Positions 1-64,000 of a DNA stretch of 64,000 nt are shown here, piece by piece (the stretch's first letter is position 1; each line of letters begins with the position of its first letter). A program made the translations under genes and the position numbers. The notes below the pieces were generated by a model. It searched no databases, was not told the origin of the DNA, and saw only the letters and a list, made by a program, of their open reading frames with translations. This DNA comes from Blastopirellula marina DSM 3645. Its GTDB lineage: Bacteria > Planctomycetota > Planctomycetia > Pirellulales > Pirellulaceae. Location: contig NZ_CH672376.1 of NCBI RefSeq assembly GCF_000153105.1, positions 4,004,485-4,068,484 on the forward strand, in the 5' to 3' direction.

Positions 1-2
1 AA

Positions 3-923
3 GCGGAGCTTCGCCGTCAGGTGAAACGCATGCTCGCCGATCCCCAAGCGGACCGATTCTGCGAGTCGTTCCCTCAGCAGTGGCTGCAACTCGACAAAGT
101 CGGCATGTTTCCGCCCGACAAGCAGCTCTATCCCGACTACGATCTGTCGTTAGAGCAAAGCATGGCTCAAGAGACGACGCAGTTTTTCCGCGAAGTCCTG
201 CACAAGGGTCTGACGCTGCAAGAGTTCATTGATTCCGACTGGACGATGGTCAACTCGCGTCTGGCCCAGTTTTATGACCTGCCCGATTCGGTAGGACATA
301 ATTTCGAGCGGGTCTCGTTACAGCCCGACGCACATCGCGGCGGACTATTAAGCCAAGCCGCCATCCTGTCGTTGACCTCCGACGGCACGCGACATCGCCC
401 CGTGCATCGCGGCAAGTACATTCTGGAAACGTTCTTTGGTAAATCGCCTCCGCCGCCGCCTGCCAATGTGGATCCGATTCCGACCAATCCGGTCGATTCT
501 CCCAAGTCCACTCTGCGTCAGAAGCTGGAGGCCCATGTGCACGATGCGTCATGCGCTTCGTGCCATCGTAAGATCGATCCGCTGGGCCTGGCCTTTGAAA
601 ATTTCGACGCGATCGGCCAATGGCGAACCAAGGAAAACGTGCGCGGCTCCGGCGAAGACCCTGCGGTCGATCCGTCTGGACAATTGGCCGATGGACGCAG
701 CTTTCAAACGCCAGCCGAGTTTAAACAATTGATGCTGCAAGATATCGATAAGTTCAACGCGGCGTTCATCGAAAAACTAGCGACCTACGGAATGCGCCGA
801 GCCATGACCTTCGAAGACCGTGAAGACCTGGAGACGATCGCCGCGGCCAGCCGCGCGAGCGACTATCGCTTGCGAGAGATCCTGGAAGCGTTCGTCCTAT
901 CCGACTTGTTCCAAAAGCGTTAA
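3..923 (+). CDS. C-terminal part of a DUF1592/DUF1588/DUF1585 secreted cytochrome-type protein (5' end outside window)
   Basis: The reading frame is open to the first bases of the window, so the gene starts upstream; about 306 codons are visible. The fragment begins inside the DUF1592 domain (the stretch with WLQLDKVGMFPP), continues into DUF1588, which carries a c-type heme motif CASCH followed by RKIDPLGLAFENFDAIGQWR, and ends with DUF1585. Such proteins are planctomycete-typical, exported and probably heme-binding; no reaction has been established as far as I know. It lies 41 bp before a DUF1552 gene on the same strand, the usual pairing, so the two are probably co-transcribed. Family assignment is firm; the function is not known. 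Confidence 0.9.
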   Translation, partial: AELRRQVKRMLADPQADRFCESFPQQWLQLDKVGMFPPDKQLYPDYDLSLEQSMAQETTQFFREVLHKGLTLQEFIDSDWTMVNSRLAQFYDLPDSVGHNFERVSLQPDAHRGGLLSQAAILSLTSDGTRHRPVHRGKYILETFFGKSPPPPPANVDPIPTNPVDSPKSTLRQKLEAHVHDASCASCHRKIDPLGLAFENFDAIGQWRTKENVRGSGEDPAVDPSGQLADGRSFQTPAEFKQLMLQDIDKFNAAFIEKLATYGMRRAMTFEDREDLETIAAASRASDYRLREILEAFVLSDLFQKR

Positions 924-964
924 GCCCGCCTCCACTTCGCTCCGAACCCCAAAGGTGAGATCCG

Positions 965-2347
965 ATGAGCAATTTGAACATGAACCGCTGGCAGGTCAAT
1001 CGCCGCCAAATGCTGCGCGGCGCCGGCGTCTCTCTCGCTTTGCCGTTGCTCAACGCGATGGAACTTCCCACGCTGCACGCAGCGCCGCGGCCCGCGCCGA
1101 ACCAACCGAAGCGGAGCGTCTTTCTCTACATTCCCAACGGCGTAAACACGCTGACCTGGCAAATCGAACAGGCCGGCGCTGACTATCAGTTCAGCACTCC
1201 CATGAAGTCGCTCGAACGACATCGAGACGTCGTGACGCCGATCAGCGGTCTGCATCATCCGATGGTGCTCGGCAAGCATCATAACTGCGATAAAGTTTGG
1301 CTGACCGGAGCGAACGTGCCGTCGGATGGCGGCGCCTTTCGCAACACGGTGTCGGCCGACCAACTGATGGCCGAAGTCCAAGGGCCGTCCACGCGTTTCT
1401 CTTCGGTAGAACTCGCGATCGAAGGGCACTCGCTGGCTTGGTCTCGTGATGGCATTCCGATCCCGGCCGAACGAAATACGCGCGTGATCTTCAACCGATT
1501 GTTTGGCGTCGAGAAACAGAGCATCGGCGAAGTTCGTCGACGGCTGAATCGACGCGGCAGCATTCTGGATGCAGTCGCCGAGGACGCAAGTCGCGTCCAG
1601 CGCAAACTGGGAACCGAGGACCGCTCTAAACTTGACGAGTACTTGACCGCCGTCCGCCAAGTCGAGGTTCGAACGACGCGGGCCGAATCTTGGTTGGACG
1701 TTCCCAAGCCAACGATCCAACCGCAAGAGGAAGCTCGTCTGACGCGAAAGCTGGACATGAGCCAAGTCACCGAATACTACCGTCTGTTCTTCGACCTGAT
1801 GGTTCTCGCTCTGCGAACCGATTCGACCCGCGTAATCACCTGTATGATTTGCAGCGAGTCGAACGGCGGTGCGATTCCTGACATCGGCATTTCGCAAACG
1901 CGACACGGGCTTTCCCACCACAACGGCGATCCCGAACAACTGCGACGTCTGACGGCGACCGATACGTTCCTGGTCGAACAGTACAGCTACTTCCTCGATC
2001 AACTGAAGGCGCATCACGACGATGATCAGCCGCTGCTAGATACGACGCAAGTTCTTTGGGGAAGCGGCATGGCCTATGGGCATAGTCATGGTAACGCCAA
2101 CCTGCCGACGATCCTGGCCGGCGGCAAGGCCTTGGGTCTGAAGCATGGGCAGCACGTTGACTTCAATCTGCCAAAGATCGGCCAGTATGACGTCACCAAC
2201 ACCGACGGCCACTATCGGATCTGTTCGCGTCCGGTCGACGGAAACGCTCGTCTGAGCAATCTGCTGCTGACCATGTTGCAGCGGATGGATGTCGAGGTCG
2301 ATCAGTTCCAAGACAGCGTCGGTCCGATTTCCGAGATCGTGACCTAA
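965..2347 (+). CDS. Tat-exported DUF1552 protein
   Basis: A 460-residue protein. Its N-terminus has a twin-arginine type signal ([18 protein letters not shown] near residues 12-29), so export as a folded, possibly cofactor-bearing protein is likely. The body matches the DUF1552 pattern: an early [12 protein letters not shown] segment, an [14 protein letters not shown] segment in the middle and a C-terminal DSVGPISEI ending. It follows the DUF1592-family gene directly and is followed 42 bp later by a secreted protein gene. DUF1552 proteins are found almost always beside DUF1592-type proteins; their biochemical role is not established. Confidence 0.88.
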
Positions 2348-2389
2348 CGCGTTCCCTTTCCAATGATGCACGAAATCGTAGGCCATTTT

Positions 2390-3595
2390 ATGCCGACTCT
2401 TCCGCGATGTCTCTGGTCGATCCTGCCGCTGGTTCTGTTGGCCAGCGGCCTTTCCGCCCAGGAACAGCCGAAATTTCGTACCGATGCAAATCAGGACTCC
2501 AATCTCCCCTGGTTTCAGTTGGTGGATGGCGAGTTCCCGCCAGATGGCGCGGGGCATGCCATCTCGGGAGAATTGATCTCGCTGGATCATGTGGAGCGCA
2601 GGTTTCGGATCCGGGTCGATCGAGATGACACGCAGGACAAGGGAAGACTCGACTTGCCGTTAGAAGGCGATATGCTTCCCTATGGCTCGATCTATTACCT
2701 TGGCGCTCCGGCTGCGTTGCAGGATATTCCTCTTGGGACGCACTTGCACGGTCTCTTTTTTCTGGAAGATCCCCAGGCCAAAGCGGACAAGCCGGACGGT
2801 CCTTATGGACGGACCACGAAGGATGTCAACTTTCGTCGTTGCCTGCGTTTGGAGGATGACTTTTCGTTCTATGCTCGGCAGAACCAAACGTGGCGAATCG
2901 ACGAGGTGAATCTTGACGAGATGACCCTCACTGCGACGCTTCATCAGGCAGGAAAACCGCTCGGCGATACACGAGCTTTTGATCTGCTAAGCAGCACGCG
3001 CGTCTTTCAGGGAACCGGTTTCGCTACCCTGAAGTCGATCAAAGTCGGCCAGGAAGTGTTGTTCAACTTGACCTGGGCGACACTTTACGGTCCGGGGCGA
3101 GTTCAAGAGCTCTGGCTCGACCCAGCAAGTCGCGATCTCGCATCCGAACTGCAGCGGAATCAGCATCACGTGCATACGCGCGACCGGGGCCTGGCCGGGT
3201 GGATCGACGCTGTGGATGACTATAAGCGAACCGTCACCATCACATTCTTCGACGGGGTCGACCCTGTGTTGTTCGAAGAACTAGACGACACGCACGAAAA
3301 ACCGCACGGTTGGCCCTTCTCGTATCCAGAAGATGACCCCCAAGCGCCCAAAGGGGGCATTTGCGTGGCGCGAGAATCGTTGATGACCTATGACCCCGTG
3401 AATGATCGCAAAGGGGGAAACATCCTGGAGATCAAGTCGATCCCCAAGCAGCCAGGCAGCAGCGGCGTGCAAATCCAAGTGAAATGTGGAATGCTGCTCG
3501 AAGGCTTTCGCCCCGGCGGTATCATTCGCTTTTACCCGGCGACGTGGAAAGTCGTCGCATTGCCGCGCGAAGAACAATACTACGGTCGAGAGTAA
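2390..3595 (+). CDS. Secreted protein of unknown function
   Basis: I do not recognise a family. The chosen ATG gives MPTLPRCLWSILPLVLLASG, a clean signal peptide ending near SAQEQP; an upstream in-frame ATG at 2363 would only lengthen the n-region. The mature part (about 375 residues) is rich in beta-type segments and charged residues and contains no CxxCH, no obvious enzyme motif and no second membrane helix. It lies 42 bp after a DUF1552 gene on the same strand and 200 bp before the next DUF1592-type gene, so it is probably an accessory member of the first module. Confidence 0.75.
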   Translation: MPTLPRCLWSILPLVLLASGLSAQEQPKFRTDANQDSNLPWFQLVDGEFPPDGAGHAISGELISLDHVERRFRIRVDRDDTQDKGRLDLPLEGDMLPYGSIYYLGAPAALQDIPLGTHLHGLFFLEDPQAKADKPDGPYGRTTKDVNFRRCLRLEDDFSFYARQNQTWRIDEVNLDEMTLTATLHQAGKPLGDTRAFDLLSSTRVFQGTGFATLKSIKVGQEVLFNLTWATLYGPGRVQELWLDPASRDLASELQRNQHHVHTRDRGLAGWIDAVDDYKRTVTITFFDGVDPVLFEELDDTHEKPHGWPFSYPEDDPQAPKGGICVARESLMTYDPVNDRKGGNILEIKSIPKQPGSSGVQIQVKCGMLLEGFRPGGIIRFYPATWKVVALPREEQYYGRE

Positions 3596-3797
3596 GCACG
3601 AAAGAAGCGAAGTTCGCCGCGCTGGCAAGCATTTTTTCCGTTTCTTTCGCCAATTGCCGGCCATGGTCTTGCCCGGGGGATTCCGCTTTGGGATATCACC
3701 CAGTCGAAATGGACGGATTTTGCGCTGTTCACCAGTTTCTATCCCCATTACCATAAGGATGACATCCCGCCGATCCTTCCCTCCTTAGTTTCCTTCC

Positions 3798-6077
3798 ATG
3801 TCATCCCGTTACCCTCTTTTTCTGCTATGCGCTCTCTTGGCATACGGCTGGATCACGCCTGTCGTCGCCCAAGAGCCTGAGTCCGCCGACCACTTTGAGA
3901 AGAAGATCCGGCCGGTTCTCACGCAGTACTGCGCCGCTTGCCATGATCCGGAAGATCCGAGTAACCACGTGGAGTTTCTCAAAGCGAACACGACGGCCGA
4001 TCTTCAACATCTGCGCGGCATCTGGGGAAGCGCTGCGGCGCAGCTTCGTAATCGTACGATGCCTCCGCCGGATGAGGACCAACCCAGCGAACAGCAGCGT
4101 CTGGAACTGGCGAATTGGATTGACGACCATTTGCGAGCCACCGCGTGCGAACTTGGTCCGTATGCCGGCAACGTGACGACGCGTCGATTGAATCGTTCGG
4201 AATACGAAAACACGATTCGCGATCTCATCGGCCCGCAGCTTGGATACGACGAAACGTTTCCGACCGATGGCGGCGGCGGCGAAGGCTTTAATAACAACGG
4301 CGAAACCCTCTTTTTACCGCCGATGCTGATGGAGCGTTACGTTGAAGCGGCCCAACAAATTCTGGACGCCGCGATCATCACGCCTTCCTTGCGAACCGAA
4401 TTTGCTGCGGACCAGCTAATACCGCTCGTCGAATCGCCAAACGACCAGCCGCGCACGCTAGCGCCAGGACTTGAGCTTTCGGCCGGCGTAGTCATCTATG
4501 TTGCCGGCGACTACGAATTAACCGCAGACGTTCGCAACATGTCGAAACAGGATTTGAAGCTAGTCCTGAAACTCGATGGACTTCCTGCGGACCGATTCCA
4601 GCTGAGTTCGCAAAAGGAACAATCGCTCGGCACCACTGTGCGACTAAGTCGTGGTTTTCATGCGATCGCCCTCCATAATCCCCAGGATCAGCCGGAGATC
4701 GCGCTATTGCGGTTAAAGGTGCAGGAATTGGGCGTCAAACGACCCAAAGCGGCTCAAAAATTCCATGATCACATCTTTCAAGCGAAAGAGGGTAAGTACG
4801 AGAAAGGTCGAATCGCCGCCGAGAAGCTTCTCCGTCGATTCGCGACGCAAGCTTTTCGTCATCCGGTCAGCGATGGCGATCTAGCGCCGTTTCTGGCTTT
4901 GTACGATCGTGCCGCTGACCGGGCCGATCCCTACGAAGAATGCATAAAGCTGGCCCTCAAAGGGATTCTCGTCTCCCCTCACTTTCTGTTTCGAATCGAA
5001 GCGACGCCGAGATCCGCAGAACTAGAACGCATCGACGACTTTGCTTTGGCGACGCGCCTCTCCTATTTCCTCTGGTCGAGCATGCCGGATGAGCGGTTGT
5101 TCGACTTAGCTCGTCAACAGAAGCTCCACGAAACGCCGGTGCTGAAAGCGGAAGTCCAGCGGATGCTGCAGGACGAGAAAGCGGATGTCTTTTTCGCAAC
5201 GTTCACCGGACAGTGGCTCGGCACCAAGGAAGTCGGAGGAAGCGTTGCTCCGATCAACGGCCAGTTCAAAGGCATTTACTCGAGCGAACTCGCCGCCGAC
5301 TTTCGCGCCGAAGCCATTCAACTAACGACCTACGTCGCCAGAGAGAACCGTTCGATCCTCGATTTTCTCGACGCCGATTATTGTTTCTTGAACGATCGAC
5401 TGGCCAAGCACTATGACCTGCCGAAAGTCGCAGGGCGTCAACTGCGCAAGGTTGAAGTGACCAACGGTCAACGCGGCGGTCTCTTGGGGCTCGGCGGCGT
5501 TCACATGGTGACCTCGTACCCGCAACGTTCGAGCCCAGTCCTGCGCGGCGCATGGGTCTTGGAAACGTTGTTCGGTACGCCGGTGCCGAGCCCTCCGGCC
5601 GACATACCCGCTCTGCCCAATAAAGTGAGTGCGAAGAACGCGAAGACGTTCCGCCAGCAGTTGGAAAAGCATCGCGACAACGCTTCGTGCGCCGCTTGCC
5701 ATGACCTGCTCGACCCCATCGGCTTTGGCCTGGACAATTTCGACCTGCTGGGACGCTGGCGCGACAAAACCGAGAACGGCCAAGCGGTGGATGCGACCGG
5801 CGTCCTGCCTTCGGGAGAAAAATTCTCTGGGCCGGCCGAACTGAAAGCGATTCTGCTCGAAAGAAAGCAGGAATTCGCTCGTCATTTAAGTCGCAAGGTC
5901 TTAGGCTATGCGTTAGGACGCAGTTTGGAAGATCCCGATAGTTGCACCATCGAATCGCTGGTGACCTCGCTGGAAGAAAACGATTTTCGCATGCAGACGT
6001 TGATCGAACAGATCGTCCTGAGCACTCCTTTCCAGTATCGGCAACAGGTGAACTCCGCCGATCCGACTTCCCACTAA
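3798..6077 (+). CDS. Secreted DUF1587/1595/1592/1588/1585 cytochrome-type protein
   Basis: A 759-residue exported protein. Residues 1-25 form a signal peptide (ending VVAQ). A c-type heme site YCAACH is at residues 44-49. DUF1587 begins near residue 129 (RRLNRSEYENTIRDLIG), DUF1595 is around 335-400, DUF1592 around 405-535 (RLSYFLWSSMPDERLF), then DUF1588 with a second CAACH motif followed by DLLDPIGFGLDNFDLLGRWR, and a C-terminal DUF1585. Two CxxCH motifs suggest a diheme protein. The next gene, 41 bp downstream, is its DUF1552 partner. Substrate and redox partner are unknown. Confidence 0.9.
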   Translation: MSSRYPLFLLCALLAYGWITPVVAQEPESADHFEKKIRPVLTQYCAACHDPEDPSNHVEFLKANTTADLQHLRGIWGSAAAQLRNRTMPPPDEDQPSEQQRLELANWIDDHLRATACELGPYAGNVTTRRLNRSEYENTIRDLIGPQLGYDETFPTDGGGGEGFNNNGETLFLPPMLMERYVEAAQQILDAAIITPSLRTEFAADQLIPLVESPNDQPRTLAPGLELSAGVVIYVAGDYELTADVRNMSKQDLKLVLKLDGLPADRFQLSSQKEQSLGTTVRLSRGFHAIALHNPQDQPEIALLRLKVQELGVKRPKAAQKFHDHIFQAKEGKYEKGRIAAEKLLRRFATQAFRHPVSDGDLAPFLALYDRAADRADPYEECIKLALKGILVSPHFLFRIEATPRSAELERIDDFALATRLSYFLWSSMPDERLFDLARQQKLHETPVLKAEVQRMLQDEKADVFFATFTGQWLGTKEVGGSVAPINGQFKGIYSSELAADFRAEAIQLTTYVARENRSILDFLDADYCFLNDRLAKHYDLPKVAGRQLRKVEVTNGQRGGLLGLGGVHMVTSYPQRSSPVLRGAWVLETLFGTPVPSPPADIPALPNKVSAKNAKTFRQQLEKHRDNASCAACHDLLDPIGFGLDNFDLLGRWRDKTENGQAVDATGVLPSGEKFSGPAELKAILLERKQEFARHLSRKVLGYALGRSLEDPDSCTIESLVTSLEENDFRMQTLIEQIVLSTPFQYRQQVNSADPTSH

Positions 6078-6117
6078 GCCTCCCTCCGCTTTCTCCCCTT
6101 CAACCAGGAAATCGCCG

Positions 6118-7494
6118 ATGCCACGACCTATTTCGCGCAGGATGTTGCTTCAGGGAACTGGCGCGGCGCTCGCTTTGCCGTGGCTCGAATCAATGAGTCA
6201 GCGCAGCTGGGGTTCTGAATCGCTCAGCGATCCGCCGCAGCGAGCCGCTTTTCTCTTCGTACCCAACGGCGTACGCGGCGATCAGTGGAACCCGGCGAAA
6301 ACCGAGGACGGCAGCTTCGAACTAACGCCGATGCTGCAACCGCTGAAGGACGTCAAAGAAGAAGTCACCATCCTCGAAAACTTGTGGCATAAGCAGACCG
6401 TCGGTCGCAACGGGCACTGGCCCAAGGTTCCTGCTTGGCTCTCTGGCGGTTTCGTCGAACGAACGTCGGGCCGCGACATCAACACCGGCGGCGTCTCGAT
6501 CGATCAGGTCCTGGCCAGCAAAGTGGGCGATCGAACTCCGCTTCCTTCGCTTGAGCTCGGCGTCGATGCGGCCTACACCGGCGTCGACAATGTAGGGGGC
6601 GGCTTCACACGCATTTATGGTTCGCATATTGCCTGGAGAGACCCCCATACGCCGGTTCCGAAAGAGATCGTCCCGCGTTTGGCTTTCGATCGCTTGTTCC
6701 GCACGACCACGGCCGGGCCGGTGGTGTCAGGATTCAATCCCCATCAAAAAGCGGTCGCCGATTCGTTGGCCCGCGACGACGCGAGCGTCCTTGATCTGGT
6801 GCTGGAAGACGCCAAATCGCTGCGCAGCAAAGTGGGCGAAGGAGATCGAGCGAAGCTGGATGAGTATCTCGAATCAGTACGCAGCGTAGAAAAACGTATC
6901 GAAACCGCGCTCAAACCGCAGAAACGCTGGATCAACCAAGGACGCTTCGACCTGCCGCGGCCTGGCCCCGGTATTCCGGAAAGCCACGAAGAGCATGTCC
7001 GCTTGATGCTGGATATTATGGTCCTGGCGTTTTGGACCGATACCACGCGCATTGCAACGTTCATGCTTGGCAACGCCCAAACCGGACGCAATTTCGGCTT
7101 CCTCGATGGAGTTCGCGGTTCGTTCCATGGCCTTTCGCATCATCGCAACGAGCAGAAAGAACGCGAACAGTACGAAAAAATCGTGCTGTGGCACCTAACG
7201 CAATACGCCTATCTGATCGATAAGATGCGCGGCCTTGATGAAGGGGGCCGTTCGCTCTTGGACAACAGCTTGGTGATGTACGGCTCGAGCATTAAAGACG
7301 GCAACACGCATCAAGAAGAAGACCTGCCGCTGCTGTTGGCCGGAAAAGGGGGCGGCTCGTTCAAGACCAACCGCCGCATCACGGCTCCCAAAGAGACGCC
7401 GCTTTGCAACATGTACGTCTCGCTGCTACGACACATGGGCGTCAAAGCGGAAAGCTTTGGCGACAGCACCGGTCACCTGGAAGGATGGAGCTAG
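6118..7494 (+). CDS. Tat-exported DUF1552 protein
   Basis: A 458-residue DUF1552 protein with a twin-arginine-type N-terminus (ISRRMLLQGTGAALALPWLE). It keeps the family landmarks: FLFVPNGVRGDQW near residues 43-55, LAFWTDTTRIATFML in the middle and a C-terminal GDSTGHLEG. It follows its DUF1592-type partner after 41 bp. It is paralogous to the DUF1552 genes at 965, 14241 and 33612 but clearly diverged from them, so the modules are not recent duplicates. Confidence 0.9.
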   Translation: MPRPISRRMLLQGTGAALALPWLESMSQRSWGSESLSDPPQRAAFLFVPNGVRGDQWNPAKTEDGSFELTPMLQPLKDVKEEVTILENLWHKQTVGRNGHWPKVPAWLSGGFVERTSGRDINTGGVSIDQVLASKVGDRTPLPSLELGVDAAYTGVDNVGGGFTRIYGSHIAWRDPHTPVPKEIVPRLAFDRLFRTTTAGPVVSGFNPHQKAVADSLARDDASVLDLVLEDAKSLRSKVGEGDRAKLDEYLESVRSVEKRIETALKPQKRWINQGRFDLPRPGPGIPESHEEHVRLMLDIMVLAFWTDTTRIATFMLGNAQTGRNFGFLDGVRGSFHGLSHHRNEQKEREQYEKIVLWHLTQYAYLIDKMRGLDEGGRSLLDNSLVMYGSSIKDGNTHQEEDLPLLLAGKGGGSFKTNRRITAPKETPLCNMYVSLLRHMGVKAESFGDSTGHLEGWS

Positions 7495-7579
7495 GCAAAC
7501 GCCATTTCCTGCTGGCTGGTCGAAGCCTGACGCCGAGATCAGATTCGCGACCGATTGGATCTCGGATGACAATCAGACC

Positions 7580-8392
7580 ATGTGCCGACGTCTTCTTGCT
7601 GTGCTGTTACTTTCCGCTGGGGTACTTGGGACCATCGGCTGCGTCGTCGCCATCATCGCGGTATGGACTGTCACAATGCGCGTAACGCAGGCGACGGACC
7701 AAGTATTGAACGCTGCCGATGGCGTTCTTGCCGGCGTTCGGGAGCGCGTCGCGAAAGCCGAGGTTCACGTTCAAGCTCTCAAGATCACCTCTCAAGAGAT
7801 CCAGGACGACGCCAAAACCTGGGCACAAGCAGAAGCGGCGGAACTGGTCGGCTCGCGGCTGGGGGTCGAGAAGAAAGCGAAGTTACTTCTGACCGAACTA
7901 GACCGCGCCGAACAATGGCTCGAACTGACTGAATCTTCGGTCCAACTGCTGCAGCAAGCGGCAGCAGCAAGTCAGTCGCTGGGCGTCTCCGTAAAAACCG
8001 ATTCGGTCCACAATCTGGTCGAAGAGGTCGCAGAGATTCAAAAACAACTGCGCCAAGGGATCGAAATCGCAAACAACATCAGCCAGCGTGCCGCGGAGGT
8101 TGGCGAAGGGAAACTGACGGCCGACAAATCGGATCAGATCGCCAAGTTAGTCTTGCGCGTCGTTGCGACGCTAGGGATCATCGATTCTCGAATCCAAGCC
8201 GTTGAGACTCACTTAGCCAAAGTCGAGTCCATGCTGAAAGACTTAAAACAACAGGTCATCCGCTGGGTGAACCTAGCGGCAATCGGAGCCACAACCATCT
8301 TTGCTTGGATGGCGGCCGGCCAATGCGGCTTGTGTTTCCTCGGCATAAGCGGCCTTAGGCGGCGCCATCCAACAGTTGCGCCGCCCCCGTAA
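7580..8392 (+). CDS. Membrane protein with long helical central region, unknown function
   Basis: 270 residues from the ATG at 7580, whose MCRRLLAVLLL start gives a proper N-terminal membrane segment (through about residue 33). The centre (about 40-220) is strongly helical, rich in Ala, Glu, Lys and Gln, and looks like a coiled coil. A second hydrophobic segment (AAIGATTIFAWMAAGQCGL) is near residues 235-255, and a short basic, proline-rich tail follows. The architecture resembles a tethered coiled-coil protein; I recognise no catalytic motif. It lies 85 bp after the DUF1552 gene and could belong to the same transcript. Confidence 0.65.
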   Translation: MCRRLLAVLLLSAGVLGTIGCVVAIIAVWTVTMRVTQATDQVLNAADGVLAGVRERVAKAEVHVQALKITSQEIQDDAKTWAQAEAAELVGSRLGVEKKAKLLLTELDRAEQWLELTESSVQLLQQAAAASQSLGVSVKTDSVHNLVEEVAEIQKQLRQGIEIANNISQRAAEVGEGKLTADKSDQIAKLVLRVVATLGIIDSRIQAVETHLAKVESMLKDLKQQVIRWVNLAAIGATTIFAWMAAGQCGLCFLGISGLRRRHPTVAPPP

Positions 8393-8476
8393 GACCACTG
8401 CGCCATCGACAGCGGGCGCTGCCATGAAATAATCCACCACCCCAGAACTTTCTTCGCTCCCCCGAGGCCCCAGAGC

Positions 8477-9541
8477 ATGCAATCCAAGTCAACCAGCCGA
8501 TCGCTGACGGAGCGTCCCACGACCGATCCGACTCCCCTTTTCGAGCATTTTCGCGGGATGCACGGCTCCGAATTGCTGACCGCTGCGGTCGCGCACTTCA
8601 ATCTGTTTGGCCGGTTGAATCAAGCGCCGGCCGACATCGAGACGCTCCGCAACGAGTTGCAGCTAGAACTGCGCCCCGCGATAGTACTGCTGACCGCATT
8701 AAAGGCGATGGGGCTATTGAAAGAAATCGCTGGTCAGCTTTCCTTGACCGAGTTGGCGGCGGAGCATCTTGTGCCTGGCGGGGCCTTCGACTGCGGAGAC
8801 TACGTCGGGCTGGCCGCACAAAGCCCCGGCGTGCTGTCGATGGTTCATCTGCTAAAGACCAATCGGCCGCTGGGAAGCGACGACGATGACGCCGGCGGCG
8901 CCGCGTTTATCTACCGCGACGGCATGAAGTCGGCGATGGAAGTCGAAGACTCGGCGCGCCACTTTACCTTGGCTCTGGCCGGTCGCGCCAAGAATGTCGC
9001 TCCCGCTTTAGCCGATGTGGTTTCGCTGAGCGATGCGAAACTTCTTCTCGACGTCGGCGGCGGCACCGGCATCTACTCGCACGCACTCTTGCAGAAGAAT
9101 CCTCACCTGCGGGCCATCGTCTTTGATCGTCCTCAAGTTTTGAAGATCGCGGCGCAAATGGGCGAAGCATACGGCGTTAACGATCGTTGCGAATTTGTCA
9201 GCGGAGATATGTTCGCGGATCCGCTGCCAGAGGGCGCTGACACCATCTTGCTCTCCAACATCCTGCACGACTGGGATACGCCGCAATGCCAGCAGTTGGT
9301 CGACCGCTGCGCACAGATCCTTCCCCCCGGCGGGCGCCTGCTGATTCACGACGTCTTTCTCAACGACGCGTTAGATGGTCCGCTGCCGATCGCGCTCTAT
9401 TCGGCTTCGCTCTTCTCCTTCACCGAAGGACGAGCCTACAGCGGCGCCGAATATCGCAGCATGCTGGAGTTCGCCGGTTTGAAGCCTAAGCCGATTGTTC
9501 CCACCTTGGTGCACTGCGGCGTTCTGGCCGGAACAAAATAA
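8477..9541 (+). CDS. SAM-dependent O-methyltransferase (Methyltransf_2 family)
   Basis: 354 residues with the two-domain layout of the acetylserotonin/hydroxyneurosporene O-methyltransferase group. The N-terminal third is a winged-helix dimerisation domain (LFGRLNQAPADIETLRNELQ and following). The SAM-binding glycine motif LLDVGGGTGIYS is at about residues 188-200. Downstream are FVSGDMF and LLSNILHDWDTPQCQQLV, which carries the His-Asp pair seen at this position in the family. It would transfer a methyl group to an oxygen of a small hydroxylated substrate; the substrate cannot be predicted. No biosynthetic partners are adjacent. Confidence 0.85.
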   Translation: MQSKSTSRSLTERPTTDPTPLFEHFRGMHGSELLTAAVAHFNLFGRLNQAPADIETLRNELQLELRPAIVLLTALKAMGLLKEIAGQLSLTELAAEHLVPGGAFDCGDYVGLAAQSPGVLSMVHLLKTNRPLGSDDDDAGGAAFIYRDGMKSAMEVEDSARHFTLALAGRAKNVAPALADVVSLSDAKLLLDVGGGTGIYSHALLQKNPHLRAIVFDRPQVLKIAAQMGEAYGVNDRCEFVSGDMFADPLPEGADTILLSNILHDWDTPQCQQLVDRCAQILPPGGRLLIHDVFLNDALDGPLPIALYSASLFSFTEGRAYSGAEYRSMLEFAGLKPKPIVPTLVHCGVLAGTK

Positions 9542-9595
9542 CCACTTGGCTGAAAGGCCTCCCCTCTCTCGACTTTTCCAAGTGCGCAATTTTCC

Positions 9596-9745
9596 CGGTT
9601 GACCCCGATAGCTCCGCTGTCGGGGCGGAGCAGTCGTAGAAAGCATTGGTTCCCAGGACGCAGTTCAGGATCTTTCGCCATTTCAAACGATGCCCAGACC
9701 ACCGCAGTAAGTCCGACCGCGGCTCGATGCCTTCGACCGACTTGC
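9596..9745. repeat. Dispersed palindromic repeat, copy 1 (MITE-like)
   Basis: This 150-bp stretch is a diverged copy of the 183-bp element at 25806-25988. It starts with a hairpin end (CCCCGATAGC...GTCGGGG) and shares a conserved core, including 21 identical bases at 9711-9731 and 25921-25941. An inner arm pair (around 9630 and 9728) is also inverted. The right terminal repeat present at 25.9 kb is missing or lost here. The rest of the 435-bp gap before the sigma factor (9746-9976) shows nothing recognisable beyond an AT-rich stretch near 9910-9940 that could hold the sigma-factor promoter. Confidence 0.7.
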
Positions 9746-9976
9746 AGAAGCGAACTCGTGGAGCCGTAGTCTCTTCGCCAGACGTTAAAAGGGCTCGGTA
9801 TAGAGTGGTGATCATCGACATTGGGAACCAGCGAAAATCTGCCGATGCTCAGTTCGATCACCACAACGCGCTACAAGGGAAAACACCGCCCCCTTCCCTT
9901 GATTTAGACAATTTTTGCTGGAATAAATAAAAACATTGGTAAGTCTGCGATTGCCCGTGTCATAGAGAAGTAACTC

Positions 9977-10492
9977 ATGAACGAATTGACGAATCACACG
10001 CTGCGGGTACAGCAACTGTTTGTGCAGTACCAATCGCAGTTGAAAGCGTTTGCGCTCGTATTAAGCCCCAACTTTGTCCAGGCAGACGACCTGATGCAGG
10101 AAACCTTCCTGACGATTACCGCTAAGGCGCATGAGTTTGACCTGGAGAGTAATTTTCTGGCGTGGAGCCGAACCATCCTCCGCTTCAAAGTGCTGGAAGC
10201 TCGCCGCGCCGCAGGCGTTAAAACGGTCGATTACCTCGACTCGCTGGTCGCTTCTTGCCCCGATCAATGGGCCAACGAGGAGCGTCTGCACAAGCTGACC
10301 GAATGCATTCAGAATCTCGCTCCCAAGTCGCGTGAAATCATTTTACTTCGTTACCAAAGAGAGCATTCTCCTTCGCAAATTGCCGAGATGCTTTCGCGGA
10401 CCGTGAACTCCATCAACGTCGCTCTCTCCAAGGCGCGGCTCGCCTTACGTGATTGCATGGACCGACAACTTCAGACCGAGAGTTCGCAATGA
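9977..10492 (+). CDS. ECF-like sigma factor (Rhodopirellula/Verrucomicrobium type)
   Basis: 171 residues, the usual size. Region 2 spans about residues 10-80 with the core-binding QADDLMQETFLTI segment. Region 4 spans about 110-165 with LAPKSREIILLRY followed by a helix-turn-helix SPSQIAEMLSRTVNSINVAL. The stop codon overlaps the start of the next gene (ATGA), so it is translationally coupled to its presumed anti-sigma factor. The same-strand genes that follow (DUF1592, DUF1552, DUF1559, lipoprotein) are reasonable candidates for its regulon; that is inference from order. Confidence 0.9.
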   Translation: MNELTNHTLRVQQLFVQYQSQLKAFALVLSPNFVQADDLMQETFLTITAKAHEFDLESNFLAWSRTILRFKVLEARRAAGVKTVDYLDSLVASCPDQWANEERLHKLTECIQNLAPKSREIILLRYQREHSPSQIAEMLSRTVNSINVALSKARLALRDCMDRQLQTESSQ

Positions 10493-11481
10493 ATGACCCC
10501 TACGTCGATCGGCTGATCCAGTCGTATCTGGATGATTCGCTTACCGAACAAGAGCTGGTCGAGTTTGAATCGATCCTCCTGCAATCCGAATCGGTACGAT
10601 TAAGATTCTGGGAACTCGCCGAGGTCCACGGGCTGGCTCCGCAGGCCGTCGCCGCGCTGGGATTGAAACTGGAGAACGATGTAGTGACGCCAGCGCGTCG
10701 TCTTCCTGCGCCCCCATCGGCCGGCAATTTGTGGAGTCGCAAATTTTCGTTCATGCTTCTCCGACAATCGGGGCTGACCCTCGCCGGGGGCGTTTTACTG
10801 GGTGCTCTGATCTCGGCTTTTGCCTGGCCGGTTCGCGGTATGCCTGAGATGTCGACGCCGACTAGCTTGACGACGGAGAGCTTCGAGTCTGGTGCGTCGC
10901 CTGCGGTCGCAGGGATGCCCACGATCGCCGATCTCTGGAGCGGAGATTTCAGCGAAGTTGTGGGGACGCAACAAGGAGTCGTCCCCGCCGATGGCGAGAA
11001 GATGCTGCAAATTCTGCGGGCAGATTACGACGGCAAGCCCACGCCTGAAGGAAGCTATTGCGGCGACCTTTATCGCTTGATCGATGTCCGCTCGTTGCGA
11101 GAACAACTCGCGAAGCAAGGGACGATCGCGCATGCTTCGGCGTTGTTCGATATGTCGACGCAACCCGCAGCCGAGGAATATCGCTATAGCGTCCGAATTC
11201 TGGCCCTGACAACGGATCTGATTGCGAACCCGCAACAATTTGATCCCCTCATGATCGATGAATATGCGTTAGCGACGGCCCGACAGAACGTTCGGCTCGA
11301 CAACAATCCCCAAACATGGGAGCTAGCGCAGTGCGAACTGCGATTACCTGCCCAAACCGATTTCATCTTGATTCATCTCGGCGTTTCCTATGGATACGCG
11401 GAAGACGACATCCGTCGAATTACGTTCCCTAGCCATTATGTGGATGACATCCAAATATCGCTATCGAATTACGCCCACTAG
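10489..11481 (+). CDS. Membrane-bound anti-sigma factor-like protein with extracytoplasmic sensor domain
   Basis: 330 residues from the ATG at 10489, which overlaps the sigma-factor stop. The N-terminal 60 residues (YLDDSLTEQELVEFESIL) resemble planctomycete anti-sigma domains that bind the sigma factor in the cytoplasm. A single membrane helix lies at about 94-114. The outer part (130-330) begins with an SFESG segment and ends with HYVDDIQISL, the pattern of a galactose-binding-like beta-sandwich, which would fit a sensor for a carbohydrate or surface ligand. That last point is inference from motif shape; the anti-sigma role follows from position and topology. Confidence 0.75.
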   Translation: MNDPYVDRLIQSYLDDSLTEQELVEFESILLQSESVRLRFWELAEVHGLAPQAVAALGLKLENDVVTPARRLPAPPSAGNLWSRKFSFMLLRQSGLTLAGGVLLGALISAFAWPVRGMPEMSTPTSLTTESFESGASPAVAGMPTIADLWSGDFSEVVGTQQGVVPADGEKMLQILRADYDGKPTPEGSYCGDLYRLIDVRSLREQLAKQGTIAHASALFDMSTQPAAEEYRYSVRILALTTDLIANPQQFDPLMIDEYALATARQNVRLDNNPQTWELAQCELRLPAQTDFILIHLGVSYGYAEDDIRRITFPSHYVDDIQISLSNYAH

Positions 11482-11526
11482 TTCCTGCTGCGATCCCTCC
11501 TGCCCAGACTTGATTCCAAGACAATT

Positions 11527-14229
11527 ATGATGAAACCGCTTCTCACAACCTACTTATTCGCCGCGCTCTTTTTCGGGTCCGGATCGGTCTCCGCGACCGA
11601 GCTTCCCATCGTCGCGATCGAGCAGAATCAGTTCACGATCCTCGAAAAGCATTGCACCGACTGTCATTCCGGGACAGACGCCGAAGCCGGTTTCCGGGTC
11701 GATAACTTGTCGCTGACGATCGACGACAAGTTATCGGCGACGCGCTGGCAGAAAGTGCTCAACGCACTGAACTCGGGAGAGATGCCTCCGGAAGAAGAGC
11801 CTGCGATCGACAAAGCGGAGAAGGCGAACTTTCTGGAGCACCTGGCCAACAAGATGGTCGACGCGCGCCGCCTGCTGGCCGATCAGAAGGGGGAGATCAC
11901 CATGCGGCGCCTGAATCGCCGCGAATATCGCAACACGCTGCGAGAACTGCTCGGCGTGCAAGCCAACGTCAGCGAACTGCCGGGGGACACGGGAACAGGA
12001 GCGTTTGATACGGTTGGTTCCAACTTGTACATGTCGAGCACTCAGTTCGAACAATATATCGCTTTAGGACGCGAGTCACTCAACGAAGCGTTTGATCGGC
12101 AAGCGGCCGCCGGCGTCGAAAAGAAGACTCGTTTTGAGACCGAGGAGATCACTCCCAAGGTCGCCAAATTTATTGAGTACCAAGTCGACGCCAAAGCGCG
12201 CGCCGAGAATTGGATCAAAGAGGTGGACAAAGCCGTTGCCGACCCAGCAAACGCCGCGGCGATCGAAGAAATCCGTGCAGGACCGCTCGGCAAGCACCGA
12301 GACATCCTCTACCGCAACTGGAAGAAGCTCAAAGGCGCTCCTGCTCCGGAAACGTTCGGATTTCAAACAGAGGAAGACAACGCCGACAAAGCCTTGGCGG
12401 CGTCGCGTCCCTTCCACCTTCCTTATCACCGCTATTATATGGAGCAACCGGCGATCGCGACCGGCGCCTACCTAGCCGCTTCCAGTGAGCATCCCTCAGT
12501 GCTCGATAACGCGACGATCAATATGCTGGTTCCCTGGGGTTGGCCCGTCGGCGACTATGTCGTTCGTTTCCGCATCGCGGCGACAGAACACGCGACGCCC
12601 GACCGGCGGTTTATTGAGTTTGGGATCAACCCGCGTCTGCAACAAGCGATCAGCGTGCATGAAGTCACCGGCACGATGGACGAGCCCCAGGTGATCGAGA
12701 TCCCGCTGAAGTTCACGCGCGCCAATGCGGAACGCGCCAATCGCTCGCTCTACCTGCGTGAAAAAGGGACGCGAGACGACTGGGAGCAGGCGACCCGCGT
12801 CGCTAGAGAGGGACGCGATGAGAATAACGGCATCGGACGAAAGTTCGCTTTGTGGGTCGACTGGATGGAAATCGAACGCGTCCCCAACGTCGAGCAACCG
12901 CCCGGCGTCGCCGCGCTCAACCAACTTCCGCTAGACGACAAGTCGCCTGAGCCGAAAGACGCGGATCTCCGCGCCGCTTTTCAACAGTTCGCCGTCGAAG
13001 CCTTCCGCGGGGATGAGCCCACGCCAGCGTATCTCGACCAACTTGTGGAGATCTACCATTCGTATCGGCAGCTCGGCCAGAAGCCGAGCGACTCGCTCAA
13101 AGACACGCTGGCGATCGTCCTGGCGTCTCCCATGTTTCTCTATCATTCGGAACCGAGCGATCCGAACCAGCCGCGCCAACTGACCGATCGCGAACTGGCC
13201 AATCGACTCTCCTATTTCCTATGGGGATCTCCTCCGGATCGTCCGCTGCAAGACCTGGCCGACGCCGGCGAGCTGCAAGACCGCCAAGTCTTGGACCAGC
13301 AAGTGACCCGGCTACTTAACGACCCGCGTGCTGACGATTTTGTGGATGCGTTTACCTATCAGTGGCTCGGATTGGAACGACTCGACTTTTTTCAAGTCAA
13401 TAAAAATCATCATCCGCGGTTTGACAACAGCACCCGTATGGATGCTTGCCGCGAGATCTATGAAACGGTCGGGCGCCTGCTTAAGAATGACGGCTCGTTA
13501 AACGAGTTGCTCGAAAGCGATCAGATCGTCATCAATGGGGTGCTCGCGAACTACTACGGGATCGATGGCGTGCACGGCGATTTCTATCGCCCGGTCACGG
13601 TGCCTGCCGATTCGCCGCGGGGCGGTTTGCTCGGCATGGCGGCCGTGCACTTGATGGGAAGCAACGGCGATACCTCGAATCCGATTGAACGGGGAGTCTG
13701 GGTGTTGCGAAAGCTGCTGCACGATCCTCCTCCTCCGGCGCCGGCCAATGTGCCGCAATTGGCGCGATTGTCCGGAAAACCGCTGACAACCGAGCAGCGA
13801 CTGACCGCGCATCAGGAAGAACCTCAGTGCGCCAGCTGCCATCGCAAGATCGATCCAATTGGCTTTGGTCTCGAAAACTTCGACGCCGTCGGCATCTGGA
13901 GAACCGAGGACAGCTACCAGGCTCTCGACGACAACGGAAAACCGGTCGCCGATGGCAAAGTGACCTGGACGATCAACCCGGCCGGTAAGTTGCACAAAGG
14001 TCCCACGTTCGAGAACTACCTCCAACTACGCAGCGTCATCGCCGCGCAAAACGACGCGTTCGCTCGTGGGTTTACCGAAGCGTTGATTCAATACGCGTTG
14101 GGCAGACCCATCGGCTTTACGGACGCGACACTTATCGAGGATGTGATGAAGCAGGGCAAGCGGAAAGATTACGCGATCCGTAGCTTTGTCCGCGCCGTAG
14201 TTCACAGCACCGAATTTCATACGAAATAA
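11527..14229 (+). CDS. Secreted DUF1587/1595/1592/1588/1585 cytochrome-type protein, long form
   Basis: 900 residues. A signal peptide covers about residues 1-24. A heme motif CTDCH is at 43-47. DUF1587 starts near residue 126 (RRLNRREYRNTLRELLG). A large extra region of about 200 residues with polar helices and a beta domain precedes DUF1595 (from about 478). DUF1592 contains RLSYFLWGSPPDRPL, DUF1588 holds the second heme motif CASCH with RKIDPIGFGLENFDAVGIWR, and DUF1585 ends the protein. It is the first large gene after the sigma/anti-sigma pair and lies 11 bp before its DUF1552 partner. Confidence 0.9.
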   Translation: MMKPLLTTYLFAALFFGSGSVSATELPIVAIEQNQFTILEKHCTDCHSGTDAEAGFRVDNLSLTIDDKLSATRWQKVLNALNSGEMPPEEEPAIDKAEKANFLEHLANKMVDARRLLADQKGEITMRRLNRREYRNTLRELLGVQANVSELPGDTGTGAFDTVGSNLYMSSTQFEQYIALGRESLNEAFDRQAAAGVEKKTRFETEEITPKVAKFIEYQVDAKARAENWIKEVDKAVADPANAAAIEEIRAGPLGKHRDILYRNWKKLKGAPAPETFGFQTEEDNADKALAASRPFHLPYHRYYMEQPAIATGAYLAASSEHPSVLDNATINMLVPWGWPVGDYVVRFRIAATEHATPDRRFIEFGINPRLQQAISVHEVTGTMDEPQVIEIPLKFTRANAERANRSLYLREKGTRDDWEQATRVAREGRDENNGIGRKFALWVDWMEIERVPNVEQPPGVAALNQLPLDDKSPEPKDADLRAAFQQFAVEAFRGDEPTPAYLDQLVEIYHSYRQLGQKPSDSLKDTLAIVLASPMFLYHSEPSDPNQPRQLTDRELANRLSYFLWGSPPDRPLQDLADAGELQDRQVLDQQVTRLLNDPRADDFVDAFTYQWLGLERLDFFQVNKNHHPRFDNSTRMDACREIYETVGRLLKNDGSLNELLESDQIVINGVLANYYGIDGVHGDFYRPVTVPADSPRGGLLGMAAVHLMGSNGDTSNPIERGVWVLRKLLHDPPPPAPANVPQLARLSGKPLTTEQRLTAHQEEPQCASCHRKIDPIGFGLENFDAVGIWRTEDSYQALDDNGKPVADGKVTWTINPAGKLHKGPTFENYLQLRSVIAAQNDAFARGFTEALIQYALGRPIGFTDATLIEDVMKQGKRKDYAIRSFVRAVVHSTEFHTK

Positions 14230-14240
14230 AAGAGGGAAAC

Positions 14241-15542
14241 ATGTTTCCAACCAATAACGTTAGTCGTCGTCAAGTTCTGCGTTCCGCGACCGCCGTGATC
14301 GCGCTGCCGTTGCTAGAATCGTTCGGCTTTCGCCGCTATGCAAGAGCGGCCGCAGCGGCTGCGCCTCCCAAGCGTTTGGTCTTCTTGGGCTTTGGCTGGG
14401 GCGTGACGGAAGAGTCGTGGTACCCCGGCAAGAACACGCCCGGCGCCGACTACGTGTTGCCCGCCGGATTGCGTCCTTTGGAACGTCACAAAGCCGACTT
14501 TTCGATTGTGCAGGGGCTGCGCAACAAGTTTTCGGTCGAGGGTCACGCCGGCAGCACTTGGTGGCTGACCGGAGCCAACCCTTACGCACAAGCGGGACAA
14601 AGCTATTGCAATACGATCTCGGCGGATCAAGTCGCCGCCGACGAGTTTGGCCGGTACACGCGATTCGCTTCGCTGCCGCTCAACCATAGCGAGATTAACG
14701 ATCAATCAGGGCACGGGCCTGGCCTCTCGTTGGCCTGGGATGCGAGCGGCAAACCGATCGGCGGAGAAAACGGTCCGCTAGCCGCCTACCACCGGATGTT
14801 CTCGAAAGATTCGGTCCCGCTTGAGCAGCGCCAACAACTGATCGCCCAGAAGCGCAGCGTGCTGGATACCGTCCTCGAGAATGCGCGCAGCCTGAAGCGG
14901 GGCCTCGGGCAAAACGACAACGAAAAGTTGGACGAATACTTCGACAGCATCCGCAACATCGAGACTCGATTGAGCAAAGACGAGAAATGGCTCGATCGGC
15001 CGCGACCTGATGCGCCGCTAGGCGAGCCTAACTCGACGTTGTCGGGACGCGACGAAATCAAAGTGATGTACGACCTGATCGTCGCCGCGTTCCAAACCGA
15101 CAGTACGCGCGTGATTACCTATCGCCAGCCGGTTGCGACGTTGTTGAAGAGCCTCGGCAATAGCACGGCGCCGCACGACATGAGCCATTACCATTCGACG
15201 CGGGGTGAAAAGCTCGTTTGTTCGCAGCTCCGCGATCAAACGCAAAGCGCGTTACTGGCCGGTCTGATCGACAAGCTGAAAGCGACGCAAGAAACGGACG
15301 GCAGCAGTCTGTTTGATCACATCGCTCTGGCCTATGGCAGCAACATCCGCACCGGTCACGATTTGACCAACTGCCCGACCATCGTCACGGGGCGCGGCGC
15401 CGGAGTCAAACTTGGCGAGAACATTGTGGTCGCCAAAGATACGCCGCTTTGCAACGCGTGGCTGACGATGCTGCAAGGAATCGGCGTGCCCGCCGAGCGT
15501 CACGGCGACAGCACAGGCGTCATTCCCGAACTACAGAGTTGA
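14241..15542 (+). CDS. Tat-exported DUF1552 protein
   Basis: 433 residues with a twin-arginine start (NVSRRQVLRSATAVIALPLL). The family segments are present: [39 protein letters not shown] in place of the usual core, MSHYHSTRG and a C-terminal GDSTGVIPEL. It follows its DUF1592-type partner after only 11 bp with a GAGGG ribosome-binding site (near 14233), so the two are surely one operon. Confidence 0.9.
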   Translation: MFPTNNVSRRQVLRSATAVIALPLLESFGFRRYARAAAAAAPPKRLVFLGFGWGVTEESWYPGKNTPGADYVLPAGLRPLERHKADFSIVQGLRNKFSVEGHAGSTWWLTGANPYAQAGQSYCNTISADQVAADEFGRYTRFASLPLNHSEINDQSGHGPGLSLAWDASGKPIGGENGPLAAYHRMFSKDSVPLEQRQQLIAQKRSVLDTVLENARSLKRGLGQNDNEKLDEYFDSIRNIETRLSKDEKWLDRPRPDAPLGEPNSTLSGRDEIKVMYDLIVAAFQTDSTRVITYRQPVATLLKSLGNSTAPHDMSHYHSTRGEKLVCSQLRDQTQSALLAGLIDKLKATQETDGSSLFDHIALAYGSNIRTGHDLTNCPTIVTGRGAGVKLGENIVVAKDTPLCNAWLTMLQGIGVPAERHGDSTGVIPELQS

Positions 15543-15686
15543 TCCATACCAGCCCCGTACTAATTTTTCAAACTCATAGATCCTCAGCTTTCAGGAGAAA
15601 GGAAAGCACTTCTCATTCATTCTCCTCAAAACCACGCTCGCAGTCGCTCCCTCTTTTCATCGACTATTTATAGAGAGCTTCATTCA

Positions 15687-16709
15687 ATGAACATCCGTTA
15701 TGCAAATTCCCGTTGCGGTTTTACGCTGGTAGAACTACTTGTCGTCATCGCAATCATCGGCGTTTTGATCGCACTGCTGTTGCCTGCGGTACAACAGGCC
15801 CGCGAAGCGGCTCGCTTGTTGCAATGCAAAAACCATCTGAAACAATTGGGGCTCGCAGTCCACAACTATCACGATACCAACAGCGTCTTGCCGCCGAACG
15901 CGATGGGACCGTCGGAGTCGGCCAATGGTGGCGCGGCCGGACGGTATAGCACCTTTGTTCGCTTGCTCCCCTACTTCGAGCAAACTGCGGCTTACGATAC
16001 GATTGCCGCGAATCCTCAGAACGCGTGGAGTTCGGCCGGCGGCAATGGAGTTTATATCGCCACTCTGAGATGCCCGACTGCGCCTGAGGTAGATTACCCG
16101 ATCGCGGGACTTCCATACACGAACTACGTTGTGAACATCGGAGATGTCTCGTTCAACATCCATCAAGTAGAGAGTGTTCGGGGTCTTTTCGGCAGCGGGG
16201 CTATCATTGCATTTCGCGATGTCCTCGACGGGTTGTCCAATACCGCGATGATGTCCGAGGCCCTTCCCTGGGAAGATGATGGCGGCGGACTCACCAGGAA
16301 CGGCTATGGCGCCGTCTCGCGTGCCGATACGCAAAGCCCGGCAAATTGCAAGGCGAAGTGGATCAACAACCAGTTCACAGGCTATGCAACTGCGAACGCA
16401 GCCAATCGCGACCGAGCTCCCGGCGGACGCTGGAGCGATGGCATCGCAGGCATCACCAGCTTCAACACTACCCTCCCCCCCAACTCGGCCGTTTGCGTCG
16501 ACCACGCTGGCAATCAAGGAGTAATGCCTCCCAAGTCCATGCACATCTCAGGCGTGAATCTCCTGATGGGCGATGCTTCCGTTCGATTCGTCAGCGAAAA
16601 CATCGACGCCGGTAATTTGGCTCACCCCTCTCGTACGGGCCCGAGCAAGTCTGGCGTTTGGGGTGCATTGGGAACTCGTGCCCAAGGCGAAGTGGTCAGT
16701 GAATTCTAA
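15687..16709 (+). CDS. DUF1559 protein with type IV prepilin-like N-terminus
   Basis: 340 residues. The N-terminus is a textbook prepilin cleavage/methylation site: GFTLVELLVVIAIIGVLIAL with Gly before Phe and Glu at +5. After the helix comes the planctomycete DUF1559 opening QQAREAARLLQCKNHLKQLG, and near the C-terminus the typical MGDASVRFVSENID. These proteins are thought to be pseudopilin-like, processed by a prepilin peptidase and placed in a secretion or pilus-like assembly; the precise role is unknown. It is followed 66 bp later by a lipoprotein gene, the same pairing as at 61.5-63.1 kb. Confidence 0.9.
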   Translation: MNIRYANSRCGFTLVELLVVIAIIGVLIALLLPAVQQAREAARLLQCKNHLKQLGLAVHNYHDTNSVLPPNAMGPSESANGGAAGRYSTFVRLLPYFEQTAAYDTIAANPQNAWSSAGGNGVYIATLRCPTAPEVDYPIAGLPYTNYVVNIGDVSFNIHQVESVRGLFGSGAIIAFRDVLDGLSNTAMMSEALPWEDDGGGLTRNGYGAVSRADTQSPANCKAKWINNQFTGYATANAANRDRAPGGRWSDGIAGITSFNTTLPPNSAVCVDHAGNQGVMPPKSMHISGVNLLMGDASVRFVSENIDAGNLAHPSRTGPSKSGVWGALGTRAQGEVVSEF

Positions 16710-16775
16710 TCCGCGCACTCGCATGCCCGTTCTAGTTTTCGTTGCGACAGAAAAACACTCTCTAAGGATAGTCTC

Positions 16776-17255
16776 ATGATCCACCGAACCATTATCGGCT
16801 TGATTCTCTGCGTGATGTCGATGATTGCCGCGGTGGGATGCTCTAGCGGTCAAGACAAATGGACCGCGATGCGTCCGCCGGTCTTCAAAACCCAAGGCGT
16901 TGTCCGCATGGACGGTCAACCCTTGCCGGGTGCGACGGTTATTTTCAGCACCACTACCGGAAATTACTCTGGCACAGCGCTCACCGACTCTGCCGGTAGA
17001 TATCAGATGACCACCTTCGAAGACTTTGACGGCGTCACCGAGGGTGAATTTCAGGTCAGTGTAGAAAAGAACGATTGGATTGAGATCGGACCAGAAACAG
17101 GCGATCCCGAAGGCGGAACCTATCGACGGCCTTTAAAAAAGGTGCCGTTGACGCCCGCCAAATATCGAGACTTTGAAAAATCGGAACTGACGGCGATCGT
17201 CACTCCCGCTGGGCCGAACCAATTCGATTTCGACATCCAGTCCGATGCGAAGTAA
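16776..17255 (+). CDS. Small lipoprotein with carboxypeptidase-regulatory-like fold
   Basis: 159 residues. The signal ends in a lipobox (IAAVGCSS), so the mature protein should be lipid-anchored at Cys22. The remainder, with GVVRMDGQPLPGATVIFS and SAGRYQMTTFEDFDGVTEGEFQVSV, reads as a transthyretin/carboxypeptidase-regulatory-like beta sandwich. Planctomycete genomes commonly place such lipoproteins beside DUF1559 genes, as here. No catalytic residues are apparent; a surface-assembly or partner-binding role is inference. Confidence 0.8.
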   Translation: MIHRTIIGLILCVMSMIAAVGCSSGQDKWTAMRPPVFKTQGVVRMDGQPLPGATVIFSTTTGNYSGTALTDSAGRYQMTTFEDFDGVTEGEFQVSVEKNDWIEIGPETGDPEGGTYRRPLKKVPLTPAKYRDFEKSELTAIVTPAGPNQFDFDIQSDAK

Positions 17256-17533
17256 CGAACGCCGATCCTCACCAGAAGCAGCGTCGAGCGGTCTTCGCAC
17301 TGCGCTGCCGTAGCCGCCAGACCCCGGTTTGCCTGGCCTCTTCTCTTCTGCTACGCTCTAGTCACCTTCCGGAAGCCATAAAAACTGACTATTTGTCAAA
17401 ATTGTGGCGCCAAACCAGCTTAGCGCTATCTGTGCAGCCCAGTCGCCCCATGCAGATCGCCTGCCGGTACTCCCTCCCAGATTCGCTCTTCCCCGCTTCC
17501 CGCTAGTTTCCAAATGACTGGGCGTTGCTAAAC

Positions 17534-19201
17534 ATGTTTGCGATTGTCTTGGGAATGCTCATCGTCGTTTTCGGCGTGCTGTTCTTACGGTTGCATGCGT
17601 TCCTGGCCCTCTTTTTCGCAACCCTAGTCGTCGCCGCAGCGACCTCGGCTCACAGCGTGTCAGAAAGCGTGTTGCTCCACTGCACGGCGCAGGTTGACTC
17701 GATCTCGGGGCAGCAGCTTAATCTGTCGGAGGTCGGCAAAGACCTCGGCGCCCAGCCAGGCGCCTACTATCTAGTCGGCGACGTCGCAGCGATCGCGAAG
17801 TCCACTCCTCCCTTGGTTTGGATCGAGCGTTTCGAGATCACCGACGATTCGACCACCGCCTTTTTCGCCGAGGAGCTTCCCGCCGCTGCAAGCTTAACCG
17901 GCGCGCGACTTATTCCCCACGACGAGTACCAATACGCCGTACGGTTAGCCAAGACCAGCCCCATCAATCGCGTCGCCAACGCGTTGGGAGAAACGTTTGG
18001 CAAAATCGGCCTGCTGATCGCAATGGCGTCGATCATCGGTCAGTGCCTGTTGGCCAGCGGCGCGGCCGAGCGGATTGTCCAAGGTATTCGCCAGGCGATG
18101 GGCGAAAAGTGGACCGCGCTGGCGTTTGTCGTTAGCAGCTTCGTACTCGCGATCCCGGTCTTCTTCGACACCGTCTTTTTTCTCATGCTGCCGCTCGCGC
18201 AAGCGATGGCCCGCAAAACCGGTCGCGACTACTTGAAGTATGTCATGTCGATCATCGTAGGCGGATCGTTGGCTCACTCGCTGGTGCCGCCCACCCCAGG
18301 GCCGTTATTTGTCGCGACCGAACTGAACGTCAGCATCGGCGCGATGGCGATCGGCGGAATCGGCGTCGGCATCTGGGGCGTGATCGCCGGCTATTTTTAC
18401 ATGCTATGGGCCAATCGCCGCTGGCAAATCCCGCTGCGACTCGATCCGCCGGAAGCCGCGCCGCACGAATCGGCGAATCTGGACCAACAGCGCGAGTCGC
18501 AACTCCCCAGCTTCGGCTTTTCCATTCTGCCGGTGGTCGTCCCCATCTTCCTGTTGGGAATGAAGACCGTCAGCCAAACATGGCTATCCGGTTTCGACGC
18601 TCCCTGGATGCCGTTCTGGAATTCGACGATCTCATTTTTCGGCGACAAAAATATCGCGATCTCACTCGGCGCCGTACTCGCGCTGTTGACCTTGCTCGGC
18701 AAACCTCAGATGACCTGGGCCGGGCTCAGCAAATCGGTGCAAAAGGCGCTCAGCGAAGGGGGCGTCGTCGTCTTGATCACTTGTGCCGGCGGCGCGTTTG
18801 GCGAGATGATTCGCCAGACCAACGTCGGCGCAACCATCGCCCATTCCTTGCCTGCGTCAGTGGGCGGAACCGGCCTGCTCATCACGGCGTTTCTCGTCAC
18901 CGTCATCATTCGCGTGATTCAAGGATCCGCGACGGTCGCCATGATCGCCGCGATCGGAATTGTCGTCCCGGTCGCGACGCAGATCGGCCTCCCCTTTCAC
19001 CCGGTCTACTTGGCCCTGGCGATCGGCTGCGGATCGAAGCCGCTCCCTTGGATGAATGACAGCGGTTTTTGGGTGATCAGCCGGATGAGCGGTTTCACCG
19101 AACAGGAGACGTTAAAAACTTTTTCGGTCCTGCTAACCATCATGGGCGTCGTCTCGTTCTTGGCGACGCTCGTCTGTGCAGTCTGTTTCCCCTTTGTTTA
19201 A
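17534..19201 (+). CDS. GntP-family gluconate/sugar-acid permease
   Basis: 555 residues from the ATG at 17534 (a TTG nine bases upstream is also possible). It is a multi-pass membrane protein with the GntP signatures: IPVFFDTVFFLMLPLAQAMA, SLVPPTPGPLFVA, GGAFGEMIRQT and GSKPLPWMNDSGFW. A hydrophilic insert of about 100 residues (50-150) after the first two helices, outside the usual core, makes it longer than typical 440-residue members. The family imports gluconate-like acids with protons. The downstream sugar-acid dehydratase and DapA-family genes suggest an aldonate such as arabonate as substrate. Confidence 0.88.
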   Translation: MFAIVLGMLIVVFGVLFLRLHAFLALFFATLVVAAATSAHSVSESVLLHCTAQVDSISGQQLNLSEVGKDLGAQPGAYYLVGDVAAIAKSTPPLVWIERFEITDDSTTAFFAEELPAAASLTGARLIPHDEYQYAVRLAKTSPINRVANALGETFGKIGLLIAMASIIGQCLLASGAAERIVQGIRQAMGEKWTALAFVVSSFVLAIPVFFDTVFFLMLPLAQAMARKTGRDYLKYVMSIIVGGSLAHSLVPPTPGPLFVATELNVSIGAMAIGGIGVGIWGVIAGYFYMLWANRRWQIPLRLDPPEAAPHESANLDQQRESQLPSFGFSILPVVVPIFLLGMKTVSQTWLSGFDAPWMPFWNSTISFFGDKNIAISLGAVLALLTLLGKPQMTWAGLSKSVQKALSEGGVVVLITCAGGAFGEMIRQTNVGATIAHSLPASVGGTGLLITAFLVTVIIRVIQGSATVAMIAAIGIVVPVATQIGLPFHPVYLALAIGCGSKPLPWMNDSGFWVISRMSGFTEQETLKTFSVLLTIMGVVSFLATLVCAVCFPFV

Positions 19202-19279
19202 CGCTAATTTTAAGAATAGAGAAACGCCAAGCCACGGATGAAGAACGGTAGACAGGGTCGCAACCAAGTCGAACGCCGT

Positions 19280-19378
19280 AACATTCGCCCGCTGCGCAAG
19301 CGAGGGAATCCGCTTGGCGATACCAACACAGATGGAAGTAGCGCCCCCATTCCCACGCGGGCGCAGCGGGCTAATGTT
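19280..19378. repeat. Inverted repeat with 18-base arms
   Basis: The arms 19280-19297 and 19361-19378 pair over 17 of 18 positions (aacattcgcccgctgcgc against its complement); the loop is 63 bases. A perfect 10-base palindrome, gtcacgtgac, follows at 19381-19390. It lies in the 513-bp gap between the permease and the dehydratase genes. It looks like one of the dispersed palindromic repeats of planctomycete intergenic regions. Confidence 0.6.
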
Positions 19379-19412
19379 TTGTCACGTGACAATATTCGGG
19401 CGCCATTTTCTT

Positions 19413-19504
19413 ATTAGCCGTAGTGCGTTAGCACCGGTTTCTGCCGGGAACTCATTTGCGAAAGACAATTGGTGACAGAAACCGGGGCCAACGCCGTGCG
19501 GCTG
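19413..19504. repeat. Imperfect inverted repeat, 31-base arms
   Basis: The arms 19413-19443 and 19474-19504 pair at about 25 of 31 positions and contain the segments CCGGTTTCTG and AGCCG at matching places. The transcript would form a long hairpin. It sits directly next to the 18-base inverted repeat, so the 513-bp gap is largely made of two nested palindromic units. The remaining bases up to 19714 show no gene; the dehydratase promoter must lie there. Confidence 0.55.
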
Positions 19505-19714
19505 ATTTCGTAGCAGCCGAGAATAGCGGTTTGACAGAACACTCGTGTCCAATCGGGTCGAAATAGCGAAACTTCAAAACTTGCGCTGGCGGGCGACGAA
19601 GAGCCGCGTTCCACGTCTGTTTCTCGACGCCCCAATAAGACTAAGATAGGCATTGCTCCGAGTGTGATTCCCTGCGTGATTTGTTTACTTTCTTTCCGTT
19701 GAAATGTTCCTGCG

Positions 19715-21445
19715 ATGCCTCCAGAACCCTCTGAAAATCGAGAACTAAATAGCAGCCGCTGGTTTGCCCCCGACAGCCTGCGCGGCTTTGGGCATCGCTC
19801 ACGTCTGAAAGGGATGGGCTACGACGACGAAGACTTTCGCGGCAAGCCGGTTGTCGCGATTCTTAATACGTGGAGCGATCTTAATACTTGCCATTCGCAT
19901 TTCCCCGAACGCGTCAAAGAAGTCAAACGCGGGATCTGGCAGATGGGCGGTTTTCCGGTCGAAATTCCGGTGATGTCGCTCGGCGAGATGATGATGAAGC
20001 CGACGACCATGCTCTATCGCAATCTGCTGGCGATGGAGACCGAAGAAGTCCTCCGTTGTCACCCGATCGACGCCGCGGTCCTGATGGGCGGCTGTGACAA
20101 AACAGTCCCCGCGATGATCATGGGCGCGATCTCCGCTGATCGCCCGGCGATTTTTCTGCCGGCTGGCCCCATGCTAAAAGCACGCTGGAAAGACCAGACG
20201 CTGGGGAGCGGCAGCGACGCTTGGAAGTATTGGGACGAACGCCGCGCCGGCAACCTGTGCGATGAATCGTGGGGACAGATCGAGAACTGCATCGCCCGCT
20301 CGGCAGGCACCTGCATGACCATGGGGACCGCTTCGACCATGTCGGCGATCGCCGAATCGATGGGCTTCACGCTGCCGGGCGCATCATCCGTACCGGCCGT
20401 GATCGCCGAACACTCGCGTCTGGCCGTCGCCACCGGCAGACGCGCCGTCGAAATGGCCCTCACCGATCTGCGGCCTTCCTCCTTTTTAACGCCGGCGTCG
20501 TTTGACAACTCGATCGTCACCAGCATGGCGATCGGCGGCTCGACCAACGCAATTGTGCACATCATCGCGATGGCCCGCCGCGCCGGCATCGAATTGACGC
20601 TGGAGCGTTTTGACGAGCTCTCGCGTACGACGCCGGTCCTGGCCAACATTCGCCCTGCCGGCAAATTTTTGATGGAAGACTTTTTTGACAGCGGCGGTCT
20701 GCCGGCCTTGCTGAAAGAACTTGGTTCGCACATCGACGGCACGTGCCGCACCGTCAACGGCTTTACCCTGGCCGAAAACGTCGCCGCCGCCGAAGTGATT
20801 GACGCCGACATTATTCGCTCGCTCGACAATCCCATTTCCGCAACCGGCGGCACGTTTGTCCTGCGCGGCAACCTGGCCCCGTCGGGCTGCGTCATTAAAC
20901 CGACGGCGGCCTCTCCGCGACTGCTGGATCACACCGGCCCCGCGGTCGTGTTTGACGACTACGCCCAACTAAAAGCGCAGCTCAACGACCCGGCCTCCAA
21001 TATCACGGCCGACTCGGTGTTGATCTTGCGAAACGCCGGCCCTCAGGGAGGCCCCGGTTTTCCCGAATGGGGAATGCTGCCGATTCCCGATCACCTGCTT
21101 AAACAAGGGGTCCGCGATCTGGTCCGCATCTCCGACGCGCGGATGAGCGGCACCAGTTATGGAACCTGCGTTCTGCATGTCGCTCCCGAAGCGGCCGTCG
21201 GCGGGCCGCTGGGGCTGGTCCACAACGGTGACCTGATTCAGCTGAATGTCGAGCAGCGCAGTCTGAACCTGCTGGTCGATGAAGAAGTATTGGCCGAGCG
21301 CCGCAAAGCGTGGTCGCCGCGCGAGGCCCGCTACAAACGCGGCTATGGCGCGATGTTTCTGAAACACGTCACCCAAGCCGACGCCGGCTGCGATTTTGAT
21401 TTTCTCCATCACGGCGCTGACACGCCGGATCCCGATATTTTCTGA
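19715..21445 (+). CDS. IlvD/Edd-family sugar-acid dehydratase (arabonate/xylonate dehydratase type)
   Basis: 576 residues, full length for the iron-sulfur dehydratase family. The cluster and metal ligands are visible: Cys59 in NTCHSHF, Cys127 in GGCDKTVPA (with Lys128) and Cys200 in SAGTCMTMGTASTM. The nucleophile-type serine region SDARMSGTSYGT is near residues 475-486. The sequence resembles the sugar-acid branch (L-arabonate or D-xylonate dehydratase, giving 2-keto-3-deoxy acids) more than the branched-chain amino-acid enzyme IlvD. The GntP permease upstream and DapA-family gene 30 bp downstream support this. Confidence 0.85.
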   Translation: MPPEPSENRELNSSRWFAPDSLRGFGHRSRLKGMGYDDEDFRGKPVVAILNTWSDLNTCHSHFPERVKEVKRGIWQMGGFPVEIPVMSLGEMMMKPTTMLYRNLLAMETEEVLRCHPIDAAVLMGGCDKTVPAMIMGAISADRPAIFLPAGPMLKARWKDQTLGSGSDAWKYWDERRAGNLCDESWGQIENCIARSAGTCMTMGTASTMSAIAESMGFTLPGASSVPAVIAEHSRLAVATGRRAVEMALTDLRPSSFLTPASFDNSIVTSMAIGGSTNAIVHIIAMARRAGIELTLERFDELSRTTPVLANIRPAGKFLMEDFFDSGGLPALLKELGSHIDGTCRTVNGFTLAENVAAAEVIDADIIRSLDNPISATGGTFVLRGNLAPSGCVIKPTAASPRLLDHTGPAVVFDDYAQLKAQLNDPASNITADSVLILRNAGPQGGPGFPEWGMLPIPDHLLKQGVRDLVRISDARMSGTSYGTCVLHVAPEAAVGGPLGLVHNGDLIQLNVEQRSLNLLVDEEVLAERRKAWSPREARYKRGYGAMFLKHVTQADAGCDFDFLHHGADTPDPDIF

Positions 21446-21475
21446 GACAGCTACCCTCAAGGAACTTGATTGGCC

Positions 21476-22387
21476 ATGGATACCCAACCCATCACCGCTG
21501 CAACAATTTCCCGTTCCGTCTGGGCGGTCCCCTCAATGGCGCGATCCGCCGCAGGCGCCCTGGATCGCGAAGAAAACACGAAGATCATCCGCCATATCGA
21601 ACAAGGGGGGATCTCGACGCTGCTGTACGGCGGCAATGCGATTTTCTATCACCTGACGCTTGCCGAATATCGCACGGCGCTCGAGCTAATCAGCCAGTGC
21701 GCCGCCGCGGATACGCTGGTCATCCCGGCGATCGGCCCCGCCTACGGAACGATGCTCGATCAGGCCGAGATCCTGCAAGACTTCGACTTTCCGACGGCCA
21801 TGATTTTGCCGCAGCGGGATGTCGTCTCGTCGGCCGGCATCGCATCCGCCGTGCGGAAGATCGCCGAACGACTCGGCAAGCCGATCGTCCTGTATCTCAA
21901 ATATGATCGCACCGTGAGCGTCGCAGACGCCGCCGCGCTGGTCAACGACGGGCTCATCTCGGCCATCAAATACGCCGTCGTCCGTGAAGACTACACCCAA
22001 GACGACTACCTACGCGAGCTCACCGACAAAGTAGACACTAGCCTGATCCTCAGCGGCCTCGGCGATCAGCCGGCGATCGTCCACATGCAAGACTTCGGCC
22101 TCGGCGGCTTCACCACCGGCTGCGGCTGCGTCTTCCCCCAACTCTCGGTCGCGCTCCTCCAAGCGATTCAAGCCAAGAAGTGGGACGAAGCGGAATCGAT
22201 CCGCGAACAATTCCTGCCGCTAGAACGCCTACGAGATTCGCTCGGCCCCATCAGCATCCTCCACCGCGCGACAGAGCTAGCCGGAATCGCAAAAACGGGC
22301 CCGATTATTCCGCTACTGTCAGAGCCAGACGACGCGATCAAAACCCGGATATCGGCGGCGCTGCAGCAGATGAGTCAGGCGAAGTAG
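21476..22387 (+). CDS. DapA/NanA-family aldolase or dehydratase for 2-keto-3-deoxy sugar acid
   Basis: 303 residues from ATG 21476; a TTG at 21470 is closer to the AAGGA site at 21459 and may be the true start. The TIM-barrel family features are GGISTLLYGGNA near residue 43 and the Schiff-base lysine in AIKYA at residue 165. The usual Tyr-Asn-x-Pro motif is replaced by YLKYDRT, so it is not a standard dihydrodipicolinate synthase. Beside a sugar-acid dehydratase the likely role is L-2-keto-3-deoxyarabonate dehydratase or keto-deoxy acid aldolase. Its 3' end is duplicated at 25431. Confidence 0.82.
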   Translation: MDTQPITAATISRSVWAVPSMARSAAGALDREENTKIIRHIEQGGISTLLYGGNAIFYHLTLAEYRTALELISQCAAADTLVIPAIGPAYGTMLDQAEILQDFDFPTAMILPQRDVVSSAGIASAVRKIAERLGKPIVLYLKYDRTVSVADAAALVNDGLISAIKYAVVREDYTQDDYLRELTDKVDTSLILSGLGDQPAIVHMQDFGLGGFTTGCGCVFPQLSVALLQAIQAKKWDEAESIREQFLPLERLRDSLGPISILHRATELAGIAKTGPIIPLLSEPDDAIKTRISAALQQMSQAK

Positions 22388-22467
22388 CTTGTTAAGCCAG
22401 AAGCGTCTAACGGGGCGGAAGCCCTGGGGAGTGCCGCAAGCAGTTCAAGCTAGATTGGACTGCTTGC
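22325..22467. repeat. Direct repeat, copy 1 (3' end of DapA-family gene and terminator)
   Basis: The last about 60 bases of the gene plus the following 80 bases recur at 25431-25578, roughly 90 percent identical up to the terminator hairpin, where the stem sequence differs but the fold is kept. The two copies bracket 3 kb containing a glycosyltransferase remnant and a membrane protein gene. Confidence 0.85.
22436..22467 (+). terminator. Hairpin terminator of the sugar-acid cluster
   Basis: The arms gcaagcagttcaa and ttggactgcttgc pair over 13 positions with one G-T wobble, 49 bases after the DapA-family stop. No long T-run follows, so it may be a weak or factor-assisted terminator. Confidence 0.5.
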
Positions 22468-22479
22468 TGAATTATTGGG

Positions 22480-22669
22480 CTATGTTCTGCTTGTACGCAT
22501 CAGAACTGCCGGCCCTTCCAAATGGTTCTCCGTAAAAATGAATTCGTGGTCGTAGTCGACCAGTGACTCAATCACAGCGGTGATCTCCGCGTGCGCGCGT
22601 TCCAAGTTCAACTCTTCATTGCACGCAGGCACGAGGATCGAAAATCGAAACGATTGGCCTGTCCGTCAT
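22480..22669 (-). pseudogene. Remnant of a family 2 glycosyltransferase N-terminus
   Basis: Read on the minus strand from an ATG at 22669, the sequence gives MTDRPIVSIF, then after a frameshift VPACNEELNLERAHAEI, TAVIESLVDYDHEFIFTEN and a stop at 22480. This matches the start of GT2 enzymes (VVPAYNEE.N followed by an EIIFVDDGS-like segment). The remainder of the catalytic domain is gone. The fragment lies just inside the duplicated DapA-gene end and points the opposite way. The 412 bases from 22670 to 23080 hold no gene I can support; they precede the membrane-protein gene. Confidence 0.6.
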
Positions 22670-23080
22670 TCGAGGTTCCCGAGACCTGTGGCAAGATTAG
22701 CGTGACTGAAATCTATTGGAGGGCCCGGAATCTACTTGAAATGCAGGGTTTTGGGCAACCTCAGTTTGCGGGATTTGAGGCGCCACTTTTTTTGGGGAGC
22801 CACCGCCAGACTAAACGGCCGGATCTCCACGGTTTGGTTGGAGGTTGACGTTTTCTCATTCCAGCTTTGTTGCTAGACTTCCCGCGTAATTAACGCACCG
22901 CAATTCTGGGCCCCTCATAAAATGCTGATGAAAAGTCTAAGGCCCATTCACTCAACACGGAAGGTCGGATAGTAGAGCGACTGTCGATTACGGTCAAACC
23001 TACAATATCCATCTATCCGTGCCGAGTTTTAAACGCGTACCTCACACGGCTCTTGCGTTTTCGAATTAAAGGAATCAGTA

Positions 23081-25369
23081 ATGAGTACAGACAACTCTGA
23101 ATCGGATACATCGAAGTCATCGCTGCCAACCCTTCCGTTCTCTAGCCGCCATGCCTGGACGATTGCGTTTGTAGTCGCACCGTTATTGGCTTTACTGGGT
23201 GGTGCGTTGTCCGTGGGCGCCTTTACCTGGAATCACACGATCCCATTCGAGTATGCCCATGACTCATTTTTAGTTACCGTACCTGTTAAAACGATGCTCG
23301 AGCAGGGCTGGTGGTATGAGAATGACAAGCTAGGTGCTCCAGCGCAAATGGAGTTCTACGACTATCCGTCCAGCCCGAACCTGCACATTGCCGTGCTGAA
23401 GTGCATGTCGCTCTTTTGTAGTGATGCATTTACCCTTCTGAATTTCTATTTCTTGCTTAGCTTTCCGCTGATCACGCTATTTACTCTGTTCGCATTCCGA
23501 ACATTACGATTGGCTCCGCTACCAAGTTCGGCACTTAGTATCGTTTTTGCCTTCGCCCCGTACCATTTCTGGCGAGGAATGGCTCATCTATGGCTAGGAT
23601 GTTACCTGACGGTACCACTGGCGATGATCGTGGTGGCTTGGGTGTTGCAGAATCGAGCAAGCCTAATTGGATCCGTACACGATGGCCGCTGGAAATGGAC
23701 TCTGTTCTCGCTCCCAACCTTGGCCGCAGTGGTTATCTGCGCCGCATTGGGATTCGACTTTCCATACTATCCAGTCTTCACCGCGTTTCTGTTGCTCATC
23801 GTCGGTCCGTACGCGGCATTGCAGACAAAATCCTGGACCCCTGTCATTCGATCCGGGTTTTTGATCGCGGCAATTGTATTTTTCTTCGCTGCGAATGTCA
23901 GTCCGAATCTAGTTTATCGAATCCAATATGGGAAAAACCCTTCTCCTGCGATGGTTTCGACCCGGTCTTGGACTGACTCGGAACGTTACGCACTCAAGAT
24001 TGCCTCATTAGTACTCCCCGCGGAAGAACATCCAATCCGCGTGTTGAAAAAGTTGCGGAATAAATATAACGCAGGAACCATTACTGCCAGCGAAGACGGA
24101 TCGCCGGCACTGGGCATGATCGCCTCGGGAGGCTTTTTGTTTTTGATTGGGTGGCTACTATGGCGGCAAAACCATGGCAAAACAGAATCAACCCGGACGA
24201 TAGATTGGATGAGTCTCTTGACGATTGCCACGCTCTTGCTGGCAACCGTTGGGGGGTTCAGCGCCCTCAGTAGTATCCTGGCCACCGGTGTTTTGCGAGG
24301 CTACAATCGAATCAGCATCTTCATTATGTTCTTCAGTTTAGTCCCGGTGGGGCTCTGGCTAAGCTACTTGCAAGCTAGGTGCTGGGACCATCTTCATTGG
24401 AGAACCGGCTTCGTCATCGGCCTCCTATTATTGACGTTGCTGGGCTCGTTTGAGCAAAGCCGCTATTTCCGAAAGGCCGGTGTGAATGAAATCGCGGAAT
24501 TTGATAGTGATCGCAGTTTTGTTCGGCAAATCGAGCAGGATGCAGGTCCTACGGGCAAAGTCTTCCAATACCCGCTGCAGAATTTCCTTTCCTACGCAGG
24601 CCCTGCGATAGCGATCGATCCTTACACTCATTTCCGCGGCTACCTGCACTCGGATACGCTGACATGGAGTTTCGGCGCCGTCGTTGGTCGGCAGGGAGCT
24701 GACCTACAGGACTGGATCGCTTCGCTGGAACCAGAAGAAGCCCTTCCAGTTCTGACCCTGTTTGAATTCAATGGCATCTATATCGATCGCAAACTGTACG
24801 CGGATCATGGGGCCGAGATCGAGTCGGATTTTGCCCGGCTGCTTAAGGCTGAGCCGGTCGTCAGCGAGGATCAACGTTTAACTTATTTTTCGTTGAAAGA
24901 GTATGCGTATCAGTTTCATTCGACTCATACACCCGAGCAGGTCGCCGCTCTCAAGCGGGATATTTATCCTACAGTTGTCGGTTGGAATGGATTCGATGCT
25001 GAAGAGCAGAACGAGAACGAGACATGGCGTTGGTGCAGGAAAAACCACGCAATTCTGAAACTGAACAACATGGGCAGCGTCGATCGGCTTGTGAAATTGC
25101 AATTTGCCCTAGCGACCGGTCTCCCCCAGTCCGCCGAATGTCGAATCAAAAGCGACGATTGGGAAGTGACATCACCGATTGGCGCTGTCGCAACGCATTT
25201 CTCGAAAACGATTCCTGTCCCGCCAGGTGTGACCAGCATTCAGTTCAACTCAACCGCGAAACCAATGCAGACCCCCGCACGGGACGTCAACTTCCGAATC
25301 ATCAACTTCTCTTATGAAGTAGTTGACGATCTCGACTTGGCCGAATCGGATAAGACGAATGCTCGATAG
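23081..25369 (+). CDS. Large multi-pass membrane protein, GT-C/YfhO-like
   Basis: 762 residues with about ten membrane helices in the first 460 residues (starting at about 27-50) and a hydrophilic, probably periplasmic C-terminal 300 residues. An acidic motif after the first helix (EYAHDSF) and the overall layout recall GT-C glycosyltransferases that use lipid-linked sugars, or YfhO-like proteins. No family is certain. It stands alone, bracketed by the 22325/25431 direct repeats, next to a GT2 remnant, and looks somewhat less GC-biased in codon choice than its neighbours, so acquisition by transfer is plausible. Confidence 0.7.
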   Translation: MSTDNSESDTSKSSLPTLPFSSRHAWTIAFVVAPLLALLGGALSVGAFTWNHTIPFEYAHDSFLVTVPVKTMLEQGWWYENDKLGAPAQMEFYDYPSSPNLHIAVLKCMSLFCSDAFTLLNFYFLLSFPLITLFTLFAFRTLRLAPLPSSALSIVFAFAPYHFWRGMAHLWLGCYLTVPLAMIVVAWVLQNRASLIGSVHDGRWKWTLFSLPTLAAVVICAALGFDFPYYPVFTAFLLLIVGPYAALQTKSWTPVIRSGFLIAAIVFFFAANVSPNLVYRIQYGKNPSPAMVSTRSWTDSERYALKIASLVLPAEEHPIRVLKKLRNKYNAGTITASEDGSPALGMIASGGFLFLIGWLLWRQNHGKTESTRTIDWMSLLTIATLLLATVGGFSALSSILATGVLRGYNRISIFIMFFSLVPVGLWLSYLQARCWDHLHWRTGFVIGLLLLTLLGSFEQSRYFRKAGVNEIAEFDSDRSFVRQIEQDAGPTGKVFQYPLQNFLSYAGPAIAIDPYTHFRGYLHSDTLTWSFGAVVGRQGADLQDWIASLEPEEALPVLTLFEFNGIYIDRKLYADHGAEIESDFARLLKAEPVVSEDQRLTYFSLKEYAYQFHSTHTPEQVAALKRDIYPTVVGWNGFDAEEQNENETWRWCRKNHAILKLNNMGSVDRLVKLQFALATGLPQSAECRIKSDDWEVTSPIGAVATHFSKTIPVPPGVTSIQFNSTAKPMQTPARDVNFRIINFSYEVVDDLDLAESDKTNAR

Positions 25370-25430
25370 AGTTTAAACACCGTCTTGATTGTAACTCGCA
25401 TCCGGGAGTGATTGAACTGACCTGTCATAA

Positions 25431-25578
25431 CCAGACGAAGCGATCAAAACCCGGATCACTGCGGCGCTGCAGCAGATGAGTCAAGCGAAGTAGTTTGCTG
25501 AGCCAGAAGCGTCTAACGGGGCGGAAGTCCTGGGCTGGGACAACGCCAGCAGTTCAAGAAGTGGATGGAACTGCTGGC
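25431..25578. repeat. Direct repeat, copy 2 (orphan 3' end of DapA-family gene with hairpin)
   Basis: This repeats the end of the DapA-family gene without its body: the codons for the last about 20 residues through the TAG stop, then the same downstream segment. The final hairpin 25545-25578 has an 11-base perfect stem (gccagcagttc / gaactgctggc), a different sequence but the same fold as in copy 1. Confidence 0.85.
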
Positions 25579-25595
25579 TGACCTTAGCTAGGTAG

Positions 25596-25613
25596 GGTGC
25601 GTCGCGACGCACC
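25596..25613. repeat. 18-base perfect palindrome
   Basis: ggtgcgtcgcgacgcacc reads identically on both strands and would form a tight hairpin. It lies 17 bases after the second copy of the DapA-gene end. It is probably another dispersed intergenic palindrome. Between here and 25769 I see no gene. Confidence 0.6.
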
Positions 25614-25769
25614 GCGAACCTGCCCACAGCGCGACCAATATCCCAGCGTAGCAACGCACTCGCACCGCCAGGTGCGACGAATTCAAGGTTGGTTAGCAGG
25701 ACTCGTGCGCTTTGAAGTGGCGCTTTTGGAAGTTGCAAGCGTCTATTTCTCTTCATAGTCCGCAGCGCC

Positions 25770-26013
25770 AGTTTTGAGGTTGCGCTATTTGGCCGAACGG
25801 ATTCCGGTTGGCCGCGATAGCTCCGCTATCGGGGCGGCGCAGCCGTAAGAGGCATTGGTTCTCCGTAAGCAGTTCAGGGGCTTTTCGCCATTTCCAACGG
25901 TATAGCGAACACCGAAGTTCGTCCGACCGCGGCTCGATGCCTCTTACCGACTTCGTCGGCCCCGATAGCGGAGCTATCGCGGCCAACCAGGGAAATAACG
26001 CAACCTCTAAACT
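25770..26013. repeat. MITE-like palindromic element, complete copy
   Basis: The unit 25806-25988 (183 bp) is bounded by a perfect 30-base inverted repeat (25806-25835 and 25959-25988). Outer arms 25770-25790 and 25993-26013 also pair at 18 of 21 positions. Each 30-base end is itself a small hairpin (CGATAGC..GCTATCG). A further inverted pair, gtaagaggcat/atgcctcttac, lies inside. There is no protein-coding frame I trust. A diverged copy is at 9596 and an isolated end at 59856. Confidence 0.85.
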
Positions 26014-26037
26014 CGTGCGCCAGACGCACTCTACGAT

Positions 26038-26565
26038 CTATCTAATCGGTTGGAGCGTTTCGTAGTCGTCTCCCGTTGAGCCTGGCAGGTCCATGTCATA
26101 GCGAATTCCCGTAAAGGCAGCGAACAGTTCGACAGGCACATCGAAAACGTGATCCACATCATCGCCATCGTCAACCTGCTCCTGCAGCTTGGCGTCGCGA
26201 ATTGCCTCTTACTCGCTCGGCAGATCACCAGACGTGACCAAATGCGTTAGCGACTGCCGAGTATCGTGAAAGACACTCCAGTTCTCTACGCCGTTATCCC
26301 AAGCAGTCGCAAAACTCAACATGCAGGTTTCGTTGATATCGCAAACTAGCAGTTCGGCGAAAGACGAAAGTTCCGCCAAAATTTCGCTGTGCGGTCGCGG
26401 GTAGTTATTCAAGTAAAGCAGTTACCACCCGGTTGATACCGAAGCGCCGCATACCGGAGGCTCGGCGATTTCATTGCGTTCGCCAGTGCGTCGAACTCCG
26501 TATCGCTCGTAAAGTACATCCGCGTCAATTCCACGAACTGCGATCTGTGCAACACTAAAACCCAT
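26038..26565 (-). pseudogene. Unrecognised gene interrupted by two in-frame TAA codons
   Basis: One reading frame runs from ATG 26565 (MGFSVAQIAVRGIDADVLYE) through 176 codons to a TAG at 26038-26040, broken only by TAA at 26422-26424 and TAA at 26209-26211. Both sides of each stop read as normal protein in the same frame (STGW-stop-LLYLNNYPRPHSEIL and SGDLPSE-stop-EAIRDAKLQ). Each stop is one base away from a sense codon that fits (Tyr and Leu). I do not know the family. It lies next to the MITE-like element and is presumably non-functional. Confidence 0.7.
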
Positions 26566-26675
26566 GGGTACTCCGTTTAATGTCCTGAATGGGGTAACGA
26601 CTGGCGTAACCGGGCCGCCGCGGTTGAAATTCCACATGCAAAACGCGCTGTCGGCGGCTCCGCGTCAGGCCTTTA

Positions 26676-27380
26676 TTATCCCTTCTTTTCGGGCGGAGAA
26701 TCCACGAACGGCTTTTTGTTCTGGTACAACCGGAGTCGTTCCGCCAACTCCTTTTTAGCGGCCTCGTCTTCAACGAGGGCGATGGCCTGCTCTTGTCGCT
26801 CGATCGCTTTCGGGAAGTCGTCTGCTGCAGCGTAGGCCGCGGCAAGCGTGTCGATCGCGAATCCGTTTTTCCATTCACTCATTTCGCATTCCAGGATGGC
26901 GACTTCGATCGCACGTTTTGGATTGCGGAACTTCTTCTCCGGGCAGGTCGCCAGAACCCAGGCCAGGTTGTTCTTCGCATCGGGATAGGCGGTATTCAGC
27001 GCGATTGTCTTTTCGTAGTCATCAACCGCCTGCTTATATTTGCCTGCTAGTTCGCAAGCGTAGCCGCGATTGTAGTAGAAATAGGCAAGGTTTGGGTCAT
27101 TTGGGTCCCCGGTTGCTTCGGTCGCTTTTTCGATGGCGGTCGCGTAATCCTTGAGCGCTGCATCGATGTCACCCAGGCTTGAGTAGCAGTTGGCGCGATT
27201 GCCGTAAATCGCCGGATTGTCCGACGACTTCGCCACTTCGGTAAACAGCTCGATCGCCTTTTGGTATTCGCCATTCTGATAAGCCGTCTCCGCCGCGCGA
27301 TAACCACTGGGCGGTCCGCATCCGACGAGCGCGACGGCGAGAGCGCAGAGAAGCGAAAGGTTGCTGTGCGAAGGCATCAT
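26676..27380 (-). CDS. TPR-repeat lipoprotein
   Basis: 234 residues. The N-terminus is a lipoprotein signal with lipobox ALVGCGPP (Cys21). The rest is tetratricopeptide repeats: AAETAYQNGEYQKAIELFTE, AIYGNRANCYSSLGDIDAAL, AYFYYNRGYACELAGKYKQA and further degenerate units, then a charged tail. TPR lipoproteins act as protein-binding scaffolds at the envelope; the partner is unknown. The gene stands alone. A second Met three bases in is equally possible as start. Confidence 0.82.
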   Translation of the reverse strand: MMPSHSNLSLLCALAVALVGCGPPSGYRAAETAYQNGEYQKAIELFTEVAKSSDNPAIYGNRANCYSSLGDIDAALKDYATAIEKATEATGDPNDPNLAYFYYNRGYACELAGKYKQAVDDYEKTIALNTAYPDAKNNLAWVLATCPEKKFRNPKRAIEVAILECEMSEWKNGFAIDTLAAAYAAADDFPKAIERQEQAIALVEDEAAKKELAERLRLYQNKKPFVDSPPEKKG

Positions 27381-28347
27381 GGGGAGACCTTATGTTCTGA
27401 GGGGGATAGCTTCCGCCCCATATTAGCCAAATCGTGGGGGCACTGGAAGCTAATTCAGGGACCCCCTTTGGATGAAGGCGTTGAAAAAGTGGAACGGATG
27501 CAGATCCTGGCTCAGCTCCAGACATGAGCGCAGACTCGAGGGTCTCGTCAATTTCCCTGATGACCCGCCCGACGGTTTTCGCCTCCGCAGTGGCCCGCAT
27601 CGTTCGCTCGAAAGTTCAAGATCTCGAGATCGACGACCAAGCGGCGCGGTCGGGCCTCCAACGATTCTTCTTGCCATCTCCGCAATCTTTTATTAAACTT
27701 TACTTACAACTTCACGCTCAACACGCCCCTTCCTATAAAGATGGGCTGGGTTCGCTGCTGCGCGGGATTTTGCGAAGGCGAACTGTGAGCTCATGGAGAC
27801 GTCAAAAAAAGTAGCGCGGTCCGGTCCAACTAGGGAAACCGTAGAACCGTCCGTGTCTGCGGCAGCGGCAGATTGCCCAATTTAACCCTCAGGCAGACTG
27901 GGTAGTTGGATGTAAAAAAATTTAGCGGTCCGGTCCGACCGGCGGGCAAATGTCGAATGTCGAAATCAAAATATCGAATGCTCGGATCGACGGGCTCCAA
28001 AAAAATGCGCAGCGGTCCGGTCCAATCCGATCTATCGCGTCTGTGAAAGTGAAGGAGGTGGGGGGAGGAAGCTGCTTTCGTGGGAGCGTAAGGTGACTAG
28101 GGGGGCAATTGGGCCTTTGTTGTTAGGAATGGCGACCGTTTTCCCTCGGATTGCGCACGCTGGCTAGTGTTGGATTGGTTCGACTGGTTGGATCGAAAAA
28201 ATGATGCAGTCCGGTCCGGTTTGTCAGGCCGACGCCAGACCTACCGTGGGGGGCGCGTCGTAATTGCTCGCAGCGGCGAACTTGTTTATCCTGCTAGTTT
28301 GGCTTTTCCATGCAACTATCCCCGTAAAGAATCCGTAGATCACGCTC
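27381..28347. other. Noncoding kilobase with four-copy motif
   Basis: I find no convincing gene in these 967 bases. The short frames on either strand (for example 27524-27814 plus, 27450-27677 minus) have no ribosome-binding site or recognisable domain. The second half contains the regularly built motif listed separately at 27804-28217. The YebC-family promoter must be near the right edge. Confidence 0.6.
27804..28217 (+). repeat. Four copies of A-tract + GCGGTCCGGTCC motif
   Basis: Four units share an A-tract of six or seven bases (27804-27810, 27914-27920, 27999-28005, 28196-28201), a spacer of four to six bases, and gcggtccggtcc (27816-27827, 27925-27936, 28012-28023; the fourth, 28206-28217, has gcagtccggtcc). 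Flanking sequences are unrelated and unit spacing is 109, 87 and 194 bases. The regular design suggests protein-binding sites or a transposon/RNA footprint. Confidence 0.75.
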
Positions 28348-29076
28348 ATGGGACGAAGTTTCGAGAACCGGAAGCACTCTATCGCCAAGACGGCGGCTCA
28401 GAAGACCAAACTCTATTCCAAATACGGGAAAATGATCTATGTGGCCGCCAAGAACGGCGTGCCCGACCCCGAGTTGAACGGGTCGCTGAAAAACATGATG
28501 GAAAAGGCCAAACGCGAGCAGGTCCCGGCTCACGTGATCGATAAAGCGATCGAAAAAGCCAAAGGCGCCGGCGGCGAGGACTATTCGGAATCGCGGTACG
28601 AAGGGTACGGGCCCGGGGGCTGTTCGGTGATTGTCGAATGTCTGACGGACAACGCCAACCGCACGATTACCGACGTCCGAAATTGCTTTACCAAAACCGG
28701 CTCGAAGCTGGGGAACGCCGGTTCGGTGGGTCATTTATTTGATCACTTGGCGATCTTCTCCTTCAAAGGCGAGGGGCAAGATCAGATTTTGGAAGCGATG
28801 CTAGAAGCGGACGTCAACGTCGAGGACGTGGAAGAAGAGGATGGCCAGCTGACGGTTTTCGCCGCCGCGAGCGACTATTTCAAAACCAAGCAGGCGCTGC
28901 AAGAAACGTTGCCCGATATTGATTTTGAAGTTCAGGAGATCGCCTACGTCCCCCAATCGCGCACCGAACTGAGCGAGGACGACGCGAAAATGTTCGAGAA
29001 GTTCATGGACCTGCTGCACGACTGCGAGGACGTGCAAAACGTCTATCACAACGCCCAACTGCCGGATCAGGAATAG
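28348..29076 (+). CDS. YebC/PmpR-family protein
   Basis: 242 residues, full length. The start MGRSFENRKHSIAKTAAQKT differs from the classic MAGHSKW opening and resembles the YeeN-like branch. Family segments include KMIYVAAKNG, NMMEKAKREQVPAHVIDKAI, YEGYGPGGCSVIVECLTDN and a C-terminal FMDLLHDCEDVQNVYHNAQ. YebC-family proteins have been described both as transcription regulators and, more recently, as ribosome-associated factors that relieve stalling; which applies here is unknown. It is a single gene, convergent with the DUF1501 gene nine bases away. Confidence 0.9.
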   Translation: MGRSFENRKHSIAKTAAQKTKLYSKYGKMIYVAAKNGVPDPELNGSLKNMMEKAKREQVPAHVIDKAIEKAKGAGGEDYSESRYEGYGPGGCSVIVECLTDNANRTITDVRNCFTKTGSKLGNAGSVGHLFDHLAIFSFKGEGQDQILEAMLEADVNVEDVEEEDGQLTVFAAASDYFKTKQALQETLPDIDFEVQEIAYVPQSRTELSEDDAKMFEKFMDLLHDCEDVQNVYHNAQLPDQE

Positions 29077-29085
29077 CCGCGGCGG

Positions 29086-30540
29086 TTACGCCAGCAATTC
29101 GCGAATGACTTGCGCCGGCTGACCGTCGGTGATGGTCTGCTCTCGGTCACCGCGACGGAAGCTCATCGTCTCGTGATCGAGCCCGAGCAGATGGAGGAGC
29201 GTCGCGTGGTAGTCAAAGTGATTGACGACCCCTTCGATCGCTTTGTGCCCCCACTCGTCGGTCTTGCCGTGGACGTGACCTGGGCGAAAACCGCCGCCGG
29301 CGACCCACATGCTAAAGCCATGCGTGTTGTGGTCACGGCCCGCTTTGGCGCGGCCGGCGTCGTTTTGAACGACCGGCAGGCGCCCCATTTCGCCACCCCA
29401 GTGAACCACCGTCGAATCGAGCAGCCCCCGCTGCTTTAGATCGGCGACCAGCGCCGCCGATGGCTTGTCGACCTTCTGACATGCCAACGGCAGACGCGAG
29501 ATGATGCTGCCGTGACTGTCCCAAAGTTGATTGGCCGTATAGACCTGCACAAAACGAACGCCGCGCTCAATCAAACGCCGCGCAATCAGACAACGACTGC
29601 CGTAATCCGCGGTCTCCTTTTGATCGATGCCGTACATCTTCTTAGTCGCTGCGGTCTCTTGCGAGAGATCCAAAGCGTCGGTAGCGGCCATTTGCATTTT
29701 GGCGGCCAGTTCGTAACTAGCCATCCGGGCCTGCAGGTCGGAAACGTCGGAGAACTGCTCTAGATGCTGGGCATTCAATTTCTGCAGAAACTCAATCGCT
29801 TGCGACTGCGTCTTCCCCTTCAGATGCGCCGGCGGCGTCAGGTCGAGAATCCGCGGCTCGCTCGGACGAACGACCGTGCCTTGATAGATTGACGGCAACC
29901 AACCGTTCGACCAATTTTCGACCCCCAAGACCGGCAGTTGACCGGGATCAATCAATGCGACGAACGCCGGCAAATTGTCGGCCTCGCTTCCCAGTGCGTA
30001 GGTCAACCAACTGCCGAGCGTCGGTCGTCCGGCCGAGATCCGGCCGCTTTGCAGGGCGCGAATCGATTGGCCATGATTGTTGACGCCGGTCTTCATCGAG
30101 CGAATCAGACAGATGTCGTCGGCCACTTGTTGCGTGTGCGGCAGCAACTCGGACAGCTCCATGCCGCACTGACCGCTAGGACTGAATTTGAACGGAGAGG
30201 CGAAGACTTTCGAGCTTGCCTGGGCGGCGTTGTCTTGTTTCAGCTCACCGGGGAAAACCTGACCATCGTACTTCGCCATCTCGGGCTTTGGATCGAACAG
30301 GTCATGATGGCTCGGCCCCCCTTGCATCCATAACGAAATCATCGCTTTCGCTTTAGGCGGCGAAGGCGGAACCTTGGGCGCGGTGTCAAATACCTGCGGC
30401 TCGATCGCCGGCTTGGCCTGCTCCGCCGCTAGCGCTTCCTGCTGCTGAAACCAAGCGAAGGCCAGCGAACTGACGCTCATCGCGCTGGTCGCGAGAAAGT
30501 GCCGACGACTTCCCGTCGCGTGGTCGAGTGGAGAATTCAT
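29086..30540 (-). CDS. Tat-exported DUF1501 protein
   Basis: 484 residues. The twin-arginine signal GSRRHFLATSAMSVSSLAFA is at about 10-29. DUF1501 (sulfatase-like alkaline-phosphatase fold) features include MISLWMQGGPSHHDLFDPKP, PHTQQVADDICLIRSMKT, RGVRFVQVYTANQLWDSHG and a C-terminal RDHNTHGFSMWVAGGGF and HLLGLDHE. It is the second gene of a minus-strand pair with the PSD1-type gene 14 bp upstream, the standard planctomycete pairing. A hydrolytic role is implied by fold only. Confidence 0.9.
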   Translation of the reverse strand: MNSPLDHATGSRRHFLATSAMSVSSLAFAWFQQQEALAAEQAKPAIEPQVFDTAPKVPPSPPKAKAMISLWMQGGPSHHDLFDPKPEMAKYDGQVFPGELKQDNAAQASSKVFASPFKFSPSGQCGMELSELLPHTQQVADDICLIRSMKTGVNNHGQSIRALQSGRISAGRPTLGSWLTYALGSEADNLPAFVALIDPGQLPVLGVENWSNGWLPSIYQGTVVRPSEPRILDLTPPAHLKGKTQSQAIEFLQKLNAQHLEQFSDVSDLQARMASYELAAKMQMAATDALDLSQETAATKKMYGIDQKETADYGSRCLIARRLIERGVRFVQVYTANQLWDSHGSIISRLPLACQKVDKPSAALVADLKQRGLLDSTVVHWGGEMGRLPVVQNDAGRAKAGRDHNTHGFSMWVAGGGFRPGHVHGKTDEWGHKAIEGVVNHFDYHATLLHLLGLDHETMSFRRGDREQTITDGQPAQVIRELLA

Positions 30541-30554
30541 GCGATTCGTTCTTC

Positions 30555-33176
30555 CTACTGCACGTACAGAAATTCGTTGGAACTAAGCAATACCTGACAC
30601 AAGACGGCCAGCGCCTCCTCCTCCGCCGATTTTGCCGCCGGCTTGTCACCCTGCGGCTGGTAGGCGGGCTGCGATGCGAGACTCTCAACCAGTTGCTGGA
30701 TGAACGCCTGGGCGTCGGCAAGCTCCGCCGCCGCCATAGGTCGGCAGTAAATCAATCGCCAGGCAAGTTCGAGCTGCTGCTGTTGATCGTCGGGCCGTTC
30801 TTGAATCAGGCGGGTCGCAATTTTGCGGGAACGGTGAATCAGTTGTTCGCTGTTCAACATCAGCAACGATTGCGTCGCGTTGGTCGAAGGGCGACGTTGA
30901 TCGCAATTGGGACTCATCGTCGGCTGGTCGAAGGTCTCCATCAAGCTAAGGGGACGACTGCGGCGAACTTGAACGTAGATGCTGCGGCGGAGATCCTCTC
31001 CCTGCATGTCGATGACGGCGCCTGGTCGCCCAGCGTTCAGGTTTTCCTTACCAACAACGATCCGGCCCACCGTGTCGGGCATGACCGGAACCGGCGGCCC
31101 GAACTGCTGGGGATTTAACTCTCCCGAAATCGCTAACAGACTATCCCGAATCACCTCGGCCTCTAAGCGACGCAAGCGAGCTCCGCCGTACCAATGATTG
31201 TCAGGGTCCAGCTCTTGCAACGCGGGATTGTTACGAACCTGCTGTCGCCAAGCGTTCGACGAGAGAATGAGCCGATGCAAATGTTTCATGTCCCAACCGC
31301 TTTCGATAAATTCGGCGGCCAACCAATCGAGCAGTTCGGGATGGGTCGGCAGTTCTCCCAAGACGCCAAAATCGTTGGGCGTCGTCACCAAACCAACGCC
31401 AAAGTGATGCATCCAAACTCGATTCACAATCGCCCGGGCGGTCAGCGGGTGCTTCGCATCGGTCAGATATTCGGCCAGCGCCAAGCGTCGGCCGGTTGTC
31501 GGCAAGTGGGAAGATTGAGCCGGAATCTCGGCGAGCCCGGCCGATTCTCGGACGACCGTCAGTCCGGCAGGCTGCAACTCCTGCTTCGGCTGAGCATAGT
31601 CGCCGCGATAAAAGAGCCGCGTCGTAGGAACCTGGCCCGGCACTTCGGTCAACGCGCGAACATACTGTTGTTTCGGCTTGGCGGCGCGAACCTTGGCCGC
31701 TTCTTCCCCCATCTTCTTCAGCTCGTCGGCAGCTTTCCGGTTGTAGAGATAAAGGGAACCTGCGGTGACGTTGAGATGGGGATACTTTTGGAAGATCGCT
31801 TTTTGCTCCGTCGTTCGCTTGGCGGCGGCGGCGGCATGCGCGGCTCTGGCCAGTTCGTGCAACTCGGCCGGAACCTTGGCCAACTGTTCGTCGAACGTCG
31901 CCTGAATGAACTCGGCTCGCTTTTCGGCGACGGCGGCGTCGATCAACTTGGCTTCGGCCTCGATCTTTGCGGCGGCCTTACGATCGGCTTCCGTGTTCAA
32001 CGAAACAAGCCGTTGGTTGGGTCGCTTCCATTTTTGCCAGTCGAGCGCCGGCTCAAAGATCGCGCGAAAGCGAAAATAGTCGGCGTGTGAAATGGGATCG
32101 TAACGATGGTCATGGCACTGAGCACAGGAGAGCGTCATCGCCATCAACGAGGAAGAGACGATGTGCACCGTATCGGCGATCGTGTCGTTCCGCGCCATAT
32201 TCACGTCGTCAACGGCGCCGCCGGTTCCGTCAGGCGCCATGCGCAGGAAGCCGGTCGCCGAGAGCAGCTCGACATCGTCAGGCGAAAGATCATTCAGCGG
32301 CGACGTGATCAATTCGTCGCCGGCCAATTGCTCAGCAATGAATCGATCGAACGGCTTGTTGTCGTTAAACGCACGAATCACATAGTCGCGATAACGCCAA
32401 GCGTGCGGGCGTTCGGCGTCGATGTCGCTATACCCTTCGCTATCGGCGTAGCCGGCGACGTCCAACCAATGCCGTCCCCACCGCTCTCCGTAATGCGAAG
32501 ATGCGAGCAGTTTGTCGACCAGCTTGCTCCAATCCGCTTCGCCGCCGCTTGCTTGAAACTCGGCGACCAACTTGGTTTCGGGAGAAAGCCCGTGCAGATC
32601 CAACGTCAATCGTCGCACCAGCTTTTCAGGCGTCGCTTGCGGACTGAAGCGATGCCCATGCTGCTCCAACTTGGTCAGCAAAAATGCGTCGATCGGATTG
32701 GCGACATCTTCGGCATGTTGAACCGCCGGAACTGCCGGCCGTTGAATAGGCTGAAAGGACCAGTGCGCTCGCTCTTCTGCGGTGATCAGATACTCGTCGC
32801 CAAGCGTCGTAGGCTCAGGTCGCGCCGTTTTGGCGCCGGCCGCAATCCACTGCTTCACCACCGCCAACTCGGCTGGCGAAATCTGTTTACTTTCGTCGGG
32901 CGGCATCTCGTGCGACTCGAGCCGTTGATAAAGCAAACTGTCGGCCGGCTGCCCGGCGATAATCGCGGCGCCAGAGTCGCCCCCGGTCAGCATCCAGCGA
33001 ACCAGGCGCAAGTCGAGACCCCCTTCGGGATGCTCTTCTTCGCCGTGACAATGAAAGCAATGCTTTTTGAAGATCCCGCGGACATCCGATTCGAAATGAG
33101 GCTCGGCCTGGGCTGCGCAGGTCCCGGACAGAACGAACAGCAGCGCTGCGACGATTCCACGAGACATCATAATCAC
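30555..33176 (-). CDS. PSCyt1-DUF1549-DUF1553 secreted cytochrome-type protein
   Basis: 873 residues with a signal peptide (to about residue 24, ending AQAEP). The cytochrome-like N-terminal domain carries CFHCH at 40-44 with HPEGGLDLR after it. DUF1549 (about 150-370) includes [32 protein letters not shown] and [13 protein letters not shown], a second CxxCH. A helical linker of Lys/Ala/Glu follows. DUF1553 (about 560-830) includes [20 protein letters not shown] and [11 protein letters not shown]. It heads an operon with the DUF1501 gene. Function unknown. Confidence 0.92.
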
Positions 33177-33611
33177 CTGCGTTTACCCGGGCGGGATATT
33201 AGGGGGAAGACGGCGGCAGAAGATCGGGAGGAATGGCGGCGAGACCCTAAGTATAGTGACGAGCGCCGCGGGAGTCACCCCGAAAATGAGCTACCCACGC
33301 TAAGCGAAGCCGCGGTCAACCACCCACGACTGCTTCAGAAAAGAAACTTGCGACCTGACCCCGTTCCCGTTATTTTCCAACTACACGGCAATAAATCGCC
33401 TGCTTCGATCGTCTCTGTTTTCCAGGGCCGTTCTGCACGCCAAACGAGTCTTCGTTTCCCCAGAGAACCACGATCAATTCGCCTATTTTGCCCCCGCTAT
33501 CCTGCGTTTGACCACAACCTACCGCTGCATTGCTCATTCCTGCCAACTGTTGCACCCTGTCTGCTTGTTCGCGGCTACTCACTTCACATCTCCCCACCAG
33601 GGAATTGTTCT
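33177..33611. other. Divergent intergenic region
   Basis: These 435 bases separate the minus-strand PSD1 gene from the plus-strand DUF1552 gene and must carry both promoters. I see no gene. A plus-strand frame is open through it, but it continues antisense across the PSD1 gene and lacks coding features, so it is not an N-terminal extension of the DUF1552 protein. No strong promoter or palindrome stands out. Confidence 0.5.
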
Positions 33612-34931
33612 ATGCTTAATCGCAGAAATTTGCTGCAAAGCGCGGCCATGGGCGCTGGCGCCGCATTTTGCTCGTCTCTTTCGCTGAATATTGCGAAAGC
33701 AGCCGCGGCCCCCCAAAGCTCGCCGAAGCGAATTATCTTCTTTCTGCAAAACCAAGGTTTTGATCCGGCGACTTGCGTCCCTGCCGGCCTAAAGAGCAGC
33801 GCCTCGCTGGCCGATGTGACGCTGCCCGAACCGATCAGCCCTCTCGAACCGCACAAGCACAAGATCCACATTATCAACGGCCTGCATGGTCGACACACGA
33901 GCCCGTCTCACAGCGCCTATTTTGGCGCGCTTGGTGGTTATCGCGGCGGGATCGGCGTGGCGGCGTCGGCCGAGACGATCGATCATGTCGTCAGCCAACG
34001 CCTGCCCGAAACCATCCTGCCGCATCTTTGTATCGGCATGGACGCGCTCGAGAACATGGTGTCGCGACCTACGTTGGCGACCCTCTCGGCGACCGGCGCC
34101 GGCCAACCGATCTTCATGCACTCGAACCCGAACGATCTCTACCAGATGCTCTTCGGCGGCATCGCAACCGGCGACGTGAAGCGCCGGTTTGAAGCCCGGT
34201 CAAAAGTGCTCCGTCAAGTCGAACGACTCGCGAGCAACGGCGGCAAGACGCTGCCGGAACGTGATCGAGATCTTTATCGCAGCTATGTCGATGGCTTTCG
34301 CGAGATGAACGGCCTGCGTCAGCGGTTGGGCGAAGTATCGGATCATCTGCAGAAATTCGCACCGGTCTACGGCGACAAATTTCTGAAACCGAAGTTCGAA
34401 ACCGACTGGCACGATTCCCTGCTCGATATCGGCATCGCGGCGCTGCAGGCCGGTCTAACGAATACCCTGACCATCGGCTCTGGCCGCGGAGAAATCTTTG
34501 GCTCTTGGAAAGGGCTGGGCGTTGTCGAAGCAGGTCACAATCTGGGACACATGGAGCAGCCCGACAATCCGATCTGGATCAAGATTCGGCAATACAACTG
34601 TCAGATGCTGGTCAAGCTGATGGAATCGCTAGAAGCGATGCCCGAAGGGAACGGCACGATGATGGACAACACGTTGATCGTGTACACCAGCAATAATGCC
34701 GATAAGCAGCACACCGGCGGGGCTAACTGGCCCTTTATTCTGCTAGGGAATTGCGGCGGACGATTGAAGACGGGTCAGTTTACGCAGCTCGACGGCAAGC
34801 GCCCCATCAATGCGCTTTACACAACGCTGTTGCATGCGATCGCCGCGCCTCGCGATCGATTTAACATGGATGACAGCGCCGCTCGGACGCTCGATCCGAA
34901 GGTCGGCCCGATCGAAGAACTGTTCGCCTAA
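33612..34931 (+). CDS. Tat-exported DUF1552 protein
   Basis: 439 residues from the ATG at 33612, chosen because [20 protein letters not shown] is a complete twin-arginine signal and a GGAATTG site lies upstream. The body has [51 protein letters not shown] (in place of the usual ALRTDSTR segment) and [16 protein letters not shown]. It is more distant from the other DUF1552 proteins of the window. Unlike the other modules it precedes its DUF1592-type partner. Confidence 0.85.
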
Positions 34932-34981
34932 AACCGCGGAATGTCGGGCCACGCAGAGACTCTGAGACAGACGGTAAAAAC

Positions 34982-37369
34982 ATGACCAAGACCTTGGCGC
35001 GGCTCGCTTGTTGGCTGATCTGGACCGCGATGATTGCGGCCGTTCATGCAGAGGATGCGATCCACTCGCCATCGTTCGCCCAAACCTTCGTGCAAAAGTA
35101 TTGCATCGACTGCCATGGCGCGGATACGCCAGAAGCCGATCTGGCGCTGCATGAACTCACTTCGGTCGAAGCCGATAACGCTCAGCTGTGGCAAACCGTT
35201 TGGGAGCAAGTCGCGCTCAAACAAATGCCGCCGACGTACGAGAGCAATCAACCGAGCGTAATGGAGCGGCTGCAGCTCTCGAACTGGATCACCAGTAATC
35301 TCGAGCGCGCCCTCCAAGACCAAGGGGGATTTCAAACCCACTTGGTTCCGGCCAAGGGAAATCACCTGGATCATGAACTGTTGTTTGGCCCCCTGCCGGC
35401 TGGATTAGAACCAACCTCGACACCGGCGCGGATTTGGCGAATTCATCCCCAGGAACATCTCACGCGGTTGAATGAACTGATCAATCGAGAGCCTGACTTC
35501 AATCCGCAGCGCCCTGGATTGCGGACCCGCGGCGACCAGATCGGTCCGAATGAAGATGGTGAAATCAAAGTCTACTACGGGCTCGACCGCGTCATCGGCT
35601 GGGTCGGCGGAACGGCCGCATACGCCGCCGCGATCACCGGCTTTCCGCCGATGCTAAGCACCGACGATCATCATGGACTGCGAAACTATCCGATCCTCTA
35701 CTCGGTCAACGGCGCCGAAGCCGTTCAGATCGCCGGCAACGCCGAGGACATCCTCCACTTCATGGCCTACGGCCCCAATGCCGAGCCGTATCAGTTTGCC
35801 GACAAAGTCAGCCAGATCGATCGAAAGTACAAGCACGAAAGTTTGCGTGGATTGAGCCAAAGCTTGTTCTACGGCAAGTCGGTCAAGCGTCCCCTGACGC
35901 CGGTCTATGACCTGATGCACGAACCAGGCGTCTCGGACGAGAAACTAACGGCGGCGGTCAACTACCTGTTCGAGTCGCTGACGTTGCGACCACCTACCGA
36001 GCAGGAAACGGCGACCTATGTTGATTTGGCGCGTCAGTCCATCGCCGATCTCGGCAAAGAAGAAGGCGCGATCCTGGGGCTGACTCCCATTTTCCTGGAT
36101 CGCGACGCGCTCTTCCGGCCAGAACTCGCCGAAGAGGGAACGCCCGACCAGTATGGCCGCGTGATGCTGCAGGGTCATGAATTAGCGTTAGCGGTGAACG
36201 CAGCGTTTTGCTACATCGCTCCGGACAAGTCTCTCACGCAAGCCGTGAAAGAGGGGCGGTTGCAGACCCGCGAGGATGTCGAGCGCGAGGTCGAGCGGAT
36301 CCTGCAAGACGACACGATTCGCAAACCGCGCGTGCTGCAGTTCTTTCGCGAGTATTTTGACTACGACCGCGCCGGCTACATCTGCAAAGACACCCGAGCT
36401 TTGATCACCGCAGGGGGCGACAACAAAGCGCAAGCCTACTACCGGACGATGTTCGGCATGACGGCCAACACCGATCGCTTGATCGAATTGATTCTTCAAG
36501 AGGACAAACAGGTCCTTTACGAACTGTTGACGACCGATCGCGTCGTTTATGACGCCAATCAAGATAAACGGTACTTTGGCGAGTTTGTCGGCAAAGCCAA
36601 GTCTCGATCCAAGACCATCGAAAAAGCGCCTGCGACCGCCCCCAAGAAGAAGGCCCCTGCTCTTCCCAATACGATTCGCGCCGCCCAGCTTCCGCCGGGC
36701 GACCCAATCCATGTGCGGATCGCGCAAGTTATCACGCCGGTGAAAACCGAAAGATCGTTGACGACGCTCCCTGCCGAACAACGCATGGGAATCCTCACGC
36801 ACCCGAGCTGGCTGGTCTCGCATTCAGACGCGATGGACAACCACGCGATATTGCGGGGACGTTGGATTCGCGAACGGTTGCTCGGCGGAGCGGTTCCCGA
36901 TGTGCCGATCACGGTGAACGCGATGCTGCCGGTTGAACCGCGCGAAACGCTCCGCCATCGAATGCGGGTCACGCGTGAAGAATATTGCTGGAAGTGCCAT
37001 CAAAAGATGGATCCGTTGGGCCTGCCGTTTGAGATGTTCAATCATATCGGACTCTATCGCACCCAAGACCACGACAAGCCGGTCGATGCGACCGGCGAGA
37101 TCATTGACAGCGGCGAGCCGAGCTTGGACGGCCCGGTCGACAACGCGCTCGACATGATCCGCAAACTGGCCGAAAGCGAACGCGTCAAGCAGGTCTTCGT
37201 CCGTCACGCGTTCCGTTTCTGGATCGGCCGCAACGAGACGATCAACGATGCGCCGGTTCTGCAAGACGCCTACCGAGCTTACGAAGAGAGTGAAGGGAGC
37301 ATGAACGCATTGCTGACCTCGCTCCTCACGTCGGACGCGTTTCTCTACCGACACGTTGATCGACCATAG
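34982..37369 (+). CDS. Secreted cytochrome-type protein with DUF1592/DUF1588-like domains
   Basis: 795 residues with a signal peptide (to about residue 23) and a heme motif YCIDCH at 40-45. The middle contains LRPPTEQETATYVDLA and a DUF1592-like region around 400-520 (FREYFDYDRAGYICKD). The C-terminal DUF1588-like part has a second heme motif CWKCH followed by QKMDPLGLPFEMFNHIGLYR. A lysine- and alanine-rich insert lies near residues 540-565. No clear DUF1587 domain is visible, so it is a divergent branch. It lies 50 bp after the DUF1552 gene and is presumably co-transcribed. Confidence 0.82.
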   Translation: MTKTLARLACWLIWTAMIAAVHAEDAIHSPSFAQTFVQKYCIDCHGADTPEADLALHELTSVEADNAQLWQTVWEQVALKQMPPTYESNQPSVMERLQLSNWITSNLERALQDQGGFQTHLVPAKGNHLDHELLFGPLPAGLEPTSTPARIWRIHPQEHLTRLNELINREPDFNPQRPGLRTRGDQIGPNEDGEIKVYYGLDRVIGWVGGTAAYAAAITGFPPMLSTDDHHGLRNYPILYSVNGAEAVQIAGNAEDILHFMAYGPNAEPYQFADKVSQIDRKYKHESLRGLSQSLFYGKSVKRPLTPVYDLMHEPGVSDEKLTAAVNYLFESLTLRPPTEQETATYVDLARQSIADLGKEEGAILGLTPIFLDRDALFRPELAEEGTPDQYGRVMLQGHELALAVNAAFCYIAPDKSLTQAVKEGRLQTREDVEREVERILQDDTIRKPRVLQFFREYFDYDRAGYICKDTRALITAGGDNKAQAYYRTMFGMTANTDRLIELILQEDKQVLYELLTTDRVVYDANQDKRYFGEFVGKAKSRSKTIEKAPATAPKKKAPALPNTIRAAQLPPGDPIHVRIAQVITPVKTERSLTTLPAEQRMGILTHPSWLVSHSDAMDNHAILRGRWIRERLLGGAVPDVPITVNAMLPVEPRETLRHRMRVTREEYCWKCHQKMDPLGLPFEMFNHIGLYRTQDHDKPVDATGEIIDSGEPSLDGPVDNALDMIRKLAESERVKQVFVRHAFRFWIGRNETINDAPVLQDAYRAYEESEGSMNALLTSLLTSDAFLYRHVDRP

Positions 37370-37475
37370 TCGGCCCCATACAGTGACCGGGTGGCCCGAC
37401 CAGCATGACGCGACGCCTCTGCTATAATCGATCGGTATCGGCTCACAGTTCGTTACGCAAACAGGTCGGAAATTA

Positions 37476-39179
37476 ATGGCTCGCATCGCAGTTCTCTTGA
37501 CGGGATGCTTTCTCATGTTCGCCGTGCCGGTCGCGCAGGCCGAAGAGCCCCAGTCGACGGCCTCCAAGTCCGAGCTCGCACTCTGGCCGGGAGCGACCTC
37601 TTTGACGCTGGGGCGTGACGATGCCGGGAAGAGCGTGATCGCTTGGATCGACTCCCGTGCGCTCGATCCGCTTGGCAAAGGTGCGCTGGCGTTTGTCGTT
37701 TTCGACGAAGCCGCCGACGAAGATCCCAGCGGCCAACATGCGCTGCGAATGCATGAGACGCTGCGTCAGACATTTGGCGAGGATGTACGTTGCGTGATGG
37801 TCTACGGCGGACCAGGGCAGAAGTATCCGCCCTCAGGTTCCGCTTATAACACGCCGCGGGAACGAATGGCGGCGACCATTTGGCGCGCGATCGGTTGGCT
37901 AGGGCCCGATCTGGTCGTCGAATGCACGCCGGAGGATGTCGACTTGAACGACGCTTCGATGCTCTGGAAAGCGGTCGCCGTTCAGCCGGCGGCGCCCATC
38001 GGAACCGTCCCCTCAGCGCTGGTCCGAATTTCGGAAAATACGGGCCCCGCCGCCGCGCAACCGCAGCAGCAGATTACGTTCGCTTGGCAACCGACTCCAC
38101 TTCCCGAAAAGTTAGGCGTCTCTCCATTGCGGGCAGAGTTGCAACAACGCCTGCGGCGCACGCCGGCGAAATGTGCCGAACAATTAGCGGCCGTTTACGG
38201 TCATGATTTGAAGAACATCATGTATCAACCGGCGCTCGCCGTTATGGCCCGTCTCGATCTGGCGGCGCAGTTGGACGATTCAAGCGTAGCGGTGGAGATC
38301 GAGAAGGTTGTCGAGCCCTGGCTGCAAAAGTCGTCCGCTCCCAAAGACTCTAAGCAAAAGGGAGTCAACGGCAGCGCCAATGCTGGCCATCTGGTCTTCG
38401 CGGCGTGGGCCGAGCAAACCGGCGACCCCCGAGCGATCGAGTTGGTCCGCCGCGTCGCCGACCAGGCGTTTGATTCGCAAGGCCAGCCGCTGTCGGCGAT
38501 GCCGGGCCACAGTGAAATGAGCGACGCCGTCTTTATGGCCTGTCCGATACTTACATCCGCCGGGCGCCTAACCGGGGAAGAAAAATATCTCGACATGGCG
38601 CAGCGGCAACTGCAGTTCATGCAAAAGCTCTGTCTCCGCAGCGATGGTCTCTACCGGCATTCTCCACTCTGCGAAGCGGCTTGGGGTCGCGGCAATGGGT
38701 TTCCGATGCTGGGACTAGCGCTGGCGATCACCGATCTCGAAGCGATCGAGCACGACGAATCCAAAGAAAAGTCGCTACGTGAACGAGCGACGCAGCTCAA
38801 ACAAGCGCTGCTCAAAAATCTACAACGCCATGCTGAAGCGCTGCTCCCCCATCAAGACCCTACCGGGATGTGGCGCCAGGTCATCGACGAGCCATCCGCC
38901 TATCGCGAAATGACGGCGACCTGCATGATCGGCTTCACGCTCCAGCGCGGGATAGACCGCAGCTGGCTCGACGCCGAGCGTTTTCAATCGAGCGTCGATC
39001 AAGCCTGGTCCGCCGTTTCCAAACGCTGCGGCGCCGACGGCGTCCTCTTCGATGTCTGTACCGGCACCGGAAAAATGAAGTCGCTGCAAGCCTACTTCGA
39101 TCGGACTGCGATTCTTGCCCGCGACGAACGGGGCGGAGCGATGGCGCTGTTGTTCGCCGTTGAGCGGATGCGGAATTGA
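37476..39179 (+). CDS. Secreted two-domain protein with GH88/GH105-like C-terminal domain
   Basis: 567 residues, signal peptide to about residue 22 (AQAEE). Residues about 25-200 form an alpha/beta domain of unclear family (MVYGGPGQKYPPSG, LGPDLVVECTPEDVDL). Residues about 230-560 resemble the (alpha/alpha)6 barrel of unsaturated uronyl hydrolases: HSEMSDAVFMACPILTSAGR, CEAAWGRGNGFPMLGLALAI and DPTGMWRQVIDEPSAYREMT. If active it would cleave unsaturated glucuronyl or galacturonyl ends of polysaccharide fragments. A TATAAT at 37423-37428 may be part of its promoter. Confidence 0.7.
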   Translation: MARIAVLLTGCFLMFAVPVAQAEEPQSTASKSELALWPGATSLTLGRDDAGKSVIAWIDSRALDPLGKGALAFVVFDEAADEDPSGQHALRMHETLRQTFGEDVRCVMVYGGPGQKYPPSGSAYNTPRERMAATIWRAIGWLGPDLVVECTPEDVDLNDASMLWKAVAVQPAAPIGTVPSALVRISENTGPAAAQPQQQITFAWQPTPLPEKLGVSPLRAELQQRLRRTPAKCAEQLAAVYGHDLKNIMYQPALAVMARLDLAAQLDDSSVAVEIEKVVEPWLQKSSAPKDSKQKGVNGSANAGHLVFAAWAEQTGDPRAIELVRRVADQAFDSQGQPLSAMPGHSEMSDAVFMACPILTSAGRLTGEEKYLDMAQRQLQFMQKLCLRSDGLYRHSPLCEAAWGRGNGFPMLGLALAITDLEAIEHDESKEKSLRERATQLKQALLKNLQRHAEALLPHQDPTGMWRQVIDEPSAYREMTATCMIGFTLQRGIDRSWLDAERFQSSVDQAWSAVSKRCGADGVLFDVCTGTGKMKSLQAYFDRTAILARDERGGAMALLFAVERMRN

Positions 39180-39299
39180 GATCGATCGCCTAGGGGCTCC
39201 CTTTTGGTGCTCCCAGCTTCCCACTTACGCGTCCGCAGCTTAAAAAGAGGATAGTCGCGATTCCATCTGCGAAACATTCCGAGTCAAGGAGACCGTCGA

Positions 39300-39662
39300 A
39301 TGAACAACTCTTTAGAAGTCATTTCCAGCGGAAAGCTGCTGCACGTCAAAGTGACCGGCAAGCTAACCAAAGAGTCGTACGCCATATTTACCCCCAAGGT
39401 CGATCAACTGGTCCAAGAGCATGGCAAGCTGCGGATCTTGTTTGAAATGCACGACTTCCACGGCTGGACCGCTGGCGCGCTGTGGGATGACATCAAGTTT
39501 GACATGAAGCATTGGAGGGATATCGAGCGCCTGGCGATCGTCGGCGAGTCGAAATGGGAACAAGGAATGGCGACATTCTGCAAGCCGTTTACGATGGCCA
39601 AAATTCAATATTTTGATCACACCGAACTCGACAAAGCGAAAAGCTGGGTCGAAGCGGACTAA
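39300..39662 (+). CDS. SpoIIAA-like / STAS-SEC14 domain protein
   Basis: 120 residues, single domain, full length for the SpoIIAA-like family (PF11964 type). The pattern VTGKLTKESYAIFTPKVDQL, ILFEMHDFHGWTAGALWDDI and WRDIERLAIVGESKWEQ is characteristic. Such small cytosolic proteins are widespread and may bind lipids or partners; the function is not settled. It sits seven bases from the convergent dnaE2 stop. Confidence 0.88.
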   Translation: MNNSLEVISSGKLLHVKVTGKLTKESYAIFTPKVDQLVQEHGKLRILFEMHDFHGWTAGALWDDIKFDMKHWRDIERLAIVGESKWEQGMATFCKPFTMAKIQYFDHTELDKAKSWVEAD

Positions 39663-39668
39663 GTCGGC

Positions 39669-42600
39669 TTAGCGAAAATCGCGAGATTTCACCTGCAGCG
39701 CGGTCAGTCGCGCTGACATGTCTTCCACACGTCGGACCAGCACGTGGATCACGCGATCTTTCGCTTCCACTTTGCCGTGTACAATCCAGGCCTGCGAATG
39801 CCGGGTGATCTGGCGAAAGCGATCCCAGGTCGCCTGATGAATCACGAGATTCGCGACGCCGGTTTCGTCTTCCAGGGTGACAAAAGTAATTCCCTTGGCT
39901 GTGCTCGGTCGCTGTCGCAACAAGACGATGCCAGCGACCTTGACCGCTGCATTGTTGGCGATCGCAGCCAGCGCGGCGGCTGACGTTACGCCCAGCATGG
40001 TTAGACGCTCGCGATGAAACGACAGCGGATGAGCGCGTAGCGAGAGCCCTGTCGTTCGATAGTCGGCATGGACTTCTTCCTCTGGCAGCATCGCCGGCAA
40101 CCAAACCGGCGGCTCAGCGTCTGGCTCCAGGTCGTCAAACAGCGTCTTCTGCCGCGTGGGCGCATCGACTCCCAGCACGTTCCAGAGCGCGTCACGGCGC
40201 GTCGGGTTCATGCTGGACAGCGCGTCGGCTTCAGCCAACGGCAAGATCTGCGATTGCGGCAGAGCGGTTCGCTTGGCGAAGTCGCTCAGCGAGTGAAACC
40301 GACCATCGCGACGAGCCGTCATGATCGCCTGCGCCGCCGCTTGTTGCAGTCCGCCGATCATCCGCAAGCCCAACCGCAGCGCACCTGTTTCGATCGTGCA
40401 GTCCCAATCGCTGTTATTAACTTCGATCGGCCGGATCGCGACATCATGTTTTCGCGCGTCTTGAATCAACTGCGCCGGCGCGTAGAAACCCATCGGTTGG
40501 CTGTTGATGATCGCCGCCGCAAATTCGGCCGGGTAATGACATTTGAGCCATGCGCTGACATAGACCAACAACGCAAAGCTAGCGGCATGCGACTCTGGAA
40601 AGCCATACTCGCCAAAGCCGCGGATCTGCAGAAAGACTCGCTCGGCGAAATCGCCGCTCAGACCATTTCGCTGCATCCCCTCAAGCAGCTTGATCCGAAA
40701 CTGATCGATCACGCCGGGACGTCGCCAAGCGCCCATCGCGCGGCGCAACTGATCCGCTTCGCCCGGCGTGAAGCCGGCGGCGACGATCGCCAACTGCATG
40801 CACTGCTCTTGAAACAGCGGAACGCCCAACGTCTTTTCGAGCACTCCTTGAATCGCGTCGTTAGGATAGGTCGCTTCCTCTTCACCGCTCCGGCGCCGCA
40901 GATAGGGATGAACCATGTCCCCCTGGATCGGCCCTGGCCGGACGATCGCGACTTCAATCACCAGGTCGTAATAGCAACGCGGCTGAAGCCGCGGCAGCAT
41001 CGACATCTGCGCTCGCGACTCGATCTGAAACACGCCGATCGTGTCGGCCTGACAGATCATCTCGTAAACCTGCTCGTCCCCTTCCGGAATGCTGGCGAGC
41101 GTATGCAGCTGACCCGTCGTTTGTTCGATCAGCGCAAAGCATTTACGAATCGCCGTCAGCATGCCCAGCGCCAGGCAATCGACCTTCAAGATCCCCAGAT
41201 CGTCGAGATCATCTTTGTTCCATTCGACCACGGTCCGTCCCGGCATCGCGGCGTTCTCGATCGGAACCAGATCGTGCAGCGGCCCCCGAGTAATCACCAT
41301 GCCGCCGGTATGCTGCGATAAGTGCCGCGGAAACCCGATCAACTGCTGCACCAGATAAAGAAATTGCCTGCCGACGCTGCTGCGGCCATCGAGCCCTGCT
41401 TCTCGACAACGAACCTGAAAGTCGGTCGGCGCGCGGTAATGATCGGCGTTCTTCGCCAGACGATCGACCAGGTCGAGCGACAGCCCCAGCGCTTTGCCGA
41501 CGTCGCGAATCGCCGAGCGAGGACGATAGGTGATTGTCACCGCGGTCATGCCGGCCCGCTCGCGGCCATACTTTTCGTACAGATACTGCAAAACCTCTTC
41601 GCGGCGCTCATGCTCAAAATCAACGTCAATATCGGGCGCTTCGTCCCGTTCGCGGCTGATGAACCGCTCGAACAACACGTTGACCCGGCCTGGATCAACC
41701 GCCGTCACTCCCAGACAATAGCAGACCGCCGAGTTGGCCGCAGAGCCGCGCCCCTGACACAAGATATCTCTGGTGCGAGCGAAGCGGACCAGATCCCACA
41801 CCGTGAGAAAATAAGGCTCGTATCGCAGTTCCTCGATCAGCGTCAATTCATGTTGCAACAGTTCACGAATCTTGGTCGGCAACTCGCCGGGGTAACGCAT
41901 CGCTGCGCCTTGCCAGGTGAGCTGCCGCAGATACTCGATCGGCGTCATCCCCGGCGGGGCCAGCTCTTCGGGGTATTCATACCGCAGTTCGTCTAACGAA
42001 AATGTGCATTGATCGGCGATCTCGACGGTTCGTTCCACCGCGTGCGGCAGTCCGGCGAATAATCGAGCAATCACGTCACGCTCACGCAGATGCCGCTCGG
42101 CGTTGGTTTGCAGGTACGGGCCCGCTTGCGCGACGGTCGTGTGATGACGGATCGCCGTCAACACGTCATGCAACGGCTTTCGCTTTGGCGTATGAAACAA
42201 CACGCCGCCGGCGGCGACCAACGGCAGACGCGTTTGTTGCGATAACGTCTGCAAGCAATCGACCCGATCGTGATCATGCGGCCCCCGCTGCAGTTGCGCC
42301 AGTAGATAGCCCCCGGCGCCAAAGATCTCTCGATAACGGCCTACGCCCTGCGGCGAAAACTGCTCGCTGTTAGCCGGCGACACAACGCCGCAGAGCAGAT
42401 GTGCGGCGTGGGCGGCGATGTCCGCGACCGTCAGCTGGCACTCGCCTTTCGGCGCTCGCCGCCGCCCGGTCGTGATTAACCGACAGAGATTCGCGTAGCC
42501 AGCACGATTCTTCGCCCACAGGACCACGGGCCAACCGTCGGTCGGCGTGATCTCGACGCCGATCAAAATCTTCAGACCGCATTCTTTAGCAGCGGTGTTG

Positions 42601-42749
42601 GCCCGTACGACGCCGGCCAGGCTGCTGAAGTCAGTAATCGCCAGCGCGGCGTAGTCCAGCTCTTGCGCACGCGCAACCAACTCTTCGGGATGCGACGCCG
42701 CTTCCAAAAAAGAAAAGTTCGTACGGCAGTAAAGTTCGGCGTAACGCAT
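39669..42749 (-). CDS. dnaE2: Error-prone DNA polymerase III alpha-like, DnaE2/ImuC
   Basis: 1026 residues from ATG 42749 (MRYAELYCRTNFSFLEAASH), the normal family start, four bases after the imuB stop; an ATG at 42770 overlapping imuB is possible. Order of domains: PHP domain (1 to about 220), the alpha-type polymerase core with the catalytic PDIDVDF motif near residues 372-378, helix-hairpin-helix region, and a C-terminal OB fold (VAGIVLLRQRPSTAKG, FVTLEDETGVANLVI). It performs translesion synthesis in the SOS-type mutasome with ImuA and ImuB. Third gene of the cassette. Confidence 0.93.
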   Translation of the reverse strand: MRYAELYCRTNFSFLEAASHPEELVARAQELDYAALAITDFSSLAGVVRANTAAKECGLKILIGVEITPTDGWPVVLWAKNRAGYANLCRLITTGRRRAPKGECQLTVADIAAHAAHLLCGVVSPANSEQFSPQGVGRYREIFGAGGYLLAQLQRGPHDHDRVDCLQTLSQQTRLPLVAAGGVLFHTPKRKPLHDVLTAIRHHTTVAQAGPYLQTNAERHLRERDVIARLFAGLPHAVERTVEIADQCTFSLDELRYEYPEELAPPGMTPIEYLRQLTWQGAAMRYPGELPTKIRELLQHELTLIEELRYEPYFLTVWDLVRFARTRDILCQGRGSAANSAVCYCLGVTAVDPGRVNVLFERFISRERDEAPDIDVDFEHERREEVLQYLYEKYGRERAGMTAVTITYRPRSAIRDVGKALGLSLDLVDRLAKNADHYRAPTDFQVRCREAGLDGRSSVGRQFLYLVQQLIGFPRHLSQHTGGMVITRGPLHDLVPIENAAMPGRTVVEWNKDDLDDLGILKVDCLALGMLTAIRKCFALIEQTTGQLHTLASIPEGDEQVYEMICQADTIGVFQIESRAQMSMLPRLQPRCYYDLVIEVAIVRPGPIQGDMVHPYLRRRSGEEEATYPNDAIQGVLEKTLGVPLFQEQCMQLAIVAAGFTPGEADQLRRAMGAWRRPGVIDQFRIKLLEGMQRNGLSGDFAERVFLQIRGFGEYGFPESHAASFALLVYVSAWLKCHYPAEFAAAIINSQPMGFYAPAQLIQDARKHDVAIRPIEVNNSDWDCTIETGALRLGLRMIGGLQQAAAQAIMTARRDGRFHSLSDFAKRTALPQSQILPLAEADALSSMNPTRRDALWNVLGVDAPTRQKTLFDDLEPDAEPPVWLPAMLPEEEVHADYRTTGLSLRAHPLSFHRERLTMLGVTSAAALAAIANNAAVKVAGIVLLRQRPSTAKGITFVTLEDETGVANLVIHQATWDRFRQITRHSQAWIVHGKVEAKDRVIHVLVRRVEDMSARLTALQVKSRDFR

Positions 42750-42753
42750 TTTC

Positions 42754-44289
42754 TTAAAGCAGCTCCCCATGCCAGAACCAGCACGCATCTTGCAGCCGCC
42801 GAAAGATCCAGAGCCGCTCGCCGGCGCTCGTTTCGATCCAGTAGTAATCTCGGCGCACAAACGCTTGACGCCACCACCGTGATTCGATTCGTTCTGGTCC
42901 CCAGCAAGCGACGATCTCTGAGCGCGTTTGCTTCCAAAAGAAAACGACAGGGGGGCCATCCGGCGTCACGGCGATTACTTCTATCGGCCGCGGCTGAGGA
43001 AACAACGCCGTCGGACGATCGAGCGCCTGAAAACAGCGCAGGTGAGAGGTGAAGGAGACGGCGCTCGTCTCGTTCGCCGCATGCAGGCGAACCGCATGCT
43101 CAGGCGTCGCCTCCGGCGACAACTGCGCCACGCCGATCGCCTGATCGCCCAGCCGACAGCTGAGTCGATCGACCAACTTCGCCAACTGCCGCGCCTCGTC
43201 TTGCGAGCGCCCCGCCAACCAATCTTGCTGCGCTGCGGAGAGGGGCGCTACCTCGCTCGCATCCAACGTCATGCGAACCAGCGGCGCCGTCAGACGCAGC
43301 TTCTCTAGCTTCAGTCGCAACAGTTCGCCCAGCCGCCGCTCGTCTGCCACCGCTTCGCAAAGCCGCAGCGAGGTCTCCCACGTCTGTCGGTTTTCCATGT
43401 TGACCAGGCAAAGCAACTGCCGGACCCCCAGCCGCCGCGGCGTCAGCAATCCCAATAGCCGCTTGAGCAGCAATTGCCACAGTTGCTCAAGCGGCGCTGG
43501 CTGCGTGATCCCCTCTTCCAGACGCTGGTCGACTTGAAACTTTGGCAATGGGCGGCAGGGAGTGATCATTTCCGGCAGTTGGCCGCTCCATTGATCGAGT
43601 CGCATCAGCAGCGACTTCCCGCAGCGTTTCGCGAGTGACGCGCGATCGAGGGCCAGGACTTGCCCGATCGTCGTTACGCCCAGCCGATGCAGCTTGTGAA
43701 GCGTCGCCTCCGGCAAACGAAGCGCCTCGATCGGCAGCACTTCTAACCGCTTCCCGCTGGCGATCACCGCTGGTTGGCCCGCATGCGCCAGGAAGTGAGC
43801 GCCTGCCCAGGCGATTCCGACCGTATCGGCCACGGCGATTCGCCCGTCAAGCCGCCGCTTGGCCAACGACTGGCCTAACTGCTCGGCCAGCGTTTGTTCG
43901 TCCCCAAAAAAGTGAGCAATGCCGGTTACGTCGAGAAGCAAGCACTCTGGCGGCTCAGCATCTTCGAGCCCAATACAAAAACTAAATCGCTCGCAGCGCA
44001 GCGCAATTTGCTGCAGCGCCAGCTTGTCGTCTTCGGCTCTCCACGGCTCGCTCTGCAGCAGATCGCGCGGTCGCGCCAGCGAGCGCACTTCGGAGATCGG
44101 CATGCCGCTGCGCACGCCGCGACTGCGTGCGGTGCGATTGCAGTAACGAACCAGTTCGCCCTGCTTGGTTTCGGTCGACAAGACGAACATCGCCGCGGCC
44201 AGCTCTGGCTGGGAGATGGTCAGGCGTTGAATCGGCCAATCAGGAAACCAGAGACATAAGACTCGCTTGGCGGCTGCTAGTAAACTCAT
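42754..44289 (-). CDS. imuB: ImuB, Y-family polymerase-like mutasome protein
   Basis: 511 residues from ATG 44289 (MSLLAAAKRVLCLWFPDWPI). Y-family landmarks remain: ARSRGVRSGMPISEVRSL, CLLLDVTGIAHFFGDEQTLA, AVADTVGIAWAGAHFLA and the thumb-like LHRLGVTTIGQVLAL. The catalytic acidic residues of active Y-family enzymes are absent from the N-terminal strand (LWFPDWPIQR), as in known ImuB proteins, which act as adaptors between the clamp, ImuA and DnaE2. It overlaps imuA by about 50 bases and is followed four bases later by dnaE2, so the three are one transcript. Confidence 0.9.
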   Translation of the reverse strand: MSLLAAAKRVLCLWFPDWPIQRLTISQPELAAAMFVLSTETKQGELVRYCNRTARSRGVRSGMPISEVRSLARPRDLLQSEPWRAEDDKLALQQIALRCERFSFCIGLEDAEPPECLLLDVTGIAHFFGDEQTLAEQLGQSLAKRRLDGRIAVADTVGIAWAGAHFLAHAGQPAVIASGKRLEVLPIEALRLPEATLHKLHRLGVTTIGQVLALDRASLAKRCGKSLLMRLDQWSGQLPEMITPCRPLPKFQVDQRLEEGITQPAPLEQLWQLLLKRLLGLLTPRRLGVRQLLCLVNMENRQTWETSLRLCEAVADERRLGELLRLKLEKLRLTAPLVRMTLDASEVAPLSAAQQDWLAGRSQDEARQLAKLVDRLSCRLGDQAIGVAQLSPEATPEHAVRLHAANETSAVSFTSHLRCFQALDRPTALFPQPRPIEVIAVTPDGPPVVFFWKQTRSEIVACWGPERIESRWWRQAFVRRDYYWIETSAGERLWIFRRLQDACWFWHGELL

Positions 44290-44956
44290 GAGTCGTCCCC
44301 GCGAATCGATCGATTTGAACGACAACGTTGTTGCGCAGCGCCCTGCCATGGCTGTAGACGCTTTCGACCTGATACCGCGGCGATGCGCTGCAGGAGGGGA
44401 CCGAGCGGACCAACAAGCGTGCGTCGGCCCAAGCGGAATGCCGCAGCGCTGCCGCAGGTCGCAGCAGAAAGCCGACTCCGCACGACTCTTCGGCAGCTAG
44501 TTGCAGTCGCCGCAGCACCGTCGCGGAAGCTTGCTCGATGTCGGCCCACACCAGGCCGATCGCTTTGCAGCGGAGCGCCTCTTCGCATGCCCACCAAGCC
44601 TCCTGCTTTGTTTGGGGTCGCACGATCAAGATTTTGGCCAGATCCAAGCCTAAATTCGCCAAAGCGGCAGGCGAAATCTGCCGTCGACTGTCGATCACCA
44701 GGAACGTCTGATTGCTTGCACAAACGTGTCGCGCCGCGATCAACGCCAACGTCCCTGCACCGCTCGCGGGGGTGCAGCCGATCCACTCAATCATTCCCCC
44801 GCGTCGTACGCCGCCGCAGGGAAGTAGTTCATCCAGCGCCGTAGAACCGGTCGATGTAATGTCGGCGGCGCGGCGCCCCCCATATTCGCTTTGGCGAATC
44901 TGCCGCTGCAAATGGGCGATCGTCTCTTGTTTGGCGTCACGGTGCATTTCCATCAT
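44240..44956 (-). CDS. imuA: ImuA-like protein (RecA-superfamily mutasome component)
   Basis: 238 residues from ATG 44956. The segment STALDELLPCGGVRRGGMIEWIG followed by CTPASGAGTLALIAA corresponds to the RecA-like core with a degenerate P-loop, and FLVIDSRRQISPAALANLGLDL follows, as in ImuA/SulA-like proteins. The start at 44956 is preferred because more upstream starts would place the 18-base near-palindrome 44977-44994 inside the gene. First gene of the imuA-imuB-dnaE2 operon. Confidence 0.85.
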   Translation of the reverse strand: MMEMHRDAKQETIAHLQRQIRQSEYGGRRAADITSTGSTALDELLPCGGVRRGGMIEWIGCTPASGAGTLALIAARHVCASNQTFLVIDSRRQISPAALANLGLDLAKILIVRPQTKQEAWWACEEALRCKAIGLVWADIEQASATVLRRLQLAAEESCGVGFLLRPAAALRHSAWADARLLVRSVPSCSASPRYQVESVYSHGRALRNNVVVQIDRFAGTTHEFTSSRQASLMSLVS

Positions 44957-44976
44957 GGGCAGGACCTCGACACGGA

Positions 44977-44994
44977 GTGTATACATACGTACAC
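44977..44994. promoter_or_regulatory. Candidate operator (SOS box-like near-palindrome)
   Basis: gtgtatacatacgtacac pairs GTGTAT with GTACAC around a six-base centre with one mismatch in the outer six. It lies 21 bases before the imuA start and 75 bases before the divergent SRAP gene, the place expected for a shared LexA-type operator. Known LexA boxes of other phyla differ, so the regulator is inferred only from position. Confidence 0.45.
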
Positions 44995-45068
44995 TTCCCG
45001 TCAAGCGTCGAGCCGCGCAGGATAGAGCAGGACGCCAACCAAACGCTTACCCCGCAGCGAGTTAAAAA

Positions 45069-45752
45069 ATGTGCGGACGTTACACTCTGCGAACCCAACT
45101 CAATCAAGTGCTGCAGCAATTTGCAGCCGAGAGTTCCAGCGCCACGTGGGAGCCCCGTTACAACATCGCCCCCACGCAACACGCGCCGGTCGTGTTGATC
45201 GAAGAGGAACGCCGCGTCTTGCAGACGATGCGCTGGGGGCTGATTCCCAGTTGGGCGAAAGAAGCGTCTCTCGGCGCCAAGATGATCAACGCACGCGGTG
45301 AGACGGTCGCCGAGAAACCAGCGTTCCGCGCCGCGTTCAAACGCCGCCGCTGTCTGATCCCCGCCGATGGTTACTACGAATGGCGCCGTAGCGGCGCGAA
45401 GAAGCAGCCGTACTACTTTCACCAGCCCGACGACCAACCCTTCGCAATGGCCGGCCTGTGGGAAGAGTGGACCGGCGAAATCAAAGGCGAAACCCATCCC
45501 TGGCGCTCGTTTACCATCATCACCACCGAGTCCAACGACCAAACCGGCAAAATCCACGACCGCATGCCGGCAATCCTGACCGAAGAAGACTGGGACCTCT
45601 GGCTCGACCCCGAGTTCGCCGACAAACCACGCCTGCAAAAGATGCTCCACCCGCTGGCGGACGAAGAGTATTTTGAGATCGATCAAGTCAGCACGCGAGT
45701 CAACTCGCCCAAAAATGACTCGGCCGAGTGCGTGCAGGTGGAAGAAGGCTGA
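45069..45752 (+). CDS. SRAP (HMCES/YedK) abasic-site DNA-protein crosslink enzyme
   Basis: 227 residues. The catalytic Cys2 follows the initiator Met (MCGRYTLRT). Asn74 in MINARGETV, Glu104 in DGYYEWRR and His163 in KIHDRMPAIL complete the active site known for this family, which forms a thiazolidine crosslink with abasic sites in single-stranded DNA. It diverges from imuA and shares the intergenic near-palindrome, which fits co-induction by DNA damage. It ends before a bidirectional terminator and the island junction. Confidence 0.95.
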   Translation: MCGRYTLRTQLNQVLQQFAAESSSATWEPRYNIAPTQHAPVVLIEEERRVLQTMRWGLIPSWAKEASLGAKMINARGETVAEKPAFRAAFKRRRCLIPADGYYEWRRSGAKKQPYYFHQPDDQPFAMAGLWEEWTGEIKGETHPWRSFTIITTESNDQTGKIHDRMPAILTEEDWDLWLDPEFADKPRLQKMLHPLADEEYFEIDQVSTRVNSPKNDSAECVQVEEG

Positions 45753-45792
45753 CATAACCCACTGAGAGCCCTGCGGGCTTCCTACCACCCAA

Positions 45793-45822
45793 AAAACGGG
45801 CGACCCAAAAGTCACCCGTTTT
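45793..45822. terminator. Bidirectional intrinsic terminator (chromosomal copy)
   Basis: aaaacgggcgac pairs with gtcacccgtttt around a six-base loop (one mismatch), with A-run on one side and T-run on the other, so it can serve SRAP on the plus strand and the tRNA on the minus strand. A matching hairpin with a compensatory base pair change lies at 57191-57220. Confidence 0.8.
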
Positions 45823-45832
45823 GATGTAAATC

Positions 45833-45901
45833 CTAGCTGAGAAACAGCTTAGAAGTAGCGGCGGAGGGATTCGAACCCCCGACACGCGGATTATGATTCC
45901 G
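45833..45901. repeat. attachment site repeat, left end, with 46-base tRNA 3' fragment
   Basis: Identical to 57231-57299. Bases 45856-45901 are the 3' half of the tRNA (minus strand) up to the anticodon stem, after which the sequence diverges. This is the original host 3' half displaced by insertion. Bases 45902-46063 hold no gene. Confidence 0.92.
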
Positions 45902-46063
45902 GGTGTTGGTTTTTCCGTAACTACTTCTAATTTTTTGGCTTACGTCAACGGGTTCGGTGGTTCTTGTCCCCATTTTGACCTTTTCTTGACCCCATTTTGT
46001 CCTCTTGGGTCCCGGCTTGCAATCCAAGACACGATTTGCATAAAAATAGCAAGTGCTTTTCTA

Positions 46064-46092
46064 TTGCAAATATTTTACATTCTCAGTATAAT
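46064..46092 (+). promoter_or_regulatory. Sigma70-type promoter of the island operon
   Basis: TTGCAA at 46064-46069 and a perfect TATAAT at 46087-46092 are separated by 17 bases, in an AT-rich stretch 112 bases before the first small gene. Short inverted segments (aatag/ctatt) just upstream could be an operator. Confidence 0.6.
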
Positions 46093-46150
46093 TATGGGCA
46101 GATCGGCTACGCCTATTTCTTGTGTGGCTGGATAGTCGCCCGGTCTACCA

Positions 46151-46196
46151 CCTTACCTTGAGAAGCCACCAACGCTGTTTTGTCCTCAAGGTAAGG
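46151..46196 (+). promoter_or_regulatory. Leader hairpin overlapping the ribosome-binding site
   Basis: ccttaccttgag (46151-46162) is the exact complement of ctcaaggtaagg (46185-46196), with a 22-base loop. The right arm contains the only purine-rich ribosome-binding sequence (aaggtaagg) before the ATG at 46204, so folding would hide it. A translational switch is inference from the pairing. Confidence 0.6.
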
Positions 46197-46203
46197 AATT
46201 GCT

Positions 46204-46512
46204 ATGCCTGACGCTCTCTCTAGGCTTTGCCGCAAGCGGCTTGGGATTGATCTAGCTTCACTGTCTGAAGATCAATTGCGGGCCCATCTTCCCGCAATCG
46301 TCGAAGCGGTTCACGCTGAAACTGTCGATACGTCGAACCTTCTCAAGCGTCAACGGTTTGAAGTCGCCAAGGCTGCCTCTCTGCGTGCCCACTCTCTTGC
46401 TTCCTTCATCCCGAATGGCGAATTCATCAGGGATGAGACGCTGCCACCTTTCGATTCGTGGTCCCAGTCTGCCGACCCGAATAGTTGCCTTGAATCCATT
46501 CTTCCAATCTAG
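46204..46512 (+). CDS. Island operon gene 1, small unknown protein
   Basis: 102 residues, no recognised family. The first half is helical (LCRKRLGIDLASLSEDQLRAH). It contains EVAKAA at residues 53-58, encoded by the same 18 bases (46360-46377) that encode EVAKAA in gene 6 (47994-48011). First gene after the promoter and leader hairpin. Confidence 0.6.
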   Translation: MPDALSRLCRKRLGIDLASLSEDQLRAHLPAIVEAVHAETVDTSNLLKRQRFEVAKAASLRAHSLASFIPNGEFIRDETLPPFDSWSQSADPNSCLESILPI

Positions 46513-46521
46513 AGGGCAGTC

Positions 46522-46836
46522 ATGGCACTGAAAAATATCTACCAACTTTACGCACTGTCGTCCGGTCAAACTCGCCCATCCCCTTGCTACGTCTATGCAG
46601 CGGATGAGAGCACTGCACGCAGCAAACTCGCTGCCCGATTGCCTGACGCTGAAATCCAAGACAACGTCTTTGAGTATTCAGGGGCAAACGGTTTCACGTT
46701 GGGCATTCTCGCCGGTGAAGGTGAGCGAAAAATGGTTCTCGGGACCTATTTCACTACTGTCATTCAGCGTGAACGACTGAAACTCGAAGACGTGCTTACA
46801 AAAGCAGACCTAGCCGAAATCCAAGCGGACATTTAA
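46522..46836 (+). CDS. Island operon gene 2, small protein with shared VYA-ARL motif
   Basis: 104 residues, no recognised family. It contains YVYAADESTARSKLAARL at residues 23-40, one of four ungapped matches in this operon (genes 2, 3, 7 and 8). The rest looks like a small alpha/beta protein with mixed polar content and no membrane segment. It begins nine bases after gene 1. Confidence 0.65.
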   Translation: MALKNIYQLYALSSGQTRPSPCYVYAADESTARSKLAARLPDAEIQDNVFEYSGANGFTLGILAGEGERKMVLGTYFTTVIQRERLKLEDVLTKADLAEIQADI

Positions 46837-46845
46837 GGAGCAAGC

Positions 46846-47361
46846 ATGAAGGGGCTTTACGCCATCACGGCGATTTCAGAGGGAAATCCGGTCGGTGCTT
46901 TCGTGCTTGCCATGAACGCAGACGACGCAGCACACAAAGCATCGGCCCGGCTTGGCGAATCGGGACGCATGACACACCTTTACCGGCTTTGCGATGCAAC
47001 GGCCAGCACTCTGAAACGAAACCAGCTTCTACAGAATTGCTCAAAAGCCGATCAGGTTGAATTCGTCACCGAAACGCTGCTTGAAATCGTCGACGTGATG
47101 CAACGCCAAGTTGTTTTTCTTCAGTCGACGGTAACGGAAATGGCCAGAGCCTTGGAGATCAAAGAGAAAATGCAAAGCGAAACCAAGCCCTTCAAGATTT
47201 TCAGATTTGCAGTTCAGAACCCTGAGGGGGAAGTCAAGTTTTATGAAACGATGGCCCCTAGCTTGGGTCCCGCTTTCAAAGTTGCTATGAATTTTGCCAA
47301 AAGCCAGTACGGCCCTGAAGCCAAGCCAGATTTTATCGCAGAGGTACCGGACGATGAATAA
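46846..47361 (+). CDS. Island operon gene 3, protein with shared motif and helical centre
   Basis: 171 residues, no recognised family. The shared motif FVLAMNADDAAHKASARL is at 19-36. A helical segment (LLEIVDVMQRQVVFLQSTVT) follows at about 84-103, then a second alpha/beta part with FRFAVQNPEGEVKFYE. An AAGGAG-type ribosome-binding site precedes the ATG. Its stop overlaps the start of gene 4. Confidence 0.65.
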   Translation: MKGLYAITAISEGNPVGAFVLAMNADDAAHKASARLGESGRMTHLYRLCDATASTLKRNQLLQNCSKADQVEFVTETLLEIVDVMQRQVVFLQSTVTEMARALEIKEKMQSETKPFKIFRFAVQNPEGEVKFYETMAPSLGPAFKVAMNFAKSQYGPEAKPDFIAEVPDDE

Positions 47362-47749
47362 GCTGCGTGAAAGCTATTTTGATGCCCTCAAAGCATCTTC
47401 CCGCAAACAGCTCGTCAGCAAGTCTGCAACTGGTCCCAAAATCTACTGCCTGCGAAATTCGACAGGAAGCATCATCGGATATGCTCCCGGAGAGCAAGTT
47501 GCCCCAGCTGAGATAAAGCGTCAAATTGAGAAGGAAGAGGTAGCAAAATCTGCTCAATCTGGGCTTGGCATTGCTGACGGACTTGCATCTGAATTGCAAG
47601 AAGACCCAAATTCGATGTTTGATGCGTCTGCTTTGCTACCAAAATATGATATCCAATCGTTTGGAGTCGAGGAGATAGCAAAATCTGTTAATTCTGACGA
47701 TGACAGCCTTATTGGCATTTTTCCGGCATTCCTTCGCCCCCGAAAGTAG
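47354..47749 (+). CDS. Island operon gene 4, small unknown protein
   Basis: 131 residues from ATG 47354, overlapping gene 3 by eight bases, which indicates coupled translation. An early SIIGYAPGEQVAPAE segment is followed by charged helices and an acidic tail. No family recognised. Confidence 0.6.
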   Translation: MNKLRESYFDALKASSRKQLVSKSATGPKIYCLRNSTGSIIGYAPGEQVAPAEIKRQIEKEEVAKSAQSGLGIADGLASELQEDPNSMFDASALLPKYDIQSFGVEEIAKSVNSDDDSLIGIFPAFLRPRK

Positions 47750-47751
47750 TC

Positions 47752-47952
47752 ATGAAACTATCGGAACAACTTCAGCAAGTGATGGCTCAAGTCCACGGAA
47801 AGCTAGTTCAAGCCAACGTGCAAAAGGTCTCGAAGGCCTGCGGGATCTCTGCCAGCAATGTCTATCGCTTGCGAAATGGCGGAACCCCCACGCTTTCTAC
47901 CTTGGAACTTTTGGCTGTTTACTTTGAATCCCAGGATGGGAGCCAATCATGA
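47752..47952 (+). CDS. Island operon gene 5, small XRE-type HTH protein
   Basis: 66 residues. VQKVSKACGISASNVYRLRNGG at about 23-44 is a Cro/CI-type helix-turn-helix with the usual following helix (LSTLELLAVYF). It probably binds DNA and may regulate the operon or the island. Its TGA overlaps the ATG of gene 6. Confidence 0.75.
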   Translation: MKLSEQLQQVMAQVHGKLVQANVQKVSKACGISASNVYRLRNGGTPTLSTLELLAVYFESQDGSQS

Positions 47953-48284
47953 GCGATCCTAACGCGATCTTAGATTCTGCGTTTCCCAGATTGGAAGTCG
48001 CCAAGGCTGCCCAAGTTGCTGACGGGGCCGAAATGGTAAACCGTACGCAAGGCAAGTCTGGGGGGTCAGGTTCAGCAGGGGAAACGCGTGGGAGGCCTAG
48101 AAAGTCTGGGCCTAAGCTGCATCTCAATCCCGAAAACCCGTTACTTACTTCGATCGTCTCAAAAGATGACGAAGGGCATAAGTGGGAAGCCGGATCAGTG
48201 CTGCAAGTGTTGTTCGCCAATGGCCAGACGCGTAGCGTCGTCCTGCTTCACAACATCGAGATTGCCCCTCTGGATATGGAGTAG
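47949..48284 (+). CDS. Island operon gene 6, small basic protein
   Basis: 111 residues, no recognised family. It has a low-complexity centre (GKSGGSGSAGETRGRPRKSG) with an AT-hook-like GRPRK core that could contact DNA. EVAKAA at residues 16-21 matches gene 1 at protein and DNA level. Confidence 0.6.
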   Translation: MSDPNAILDSAFPRLEVAKAAQVADGAEMVNRTQGKSGGSGSAGETRGRPRKSGPKLHLNPENPLLTSIVSKDDEGHKWEAGSVLQVLFANGQTRSVVLLHNIEIAPLDME

Positions 48285-48288
48285 TCGC

Positions 48289-48627
48289 ATGAGATCTCTG
48301 TTTTTGATGCGTTACAAGATGACGCGTTCGCCGCTTGTCTCGCTCATGGCGGTTTATGCGGTGAGCTACCAGGAAGCAGCGTCTGCTTTCGATTTTCGGA
48401 TGTGGAACAAGAGAATTGAGCGTGAGCAGTACCAGCTTTTGAGCCATCGTCAAATTCTGGAAGAAATGGTGCATCTCCAGATTCACCTTGATTTCATTCG
48501 CAAGCTGCCAGACGACCAGCTTTGTGAGTTTTTGCGGGATCGAAAAGCCAGACAACTGGCTGATAAACAGAGCGTTGAACGCACCGTCTTAGACCTTCTC
48601 GAACAACTGGAACCAATCAGGAATTAA
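48289..48627 (+). CDS. Island operon gene 7, small protein with shared motif
   Basis: 112 residues from ATG 48289, four bases after gene 6. The segment AVYAVSYQEAASAFDFRM at 21-38 is a diverged copy of the shared motif. The C-terminal two thirds are predicted helical and charged (LEEMVHLQIHLDFIRKLPDD). No family recognised. Confidence 0.6.
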   Translation: MRSLFLMRYKMTRSPLVSLMAVYAVSYQEAASAFDFRMWNKRIEREQYQLLSHRQILEEMVHLQIHLDFIRKLPDDQLCEFLRDRKARQLADKQSVERTVLDLLEQLEPIRN

Positions 48628-48629
48628 CC

Positions 48630-49091
48630 ATGAGCACTGTTGCCCAAACCCGTGAAGAGATCCTTCAAGAGATATCCCAGCACGAAACCAGAATTTTCGA
48701 GCTACGCCAATTGCTGCCTTCTGCTCTCAAGTCGTTTTTCCGGTTTCGTTGCCGCCCCGAAAAATTTGTCTGGGTTTATGCCCTGACGCATGAAGAGGCA
48801 GTGCGAAAGCTGCACGCACGGATGAATCTGAACTATGGTGCGAACTGGGAAGTCGCCAGCAGAGTAGTTGATCGGATCGACGACCCCCGCGAAGCTGCCA
48901 ATACCGCAAGCTGCAATCTGCTGACGCATCTGACGCTTGATGACGCCAGGGAATTTGTGAACGACTATCGAGCGAACCAGCGGGGAAGAGCGACAGGCGA
49001 AAAATTGAAGCACGCCCCCCAGTCTCGAATTGAGCAAGACATTGAAAGCTGGGAACTCAATCAGCGACGACGTGAAGGCATGAAGGGGTAG
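48630..49091 (+). CDS. Island operon gene 8, small protein with shared motif
   Basis: 153 residues. It has an N-terminal coiled-coil-like stretch (EEILQEISQHETRIFELRQL), then WVYALTHEEAVRKLHARM at 48-65, the best match to the shared motif, and a charged C-terminal half. Last gene of the operon; the next gene is convergent, four bases away. Confidence 0.62.
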   Translation: MSTVAQTREEILQEISQHETRIFELRQLLPSALKSFFRFRCRPEKFVWVYALTHEEAVRKLHARMNLNYGANWEVASRVVDRIDDPREAANTASCNLLTHLTLDDAREFVNDYRANQRGRATGEKLKHAPQSRIEQDIESWELNQRRREGMKG

Positions 49092-49094
49092 AGC

Positions 49095-49670
49095 TCATTC
49101 AACCAGATAGTTCCCACTTTTCTCTATCGCGTGCAGTTCTTTTATTGAATCGTAAGCAGCATGCACGTCCTTCCGAAAATTCGTCTTGTAATAGGCATCT
49201 AATTCGTCAAGTCCGGACGTATTGCAATTTTCTAGAAGAGTTTTGATCGCGTCGATGCAGTTTTTGCCACGCTCTCCAAAAAAAAGATCGATTGTCAAAA
49301 TATCTGCTCGAAGAGTTGCTCCACAAAGGTCCAAAGGTCCAAAAAATTTGGTGAATTCATCTAAGTCGTTTTCAATGAGTTCATTGTGATCCTCCCTTTC
49401 GTATTTGCTCTTCATTAGTTCTCGCTTGGCAAGTAAGCGTCGTACCGAATTGCCAAATTGAACGACATCGATGGTCAATCGCTGAAACAGTTCGATAGCA
49501 GTTTTTCGTCGCTCGTCTCGGCGAATCATTGCGTGGGCCATCGCAACACTGACGATTGGGCCAAGGATCGCTGCAATAGCTGCTGCCCATGCGGCGACGA
49601 TAGCGGGATTGTCCAAGTTGCTGCCCTTCAAAAATTGAATAACTGAATTTGCCCACCCAAAAAAACACAC
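49095..49670 (-). CDS. Small membrane protein of unknown function
   Basis: 191 residues. One membrane helix (AIVAAWAAAIAAILGPIVSVAMAHA, about 23-47) near the N-terminus is followed by a cytoplasmic helical domain rich in charged residues. No recognised family. It is the only minus-strand gene on the left side of the island and is independent of the operon. Confidence 0.6.
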   Translation of the reverse strand: MCFFGWANSVIQFLKGSNLDNPAIVAAWAAAIAAILGPIVSVAMAHAMIRRDERRKTAIELFQRLTIDVVQFGNSVRRLLAKRELMKSKYEREDHNELIENDLDEFTKFFGPLDLCGATLRADILTIDLFFGERGKNCIDAIKTLLENCNTSGLDELDAYYKTNFRKDVHAAYDSIKELHAIEKSGNYLVE

Positions 49671-50059
49671 AAACGTTAGCAGTTATGGCCACTTCTGCGG
49701 AAAAATGGACACCCTACTTTTTAACGCGATTTTCGCCCATTTTGACTATGTTCGCGTGGCTTGGGTAGTCGTCTTGCAATGGCTGCTCTTGGGGAGTGAG
49801 AGCACTGTTGCGGACGACTCGATTGGTTGAGCGGGCCCGGCTTGAAGCTTACAGACCTTCAGGCTTGGGCCTTGCTCCCTTTCTCTATCCTCTTCTATTC
49901 GTCGCCTGACTTTCTTTCTTGGAAAGTGCCATTTAGGGTCTGCCCGGATTTGGCCCGAAATCCCTTTCGCCTTTCCCGAAGATTTGGGCGTTTTGGGTCT
50001 GGCTAGCCAAGTGCCAAGTAGCCTATACTCTACTTGTCCAATCGTGTGGAGTTTTGGCT
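49671..50059. other. Island intergenic region before the serine recombinase
   Basis: 389 bases with no supported gene. It is pyrimidine-rich around 49870-49920. TATACT at about 50025-50030 is a plausible -10 element for the recombinase gene, but I see no good partner at -35. Confidence 0.45.
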
Positions 50060-50647
50060 ATGAAGAAAATGAAGAGAATTGCTGTCTATATTCGAGTCTC
50101 GACAATTGGTCAAAACCAAGCTGGCCAGAAGCGAGAAATTGCTAAATGGCTTTCGGGAAATTCAATTGATCCTGAAAGCGTTCTTTGGTTTTTTGACAAA
50201 GAGACAGGCGACACCCTGACGCGTCCAGCCTTTGAGAAGCTGCAAGGTGCGGTCTTCAATGGTGAAGTTGGCACAATCGTAGTTTGGAAGCTCGATAGGC
50301 TCTCTAGGAAGCTTCAGGATGGGATCAACACCCTTTGCAATTGGTGCGAAAAGGGCCTGCGGGTTGTTTCTGTCACGCAGCAATTAGATTTTGCGGGAGC
50401 TACCGGAAAACTCATAGCTTCGGTGTTGTTTGCTGTCGCCGAAATGGAGCAGGAAACCAGAAGAGAACGCCAGAAGGCAGGCATCGACGCTGCCAAGGCC
50501 AATGGAGTCTACTTGGGCCGCAAGCCGGGAACCACCAAAGGCAAGCCAGCCAGAGCTATGGCATTGCGTGAGAAGGGGCTAACGCATGACGAAATCGCTG
50601 TGGCGATGGGTGTTAGTCGCCGTACCGTAATCCGGTATCTGGGCTGA
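50060..50647 (+). CDS. Serine recombinase (resolvase/invertase family)
   Basis: 195 residues from ATG 50060 (a TTG six bases earlier is also possible). The catalytic domain has YIRVSTIGQNQAGQ with the active serine, VVWKLDRLSRKLQDG with the conserved Asp-Arg-Leu-Ser-Arg, and AEMEQETRRERQKAGIDAAK. A C-terminal Hin-type helix-turn-helix (GLTHDEIAVAMGVSRRTVIRYL) completes it. It resembles resolvase/invertase enzymes that act on short inverted sites; its target here is unknown. Confidence 0.92.
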   Translation: MKKMKRIAVYIRVSTIGQNQAGQKREIAKWLSGNSIDPESVLWFFDKETGDTLTRPAFEKLQGAVFNGEVGTIVVWKLDRLSRKLQDGINTLCNWCEKGLRVVSVTQQLDFAGATGKLIASVLFAVAEMEQETRRERQKAGIDAAKANGVYLGRKPGTTKGKPARAMALREKGLTHDEIAVAMGVSRRTVIRYLG

Positions 50648-50808
50648 TTTGAATTAAGGGTTTACTAGTTCCCTTCCCACACACAAAGCGAGGTAGTGAA
50701 ATTTGAATTGAGGGGGCACAATTCGATGTGGAAACTGAAATGAGGGGCACGTAATCGGAGTCTATTTCCGTTTTAGAAATCTTGAAACCTTTTTGATCGG
50801 ATTCTTAG

Positions 50809-52243
50809 TTCAACTTTTGCACTTTTACCGCCTCTGGAATTGCTCTTCCGAAATAGCGTGAGCCTCCGTCAAGATGCTTGGGTATCTCACATCCAGGCAC
50901 TTGAGCAAGGAGGCTCACAATGGAACTTGTACCCGAATTTGCTGCCCTTTTGCAACCCTTTGCCCAAGCGATGACGACTCCGACCTTCGAGAGTCTGGCG
51001 ACGCTGATGGCCGGGTGGGTGCTGGCCAGTCGACGGACTGTTACACGCATGATTCTCGCGGCGGGCGATTCGGCCGACAAACATTTTTCGTCGTACCATC
51101 GCGTGTTCAGCGCCGCCCGCTGGTCGCTCGACCGCGTCGGTCTGGCGGTGTTCGACTTGATCGAACCGTGGATCGATGGCGACGTCCTGTTGGCGTTGGA
51201 TGACACGTTGGCCCGCAAGCGCGGCTTGAAAATCTTCGGCTGCGGCATGCATCATGATCCGCTTATTTCAACGCGCAGCAAGGCGGTGATGAATTGGGGG
51301 CATAGCTGGGTCGTGCTGGGAGTAATCGTCGAGTTGCCCTTTCGTCCAGGACATTATTACTGCCTGCCGATTTTGTTTCGTTTGTATCTGAACAAGGCGA
51401 AGGCCAACCAACATCGCCGCGTTTATCGGACCCGACCAGAACTGGCGGTGCAGATGCTCGGCACGCTCTGTTCCCACCGGAAAAACAGGCGTTTTCATGC
51501 CGTGGCCGACAGCGCCTACGGCGGTCAAAGCGTGCTGAACAATTTACCGCCGAATTGCGATTTGACCAGCCGATTGCTGATGGACGCTCGTTTGTACGAG
51601 GCGCCGCCCGTCAGAAAACCGGGAACCAACGGCCGACCACGCAAGCGAGGCAACCTGTTGCCGACGCCGGCGGCCATGCTGGAGGGGCGCTGCCGGCGAT
51701 TGTCATTCAAAATTTATGGGCGAACCGACACGGCTCGTGTCGCCCATGTCGAAGCACGAGTTCATAGCGCTCCCGACCGACCGCTACGAGTCGTGGCAGT
51801 CGAACCGCTGACCGGCGGCCGCAAACCGCAAGCGTTTTATTCGACTCGTTGTGAAGCGACAGCCGAGCAGGTGATCGCTTGGTACGCTCAAAGGTGGAGC
51901 ATCGAAGTCGCGTTTCACGATAGCAAGCAACAGCTTGGTTTCGAAGAACCGCAAGGCTGGAGCCGCCGCTCGGTCGAGCGCACCGCCCCGGTCGCGATGT
52001 TGTTGTATTCGCTTGTCGTGCTGTGGTTCGCTCGCGCAGGTCATCGCCAATACCAACCGCTGGCTTGTCCCTGGTACACGTCTAAAGCCGACGCTTCCTT
52101 CGCCGACATGCTGGCCACGCTCCGCCGGCAAACCGTGCGACAAAAGGTTTTGTCACTCGCGCTGAATGGCCCAGGCTCGCGAAAAGTAAGACAACTCCTG
52201 GAACATACGCTCGCAATCGCCGTGTAAAAGTGCAAAAGTTGAA
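50809..52243 (+). mobile_element. Insertion sequence, 1435 bp, IS4-superfamily/IS701-like
   Basis: The ends are perfect 20-base inverted repeats (TTCAACTTTTGCACTTTTAC at 50809-50828 and its complement at 52224-52243). The 5-base sequence CTTAG is duplicated on both sides (50804-50808 and 52244-52248). One transposase gene fills it. The insertion interrupts the minus-strand AbiGi-like gene 13 codons before its original stop. It is apparently intact and recent. Confidence 0.93.
50920..52227 (+). CDS. DDE transposase of the insertion sequence
   Basis: 435 residues. The catalytic acidic residues are recognisable in LALDDTLARKRG, HAVADSAYGGQSV and YAQRWSIEVAFHDSKQQLGF. Fold and motif spacing fit the DDE_5/IS701-like branch of the IS4 superfamily. 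The frame is uninterrupted, so the enzyme may be active. Confidence 0.92.
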   Translation: MELVPEFAALLQPFAQAMTTPTFESLATLMAGWVLASRRTVTRMILAAGDSADKHFSSYHRVFSAARWSLDRVGLAVFDLIEPWIDGDVLLALDDTLARKRGLKIFGCGMHHDPLISTRSKAVMNWGHSWVVLGVIVELPFRPGHYYCLPILFRLYLNKAKANQHRRVYRTRPELAVQMLGTLCSHRKNRRFHAVADSAYGGQSVLNNLPPNCDLTSRLLMDARLYEAPPVRKPGTNGRPRKRGNLLPTPAAMLEGRCRRLSFKIYGRTDTARVAHVEARVHSAPDRPLRVVAVEPLTGGRKPQAFYSTRCEATAEQVIAWYAQRWSIEVAFHDSKQQLGFEEPQGWSRRSVERTAPVAMLLYSLVVLWFARAGHRQYQPLACPWYTSKADASFADMLATLRRQTVRQKVLSLALNGPGSRKVRQLLEHTLAIAV

Positions 52244-53095
52244 CTTAGGGGCAAGGATTCGCTTTTCCTTGGGAGAGGGAAGGCATTCAATGTGGCAGTA
52301 TTCCCACTTGCCGTCTTCAATTTTTCGCTCTACTTCCTCAAGTGAAATAATCTGAGCCTTCTGGAGTGCCCGGTAGTAGTACTTCAGATAGGTTGACTCA
52401 GGACTGATTGTTCCAAGCTTCTTAATGAACTCGCTGATTCTTATTGCTTCAGTATCACGACGAACGATTACTCGGAATAGCGGGTTTAATCTGATCCGAT
52501 ATAAAACTTTGCCGTTTCGGACTGCTCGCACCCTCACTCGCTTGAGATCATCCGGGAGAAGGATGGGGAGTCCAACCAGATTTTGCAACATCGACATCTG
52601 ATTGTTGAACACCCTGCTTCTCCACTCTCTTTCAAAAGTGAAATCGTTTGGGTAGCCATCTTCCCCGGAATGGATAGGGCGGTACTGAACCCACAGATAC
52701 TCGTCGTCCTCTGAGAGCCGGTAAAAACATTCTTTGTCGCCATAGATTACAGGTCGCCCGCCATACCTGAAAAGGTCGACCTTATTTAGGGCGATGCCAT
52801 AGCCCGTATATGCAGAGCATTTAGAAAGTGTAATTGGAATCTGTTCTAGCGGTTGCTCAGTGAAACAAACTGCTTTGTGCTTACCGCGTATAGTCCAAGT
52901 TGAATTTCCTTGGTACGTGATGCGACGTGCTCCAGATGGTTTTAGGTAGCCGCATTTTAGAATTTGTTTTAGGCGAGCCATGCCGTTTTCATGCGTCGTT
53001 TGCCCCGCATCATCAATTACAAAGTTTCGCGTAAGGTGAATGACGTAGTCCGTCAAATCGGATCTCGCCTCTCGAATTCGCTCCCAATCGCTCAT
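52082..53095 (-). CDS. AbiGi/DUF2971-like protein with IS-derived C-terminus
   Basis: About 284 native residues followed by 53 residues read from the insertion sequence. Before insertion the frame ended ...LAPKNPIKKVSRFLKRK at 50762, recoverable by removing the IS and one CTTAG copy. Motifs GMARLKQILKCGYLKPS, VCFTEQPLEQIPIT, GYGIALNKVDLFRYGGRPVIY and DFTFEREWR recall AbiGi-type phage-resistance or DUF2971 proteins; this is pattern recognition, not a search result. Starts at 53167-53200 are possible alternatives to 53095. Whether the altered protein is functional is unknown. Confidence 0.55.
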   Translation of the reverse strand: MSDWERIREARSDLTDYVIHLTRNFVIDDAGQTTHENGMARLKQILKCGYLKPSGARRITYQGNSTWTIRGKHKAVCFTEQPLEQIPITLSKCSAYTGYGIALNKVDLFRYGGRPVIYGDKECFYRLSEDDEYLWVQYRPIHSGEDGYPNDFTFEREWRSRVFNNQMSMLQNLVGLPILLPDDLKRVRVRAVRNGKVLYRIRLNPLFRVIVRRDTEAIRISEFIKKLGTISPESTYLKYYYRALQKAQIISLEEVERKIEDGKWEYCHIECLPSPKEKRILAPKFNFCTFTRRLRAYVPGVVLLFASLGHSARVTKPFVARFAGGAWPACRRRKRRL

Positions 53096-53237
53096 TCTGT
53101 TTGCTCGGCTAACTTTCGACTCCAAACGTTTGGAGCTTGGACTTTTTAATCTGCAAAAAGCAGACATTTTAGACATGTCAAATCGTCCCAAATGTCGCAA
53201 TTTCAGGCGTTTTTGAGTTATTCAGTTATAAGTGCGG

Positions 53238-54050
53238 TTATTGGTGAATTGGAGTGTTTGGCCCGAACAATTCGGTGCCGGAATTAATCAGTTCGTCTAA
53301 CTTCTGAAAGTTCTCAGGCGTCGGCGATAGGCTGGATATTGTGAAGGGGCTTCTATGGCCCGCGTCCTTCGCTGATCCTCCTAGATGATAAAGCTGGTCA
53401 TCGCATCTAAGCCAACGGTCATGGTTGCTTGACTCGACAATCAATCGGTACTTTGTTGGCCCGCGTTCGGAGGCGTAGAGGCGAGAGATATTTAGGTACG
53501 ATTGGTATTCAGGCTGGTTGGCTCTGTCTTTGGTGACTAACGTGACGGTTGCAGCATCGGGCAGGTCGTTTAGGTAGCGATGGAACAAACTCGCCCCCAT
53601 GTAAGGATCAGCCCAAGTAAAGTTGCTGAGAGTCGTTTCGCAATATGTCTTTAGTTTGCAATAGGCTTGAAAGGGAGAGTTCGCCTCGAAAACTTCGGAT
53701 TCTATTTCGGTGGGAATCAGGTGAATGGCGTTCAACGCTTGTCGTCGATTTTTATCTAGGATGCTTCGAATTCCATCGATGGCATTGCGGTTTCTGTTGA
53801 TTTCAAGTCCAAGGCTTCCAAGGCTGTCGTCGAAGGTTTGCCACTCGAAGAGGTAGAAATGGCCCGGTTCGGATTGCATGAAATTTCTAACGTCGGTTAA
53901 TAACGAATCGCGATCTGCCGCATACTTTGCCATTGCTCTAGCGATAGTCTGAGGGGTTTGCTGGTCGGGGTAGTCGACTATGTCCTGAATCGGGCGAAGT
54001 AATAGGCCTAGCTTGTAAATCAACTCAGCTTGCTGCTCTTTTCGATTCAT
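53238..54050 (-). CDS. PLD-fold domain protein
   Basis: 270 residues from ATG 54050 (an upstream frame extends to 54191 but reads as noncoding). The N-terminal half is helical. The C-terminal half has FTWADPYMGASLFHRYL, VTLVTKDR and SSNHDRWLRCDDQLYHLGGS, the H-D-R...D...G-S arrangement of phospholipase-D-like domains found in many accessory and defence genes. A single half-site implies dimerisation or loss of activity. It lies 142 bases before the AbiGi-like gene on the same strand and may be functionally linked. Confidence 0.62.
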   Translation of the reverse strand: MNRKEQQAELIYKLGLLLRPIQDIVDYPDQQTPQTIARAMAKYAADRDSLLTDVRNFMQSEPGHFYLFEWQTFDDSLGSLGLEINRNRNAIDGIRSILDKNRRQALNAIHLIPTEIESEVFEANSPFQAYCKLKTYCETTLSNFTWADPYMGASLFHRYLNDLPDAATVTLVTKDRANQPEYQSYLNISRLYASERGPTKYRLIVESSNHDRWLRCDDQLYHLGGSAKDAGHRSPFTISSLSPTPENFQKLDELINSGTELFGPNTPIHQ

Positions 54051-54209
54051 CGCTCGCTCATGTTTCGTTGTAGAAACTCCAATTGATTGGAGCCAGTTTA
54101 CCCTGCTTTTGGCGTGACTGGAATGCTTCCAAGGTCGGGCCGAAAAATCGCCAGAGAGGCCGCTTTTATCTCTTTTAGAAACTAATCCCATAGAGGAATA
54201 GGAATGTAG

Positions 54210-54974
54210 CTAACGGCTATGCAGGTATCTCGGTACTGACAACTTGGACCATCTAGACCATTCTGACCTACAGGACCTCTTAGACTGTCTAGGGAGTTTT
54301 GTCGAATGGCTTTTGAGCGTGTCTTCGTAAGTGAAGTAGCGACCGAAAACCCGTTTCGCTTTGTTGTCGTTCCACTCTGGCCCAAGCTGCTTGGCAATGG
54401 TCGTCCAGGGCTTCCCCAGGTTCGCCATGATGAAAGGAAGTGCGAAAGGGGCGTTACTGTCTCTGGGGCGTCCGCCAAGCATTTCAGGAGAGGTTTCGCG
54501 ATAGTGCTCATTCGCGGTTACCTTGCAAATCCTGTCCAATCGTTTGGAGTCGATAGCCAATGGAACTAGGGCAACGAAGTTGACGTCAGCGAACCTTGCC
54601 AACTTCCAAGGCTCTCTTGCGAATCGTCGCCACTCAAACGCCACGACAGGGAAGCCGGTAGCCCTTGCGTTGGCAATCGCCTGATGGAGCGTGGGGCGAG
54701 ACTTTGGGCCAACCCGATGGCCATTCTCTCCAAGGCCGTAGTACGCTTCAGCAATAGATAGGTTTCGAGCCCTTGCGAATTGCTCGAACTTTGCGACCTG
54801 CCAAGCTGGGGCAGAATTCTTTGCTAGCGATTGACTTGGAGAGTTGCGGCAATAGGTGATTAGCCCGCCCATATCGAAACAATTCTGAAACGATTCGGCA
54901 TCATGTAAGTTGTCTGGAAATAATGCATGAGAGTTTGAGCTATCAAGCGAATCGAATACAATAGAATTGTCCAT
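54210..54974 (-). CDS. Divergent serine-recombinase-like protein
   Basis: 254 residues. A resolvase-type N-terminal domain is suggested by GGLITYCRNSPSQSLAK (a serine after the first strand), RPTLHQAIANARATGFPVVA and EWRRFAREPWKLARF, matching the order of catalytic segments in the serine recombinase fold. The C-terminal 90 residues (GGRPRDSNAPFALPFIMANL, WTTIAKQLGPEWNDNKAKRV) could be a DNA-binding part. It is much diverged and may be a regulator or excision factor. Confidence 0.55.
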   Translation of the reverse strand: MDNSIVFDSLDSSNSHALFPDNLHDAESFQNCFDMGGLITYCRNSPSQSLAKNSAPAWQVAKFEQFARARNLSIAEAYYGLGENGHRVGPKSRPTLHQAIANARATGFPVVAFEWRRFAREPWKLARFADVNFVALVPLAIDSKRLDRICKVTANEHYRETSPEMLGGRPRDSNAPFALPFIMANLGKPWTTIAKQLGPEWNDNKAKRVFGRYFTYEDTLKSHSTKLPRQSKRSCRSEWSRWSKLSVPRYLHSR

Positions 54975-55003
54975 GAGACGTTACCTCATTCATGGATGTG
55001 ATT

Positions 55004-55074
55004 TGCGATTGTTGACGCAATCGCAGTCGAATCAAAAGCCCTGCCGAGTTGGTCCTCGGTGGGGCTGTTTTTTT
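55004..55074. terminator. Two hairpins ending in a T-tract
   Basis: A perfect 8-base stem (tgcgattg/caatcgca, 55004-55025) is followed by a 12-base stem at 55037-55066 (10 of 12 paired) and seven T residues at 55068-55074 on the plus strand. Read on the minus strand the second hairpin can end transcription of the HTH gene; on the plus strand the pair looks like the 3' end of a short RNA. Confidence 0.55.
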
Positions 55075-55558
55075 AGCTTGCTGCCTCTGCCTGCTCTAGC
55101 TGTGCCTGAAATGCAAACCAATCTTCAGACAAATAGCCGCCTTCATCTACAGGCTTGGGGGCGATTGGCTGGGCAGGGGCTGGCAAAAATCCCATGTCCT
55201 GTTGCATCATCGCATGCACTTGTCGAGCAATCTGCTCCTGCTCTTCTCTATACAGTCGAAGGCTCGTTTCCTCTGGGGTTTCGGGCCTTTTACTGTTTTC
55301 GTGGGCCTGCTTGGCCATGGCCGCTGCTGCGGCATGTGTGCCGAATTGGCCAGCTTTGATTTGGTGCCGGATAAGTGCCACGCACCTACAAACGGTAGGT
55401 TGATTGATTGGGCCACCCCTTTCCGTCTTGAAGCCCTCTTTCGTGAGGATTTCCGCTGCTTCTGCTTGAGTGTAGCCGAGCGTGTTGCACAGTTCCCAGA
55501 CTCGCGGAAACATGGCTTTGTGATTTTTCAGAAACCGAACGCTTACTGTCATTGACAT
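55073..55558 (-). CDS. Small HTH protein, probable island regulator
   Basis: 161 residues. LGYTQAEAAEILTKEGFKTE and GGPINQPTVCRCVALIRHQI form a helix-turn-helix of the kind seen in recombinase accessory domains. The C-terminal half is helical and Gln/Ala/Glu-rich. It lies between the integrase and the recombinase-like gene. Its promoter spacer holds an inverted repeat, so autoregulation is plausible. Start at 55558 or 55552. Confidence 0.6.
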   Translation of the reverse strand: MSMTVSVRFLKNHKAMFPRVWELCNTLGYTQAEAAEILTKEGFKTERGGPINQPTVCRCVALIRHQIKAGQFGTHAAAAAMAKQAHENSKRPETPEETSLRLYREEQEQIARQVHAMMQQDMGFLPAPAQPIAPKPVDEGGYLSEDWFAFQAQLEQAEAAS

Positions 55559-55586
55559 GCCACGTGCTCCAGTATTGTGGAATCAC

Positions 55587-55616
55587 TCATTATGACAGTA
55601 ATATGTCAAAAGTCAA
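55587..55616 (-). promoter_or_regulatory. Promoter with operator-like inverted repeat in the spacer
   Basis: On the minus strand TTGACT (55616-55611) and TAATGA (55592-55587) are 18 bases apart. The spacer contains TGACA-N6-TGTCA (55593-55608). A protein bound there would block the promoter of the small HTH gene. Confidence 0.4.
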
Positions 55617-55649
55617 TTAAAATAGTACTACTAATGTCATGCCGTGGGG

Positions 55650-57023
55650 TCAGAAGCCGTAGAGTGATTCCAGCTTGTCAGTCTCTGCAAAAAGCTCTTC
55701 GAAATGTTGGCTCACGTAGTGCCGTTTCATGCCAGCTTCTGCGTGAGCAAGGAAAAGCTCTGTCAGTTCTGGGCGTGCCTTTTCAATTTCGTTGGCGGCA
55801 GACTTGCGAAGATGCTTGAAGCTTCTGGGGTCTTCTTTGAAACCGGCTTTCTTAGTCTGCTTCAATTGGTTGAACGCCAAGCGAACCGAATCATTGACGA
55901 TTAGATTCCCTTTGTCATTTACCTTTTCGGTGTAGAGCGGTAGGCCATTGGTTCCAACCAATAGCGGGCCTTTCGGATCGGAATTCCGATGCTTTTGAAG
56001 CATCTTCAGCGTAGAATGCCAGAGTTTTCCCTTGCTGGGAACCCCTGTTTTGTGACGGTCCCGAATGACTATGCCCGTATCCCAGTCGATCATGTCCGCT
56101 TCCAGCGTGCCAATATCCTTTTGGGTGTATCCAAGATTGAGAGCCAAGGCGATATAAAGCCGGGTCCGCTTGCTGGCTTTCGTCGCTAGGCTCTTGCATT
56201 CGTCAACCGTCCAGAACAATGGCTTGGGTTTGTCGAGCTTCACGCGGCCATAGGTTCGCAAGTCTTTGGGTAGCTCTTTCAGAATGTTCTGATCGACCAG
56301 CCATGTCAGCCACTTGGCAACAGAGTCAAGACGCTTCTTAAGCGTCGCCTTGCTGATTTGGAATTCGCCCCCGCAGTCTACAAAGTTCCATTGCAAGTCA
56401 CGGTAGCGATTGAGAATCGACGGTTCTAGCTGGTCGATGAACACTACCCCCGCGTAGTTGACCCGCAGGAACTTGCGAAAGACTTCCAGCTTCGTCTTGT
56501 CTTCGGCCCATTGCTTTAGGCTGAGTTCGCCTCTTTCGGTTTGCTTGTGGCGATGAGCGAGCCAGAAGTCAGCCAAGGCAGAGATTCGGCGTTCACCTTC
56601 GTAGGGATTGCCAGAGTCATTGCTCGCAATCAATTCAGGATTAAGCCCAGCGTCGAGACCTACTGATTCTATCCAGGCTGGCAGGTCAGGCGACTTCGCC
56701 GCCAAGGGAGTTGGAAGCTTGCGGCTAATGGCTATTGTTGTCGCCTGAATTGGCGGCAGGCTCGTGGCTGGCGATGGAGCGTAGGCAGGGGCGAAGCTGG
56801 CAAGATGTTCCTCTGGAATGAGGACCCCGGTTTCGGTGTAGGGATTCGGGCCCAAACCGTCAACGAATGCCTTCAGTCGTTCCCACTCTCGAAACGCTGC
56901 TTCGTAGCCTTGGCGGTCCTTCTTTCCTCTGCAGGAAGTCTTGAGATAGTACGTCACGCCCCGATAGCGTTTCCGCCATCGCTTCGCATGAGTCGCCCAG
57001 GTTAGTTTGTGTAGATACGGCAC
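55650..57023 (-). CDS. Tyrosine recombinase (island integrase) with atypical catalytic boxes
   Basis: 457 residues. An N-terminal SAM-like DNA-binding domain covers about 140-260 and the catalytic domain about 270-457. LAHAEAGMKRHYVSQHF carries the box III His and the nucleophile Tyr. In box II the sequence is FKHLRKSAANEI, where Lys stands at the usual His position. Box I reads LNLGYTQKDIGTLEADMIDW, without the usual Arg after Gly. The gene lies 231 bases from the intact tRNA, as expected for the enzyme that inserted the island at the tRNA 3' half. Confidence 0.85.
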   Translation of the reverse strand: MPYLHKLTWATHAKRWRKRYRGVTYYLKTSCRGKKDRQGYEAAFREWERLKAFVDGLGPNPYTETGVLIPEEHLASFAPAYAPSPATSLPPIQATTIAISRKLPTPLAAKSPDLPAWIESVGLDAGLNPELIASNDSGNPYEGERRISALADFWLAHRHKQTERGELSLKQWAEDKTKLEVFRKFLRVNYAGVVFIDQLEPSILNRYRDLQWNFVDCGGEFQISKATLKKRLDSVAKWLTWLVDQNILKELPKDLRTYGRVKLDKPKPLFWTVDECKSLATKASKRTRLYIALALNLGYTQKDIGTLEADMIDWDTGIVIRDRHKTGVPSKGKLWHSTLKMLQKHRNSDPKGPLLVGTNGLPLYTEKVNDKGNLIVNDSVRLAFNQLKQTKKAGFKEDPRSFKHLRKSAANEIEKARPELTELFLAHAEAGMKRHYVSQHFEELFAETDKLESLYGF

Positions 57024-57190
57024 GTTGCTTCACTCCCGAAAATGACCTGTTGCCGGTCATGGGGTAGCAACTTACCGAACGCGTTCTAATCGTGCTCAAG
57101 AATCATCGACTCCAATTACCGATTGGAGTTTTTGACCTCTCGGGAGCCCTCTGGGACCACTTTGGGAGCCCTTTGGGTTCCAGGCACAAA

Positions 57191-57220
57191 AAAACGGGCG
57201 ATCCGAAAATCACCCGTTTT
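57191..57220. terminator. Bidirectional intrinsic terminator downstream of the tRNA
   Basis: aaaacgggcgat pairs with atcacccgtttt; compared with the copy at 45793-45822, a C-G pair has become T-A on both arms. A T-run follows in each direction. It ends tRNA transcription on the minus strand. Confidence 0.8.
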
Positions 57221-57230
57221 GATGTAAGTT

Positions 57231-57299
57231 CTAGCTGAGAAACAGCTTAGAAGTAGCGGCGGAGGGATTCGAACCCCCGACACGCGGATTATGATTCCG
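57231..57299. repeat. attachment site repeat, right end
   Basis: Identical over 69 bases to 45833-45901. Bases 57254-57299 form the 3' half of the functional tRNA, so the island brought a replacement 3' half that keeps the tRNA intact. Confidence 0.92.
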
Positions 57300-57327
57300 C
57301 TGCTCTAACCGACTGAGCTACGCCGCC
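57254..57327 (-). tRNA. tRNA with CAU anticodon (elongator Met, or Ile2)
   Basis: The minus strand folds as a complete cloverleaf: acceptor GGCGGCG/CGCCGCU (first pair G-U), D arm GCUC/GAGC, anticodon stem GCGGA/UCCGC with loop AUCAUAA giving anticodon CAU, and T arm with UUCGAAU loop. CCA is not encoded. The body resembles elongator tRNA-Met, though a CAU tRNA-Ile modified with lysidine cannot be excluded. It is the integration target of the island. Confidence 0.93.
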
Positions 57328-57526
57328 AGAAGATGGTTAAATCTAAGCATCACCTTTACATAGGTCAAGGAGGGCTAACGCGGCGGGAAGGTTCTGTCGG
57401 TTTTTTTGGATCGAATCGCTCGAAACGAATCCTTGCGGCGCCCCTGCGACCCGCTTTGCCGTTGAAAACGGCGCTGAACCTGACATCCCCCTCGGTTGTG
57501 GGAATGTCAGGAGAGTCTCGGCCGCA

Positions 57527-59308
57527 TCAGCGCCGCAGCGGGTTTCCCAATTCAAACGGGGTCGCGACAGGTTCGATCGCTGTCGGAATCCGCGCGCCCC
57601 GCTCCGAACCGCTGATCGGCAGCGTCAGCGCGGTTTGCGTTACAGGTTGCTGCAGTCGCATATCGCGCGGCCCCGGCTGTTCGATCGCGTCCAGCGAAGT
57701 CGGCGTCAGCATCGCTTCGCCGACCGGCGCCGGCGGGATCGGTGGGGCCGGCAGGTTTTCGTCATTCGGCGTCGGCGGACCGACGGCATCGACCGGAACC
57801 GGCGGCGTCACGACTTCGCCCAGATCAATTTGCGGCGGCAAGCAGAAGAGTTCTGTAAATTCCATGCCGCTGCTGGTCACCAAAAAGCCGCCGCCCAGCG
57901 CTTGATAAGCACTGACGATCGCCGAGAGTTGTTGCTGCTTGGTTTCGATCAAAGCGGTTCTGGCTTCCAGCAGATCACGCTGCGAGAACAACACGTCGAC
58001 ATATTCGGCTCGGGCTCCCTGGAACAAATTGGTCGCGACGTTGACCGACTCTTCGAGTGCTCTTACCTGTTGCTGCTTCAGCGCGACGCTGTCGCGGTAA
58101 TTCTCTACTTTGGCCATGCTGTTCACCACCTCGGTGAACGCGTTGAGGATCGTGCGTTGATAGTTATAGACCGCCTGCAACTGTCGGGCATTCGCGTTCA
58201 TGTAGTCGGCTTGAATCGCCTTCTTGTTGATGAGCGGCGCGACCAGGTCTCCCATGGCGTTCGCGATAAAGGCGCCCGGATCAAACAGATATCTTGGATT
58301 GAAGGCCTCAAAGCCAACGCCAGCCGAAATCGCAACTCGAGGATAGAAGTTCGCTCGAGCGACCATAATGTCGAGTCCCGAAGCGGCCACTTCGCGTTCG
58401 GCGGCGATAATATCGCGGCGATTTCGGAGCAGCTGCGCCGGTACGCCGACTTGCAGCATGTTCGAGTCGAGACTGATGAAGTCCCACGCCTGACGATCGA
58501 CCGGCTGCGGATATCGACCGACTAGGAAGTTGATCCTGTTCTCGACCTCGATAATGTCCTGTTTGACGATCAACAACTGACTTTCGTTCTTGCGAACTTC
58601 GGCCAGAAAACGCTGGACGCCCAACTCGGTGCCGCGGGCGGCGTCTTTTTGCGCCTGGGCGACTTCTAGACTTTGCTGTTGCAGCTGGATCGTTTGATTG
58701 AGGAAGACAAGTCGCTTGTCGAGGGCCGCCAGCTCGTAGTAGCTCTTGGCGGTCTCTGCAACCAGTTGGGTGACGAAGTAATTTCGCGCTTCGATCGCTT
58801 CGATATAGCGTTGCATCGCCGAATCCCGAGCATTCCGCAATTTCCGCCAAATATCGAGCTCCCAAAATAGATTGGCGGAGATTCGCGTGTTCGTCAGAGG
58901 ATCCGGAAACTTCCCGCCCACCGGATAGGTGAGTTGCTCTTCCGCAGCTCCCAGCGGTGTGAACTTACTCGTTCTTTCCATTCCGCCCGACAGTCCGGCG
59001 GTGATAAACGGAAGATAGGCGCCGCGACGAGCGAGGATCTCGTTGTTCGCGATCTGGATCTCTTGATTCCGGATCTTCAACTCCTGGTTGTTGACCAGCC
59101 CCACGGTCAGCAATTCGGCCAACGTTGGATCATCAAAAAACTCAACGATGCCCATGTGGGCAGAGTTCTCAGCGTCGGTTCGCCCGGTGAAGTCAGGCGG
59201 CATAATGGGCCCCTGTTCAGCACGGCGCAGACAGGGGATGGAGCAACCAGACAGAATCAGCAGCAGGAGAAAAGCTGCCAAATTCGTCATCACATGCTTC
59301 TCGGGCAT
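57527..59308 (-). CDS. TolC/NodT-like outer-membrane efflux lipoprotein
   Basis: 593 residues from ATG 59308 (59290 is possible). A lipobox LILSGCS follows the signal. Two outer-membrane efflux protein repeats follow, with RISANLFWELDIWRKLRNAR, VAETAKSYYELAALDKRLVF and a second set with FNPRYLFDPGAFIANAMG and LINKKAIQADYMNANARQL. About 110 residues at the C-terminus are proline-rich and outside the family. It should form the outer channel of a tripartite exporter, but no pump or adaptor genes are adjacent. Confidence 0.88.
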   Translation of the reverse strand: MPEKHVMTNLAAFLLLLILSGCSIPCLRRAEQGPIMPPDFTGRTDAENSAHMGIVEFFDDPTLAELLTVGLVNNQELKIRNQEIQIANNEILARRGAYLPFITAGLSGGMERTSKFTPLGAAEEQLTYPVGGKFPDPLTNTRISANLFWELDIWRKLRNARDSAMQRYIEAIEARNYFVTQLVAETAKSYYELAALDKRLVFLNQTIQLQQQSLEVAQAQKDAARGTELGVQRFLAEVRKNESQLLIVKQDIIEVENRINFLVGRYPQPVDRQAWDFISLDSNMLQVGVPAQLLRNRRDIIAAEREVAASGLDIMVARANFYPRVAISAGVGFEAFNPRYLFDPGAFIANAMGDLVAPLINKKAIQADYMNANARQLQAVYNYQRTILNAFTEVVNSMAKVENYRDSVALKQQQVRALEESVNVATNLFQGARAEYVDVLFSQRDLLEARTALIETKQQQLSAIVSAYQALGGGFLVTSSGMEFTELFCLPPQIDLGEVVTPPVPVDAVGPPTPNDENLPAPPIPPAPVGEAMLTPTSLDAIEQPGPRDMRLQQPVTQTALTLPISGSERGARIPTAIEPVATPFELGNPLRR

Positions 59309-59855
59309 CGCCTTGAAGAAGCACACCAAGTTGTTCTGTCGCATCATGGAACACCCTGCGATTGTCGCAAATCTGCTGAATAGGAAGTACTTGCAGTTCG
59401 TCACGTTGGAACTGGAAAGGAGCAGCGCTCCTCAACCCGGCGAAATTTTCTGAAAAATTCCGTTTCCCCCTCCCGCACGGCAATATTGCTATTGACCGCA
59501 CATGCATAGGCGTAGAAACAGCCGGCAAAATTCTTATCGGCAGAAGATTGAACACAGACCAGAGAATCCCTACCTTGACCAGCTTGCCTGCGCTATTCCG
59601 CTTTCGGTTTGCCTTGCAGCGCGTCGCGAAACCCTAGGAAATAGCGGATTTACGCTCGATATTGGTCTACATTAAAAGGCCTTAAGACTCCGCCTTGTTG
59701 GGGACATTCATCTGACCCGAATGAGCGGCTTTATCGCCCATTTCGAACGGTCTTGATCACGCGAGAGAGAGGTCGCTGCGCTCACTCGCTAGCGATAGCC
59801 GACAGCACACAGAAGAGGCTCGTGCGGATAGATGAGAAAAATGAGACTCCCGTCA
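59309..59855. other. Intergenic region between efflux and aminopeptidase genes
   Basis: About 550 bases without a supported gene; it precedes the efflux gene (minus strand) and lies downstream of the aminopeptidase gene. The region directly upstream of 59308 must hold the efflux promoter. Apart from the hairpin at its right edge I see no repeats. Confidence 0.45.
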
Positions 59856-59881
59856 GCCCCGATAGCAAAGCTATCAGGGCC
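59856..59881. repeat. Isolated hairpin end of the MITE-like repeat, likely terminator
   Basis: gccccgatagcaaagctatcagggcc forms a short stem-loop and resembles the terminal segment of the element at 25.8-26.0 kb. It lies 20 bases after the aminopeptidase stop on the minus strand, so it may have been recruited as a terminator. Confidence 0.5.
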
Positions 59882-59901
59882 GGACGAGCGTCAGGGCCAA
59901 A

Positions 59902-61197
59902 TTACTTCGCTGCTGCGGCCATCAGCGCTTCGATTTCATCCGCTTCCACGGGGATATCGTCCATCAGGTCGATCGGCCCCGCTTCAGTAATCAGAATGTC
60001 GTTCTCGAGCCGCACGGCGAAGCCTTCTGCTGGGATGTAGATGCCGGGCTCGACCGTCAGCACCCAACCGGCGGCGAAGGGGACGTTAGTTGGCGCCACA
60101 TCATGCACGTCGAGCCCGATCGGATGTCCTAGACCATGCATGAAGTACTTTTTGCAGGCAGGCGCTTCCCGCGTATGCTTGGCCACATCTTCCTTGGTCA
60201 GCAAGCCTAGCTGGACGAGTTCTTCGTTCATCATCAACTGCGCTTCGTGATGCCAGTCGCGATGCATCTTGCCGACGACGGCGCCTGCGATCGAGGCCCG
60301 CATCACTCTTAATACGGCGTCATAGACATCGCGTTGTCGCGACGTAAAGCGACCATTGACCGGAATTGTGCGCGTCAGGTCCGAGTTGTAGTTGGCGTAG
60401 TTAGACGCGACATCCAATAGCAACATATCGCCATCGTTACAGATCTGGTCGTTCTGAACGTAGTGCAATCCACACGCGTTTTTGCCGGACGCGATAATCG
60501 GCGAATAGGCGAACGCGCCGCGATTACGAATGAACTCGTGCCAGAGCTCCGCTTCCACTTCATGTTCGGTGACGCCGGGCTTCACAAACTTCAGCAGCCG
60601 TTCGAATCCCCCCTTGGTGATGCTGCAGGCGCGACGGATCAATTCAACTTCGGCATCCGATTTGACCGCTCGCAATTGATGCAACAGCGGCGCCAGGCGG
60701 CGATAGGTATGCAGCGGAAACTGGCGCTGGCAATCTTCCACAAACCGATCGTCCCGCGTTTGTACGATCGCGGCGGCGCGGCGGTGTTCGTTTTGATTCA
60801 AAAAGACTTGCTCTGCGCTCAACATGCAGTTGCGCAAGATTCCGGGAAACTCGCTCAGCCATTTGATCGTGGTGACGCCGGAAGCTTGGGTCGCTTCTTC
60901 CTTCGACAGCTTGTGCCCTTCCCAGATTTCCAAGATTTCGATCGGCTCGCGAACGAACAAAATCTCACGCTGCGCCGGCTCGGGCGAGTCGGGAAACAGC
61001 AATAGAATCGACTCTTCCTGCTCAACGCCTGATAGATAGAACAAATCCGTATTGGGAAAATTTTTGAACGTACCATCGGCGTTTGTCGGCAGCACGTCGT
61101 TGGCGTGGACGATCGCTAACGAGTTAGCAGGTAAAAGCTGCTTCAGATTGGCTCGATTTTCGACAAACAGGCCCGAATCGATAGGTTGATGACGCAT
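59902..61197 (-). CDS. pepP: Xaa-Pro aminopeptidase (M24B metallopeptidase)
   Basis: 431 residues from ATG 61197 (MRHQPIDSGLFVENRANLKQ), matching the family start; the frame extends upstream without coding features. The N-terminal domain has FPNTDLFYLSGVEQEESILL. The metal-binding site is complete: Asp near 261 and Asp near 272 (LLLDVASNYANYNSDLTRT), His near 350 (HGLGHPIGLDVHD), Glu near 381 (TVEPGIYIP) and Glu near 395 (RLENDILIT). It removes N-terminal residues preceding proline, using two divalent metals, in the cytoplasm. The 224 bases upstream to the hairpin at 61422 hold no gene. Confidence 0.93.
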   Translation of the reverse strand: MRHQPIDSGLFVENRANLKQLLPANSLAIVHANDVLPTNADGTFKNFPNTDLFYLSGVEQEESILLLFPDSPEPAQREILFVREPIEILEIWEGHKLSKEEATQASGVTTIKWLSEFPGILRNCMLSAEQVFLNQNEHRRAAAIVQTRDDRFVEDCQRQFPLHTYRRLAPLLHQLRAVKSDAEVELIRRACSITKGGFERLLKFVKPGVTEHEVEAELWHEFIRNRGAFAYSPIIASGKNACGLHYVQNDQICNDGDMLLLDVASNYANYNSDLTRTIPVNGRFTSRQRDVYDAVLRVMRASIAGAVVGKMHRDWHHEAQLMMNEELVQLGLLTKEDVAKHTREAPACKKYFMHGLGHPIGLDVHDVAPTNVPFAAGWVLTVEPGIYIPAEGFAVRLENDILITEAGPIDLMDDIPVEADEIEALMAAAAK

Positions 61198-61421
61198 CCA
61201 ATGTTTCCCTGAAAGTGAAGCCGAAGCGGAGAATTCGATTCCGACAAGTTGCGGCGTCCAGCCGCCGTAGAAGACCGCTGCGTCCGCATTTTGTCCCCAG
61301 TCATAGCCGAAAGAACCGCCGAAACCAACTGCCCCGTCGCTGAAAACGCATCTTCGCCGGCCGACGGACAACCGCCAGACTAACGTTCTGGCTCGTCCGT
61401 TCAAAGAGTAGGAACGAAAGC

Positions 61422-61449
61422 AGGGCGACTTCTCGTGAGAAGCCGCCCT
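61422..61449 (-). terminator. Hairpin between lipoprotein and aminopeptidase genes
   Basis: agggcgacttctc and gagaagccgccct pair at 12 of 13 positions with a two-base loop. It lies 60 bases after the lipoprotein stop and probably ends the DUF1559-lipoprotein transcript. No strong T-run follows. Confidence 0.5.
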
Positions 61450-61508
61450 GTTGAATTATCAGAAGTCGCAGGAGTATAGAACTCGTGGCGGTGTTTCGCC
61501 GCAGCGAC

Positions 61509-62066
61509 CTAGTTTCGCTTATGGTACTGCACCGCCGTGAGCGACGCTCTCGGTTTTGAATCCATCGTCAATTCGTAGAACTCAACTTCTTCACTGACTT
61601 CGACAATCAACGGGGTTGTATTTTGCGACTGGTAAATCGCGGGGATGCTGGGTTTGCCTTTGCTTCGGCGGGTAGGTTCGGCAATCGCGACTGCGGCGGC
61701 GGGCCCTTCGCCGTCGACGACTTCTCCTTGGATGTTGGCTTCCGAGGAAGTATCGCCGATTGGTAACAGCGGCTCACCGACGATCACGCAATAGCGCCCA
61801 GGCTGGCAACCACGATAGTCCCTCAAAGCGCCAGGGACGACGGTATGCAAGTTGAACTTCCCTTCTCCATCGGTGCAACCGCCGGCGCCTTGACCGACCG
61901 TTCCGTCAATCGGCCAAAAGTAAAGACTCTTGTAGGGCAGCGGCTCTCCGTCGAGCAAGAGCGTTCCCTTGGCGGAATGGCGCAGCGGTCCAGGATCACT
62001 GCACCCGATGGTCACGAACAAGACAAGCAGGATACTAAATTTCCATCGACAAAACATCAATTTCAC
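61509..62066 (-). CDS. Small lipoprotein paired with DUF1559 protein
   Basis: 185 residues. The lipobox is VTIGCSDP (Cys22). The opening of the mature part, AKGTLLLDGEPLPYKSLYFWP, and DGEGKFNLHTVV match the carboxypeptidase-regulatory-like fold also seen in the lipoprotein at 16776. It follows the DUF1559 gene after 53 bases on the same strand. The pairing is the best clue to function: a lipid-anchored partner of the pseudopilin-like protein. Confidence 0.8.
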   Translation of the reverse strand: MKLMFCRWKFSILLVLFVTIGCSDPGPLRHSAKGTLLLDGEPLPYKSLYFWPIDGTVGQGAGGCTDGEGKFNLHTVVPGALRDYRGCQPGRYCVIVGEPLLPIGDTSSEANIQGEVVDGEGPAAAVAIAEPTRRSKGKPSIPAIYQSQNTTPLIVEVSEEVEFYELTMDSKPRASLTAVQYHKRN

Positions 62067-62119
62067 CTACCAGGATTAAAGATAACGTTGGTAATGATGT
62101 GACTTGCAAGCGGCGCACT

Positions 62120-63136
62120 CTAAGGCAGCTTGGCGACGTTTCCGTCGGCCATCGCCGTCAGATTGAACAGCGTCGCTTTGTCGATCGTTTCAGGGATGAA
62201 CTGAACGGATCCGTCCCCCATCACCACGTGACATCCGCCGGGATGCAAACTGGCCGTCGCACACCACCAGCTGCGAGCGCGTCCTCGAATCGGAACAAAC
62301 GGAGGGCTTTGCCAAGCGGGGTGATCCACCTGGGGTTGGTGCCAGATGTTGATGCCGCCGTTCGTCCCGTTGTAATAAGGATCGACGCCGGTCATGACCC
62401 AACTGCGATACGACCAGGCGAAGGCGCCGCCGTTGACGTGATACTTGGTCGTTTCGCCCATCATGAACGTGTTGCTCAGACCATCGACGACATCCGCCAG
62501 TTTGGTATTGTGGTCGGCGCCAAACATCCGCTTGGAAGTACTAGACTGAGTAACGTAGCTGTTGCAGGTAGAATATTCGAGCGAGCAGTAGACGACGAAA
62601 TCATAGTTGGTCGCGGCGCCTGAAAAAGAACCGCCGGGGCCGTAAGCTCCGCCGACAAGTCTCCCTTTGGTGGGATTGTTATCTGAAGGGCAATTGAAAG
62701 CTTGCAGCTCCGTTCCGGCGAGCGCGGCGTTTCCATTGGTGAGCGGATCTCCCACGATCGTGCCGGTCGCCTTCTGGTGACTGCTGGAGATCGAATACGC
62801 TTCTTTGTGGTTGAATTGATCGTAAAGGTTCTGTTGCTCGACATAAGGGAGCAGCGCAACGAGACCATTGGCATTTTTGATCTCGCCGTTCACGGCGTCC
62901 CCGACGCAGCCGCCGTATCCGCTGCTCGACGCCGGCAGCTTGCCATGCGTGTCGACATAGTTGTGCAGCGCTAGTCCCAACTGTTTTAAGTTGTTACTAC
63001 AGTGCATCCGCCGCGCCGCTTCGCGCGCTTGTTGCACCGCCGGCAAAAGCAACGCGATTAAGACTCCGATGATCGCGATCACGACCAGCAGTTCGACCAG
63101 AGTGAAGCCTTTTTGATTTTGATGAGATTGCGACAT
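62120..63136 (-). CDS. DUF1559 protein with type IV prepilin-like N-terminus
   Basis: 338 residues. The prepilin site is GFTLVELLVVIAIIGVLIAL at about 10-29 and is followed by QQAREAARRMHCSNNLKQLG. The C-terminal HPGGCHVVMGDGSVQFIPET is the typical family ending. It is paralogous to the protein at 15687, with the same downstream lipoprotein partner. An AAAGGG ribosome-binding segment precedes the ATG, within the reach of the leader hairpins at 63170-63240. Confidence 0.92.
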   Translation of the reverse strand: MSQSHQNQKGFTLVELLVVIAIIGVLIALLLPAVQQAREAARRMHCSNNLKQLGLALHNYVDTHGKLPASSSGYGGCVGDAVNGEIKNANGLVALLPYVEQQNLYDQFNHKEAYSISSSHQKATGTIVGDPLTNGNAALAGTELQAFNCPSDNNPTKGRLVGGAYGPGGSFSGAATNYDFVVYCSLEYSTCNSYVTQSSTSKRMFGADHNTKLADVVDGLSNTFMMGETTKYHVNGGAFAWSYRSWVMTGVDPYYNGTNGGINIWHQPQVDHPAWQSPPFVPIRGRARSWWCATASLHPGGCHVVMGDGSVQFIPETIDKATLFNLTAMADGNVAKLP

Positions 63137-63169
63137 AAATCGACATGGCCCTTTAAAAAAGATGAATCG

Positions 63170-63240
63170 ATCTTGATCGAACTTCGTCCGATCAAGATGG
63201 GCGTATCAAAGAGGAGAGGTGCAAAGTGCTAAAGCACTTT
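63170..63240. repeat. Two inverted repeats upstream of the DUF1559 gene
   Basis: atcttgatcg (63170-63179) pairs perfectly with cgatcaagat (63189-63198), and aaagtgc (63223-63229) with gcacttt (63234-63240). Both lie within about 100 bases before the DUF1559 start. They may be operators or leader hairpins. The rest of the 549-base gap (to 63685) contains no supported gene. Confidence 0.5.
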
Positions 63241-63685
63241 ACATGCCAATCGCAAGTTGGGCGTTTCTGCGCAATTCTTGAGTAGCCACACTTTTGGGGT
63301 CATCGATGTTTCGTGATATCTTCGATAATTCCATAGTTTTTGTTGCAGTCGGCCAACTTGCCTGCAATTTGGGACGGACTAGTTGCGCAGCTTAGCAACC
63401 TAGCCCACGCCGATAGGCGGACTGCAATACTCCCCTAGATGGGATTTTGAGAGCAGCAGCGAAACCGATACGGAAAGCGGCGCATAGAAAAAGCGAATCC
63501 GTTGCTGAGTCGCGCGTCATGTTCCAGTAAGAGTTGCCGACATGACGTGCAAGCAGGCGCAAATTTGCAGCAATCGTTGCGGTCACGAACGTCGCAGAAC
63601 TTTTCCGATGCTGACGCCTACGGAAAGGATTCGGCTCAGTTGAGTCGACAGCGACGCAGTCCGTTGATCCCATCAATAAAGGGGG

Positions 63686-64000
63686 CTATGGTTCGATCCA
63701 CGCCGCGGTGAACGCTTCGGATAGGTCCCACTCTTCCAGATTGCCGTCAATGACCGGCGGTTGGGCTGTACGGCGGACATGGATCATTTCGATTTCGCTG
63801 CGATTGTATGCGAGCTCGGTCTTGGTCTTTCGAGGCGTCTTGGGAAAGGTGCGCAGAAATCGTTCCGGAGCGAACGGCAGCGCTCGGCTCGTTTTGTCAA
63901 ACGAATACGCTTCGCCGGCACTCAGGCGATTGTCTTGCGAGACGTTTCCCTGGAAGGCATGCAAGTAGACGTCCACGGCTCCTTCGTAGACTTGGACGTC
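63686..64000 (-). CDS. C-terminal part of an unknown protein ending at the start of a CBM9-like domain
   Basis: The frame is open to the window edge, so the N-terminus lies outside; about 104 codons are visible. The segment VRRTAQPPVIDGNLEEWDLS looks like the first strand of a CBM9-like carbohydrate-binding domain, but the frame stops 11 residues later (AWIEP). Either the protein is truncated by a nonsense change or frameshift, or the resemblance is accidental. The function is unknown. Confidence 0.55.
   Translation of the reverse strand, partial: DVQVYEGAVDVYLHAFQGNVSQDNRLSAGEAYSFDKTSRALPFAPERFLRTFPKTPRKTKTELAYNRSEIEMIHVRRTAQPPVIDGNLEEWDLSEAFTAAWIEP

Follow-up and report, generated by a model that had tools for sequence, protein, structure and literature searches.

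We describe an operon of eight open reading frames (ORFs), all on the forward strand (46204..49091), that likely serves a phage satellite as its module for hijacking a helper phage, a reading to which we assign a probability of about 0.5. Positions refer to the window, the whole stretch of 64,000 nucleotides analysed from the planctomycete Blastopirellula marina DSM 3645, where the operon sits within an 11.4-kb, integrase-bearing island at a tRNA gene. The left attachment repeat (45791..45901) is a partial copy of the tRNA-Met 3' end and its flank, and forms a 111-nt direct repeat, 95% identical to positions 57189-57299. The right attachment site (57189..57327, reverse strand) comprises this repeat copy and an intact tRNA-Met(CAT) at 57253-57327.

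The tRNA is adjoined by a tyrosine integrase gene (55650..57023, reverse strand), whose PF00589 match (E 6.5e-4) falls under the cut-off and whose homologues are found in all five bounded relatives of the island at E <= 9.4e-50, and also at locus L060 (E 6.9e-6). The island also encodes a serine recombinase of the resolvase type (50054..50647, forward strand; PF00239, E 4e-30), with homologues in four of the five bounded relatives and in L060. Beside the integrase lies a small protein that appears HTH-like by eye (55073..55558, reverse strand), with homologues in islands L014 (E 3e-16) and L027 (E 2e-9). Another small protein, convergent with the operon (49095..49670, reverse strand), has a hydrophobic N-terminus by eye and a DUF6680 match under the cut-off (E 8.9e-4), and homologues occupy the equivalent position in L014 and L015. 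The cargo further includes a defence-like protein (53238..54191, reverse strand) matching the PADLOC candidate PDC-S05 (E 3.8e-9).

As expected of a satellite, the window island and all five other bounded islands are integrative elements that carry an integrase and att sites of their own. The window island also has an incomplete virion gene set, since none of its 16 ORFs scanned with Pfam matched capsid, portal, terminase or tail families. Neither a terminase, a packaging site nor a capsid-size gene was recognised in this island, which counts against the satellite reading.

The sequence-only reading had proposed looking for the operon in other tRNA islands, and five related islands were indeed found in several other planctomycete bacteria, bounded by repeats of 43-65 nt, 7.9-11.3 kb in size and located at tRNA-Met (three islands), tRNA-His and tRNA-Arg genes. 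Our homology search matched 19 of 146 genomes at E <= 0.1, from which we kept the window's own genome together with G101, G063, G047 and G119 (a separate gene with similar neighbours); the other 14 were dropped, the L009 locus upon inspection and the rest by score, length and frame. We inspected the G374 locus (E 2e-5 over 63 residues) and left it out of the operon count. Pirellula staleyi carries a g8 relative, P0014, and IMG/VR yielded zero confirmed relatives of g8 or of the protease described below, which counts against the satellite reading, as does the absence of g8 relatives from INPHARED and PLSDB.

Within the operon, g3 and g4 overlap by 8 nt, g5 and g6 overlap by 4 nt, and gaps of 2-9 nt separate the remaining neighbours (for g4 and g7 we chose starts within longer listed ORFs), in line with the compact eight-gene arrangement first noted from the sequence. 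That reading also placed the genes behind one strong promoter. A TTGCAA-17-TATAAT site does occur at 46064-46092, but this single site compares with a mean of 3.0 in shuffled sequences, and the claim is not supported. The small HTH protein it had reported is g5 (47752..47952), a 66-aa protein of Cro/C1 type (PF13443, E 2.9e-6); in G802, three operons have an HTH-like N-terminus fused to a g8 homologue.

Four of the proteins, g2 (46522..46836, 104 aa), g3 (46846..47361, 171 aa), g7 (48289..48627, 112 aa) and g8 (48630..49091, 153 aa), share an 18-residue motif that forms part of a larger domain; a g2 homologue is present in L014. The segments lie where the sequence-only reading had placed them, and in leave-one-out BLOSUM62 tests against 41,880 18-mers from 335 window ORFs with a length of 60 aa or more, only the four segments reached the score of the held-out segment in 4/4 tests, these segments having been chosen beforehand from the same sequence. 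AlphaFold models of g3 (pLDDT 90) and g8 (pLDDT 89) place their motifs in one beta-beta-alpha-beta fold rather than in unrelated folds. The g3 model has two such domains (residues 3-50 and 117-166, the second being a C-terminal copy of the motif-bearing domain) separated by a helix at 67-112, and that of g8 has a helix at 8-31 followed by the domain at 35-83. Profile comparison with hhalign joined g8 with g7 (88%, E 3e-6); a weaker link connected g8 with g2 (37%, E 3.5e-4), and the remaining pairs reached 1.6-13.5%. The proposal of a repeated building block is thus supported by predicted fold and by profiles. That profiles link g2, g3 and the g7/g8 pair only weakly to one another counts against the satellite reading. 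Among solved structures, g3 best matches the RNA polymerase inhibitor T7 Gp2 (PF16857; PDB 4lk0), and its model has the Gp2 fold; archaeal and eukaryotic ribosomal proteins resemble the fold about equally well or better. A host-takeover role for the motif proteins, as had been suggested, is compatible with this modelled likeness. Assignment of g2 as Icd-like (NF033153) was rejected at 14.6 bits against a cut-off of 25, with 2/30 members matching at E up to 1.

A second pair of motifs, VxK(S/A/T) and a DPN-type peptide, is carried by g1, g4 and g6. In g1 (46204..46512, 102 aa), which has homologues in four of the five other bounded islands (L014, L015, L016 and L027; 28-40% identity), VAKA lies at residues 54-57 and the C-terminal DPNSCLESIL at 91-100. 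In g4 (47354..47749, 131 aa), VSKS (21-24), VAKS (63-66) and IAKS (108-111) accompany DPNSMFD (84-90). In g6 (47949..48284, 111 aa), an N-terminal DPNAILDSAF (3-12) precedes VAKA (17-20), and a GRPRK sequence is presumably AT-hook-like; g6 and g1 share a 21-nt DNA repeat spanning VAKA. The DPN-type peptide is N-terminal only in g6, and elsewhere mostly C-terminal or late. Across 56 proteins of ten operons, the DPN-type expression occurred 16 times against 0.01 in shuffles and the VxK-type expression 41 times against 8.9 (sd 2.9), both expressions having been composed after the sequences had been inspected and the latter being loose enough to be found in some g2, g3, g5 and HTH-g8 proteins as well. 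At the DNA level, DPNxxFD matched 15 times across about 40 Mb of sequence from six genomes; 7 of these matches lie within the islands, and a reversed control pattern matched 6 times. Prohead proteases can cleave after lysine, in HK97 between K103 and S104, and the HK97 scaffold domain is described as 103 residues long.

The operon was linked to phage heads through g4. The g4 protein of L015 matches the head maturation protease family phrog_80 (E 8.6e-13) and approaches PF04586 (E 5.6e-4; 20.5 bits against a cut-off of 21 bits), that of L014 gives phrog_80 E 6.6e-6 and PF04586 E 0.057, and the L015 protein also matches annotated prohead proteases by tblastn (best E 1e-4). H60, S138 and E164, which we take to be the catalytic triad of the prohead protease, are invariant in 6/6 protease homologues. 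All six have VVSKS ahead of the protease domain and KS behind it, followed by tails with DPN (4/6) or DKN/DLN (2/6), with FDD. In L014 and L015, the islands of Bremerella volcania and B. alba, the C-terminal tail of the protease is the part to which the window g4 aligns; at 131 aa, the window protein has the tail motifs only, with no match to the protease domain. Indeed, g4 is 115-132 aa long in 8/10 operons including the window's, too short for a protease domain, which counts against the reading. Another island, L017, encodes a Mu gpF-like head protein (PF04233, 3.6e-10; phrog_2662, 1.9e-20), so that across the islands a prohead protease is found in two and a gpF-like protein in one, with no head gene recognised in that of the window. 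The recognition of prohead proteases among the relatives of g4 points towards phage head assembly. The earlier statement that no families could be recognised therefore stands for the window copies, g5 excepted, and fails for the g4 relatives; taken as a whole, the sequence-only interpretation is partly supported. It had overlooked where the island ends, the second pair of motifs in g1, g4 and g6, and the occurrence of g4 as a protease in relatives.

Under the satellite reading, induction together with a helper phage would start the process. The DPN-type peptide would then draw the proteins bearing it into the assembling head, where a prohead protease, supplied by the satellite itself in the Bremerella islands and by the helper elsewhere, would cut them after the lysine of VxK(S/A/T). 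The beta-beta-alpha-beta proteins and the HTH protein may act as small takeover factors that bind RNA polymerase or some other machine of the helper or host. More tentatively, and at well below even odds, a single signal for head targeting and cleavage may mark a whole group of the satellite's small proteins, such that they are loaded into the helper head, trimmed and delivered with the satellite DNA, beside takeover factors based on a repeated T7-Gp2-like domain.

Our searches turned up no helper phage, which counts against the satellite reading. A DPN-type motif is absent from the capsid proteins of both G267 and G119, the window genome is without a PF05065 capsid protein, and none of the 8 non-island DPNxxFD loci in the six genomes is a phage head gene with the motif. 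An IMG/VR search with a longer pattern returned 5 stretches and zero plausible helpers. A protease-like match in G216 (E 7e-4) belongs to an HK97-type prophage, and DPNxx(F/L)(D/E/N) was absent from the ORFs of the 20 kb examined there, as it was from those of L076 and L077. By eye, the capsid ORF of G267 (L076) has VAKG near its apparent mature start, a single case that was not used.

Three other explanations were weighed. The operon could be a transcription-takeover module in which the beta-beta-alpha-beta proteins bind RNA polymerase like T7 Gp2, the HTH protein is their DNA-binding partner, and the DPN and VxK motifs are docking peptides unrelated to heads. We consider this unlikely: sequence tests for Gp2 were weak (hhalign E 0.0038 for g8, 0.093 for g3, 0.16 for g2 and 0.001 for g7, with controls at 0.57 and 0.38; PF16857 matched by 1/30 members, E 0.12), the ribosomal proteins fit the fold at least about as well, and the prohead protease in the g4 slot stays unexplained.

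An even less probable explanation is a plasmid-like or mobilizable integrative element, with an operon for replication or maintenance and a DPN tail that docks a host replication factor. Replication-initiator-like winged-helix genes (phrog_391, E 4.7e-4 in L014 and 0.012 in L027), iteron-like repeats in L014 and the serine recombinases speak for it, whereas the scan of 16 window-island ORFs revealed no relaxase, zero PLSDB plasmid records contain a g8 relative, and the prohead protease and gpF-like protein are left unexplained. Least probable is an origin of the islands by prophage decay, with only a few head genes surviving. Their head genes are single (the protease in L014 and L015, the gpF-like protein in L017) and a full morphogenesis set was not recognised, as decay would have it, but the six islands are alike in size, att ends and operon, a g8 relative is absent from the 50,697 phage records of INPHARED, and between the Bremerella islands L014 and L015 seven operon genes show purifying selection, with dN/dS of 0.05-0.26, which also speaks for the satellite reading. 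For the window's own genes no dN/dS was obtained because synonymous sites were saturated; their pN/pS was 0.37 (g8) and 0.49 (g3).

If the satellite reading is correct, the islands represent a phage-satellite lineage in planctomycetes, for which we found no phage satellites in the open literature. Hijacking would be unusual in using several small proteins with a common targeting and cleavage tag, with a lone prohead protease in two islands, and a small fold found in many uncharacterised phage proteins would gain a testable function. Caudovirus prohead serine proteases (PF04586, phrog_80) are matched by the L014 and L015 g4 proteins, which keep the H/S/E set, whereas the window g4 has the tail motifs only. 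Compared with T7 Gp2, the proteins show no significant sequence relation, and their predicted domain is embedded in larger proteins with long helices.

Phage satellites such as P4-like elements, PICI/SaPI, PICMI, PLE and tycheposons are outlined as small integrase-bearing islands that depend on or reshape helper particles (PMC11389934). The islands here are likewise small, integrase-bearing and, in three cases, equipped with a phage-derived head gene, but differ from the satellites outlined there in lacking a recognised common signature gene and in their single head genes, repeated small domain, repeated VxK/DPN motif set and planctomycete hosts. A satellite-encoded head protease per se is already known from cf-PICIs, described as encoding it with a whole capsid and packaging set (PMC10690885). 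The putative satellites L014 and L015 share this trait; unlike in that description, the protease stands alone in two islands, does not occupy the g4 slot of eight operons, and has tail motifs that recur in neighbouring small proteins. SaPIbov5 Ccm, presented as a satellite-borne homologue of a helper's head protein through which head assembly is redirected (PMC8569155), is a further example of a head-protein homologue on a satellite, but is a capsid protein, whereas two of the putative satellites here encode a maturation protease and one a gpF-like protein. The capsid targeting sequence of T4 is characterised as short peptides common to several proteins that confer prohead entry and are removed by proteolysis, in the form of N-terminal propeptides of 10-20 residues (PMC5694885). 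Our motifs resemble these tags in placing one peptide on several proteins together with a VxK-type site, with head entry and cleavage predicted from sequence, and differ from them in that the DPN-type peptide mostly lies late in the protein or at its C-terminus and is carried by a putative satellite.

The operon (46204-49091, + strand) has the following features as the sequence-only reading had described them: eight ORFs (g1 to g8), close packing and four 18-residue segments (in g2, g3, g7 and g8), which no other 18-mer in the window's ORFs matches equally well in a leave-one-out test. The strong promoter it had placed upstream scored no better than chance expectation. The surrounding island is delimited by a 111-nt repeat pairing 45791-45901 with 57189-57299, the latter copy including the end of an intact tRNA-Met. 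Besides the operon, the stretch between the repeats carries a resolvase, an IS element, genes of defence-like and HTH-like type, and a tyrosine integrase adjoining the tRNA. G+C falls from ~0.61 in the left flank to mostly 0.47-0.55 within the island, except in the IS (0.60). The IS (50804-52248; DDE_5 transposase, 25-nt inverted repeats) seems to have shortened an AbiGi-like gene, since an ORF with a weak AbiGi-like match (52082-53200, reverse strand; E 0.019) extends into its right end. A match to the candidate defence family PDC-S05 (53238-54191; E 3.8e-9) predicts defence-like cargo, and a 22-nt inverted repeat flanking this gene (53113-53134 and 54535-54556; 91% complementary, 1.4 kb between) perhaps delimits a small mobile unit. 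The protein at 54210-54974, which has no family match and a homologue in the L017 island (4369-4965; E 1.8e-15), resembles by eye a diverged serine recombinase. Just beyond the island's left end is a cluster of the SOS mutagenesis type, made up of a SRAP peptidase gene (45069-45752; PF02586, E 1.8e-81) and genes that by eye resemble imuA/imuB (42754-45004).

Searches of genomes from the same order (146, then 396), family (241) and phylum (392) recovered nine operons in seven genomes besides the window: G101 (Bremerella volcania) and G063 (B. alba), both assigned from the names of their proteins, G119 (Posidoniimonas corsicana), G047 (a Planctomycetia MAG), G267, G802 and G168. At E <= 0.001, g8 profiles matched 7/396 order and 6/241 family genomes, the window's counted in, and the g3 profile matched 2/392 phylum genomes. 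The six bounded islands, including the window's, are associated with tRNA-Met (four), tRNA-His (one) and tRNA-Arg (one), with repeats spaced 7.9-11.4 kb apart. G802 carries three different operon copies (L059, L060 and L061) on contigs also bearing tRNA genes; such genes are present on the examined stretches of both G802 and G168, and no att repeat was seen at the three G802 loci. Homologues of the window's integrase occur in all five bounded relatives and L060, and were not found in L059, L061 or L062, the last having an operon of only three genes (g4-, g3- and g8-like). Serine recombinase homologues occur in four of the five bounded relatives and in L060. In L014, one of two Bremerella islands, four 30-nt repeats (GTGCCAATNTGGACCNTGAA-like; 16233-16373), possibly iterons, lie beside a gene for a winged-helix protein that weakly matches replication initiators.

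Low dN/dS between L014 and the other Bremerella island, L015, points to working operon genes in these islands: g1 0.26, g3 0.05, protease g4 0.07, g5 0.14, g7 0.18, g8 0.15 and a sulfotransferase-like gene 0.09, at high synonymous distance (dS 0.9-2.9). Synonymous sites in the window's own operon genes are saturated. The sulfotransferase-like gene (L014 10647-11429, PF17784 E 6e-17; L015 10316-10876) occupies the position of the window's g6.

A second motif pair, VAK(A/S) and a DPN-type peptide, is common to the window's g1, g4 and g6 (DPNSCLESIL, DPNSMFD and DPNAILDSAF, respectively), with a 21-nt DNA repeat over VAK(A/S) common to g1 and g6. Across 56 proteins from ten operons, the DPN-type expression occurred 16 times versus 0.01 in shuffles, and the VxK-type expression 41 times versus 8.9 (sd 2.9, maximum 20). 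Because both expressions were composed after the sequences had been seen, a DNA-level search for DPNxxFD is the fairer test; it gave 15 matches in ~40 Mb, 7 of them inside islands, and the reversed pattern gave 6. DPN-type peptides occur in g1 (4/5), g4 (7/10, a count outside which the window's DPNSMFD falls because it escapes the expression), g6 (1/1), a further small G802 protein (3/3) and g3 (1/10), and are absent from g2 (0/2), g5 (0/5), g7 (0/5), g8 (0/7), HTH-g8 fusions (0/3) and other neighbours (0/5). VxK-type matches occur in g1 (5/5), g4 (9/10), g6 (1/1) and the small G802 protein (3/3); this motif alone is not specific, since it is also found in some g2 (1/2), g3 (3/10), g5 (2/5) and HTH-g8 fusions (3/3).

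The g4 proteins of the two Bremerella islands (227-236 aa) match head maturation proteases. In all six homologues compared, VVSKS lies N-terminal and KS C-terminal to the protease domain, KS being followed by DPN (4/6) or DKN/DLN (2/6) and then FDD. The L017 island encodes a Mu gpF-like head protein. Small integrase-bearing islands with head genes and otherwise without virion genes are typical of phage satellites. Cleavage of the HK97 capsid protein falls between Lys103 and a serine. The first 103 residues of this protein are described as a scaffold domain (PMC10275583). Several of the internal proteins of T4 carry the same kind of short capsid targeting sequence, which proteolysis removes (PMC5694885), and satellites are reported to redirect helper heads via acquired capsid or scaffold genes (PMC6893505). 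From these precedents and the protease-flanking motifs, we propose VxK|(S/A/T) as a putative site of protease cleavage and the DPN-type peptide as a putative tag for targeting to the head.

Against these head-related readings, g4 is too short for a protease in 8/10 operons, the window genome lacks a PF05065 capsid gene, and neither a helper phage nor a packaging signal was found. A serious rival is that the whole operon is a transcription-takeover module, which a predicted fold like that of Gp2, the T7 RNA polymerase inhibitor, and the HTH-g8 fusions in G802 both favour. An HK97-type capsid protein of G267 (L076 1480-2961) carries VAKG, resembling the island motif, just ahead of its apparent mature part, a single case that is possibly a clue to a helper.

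Among the open-licence papers listed by our searches, none described a phage satellite in planctomycetes. A paper touching on satellites, prohead protease and capsid together concerns ocean elements that have no such genes, and in cf-PICIs the head maturation protease is encoded within a full capsid set (PMC10690885).
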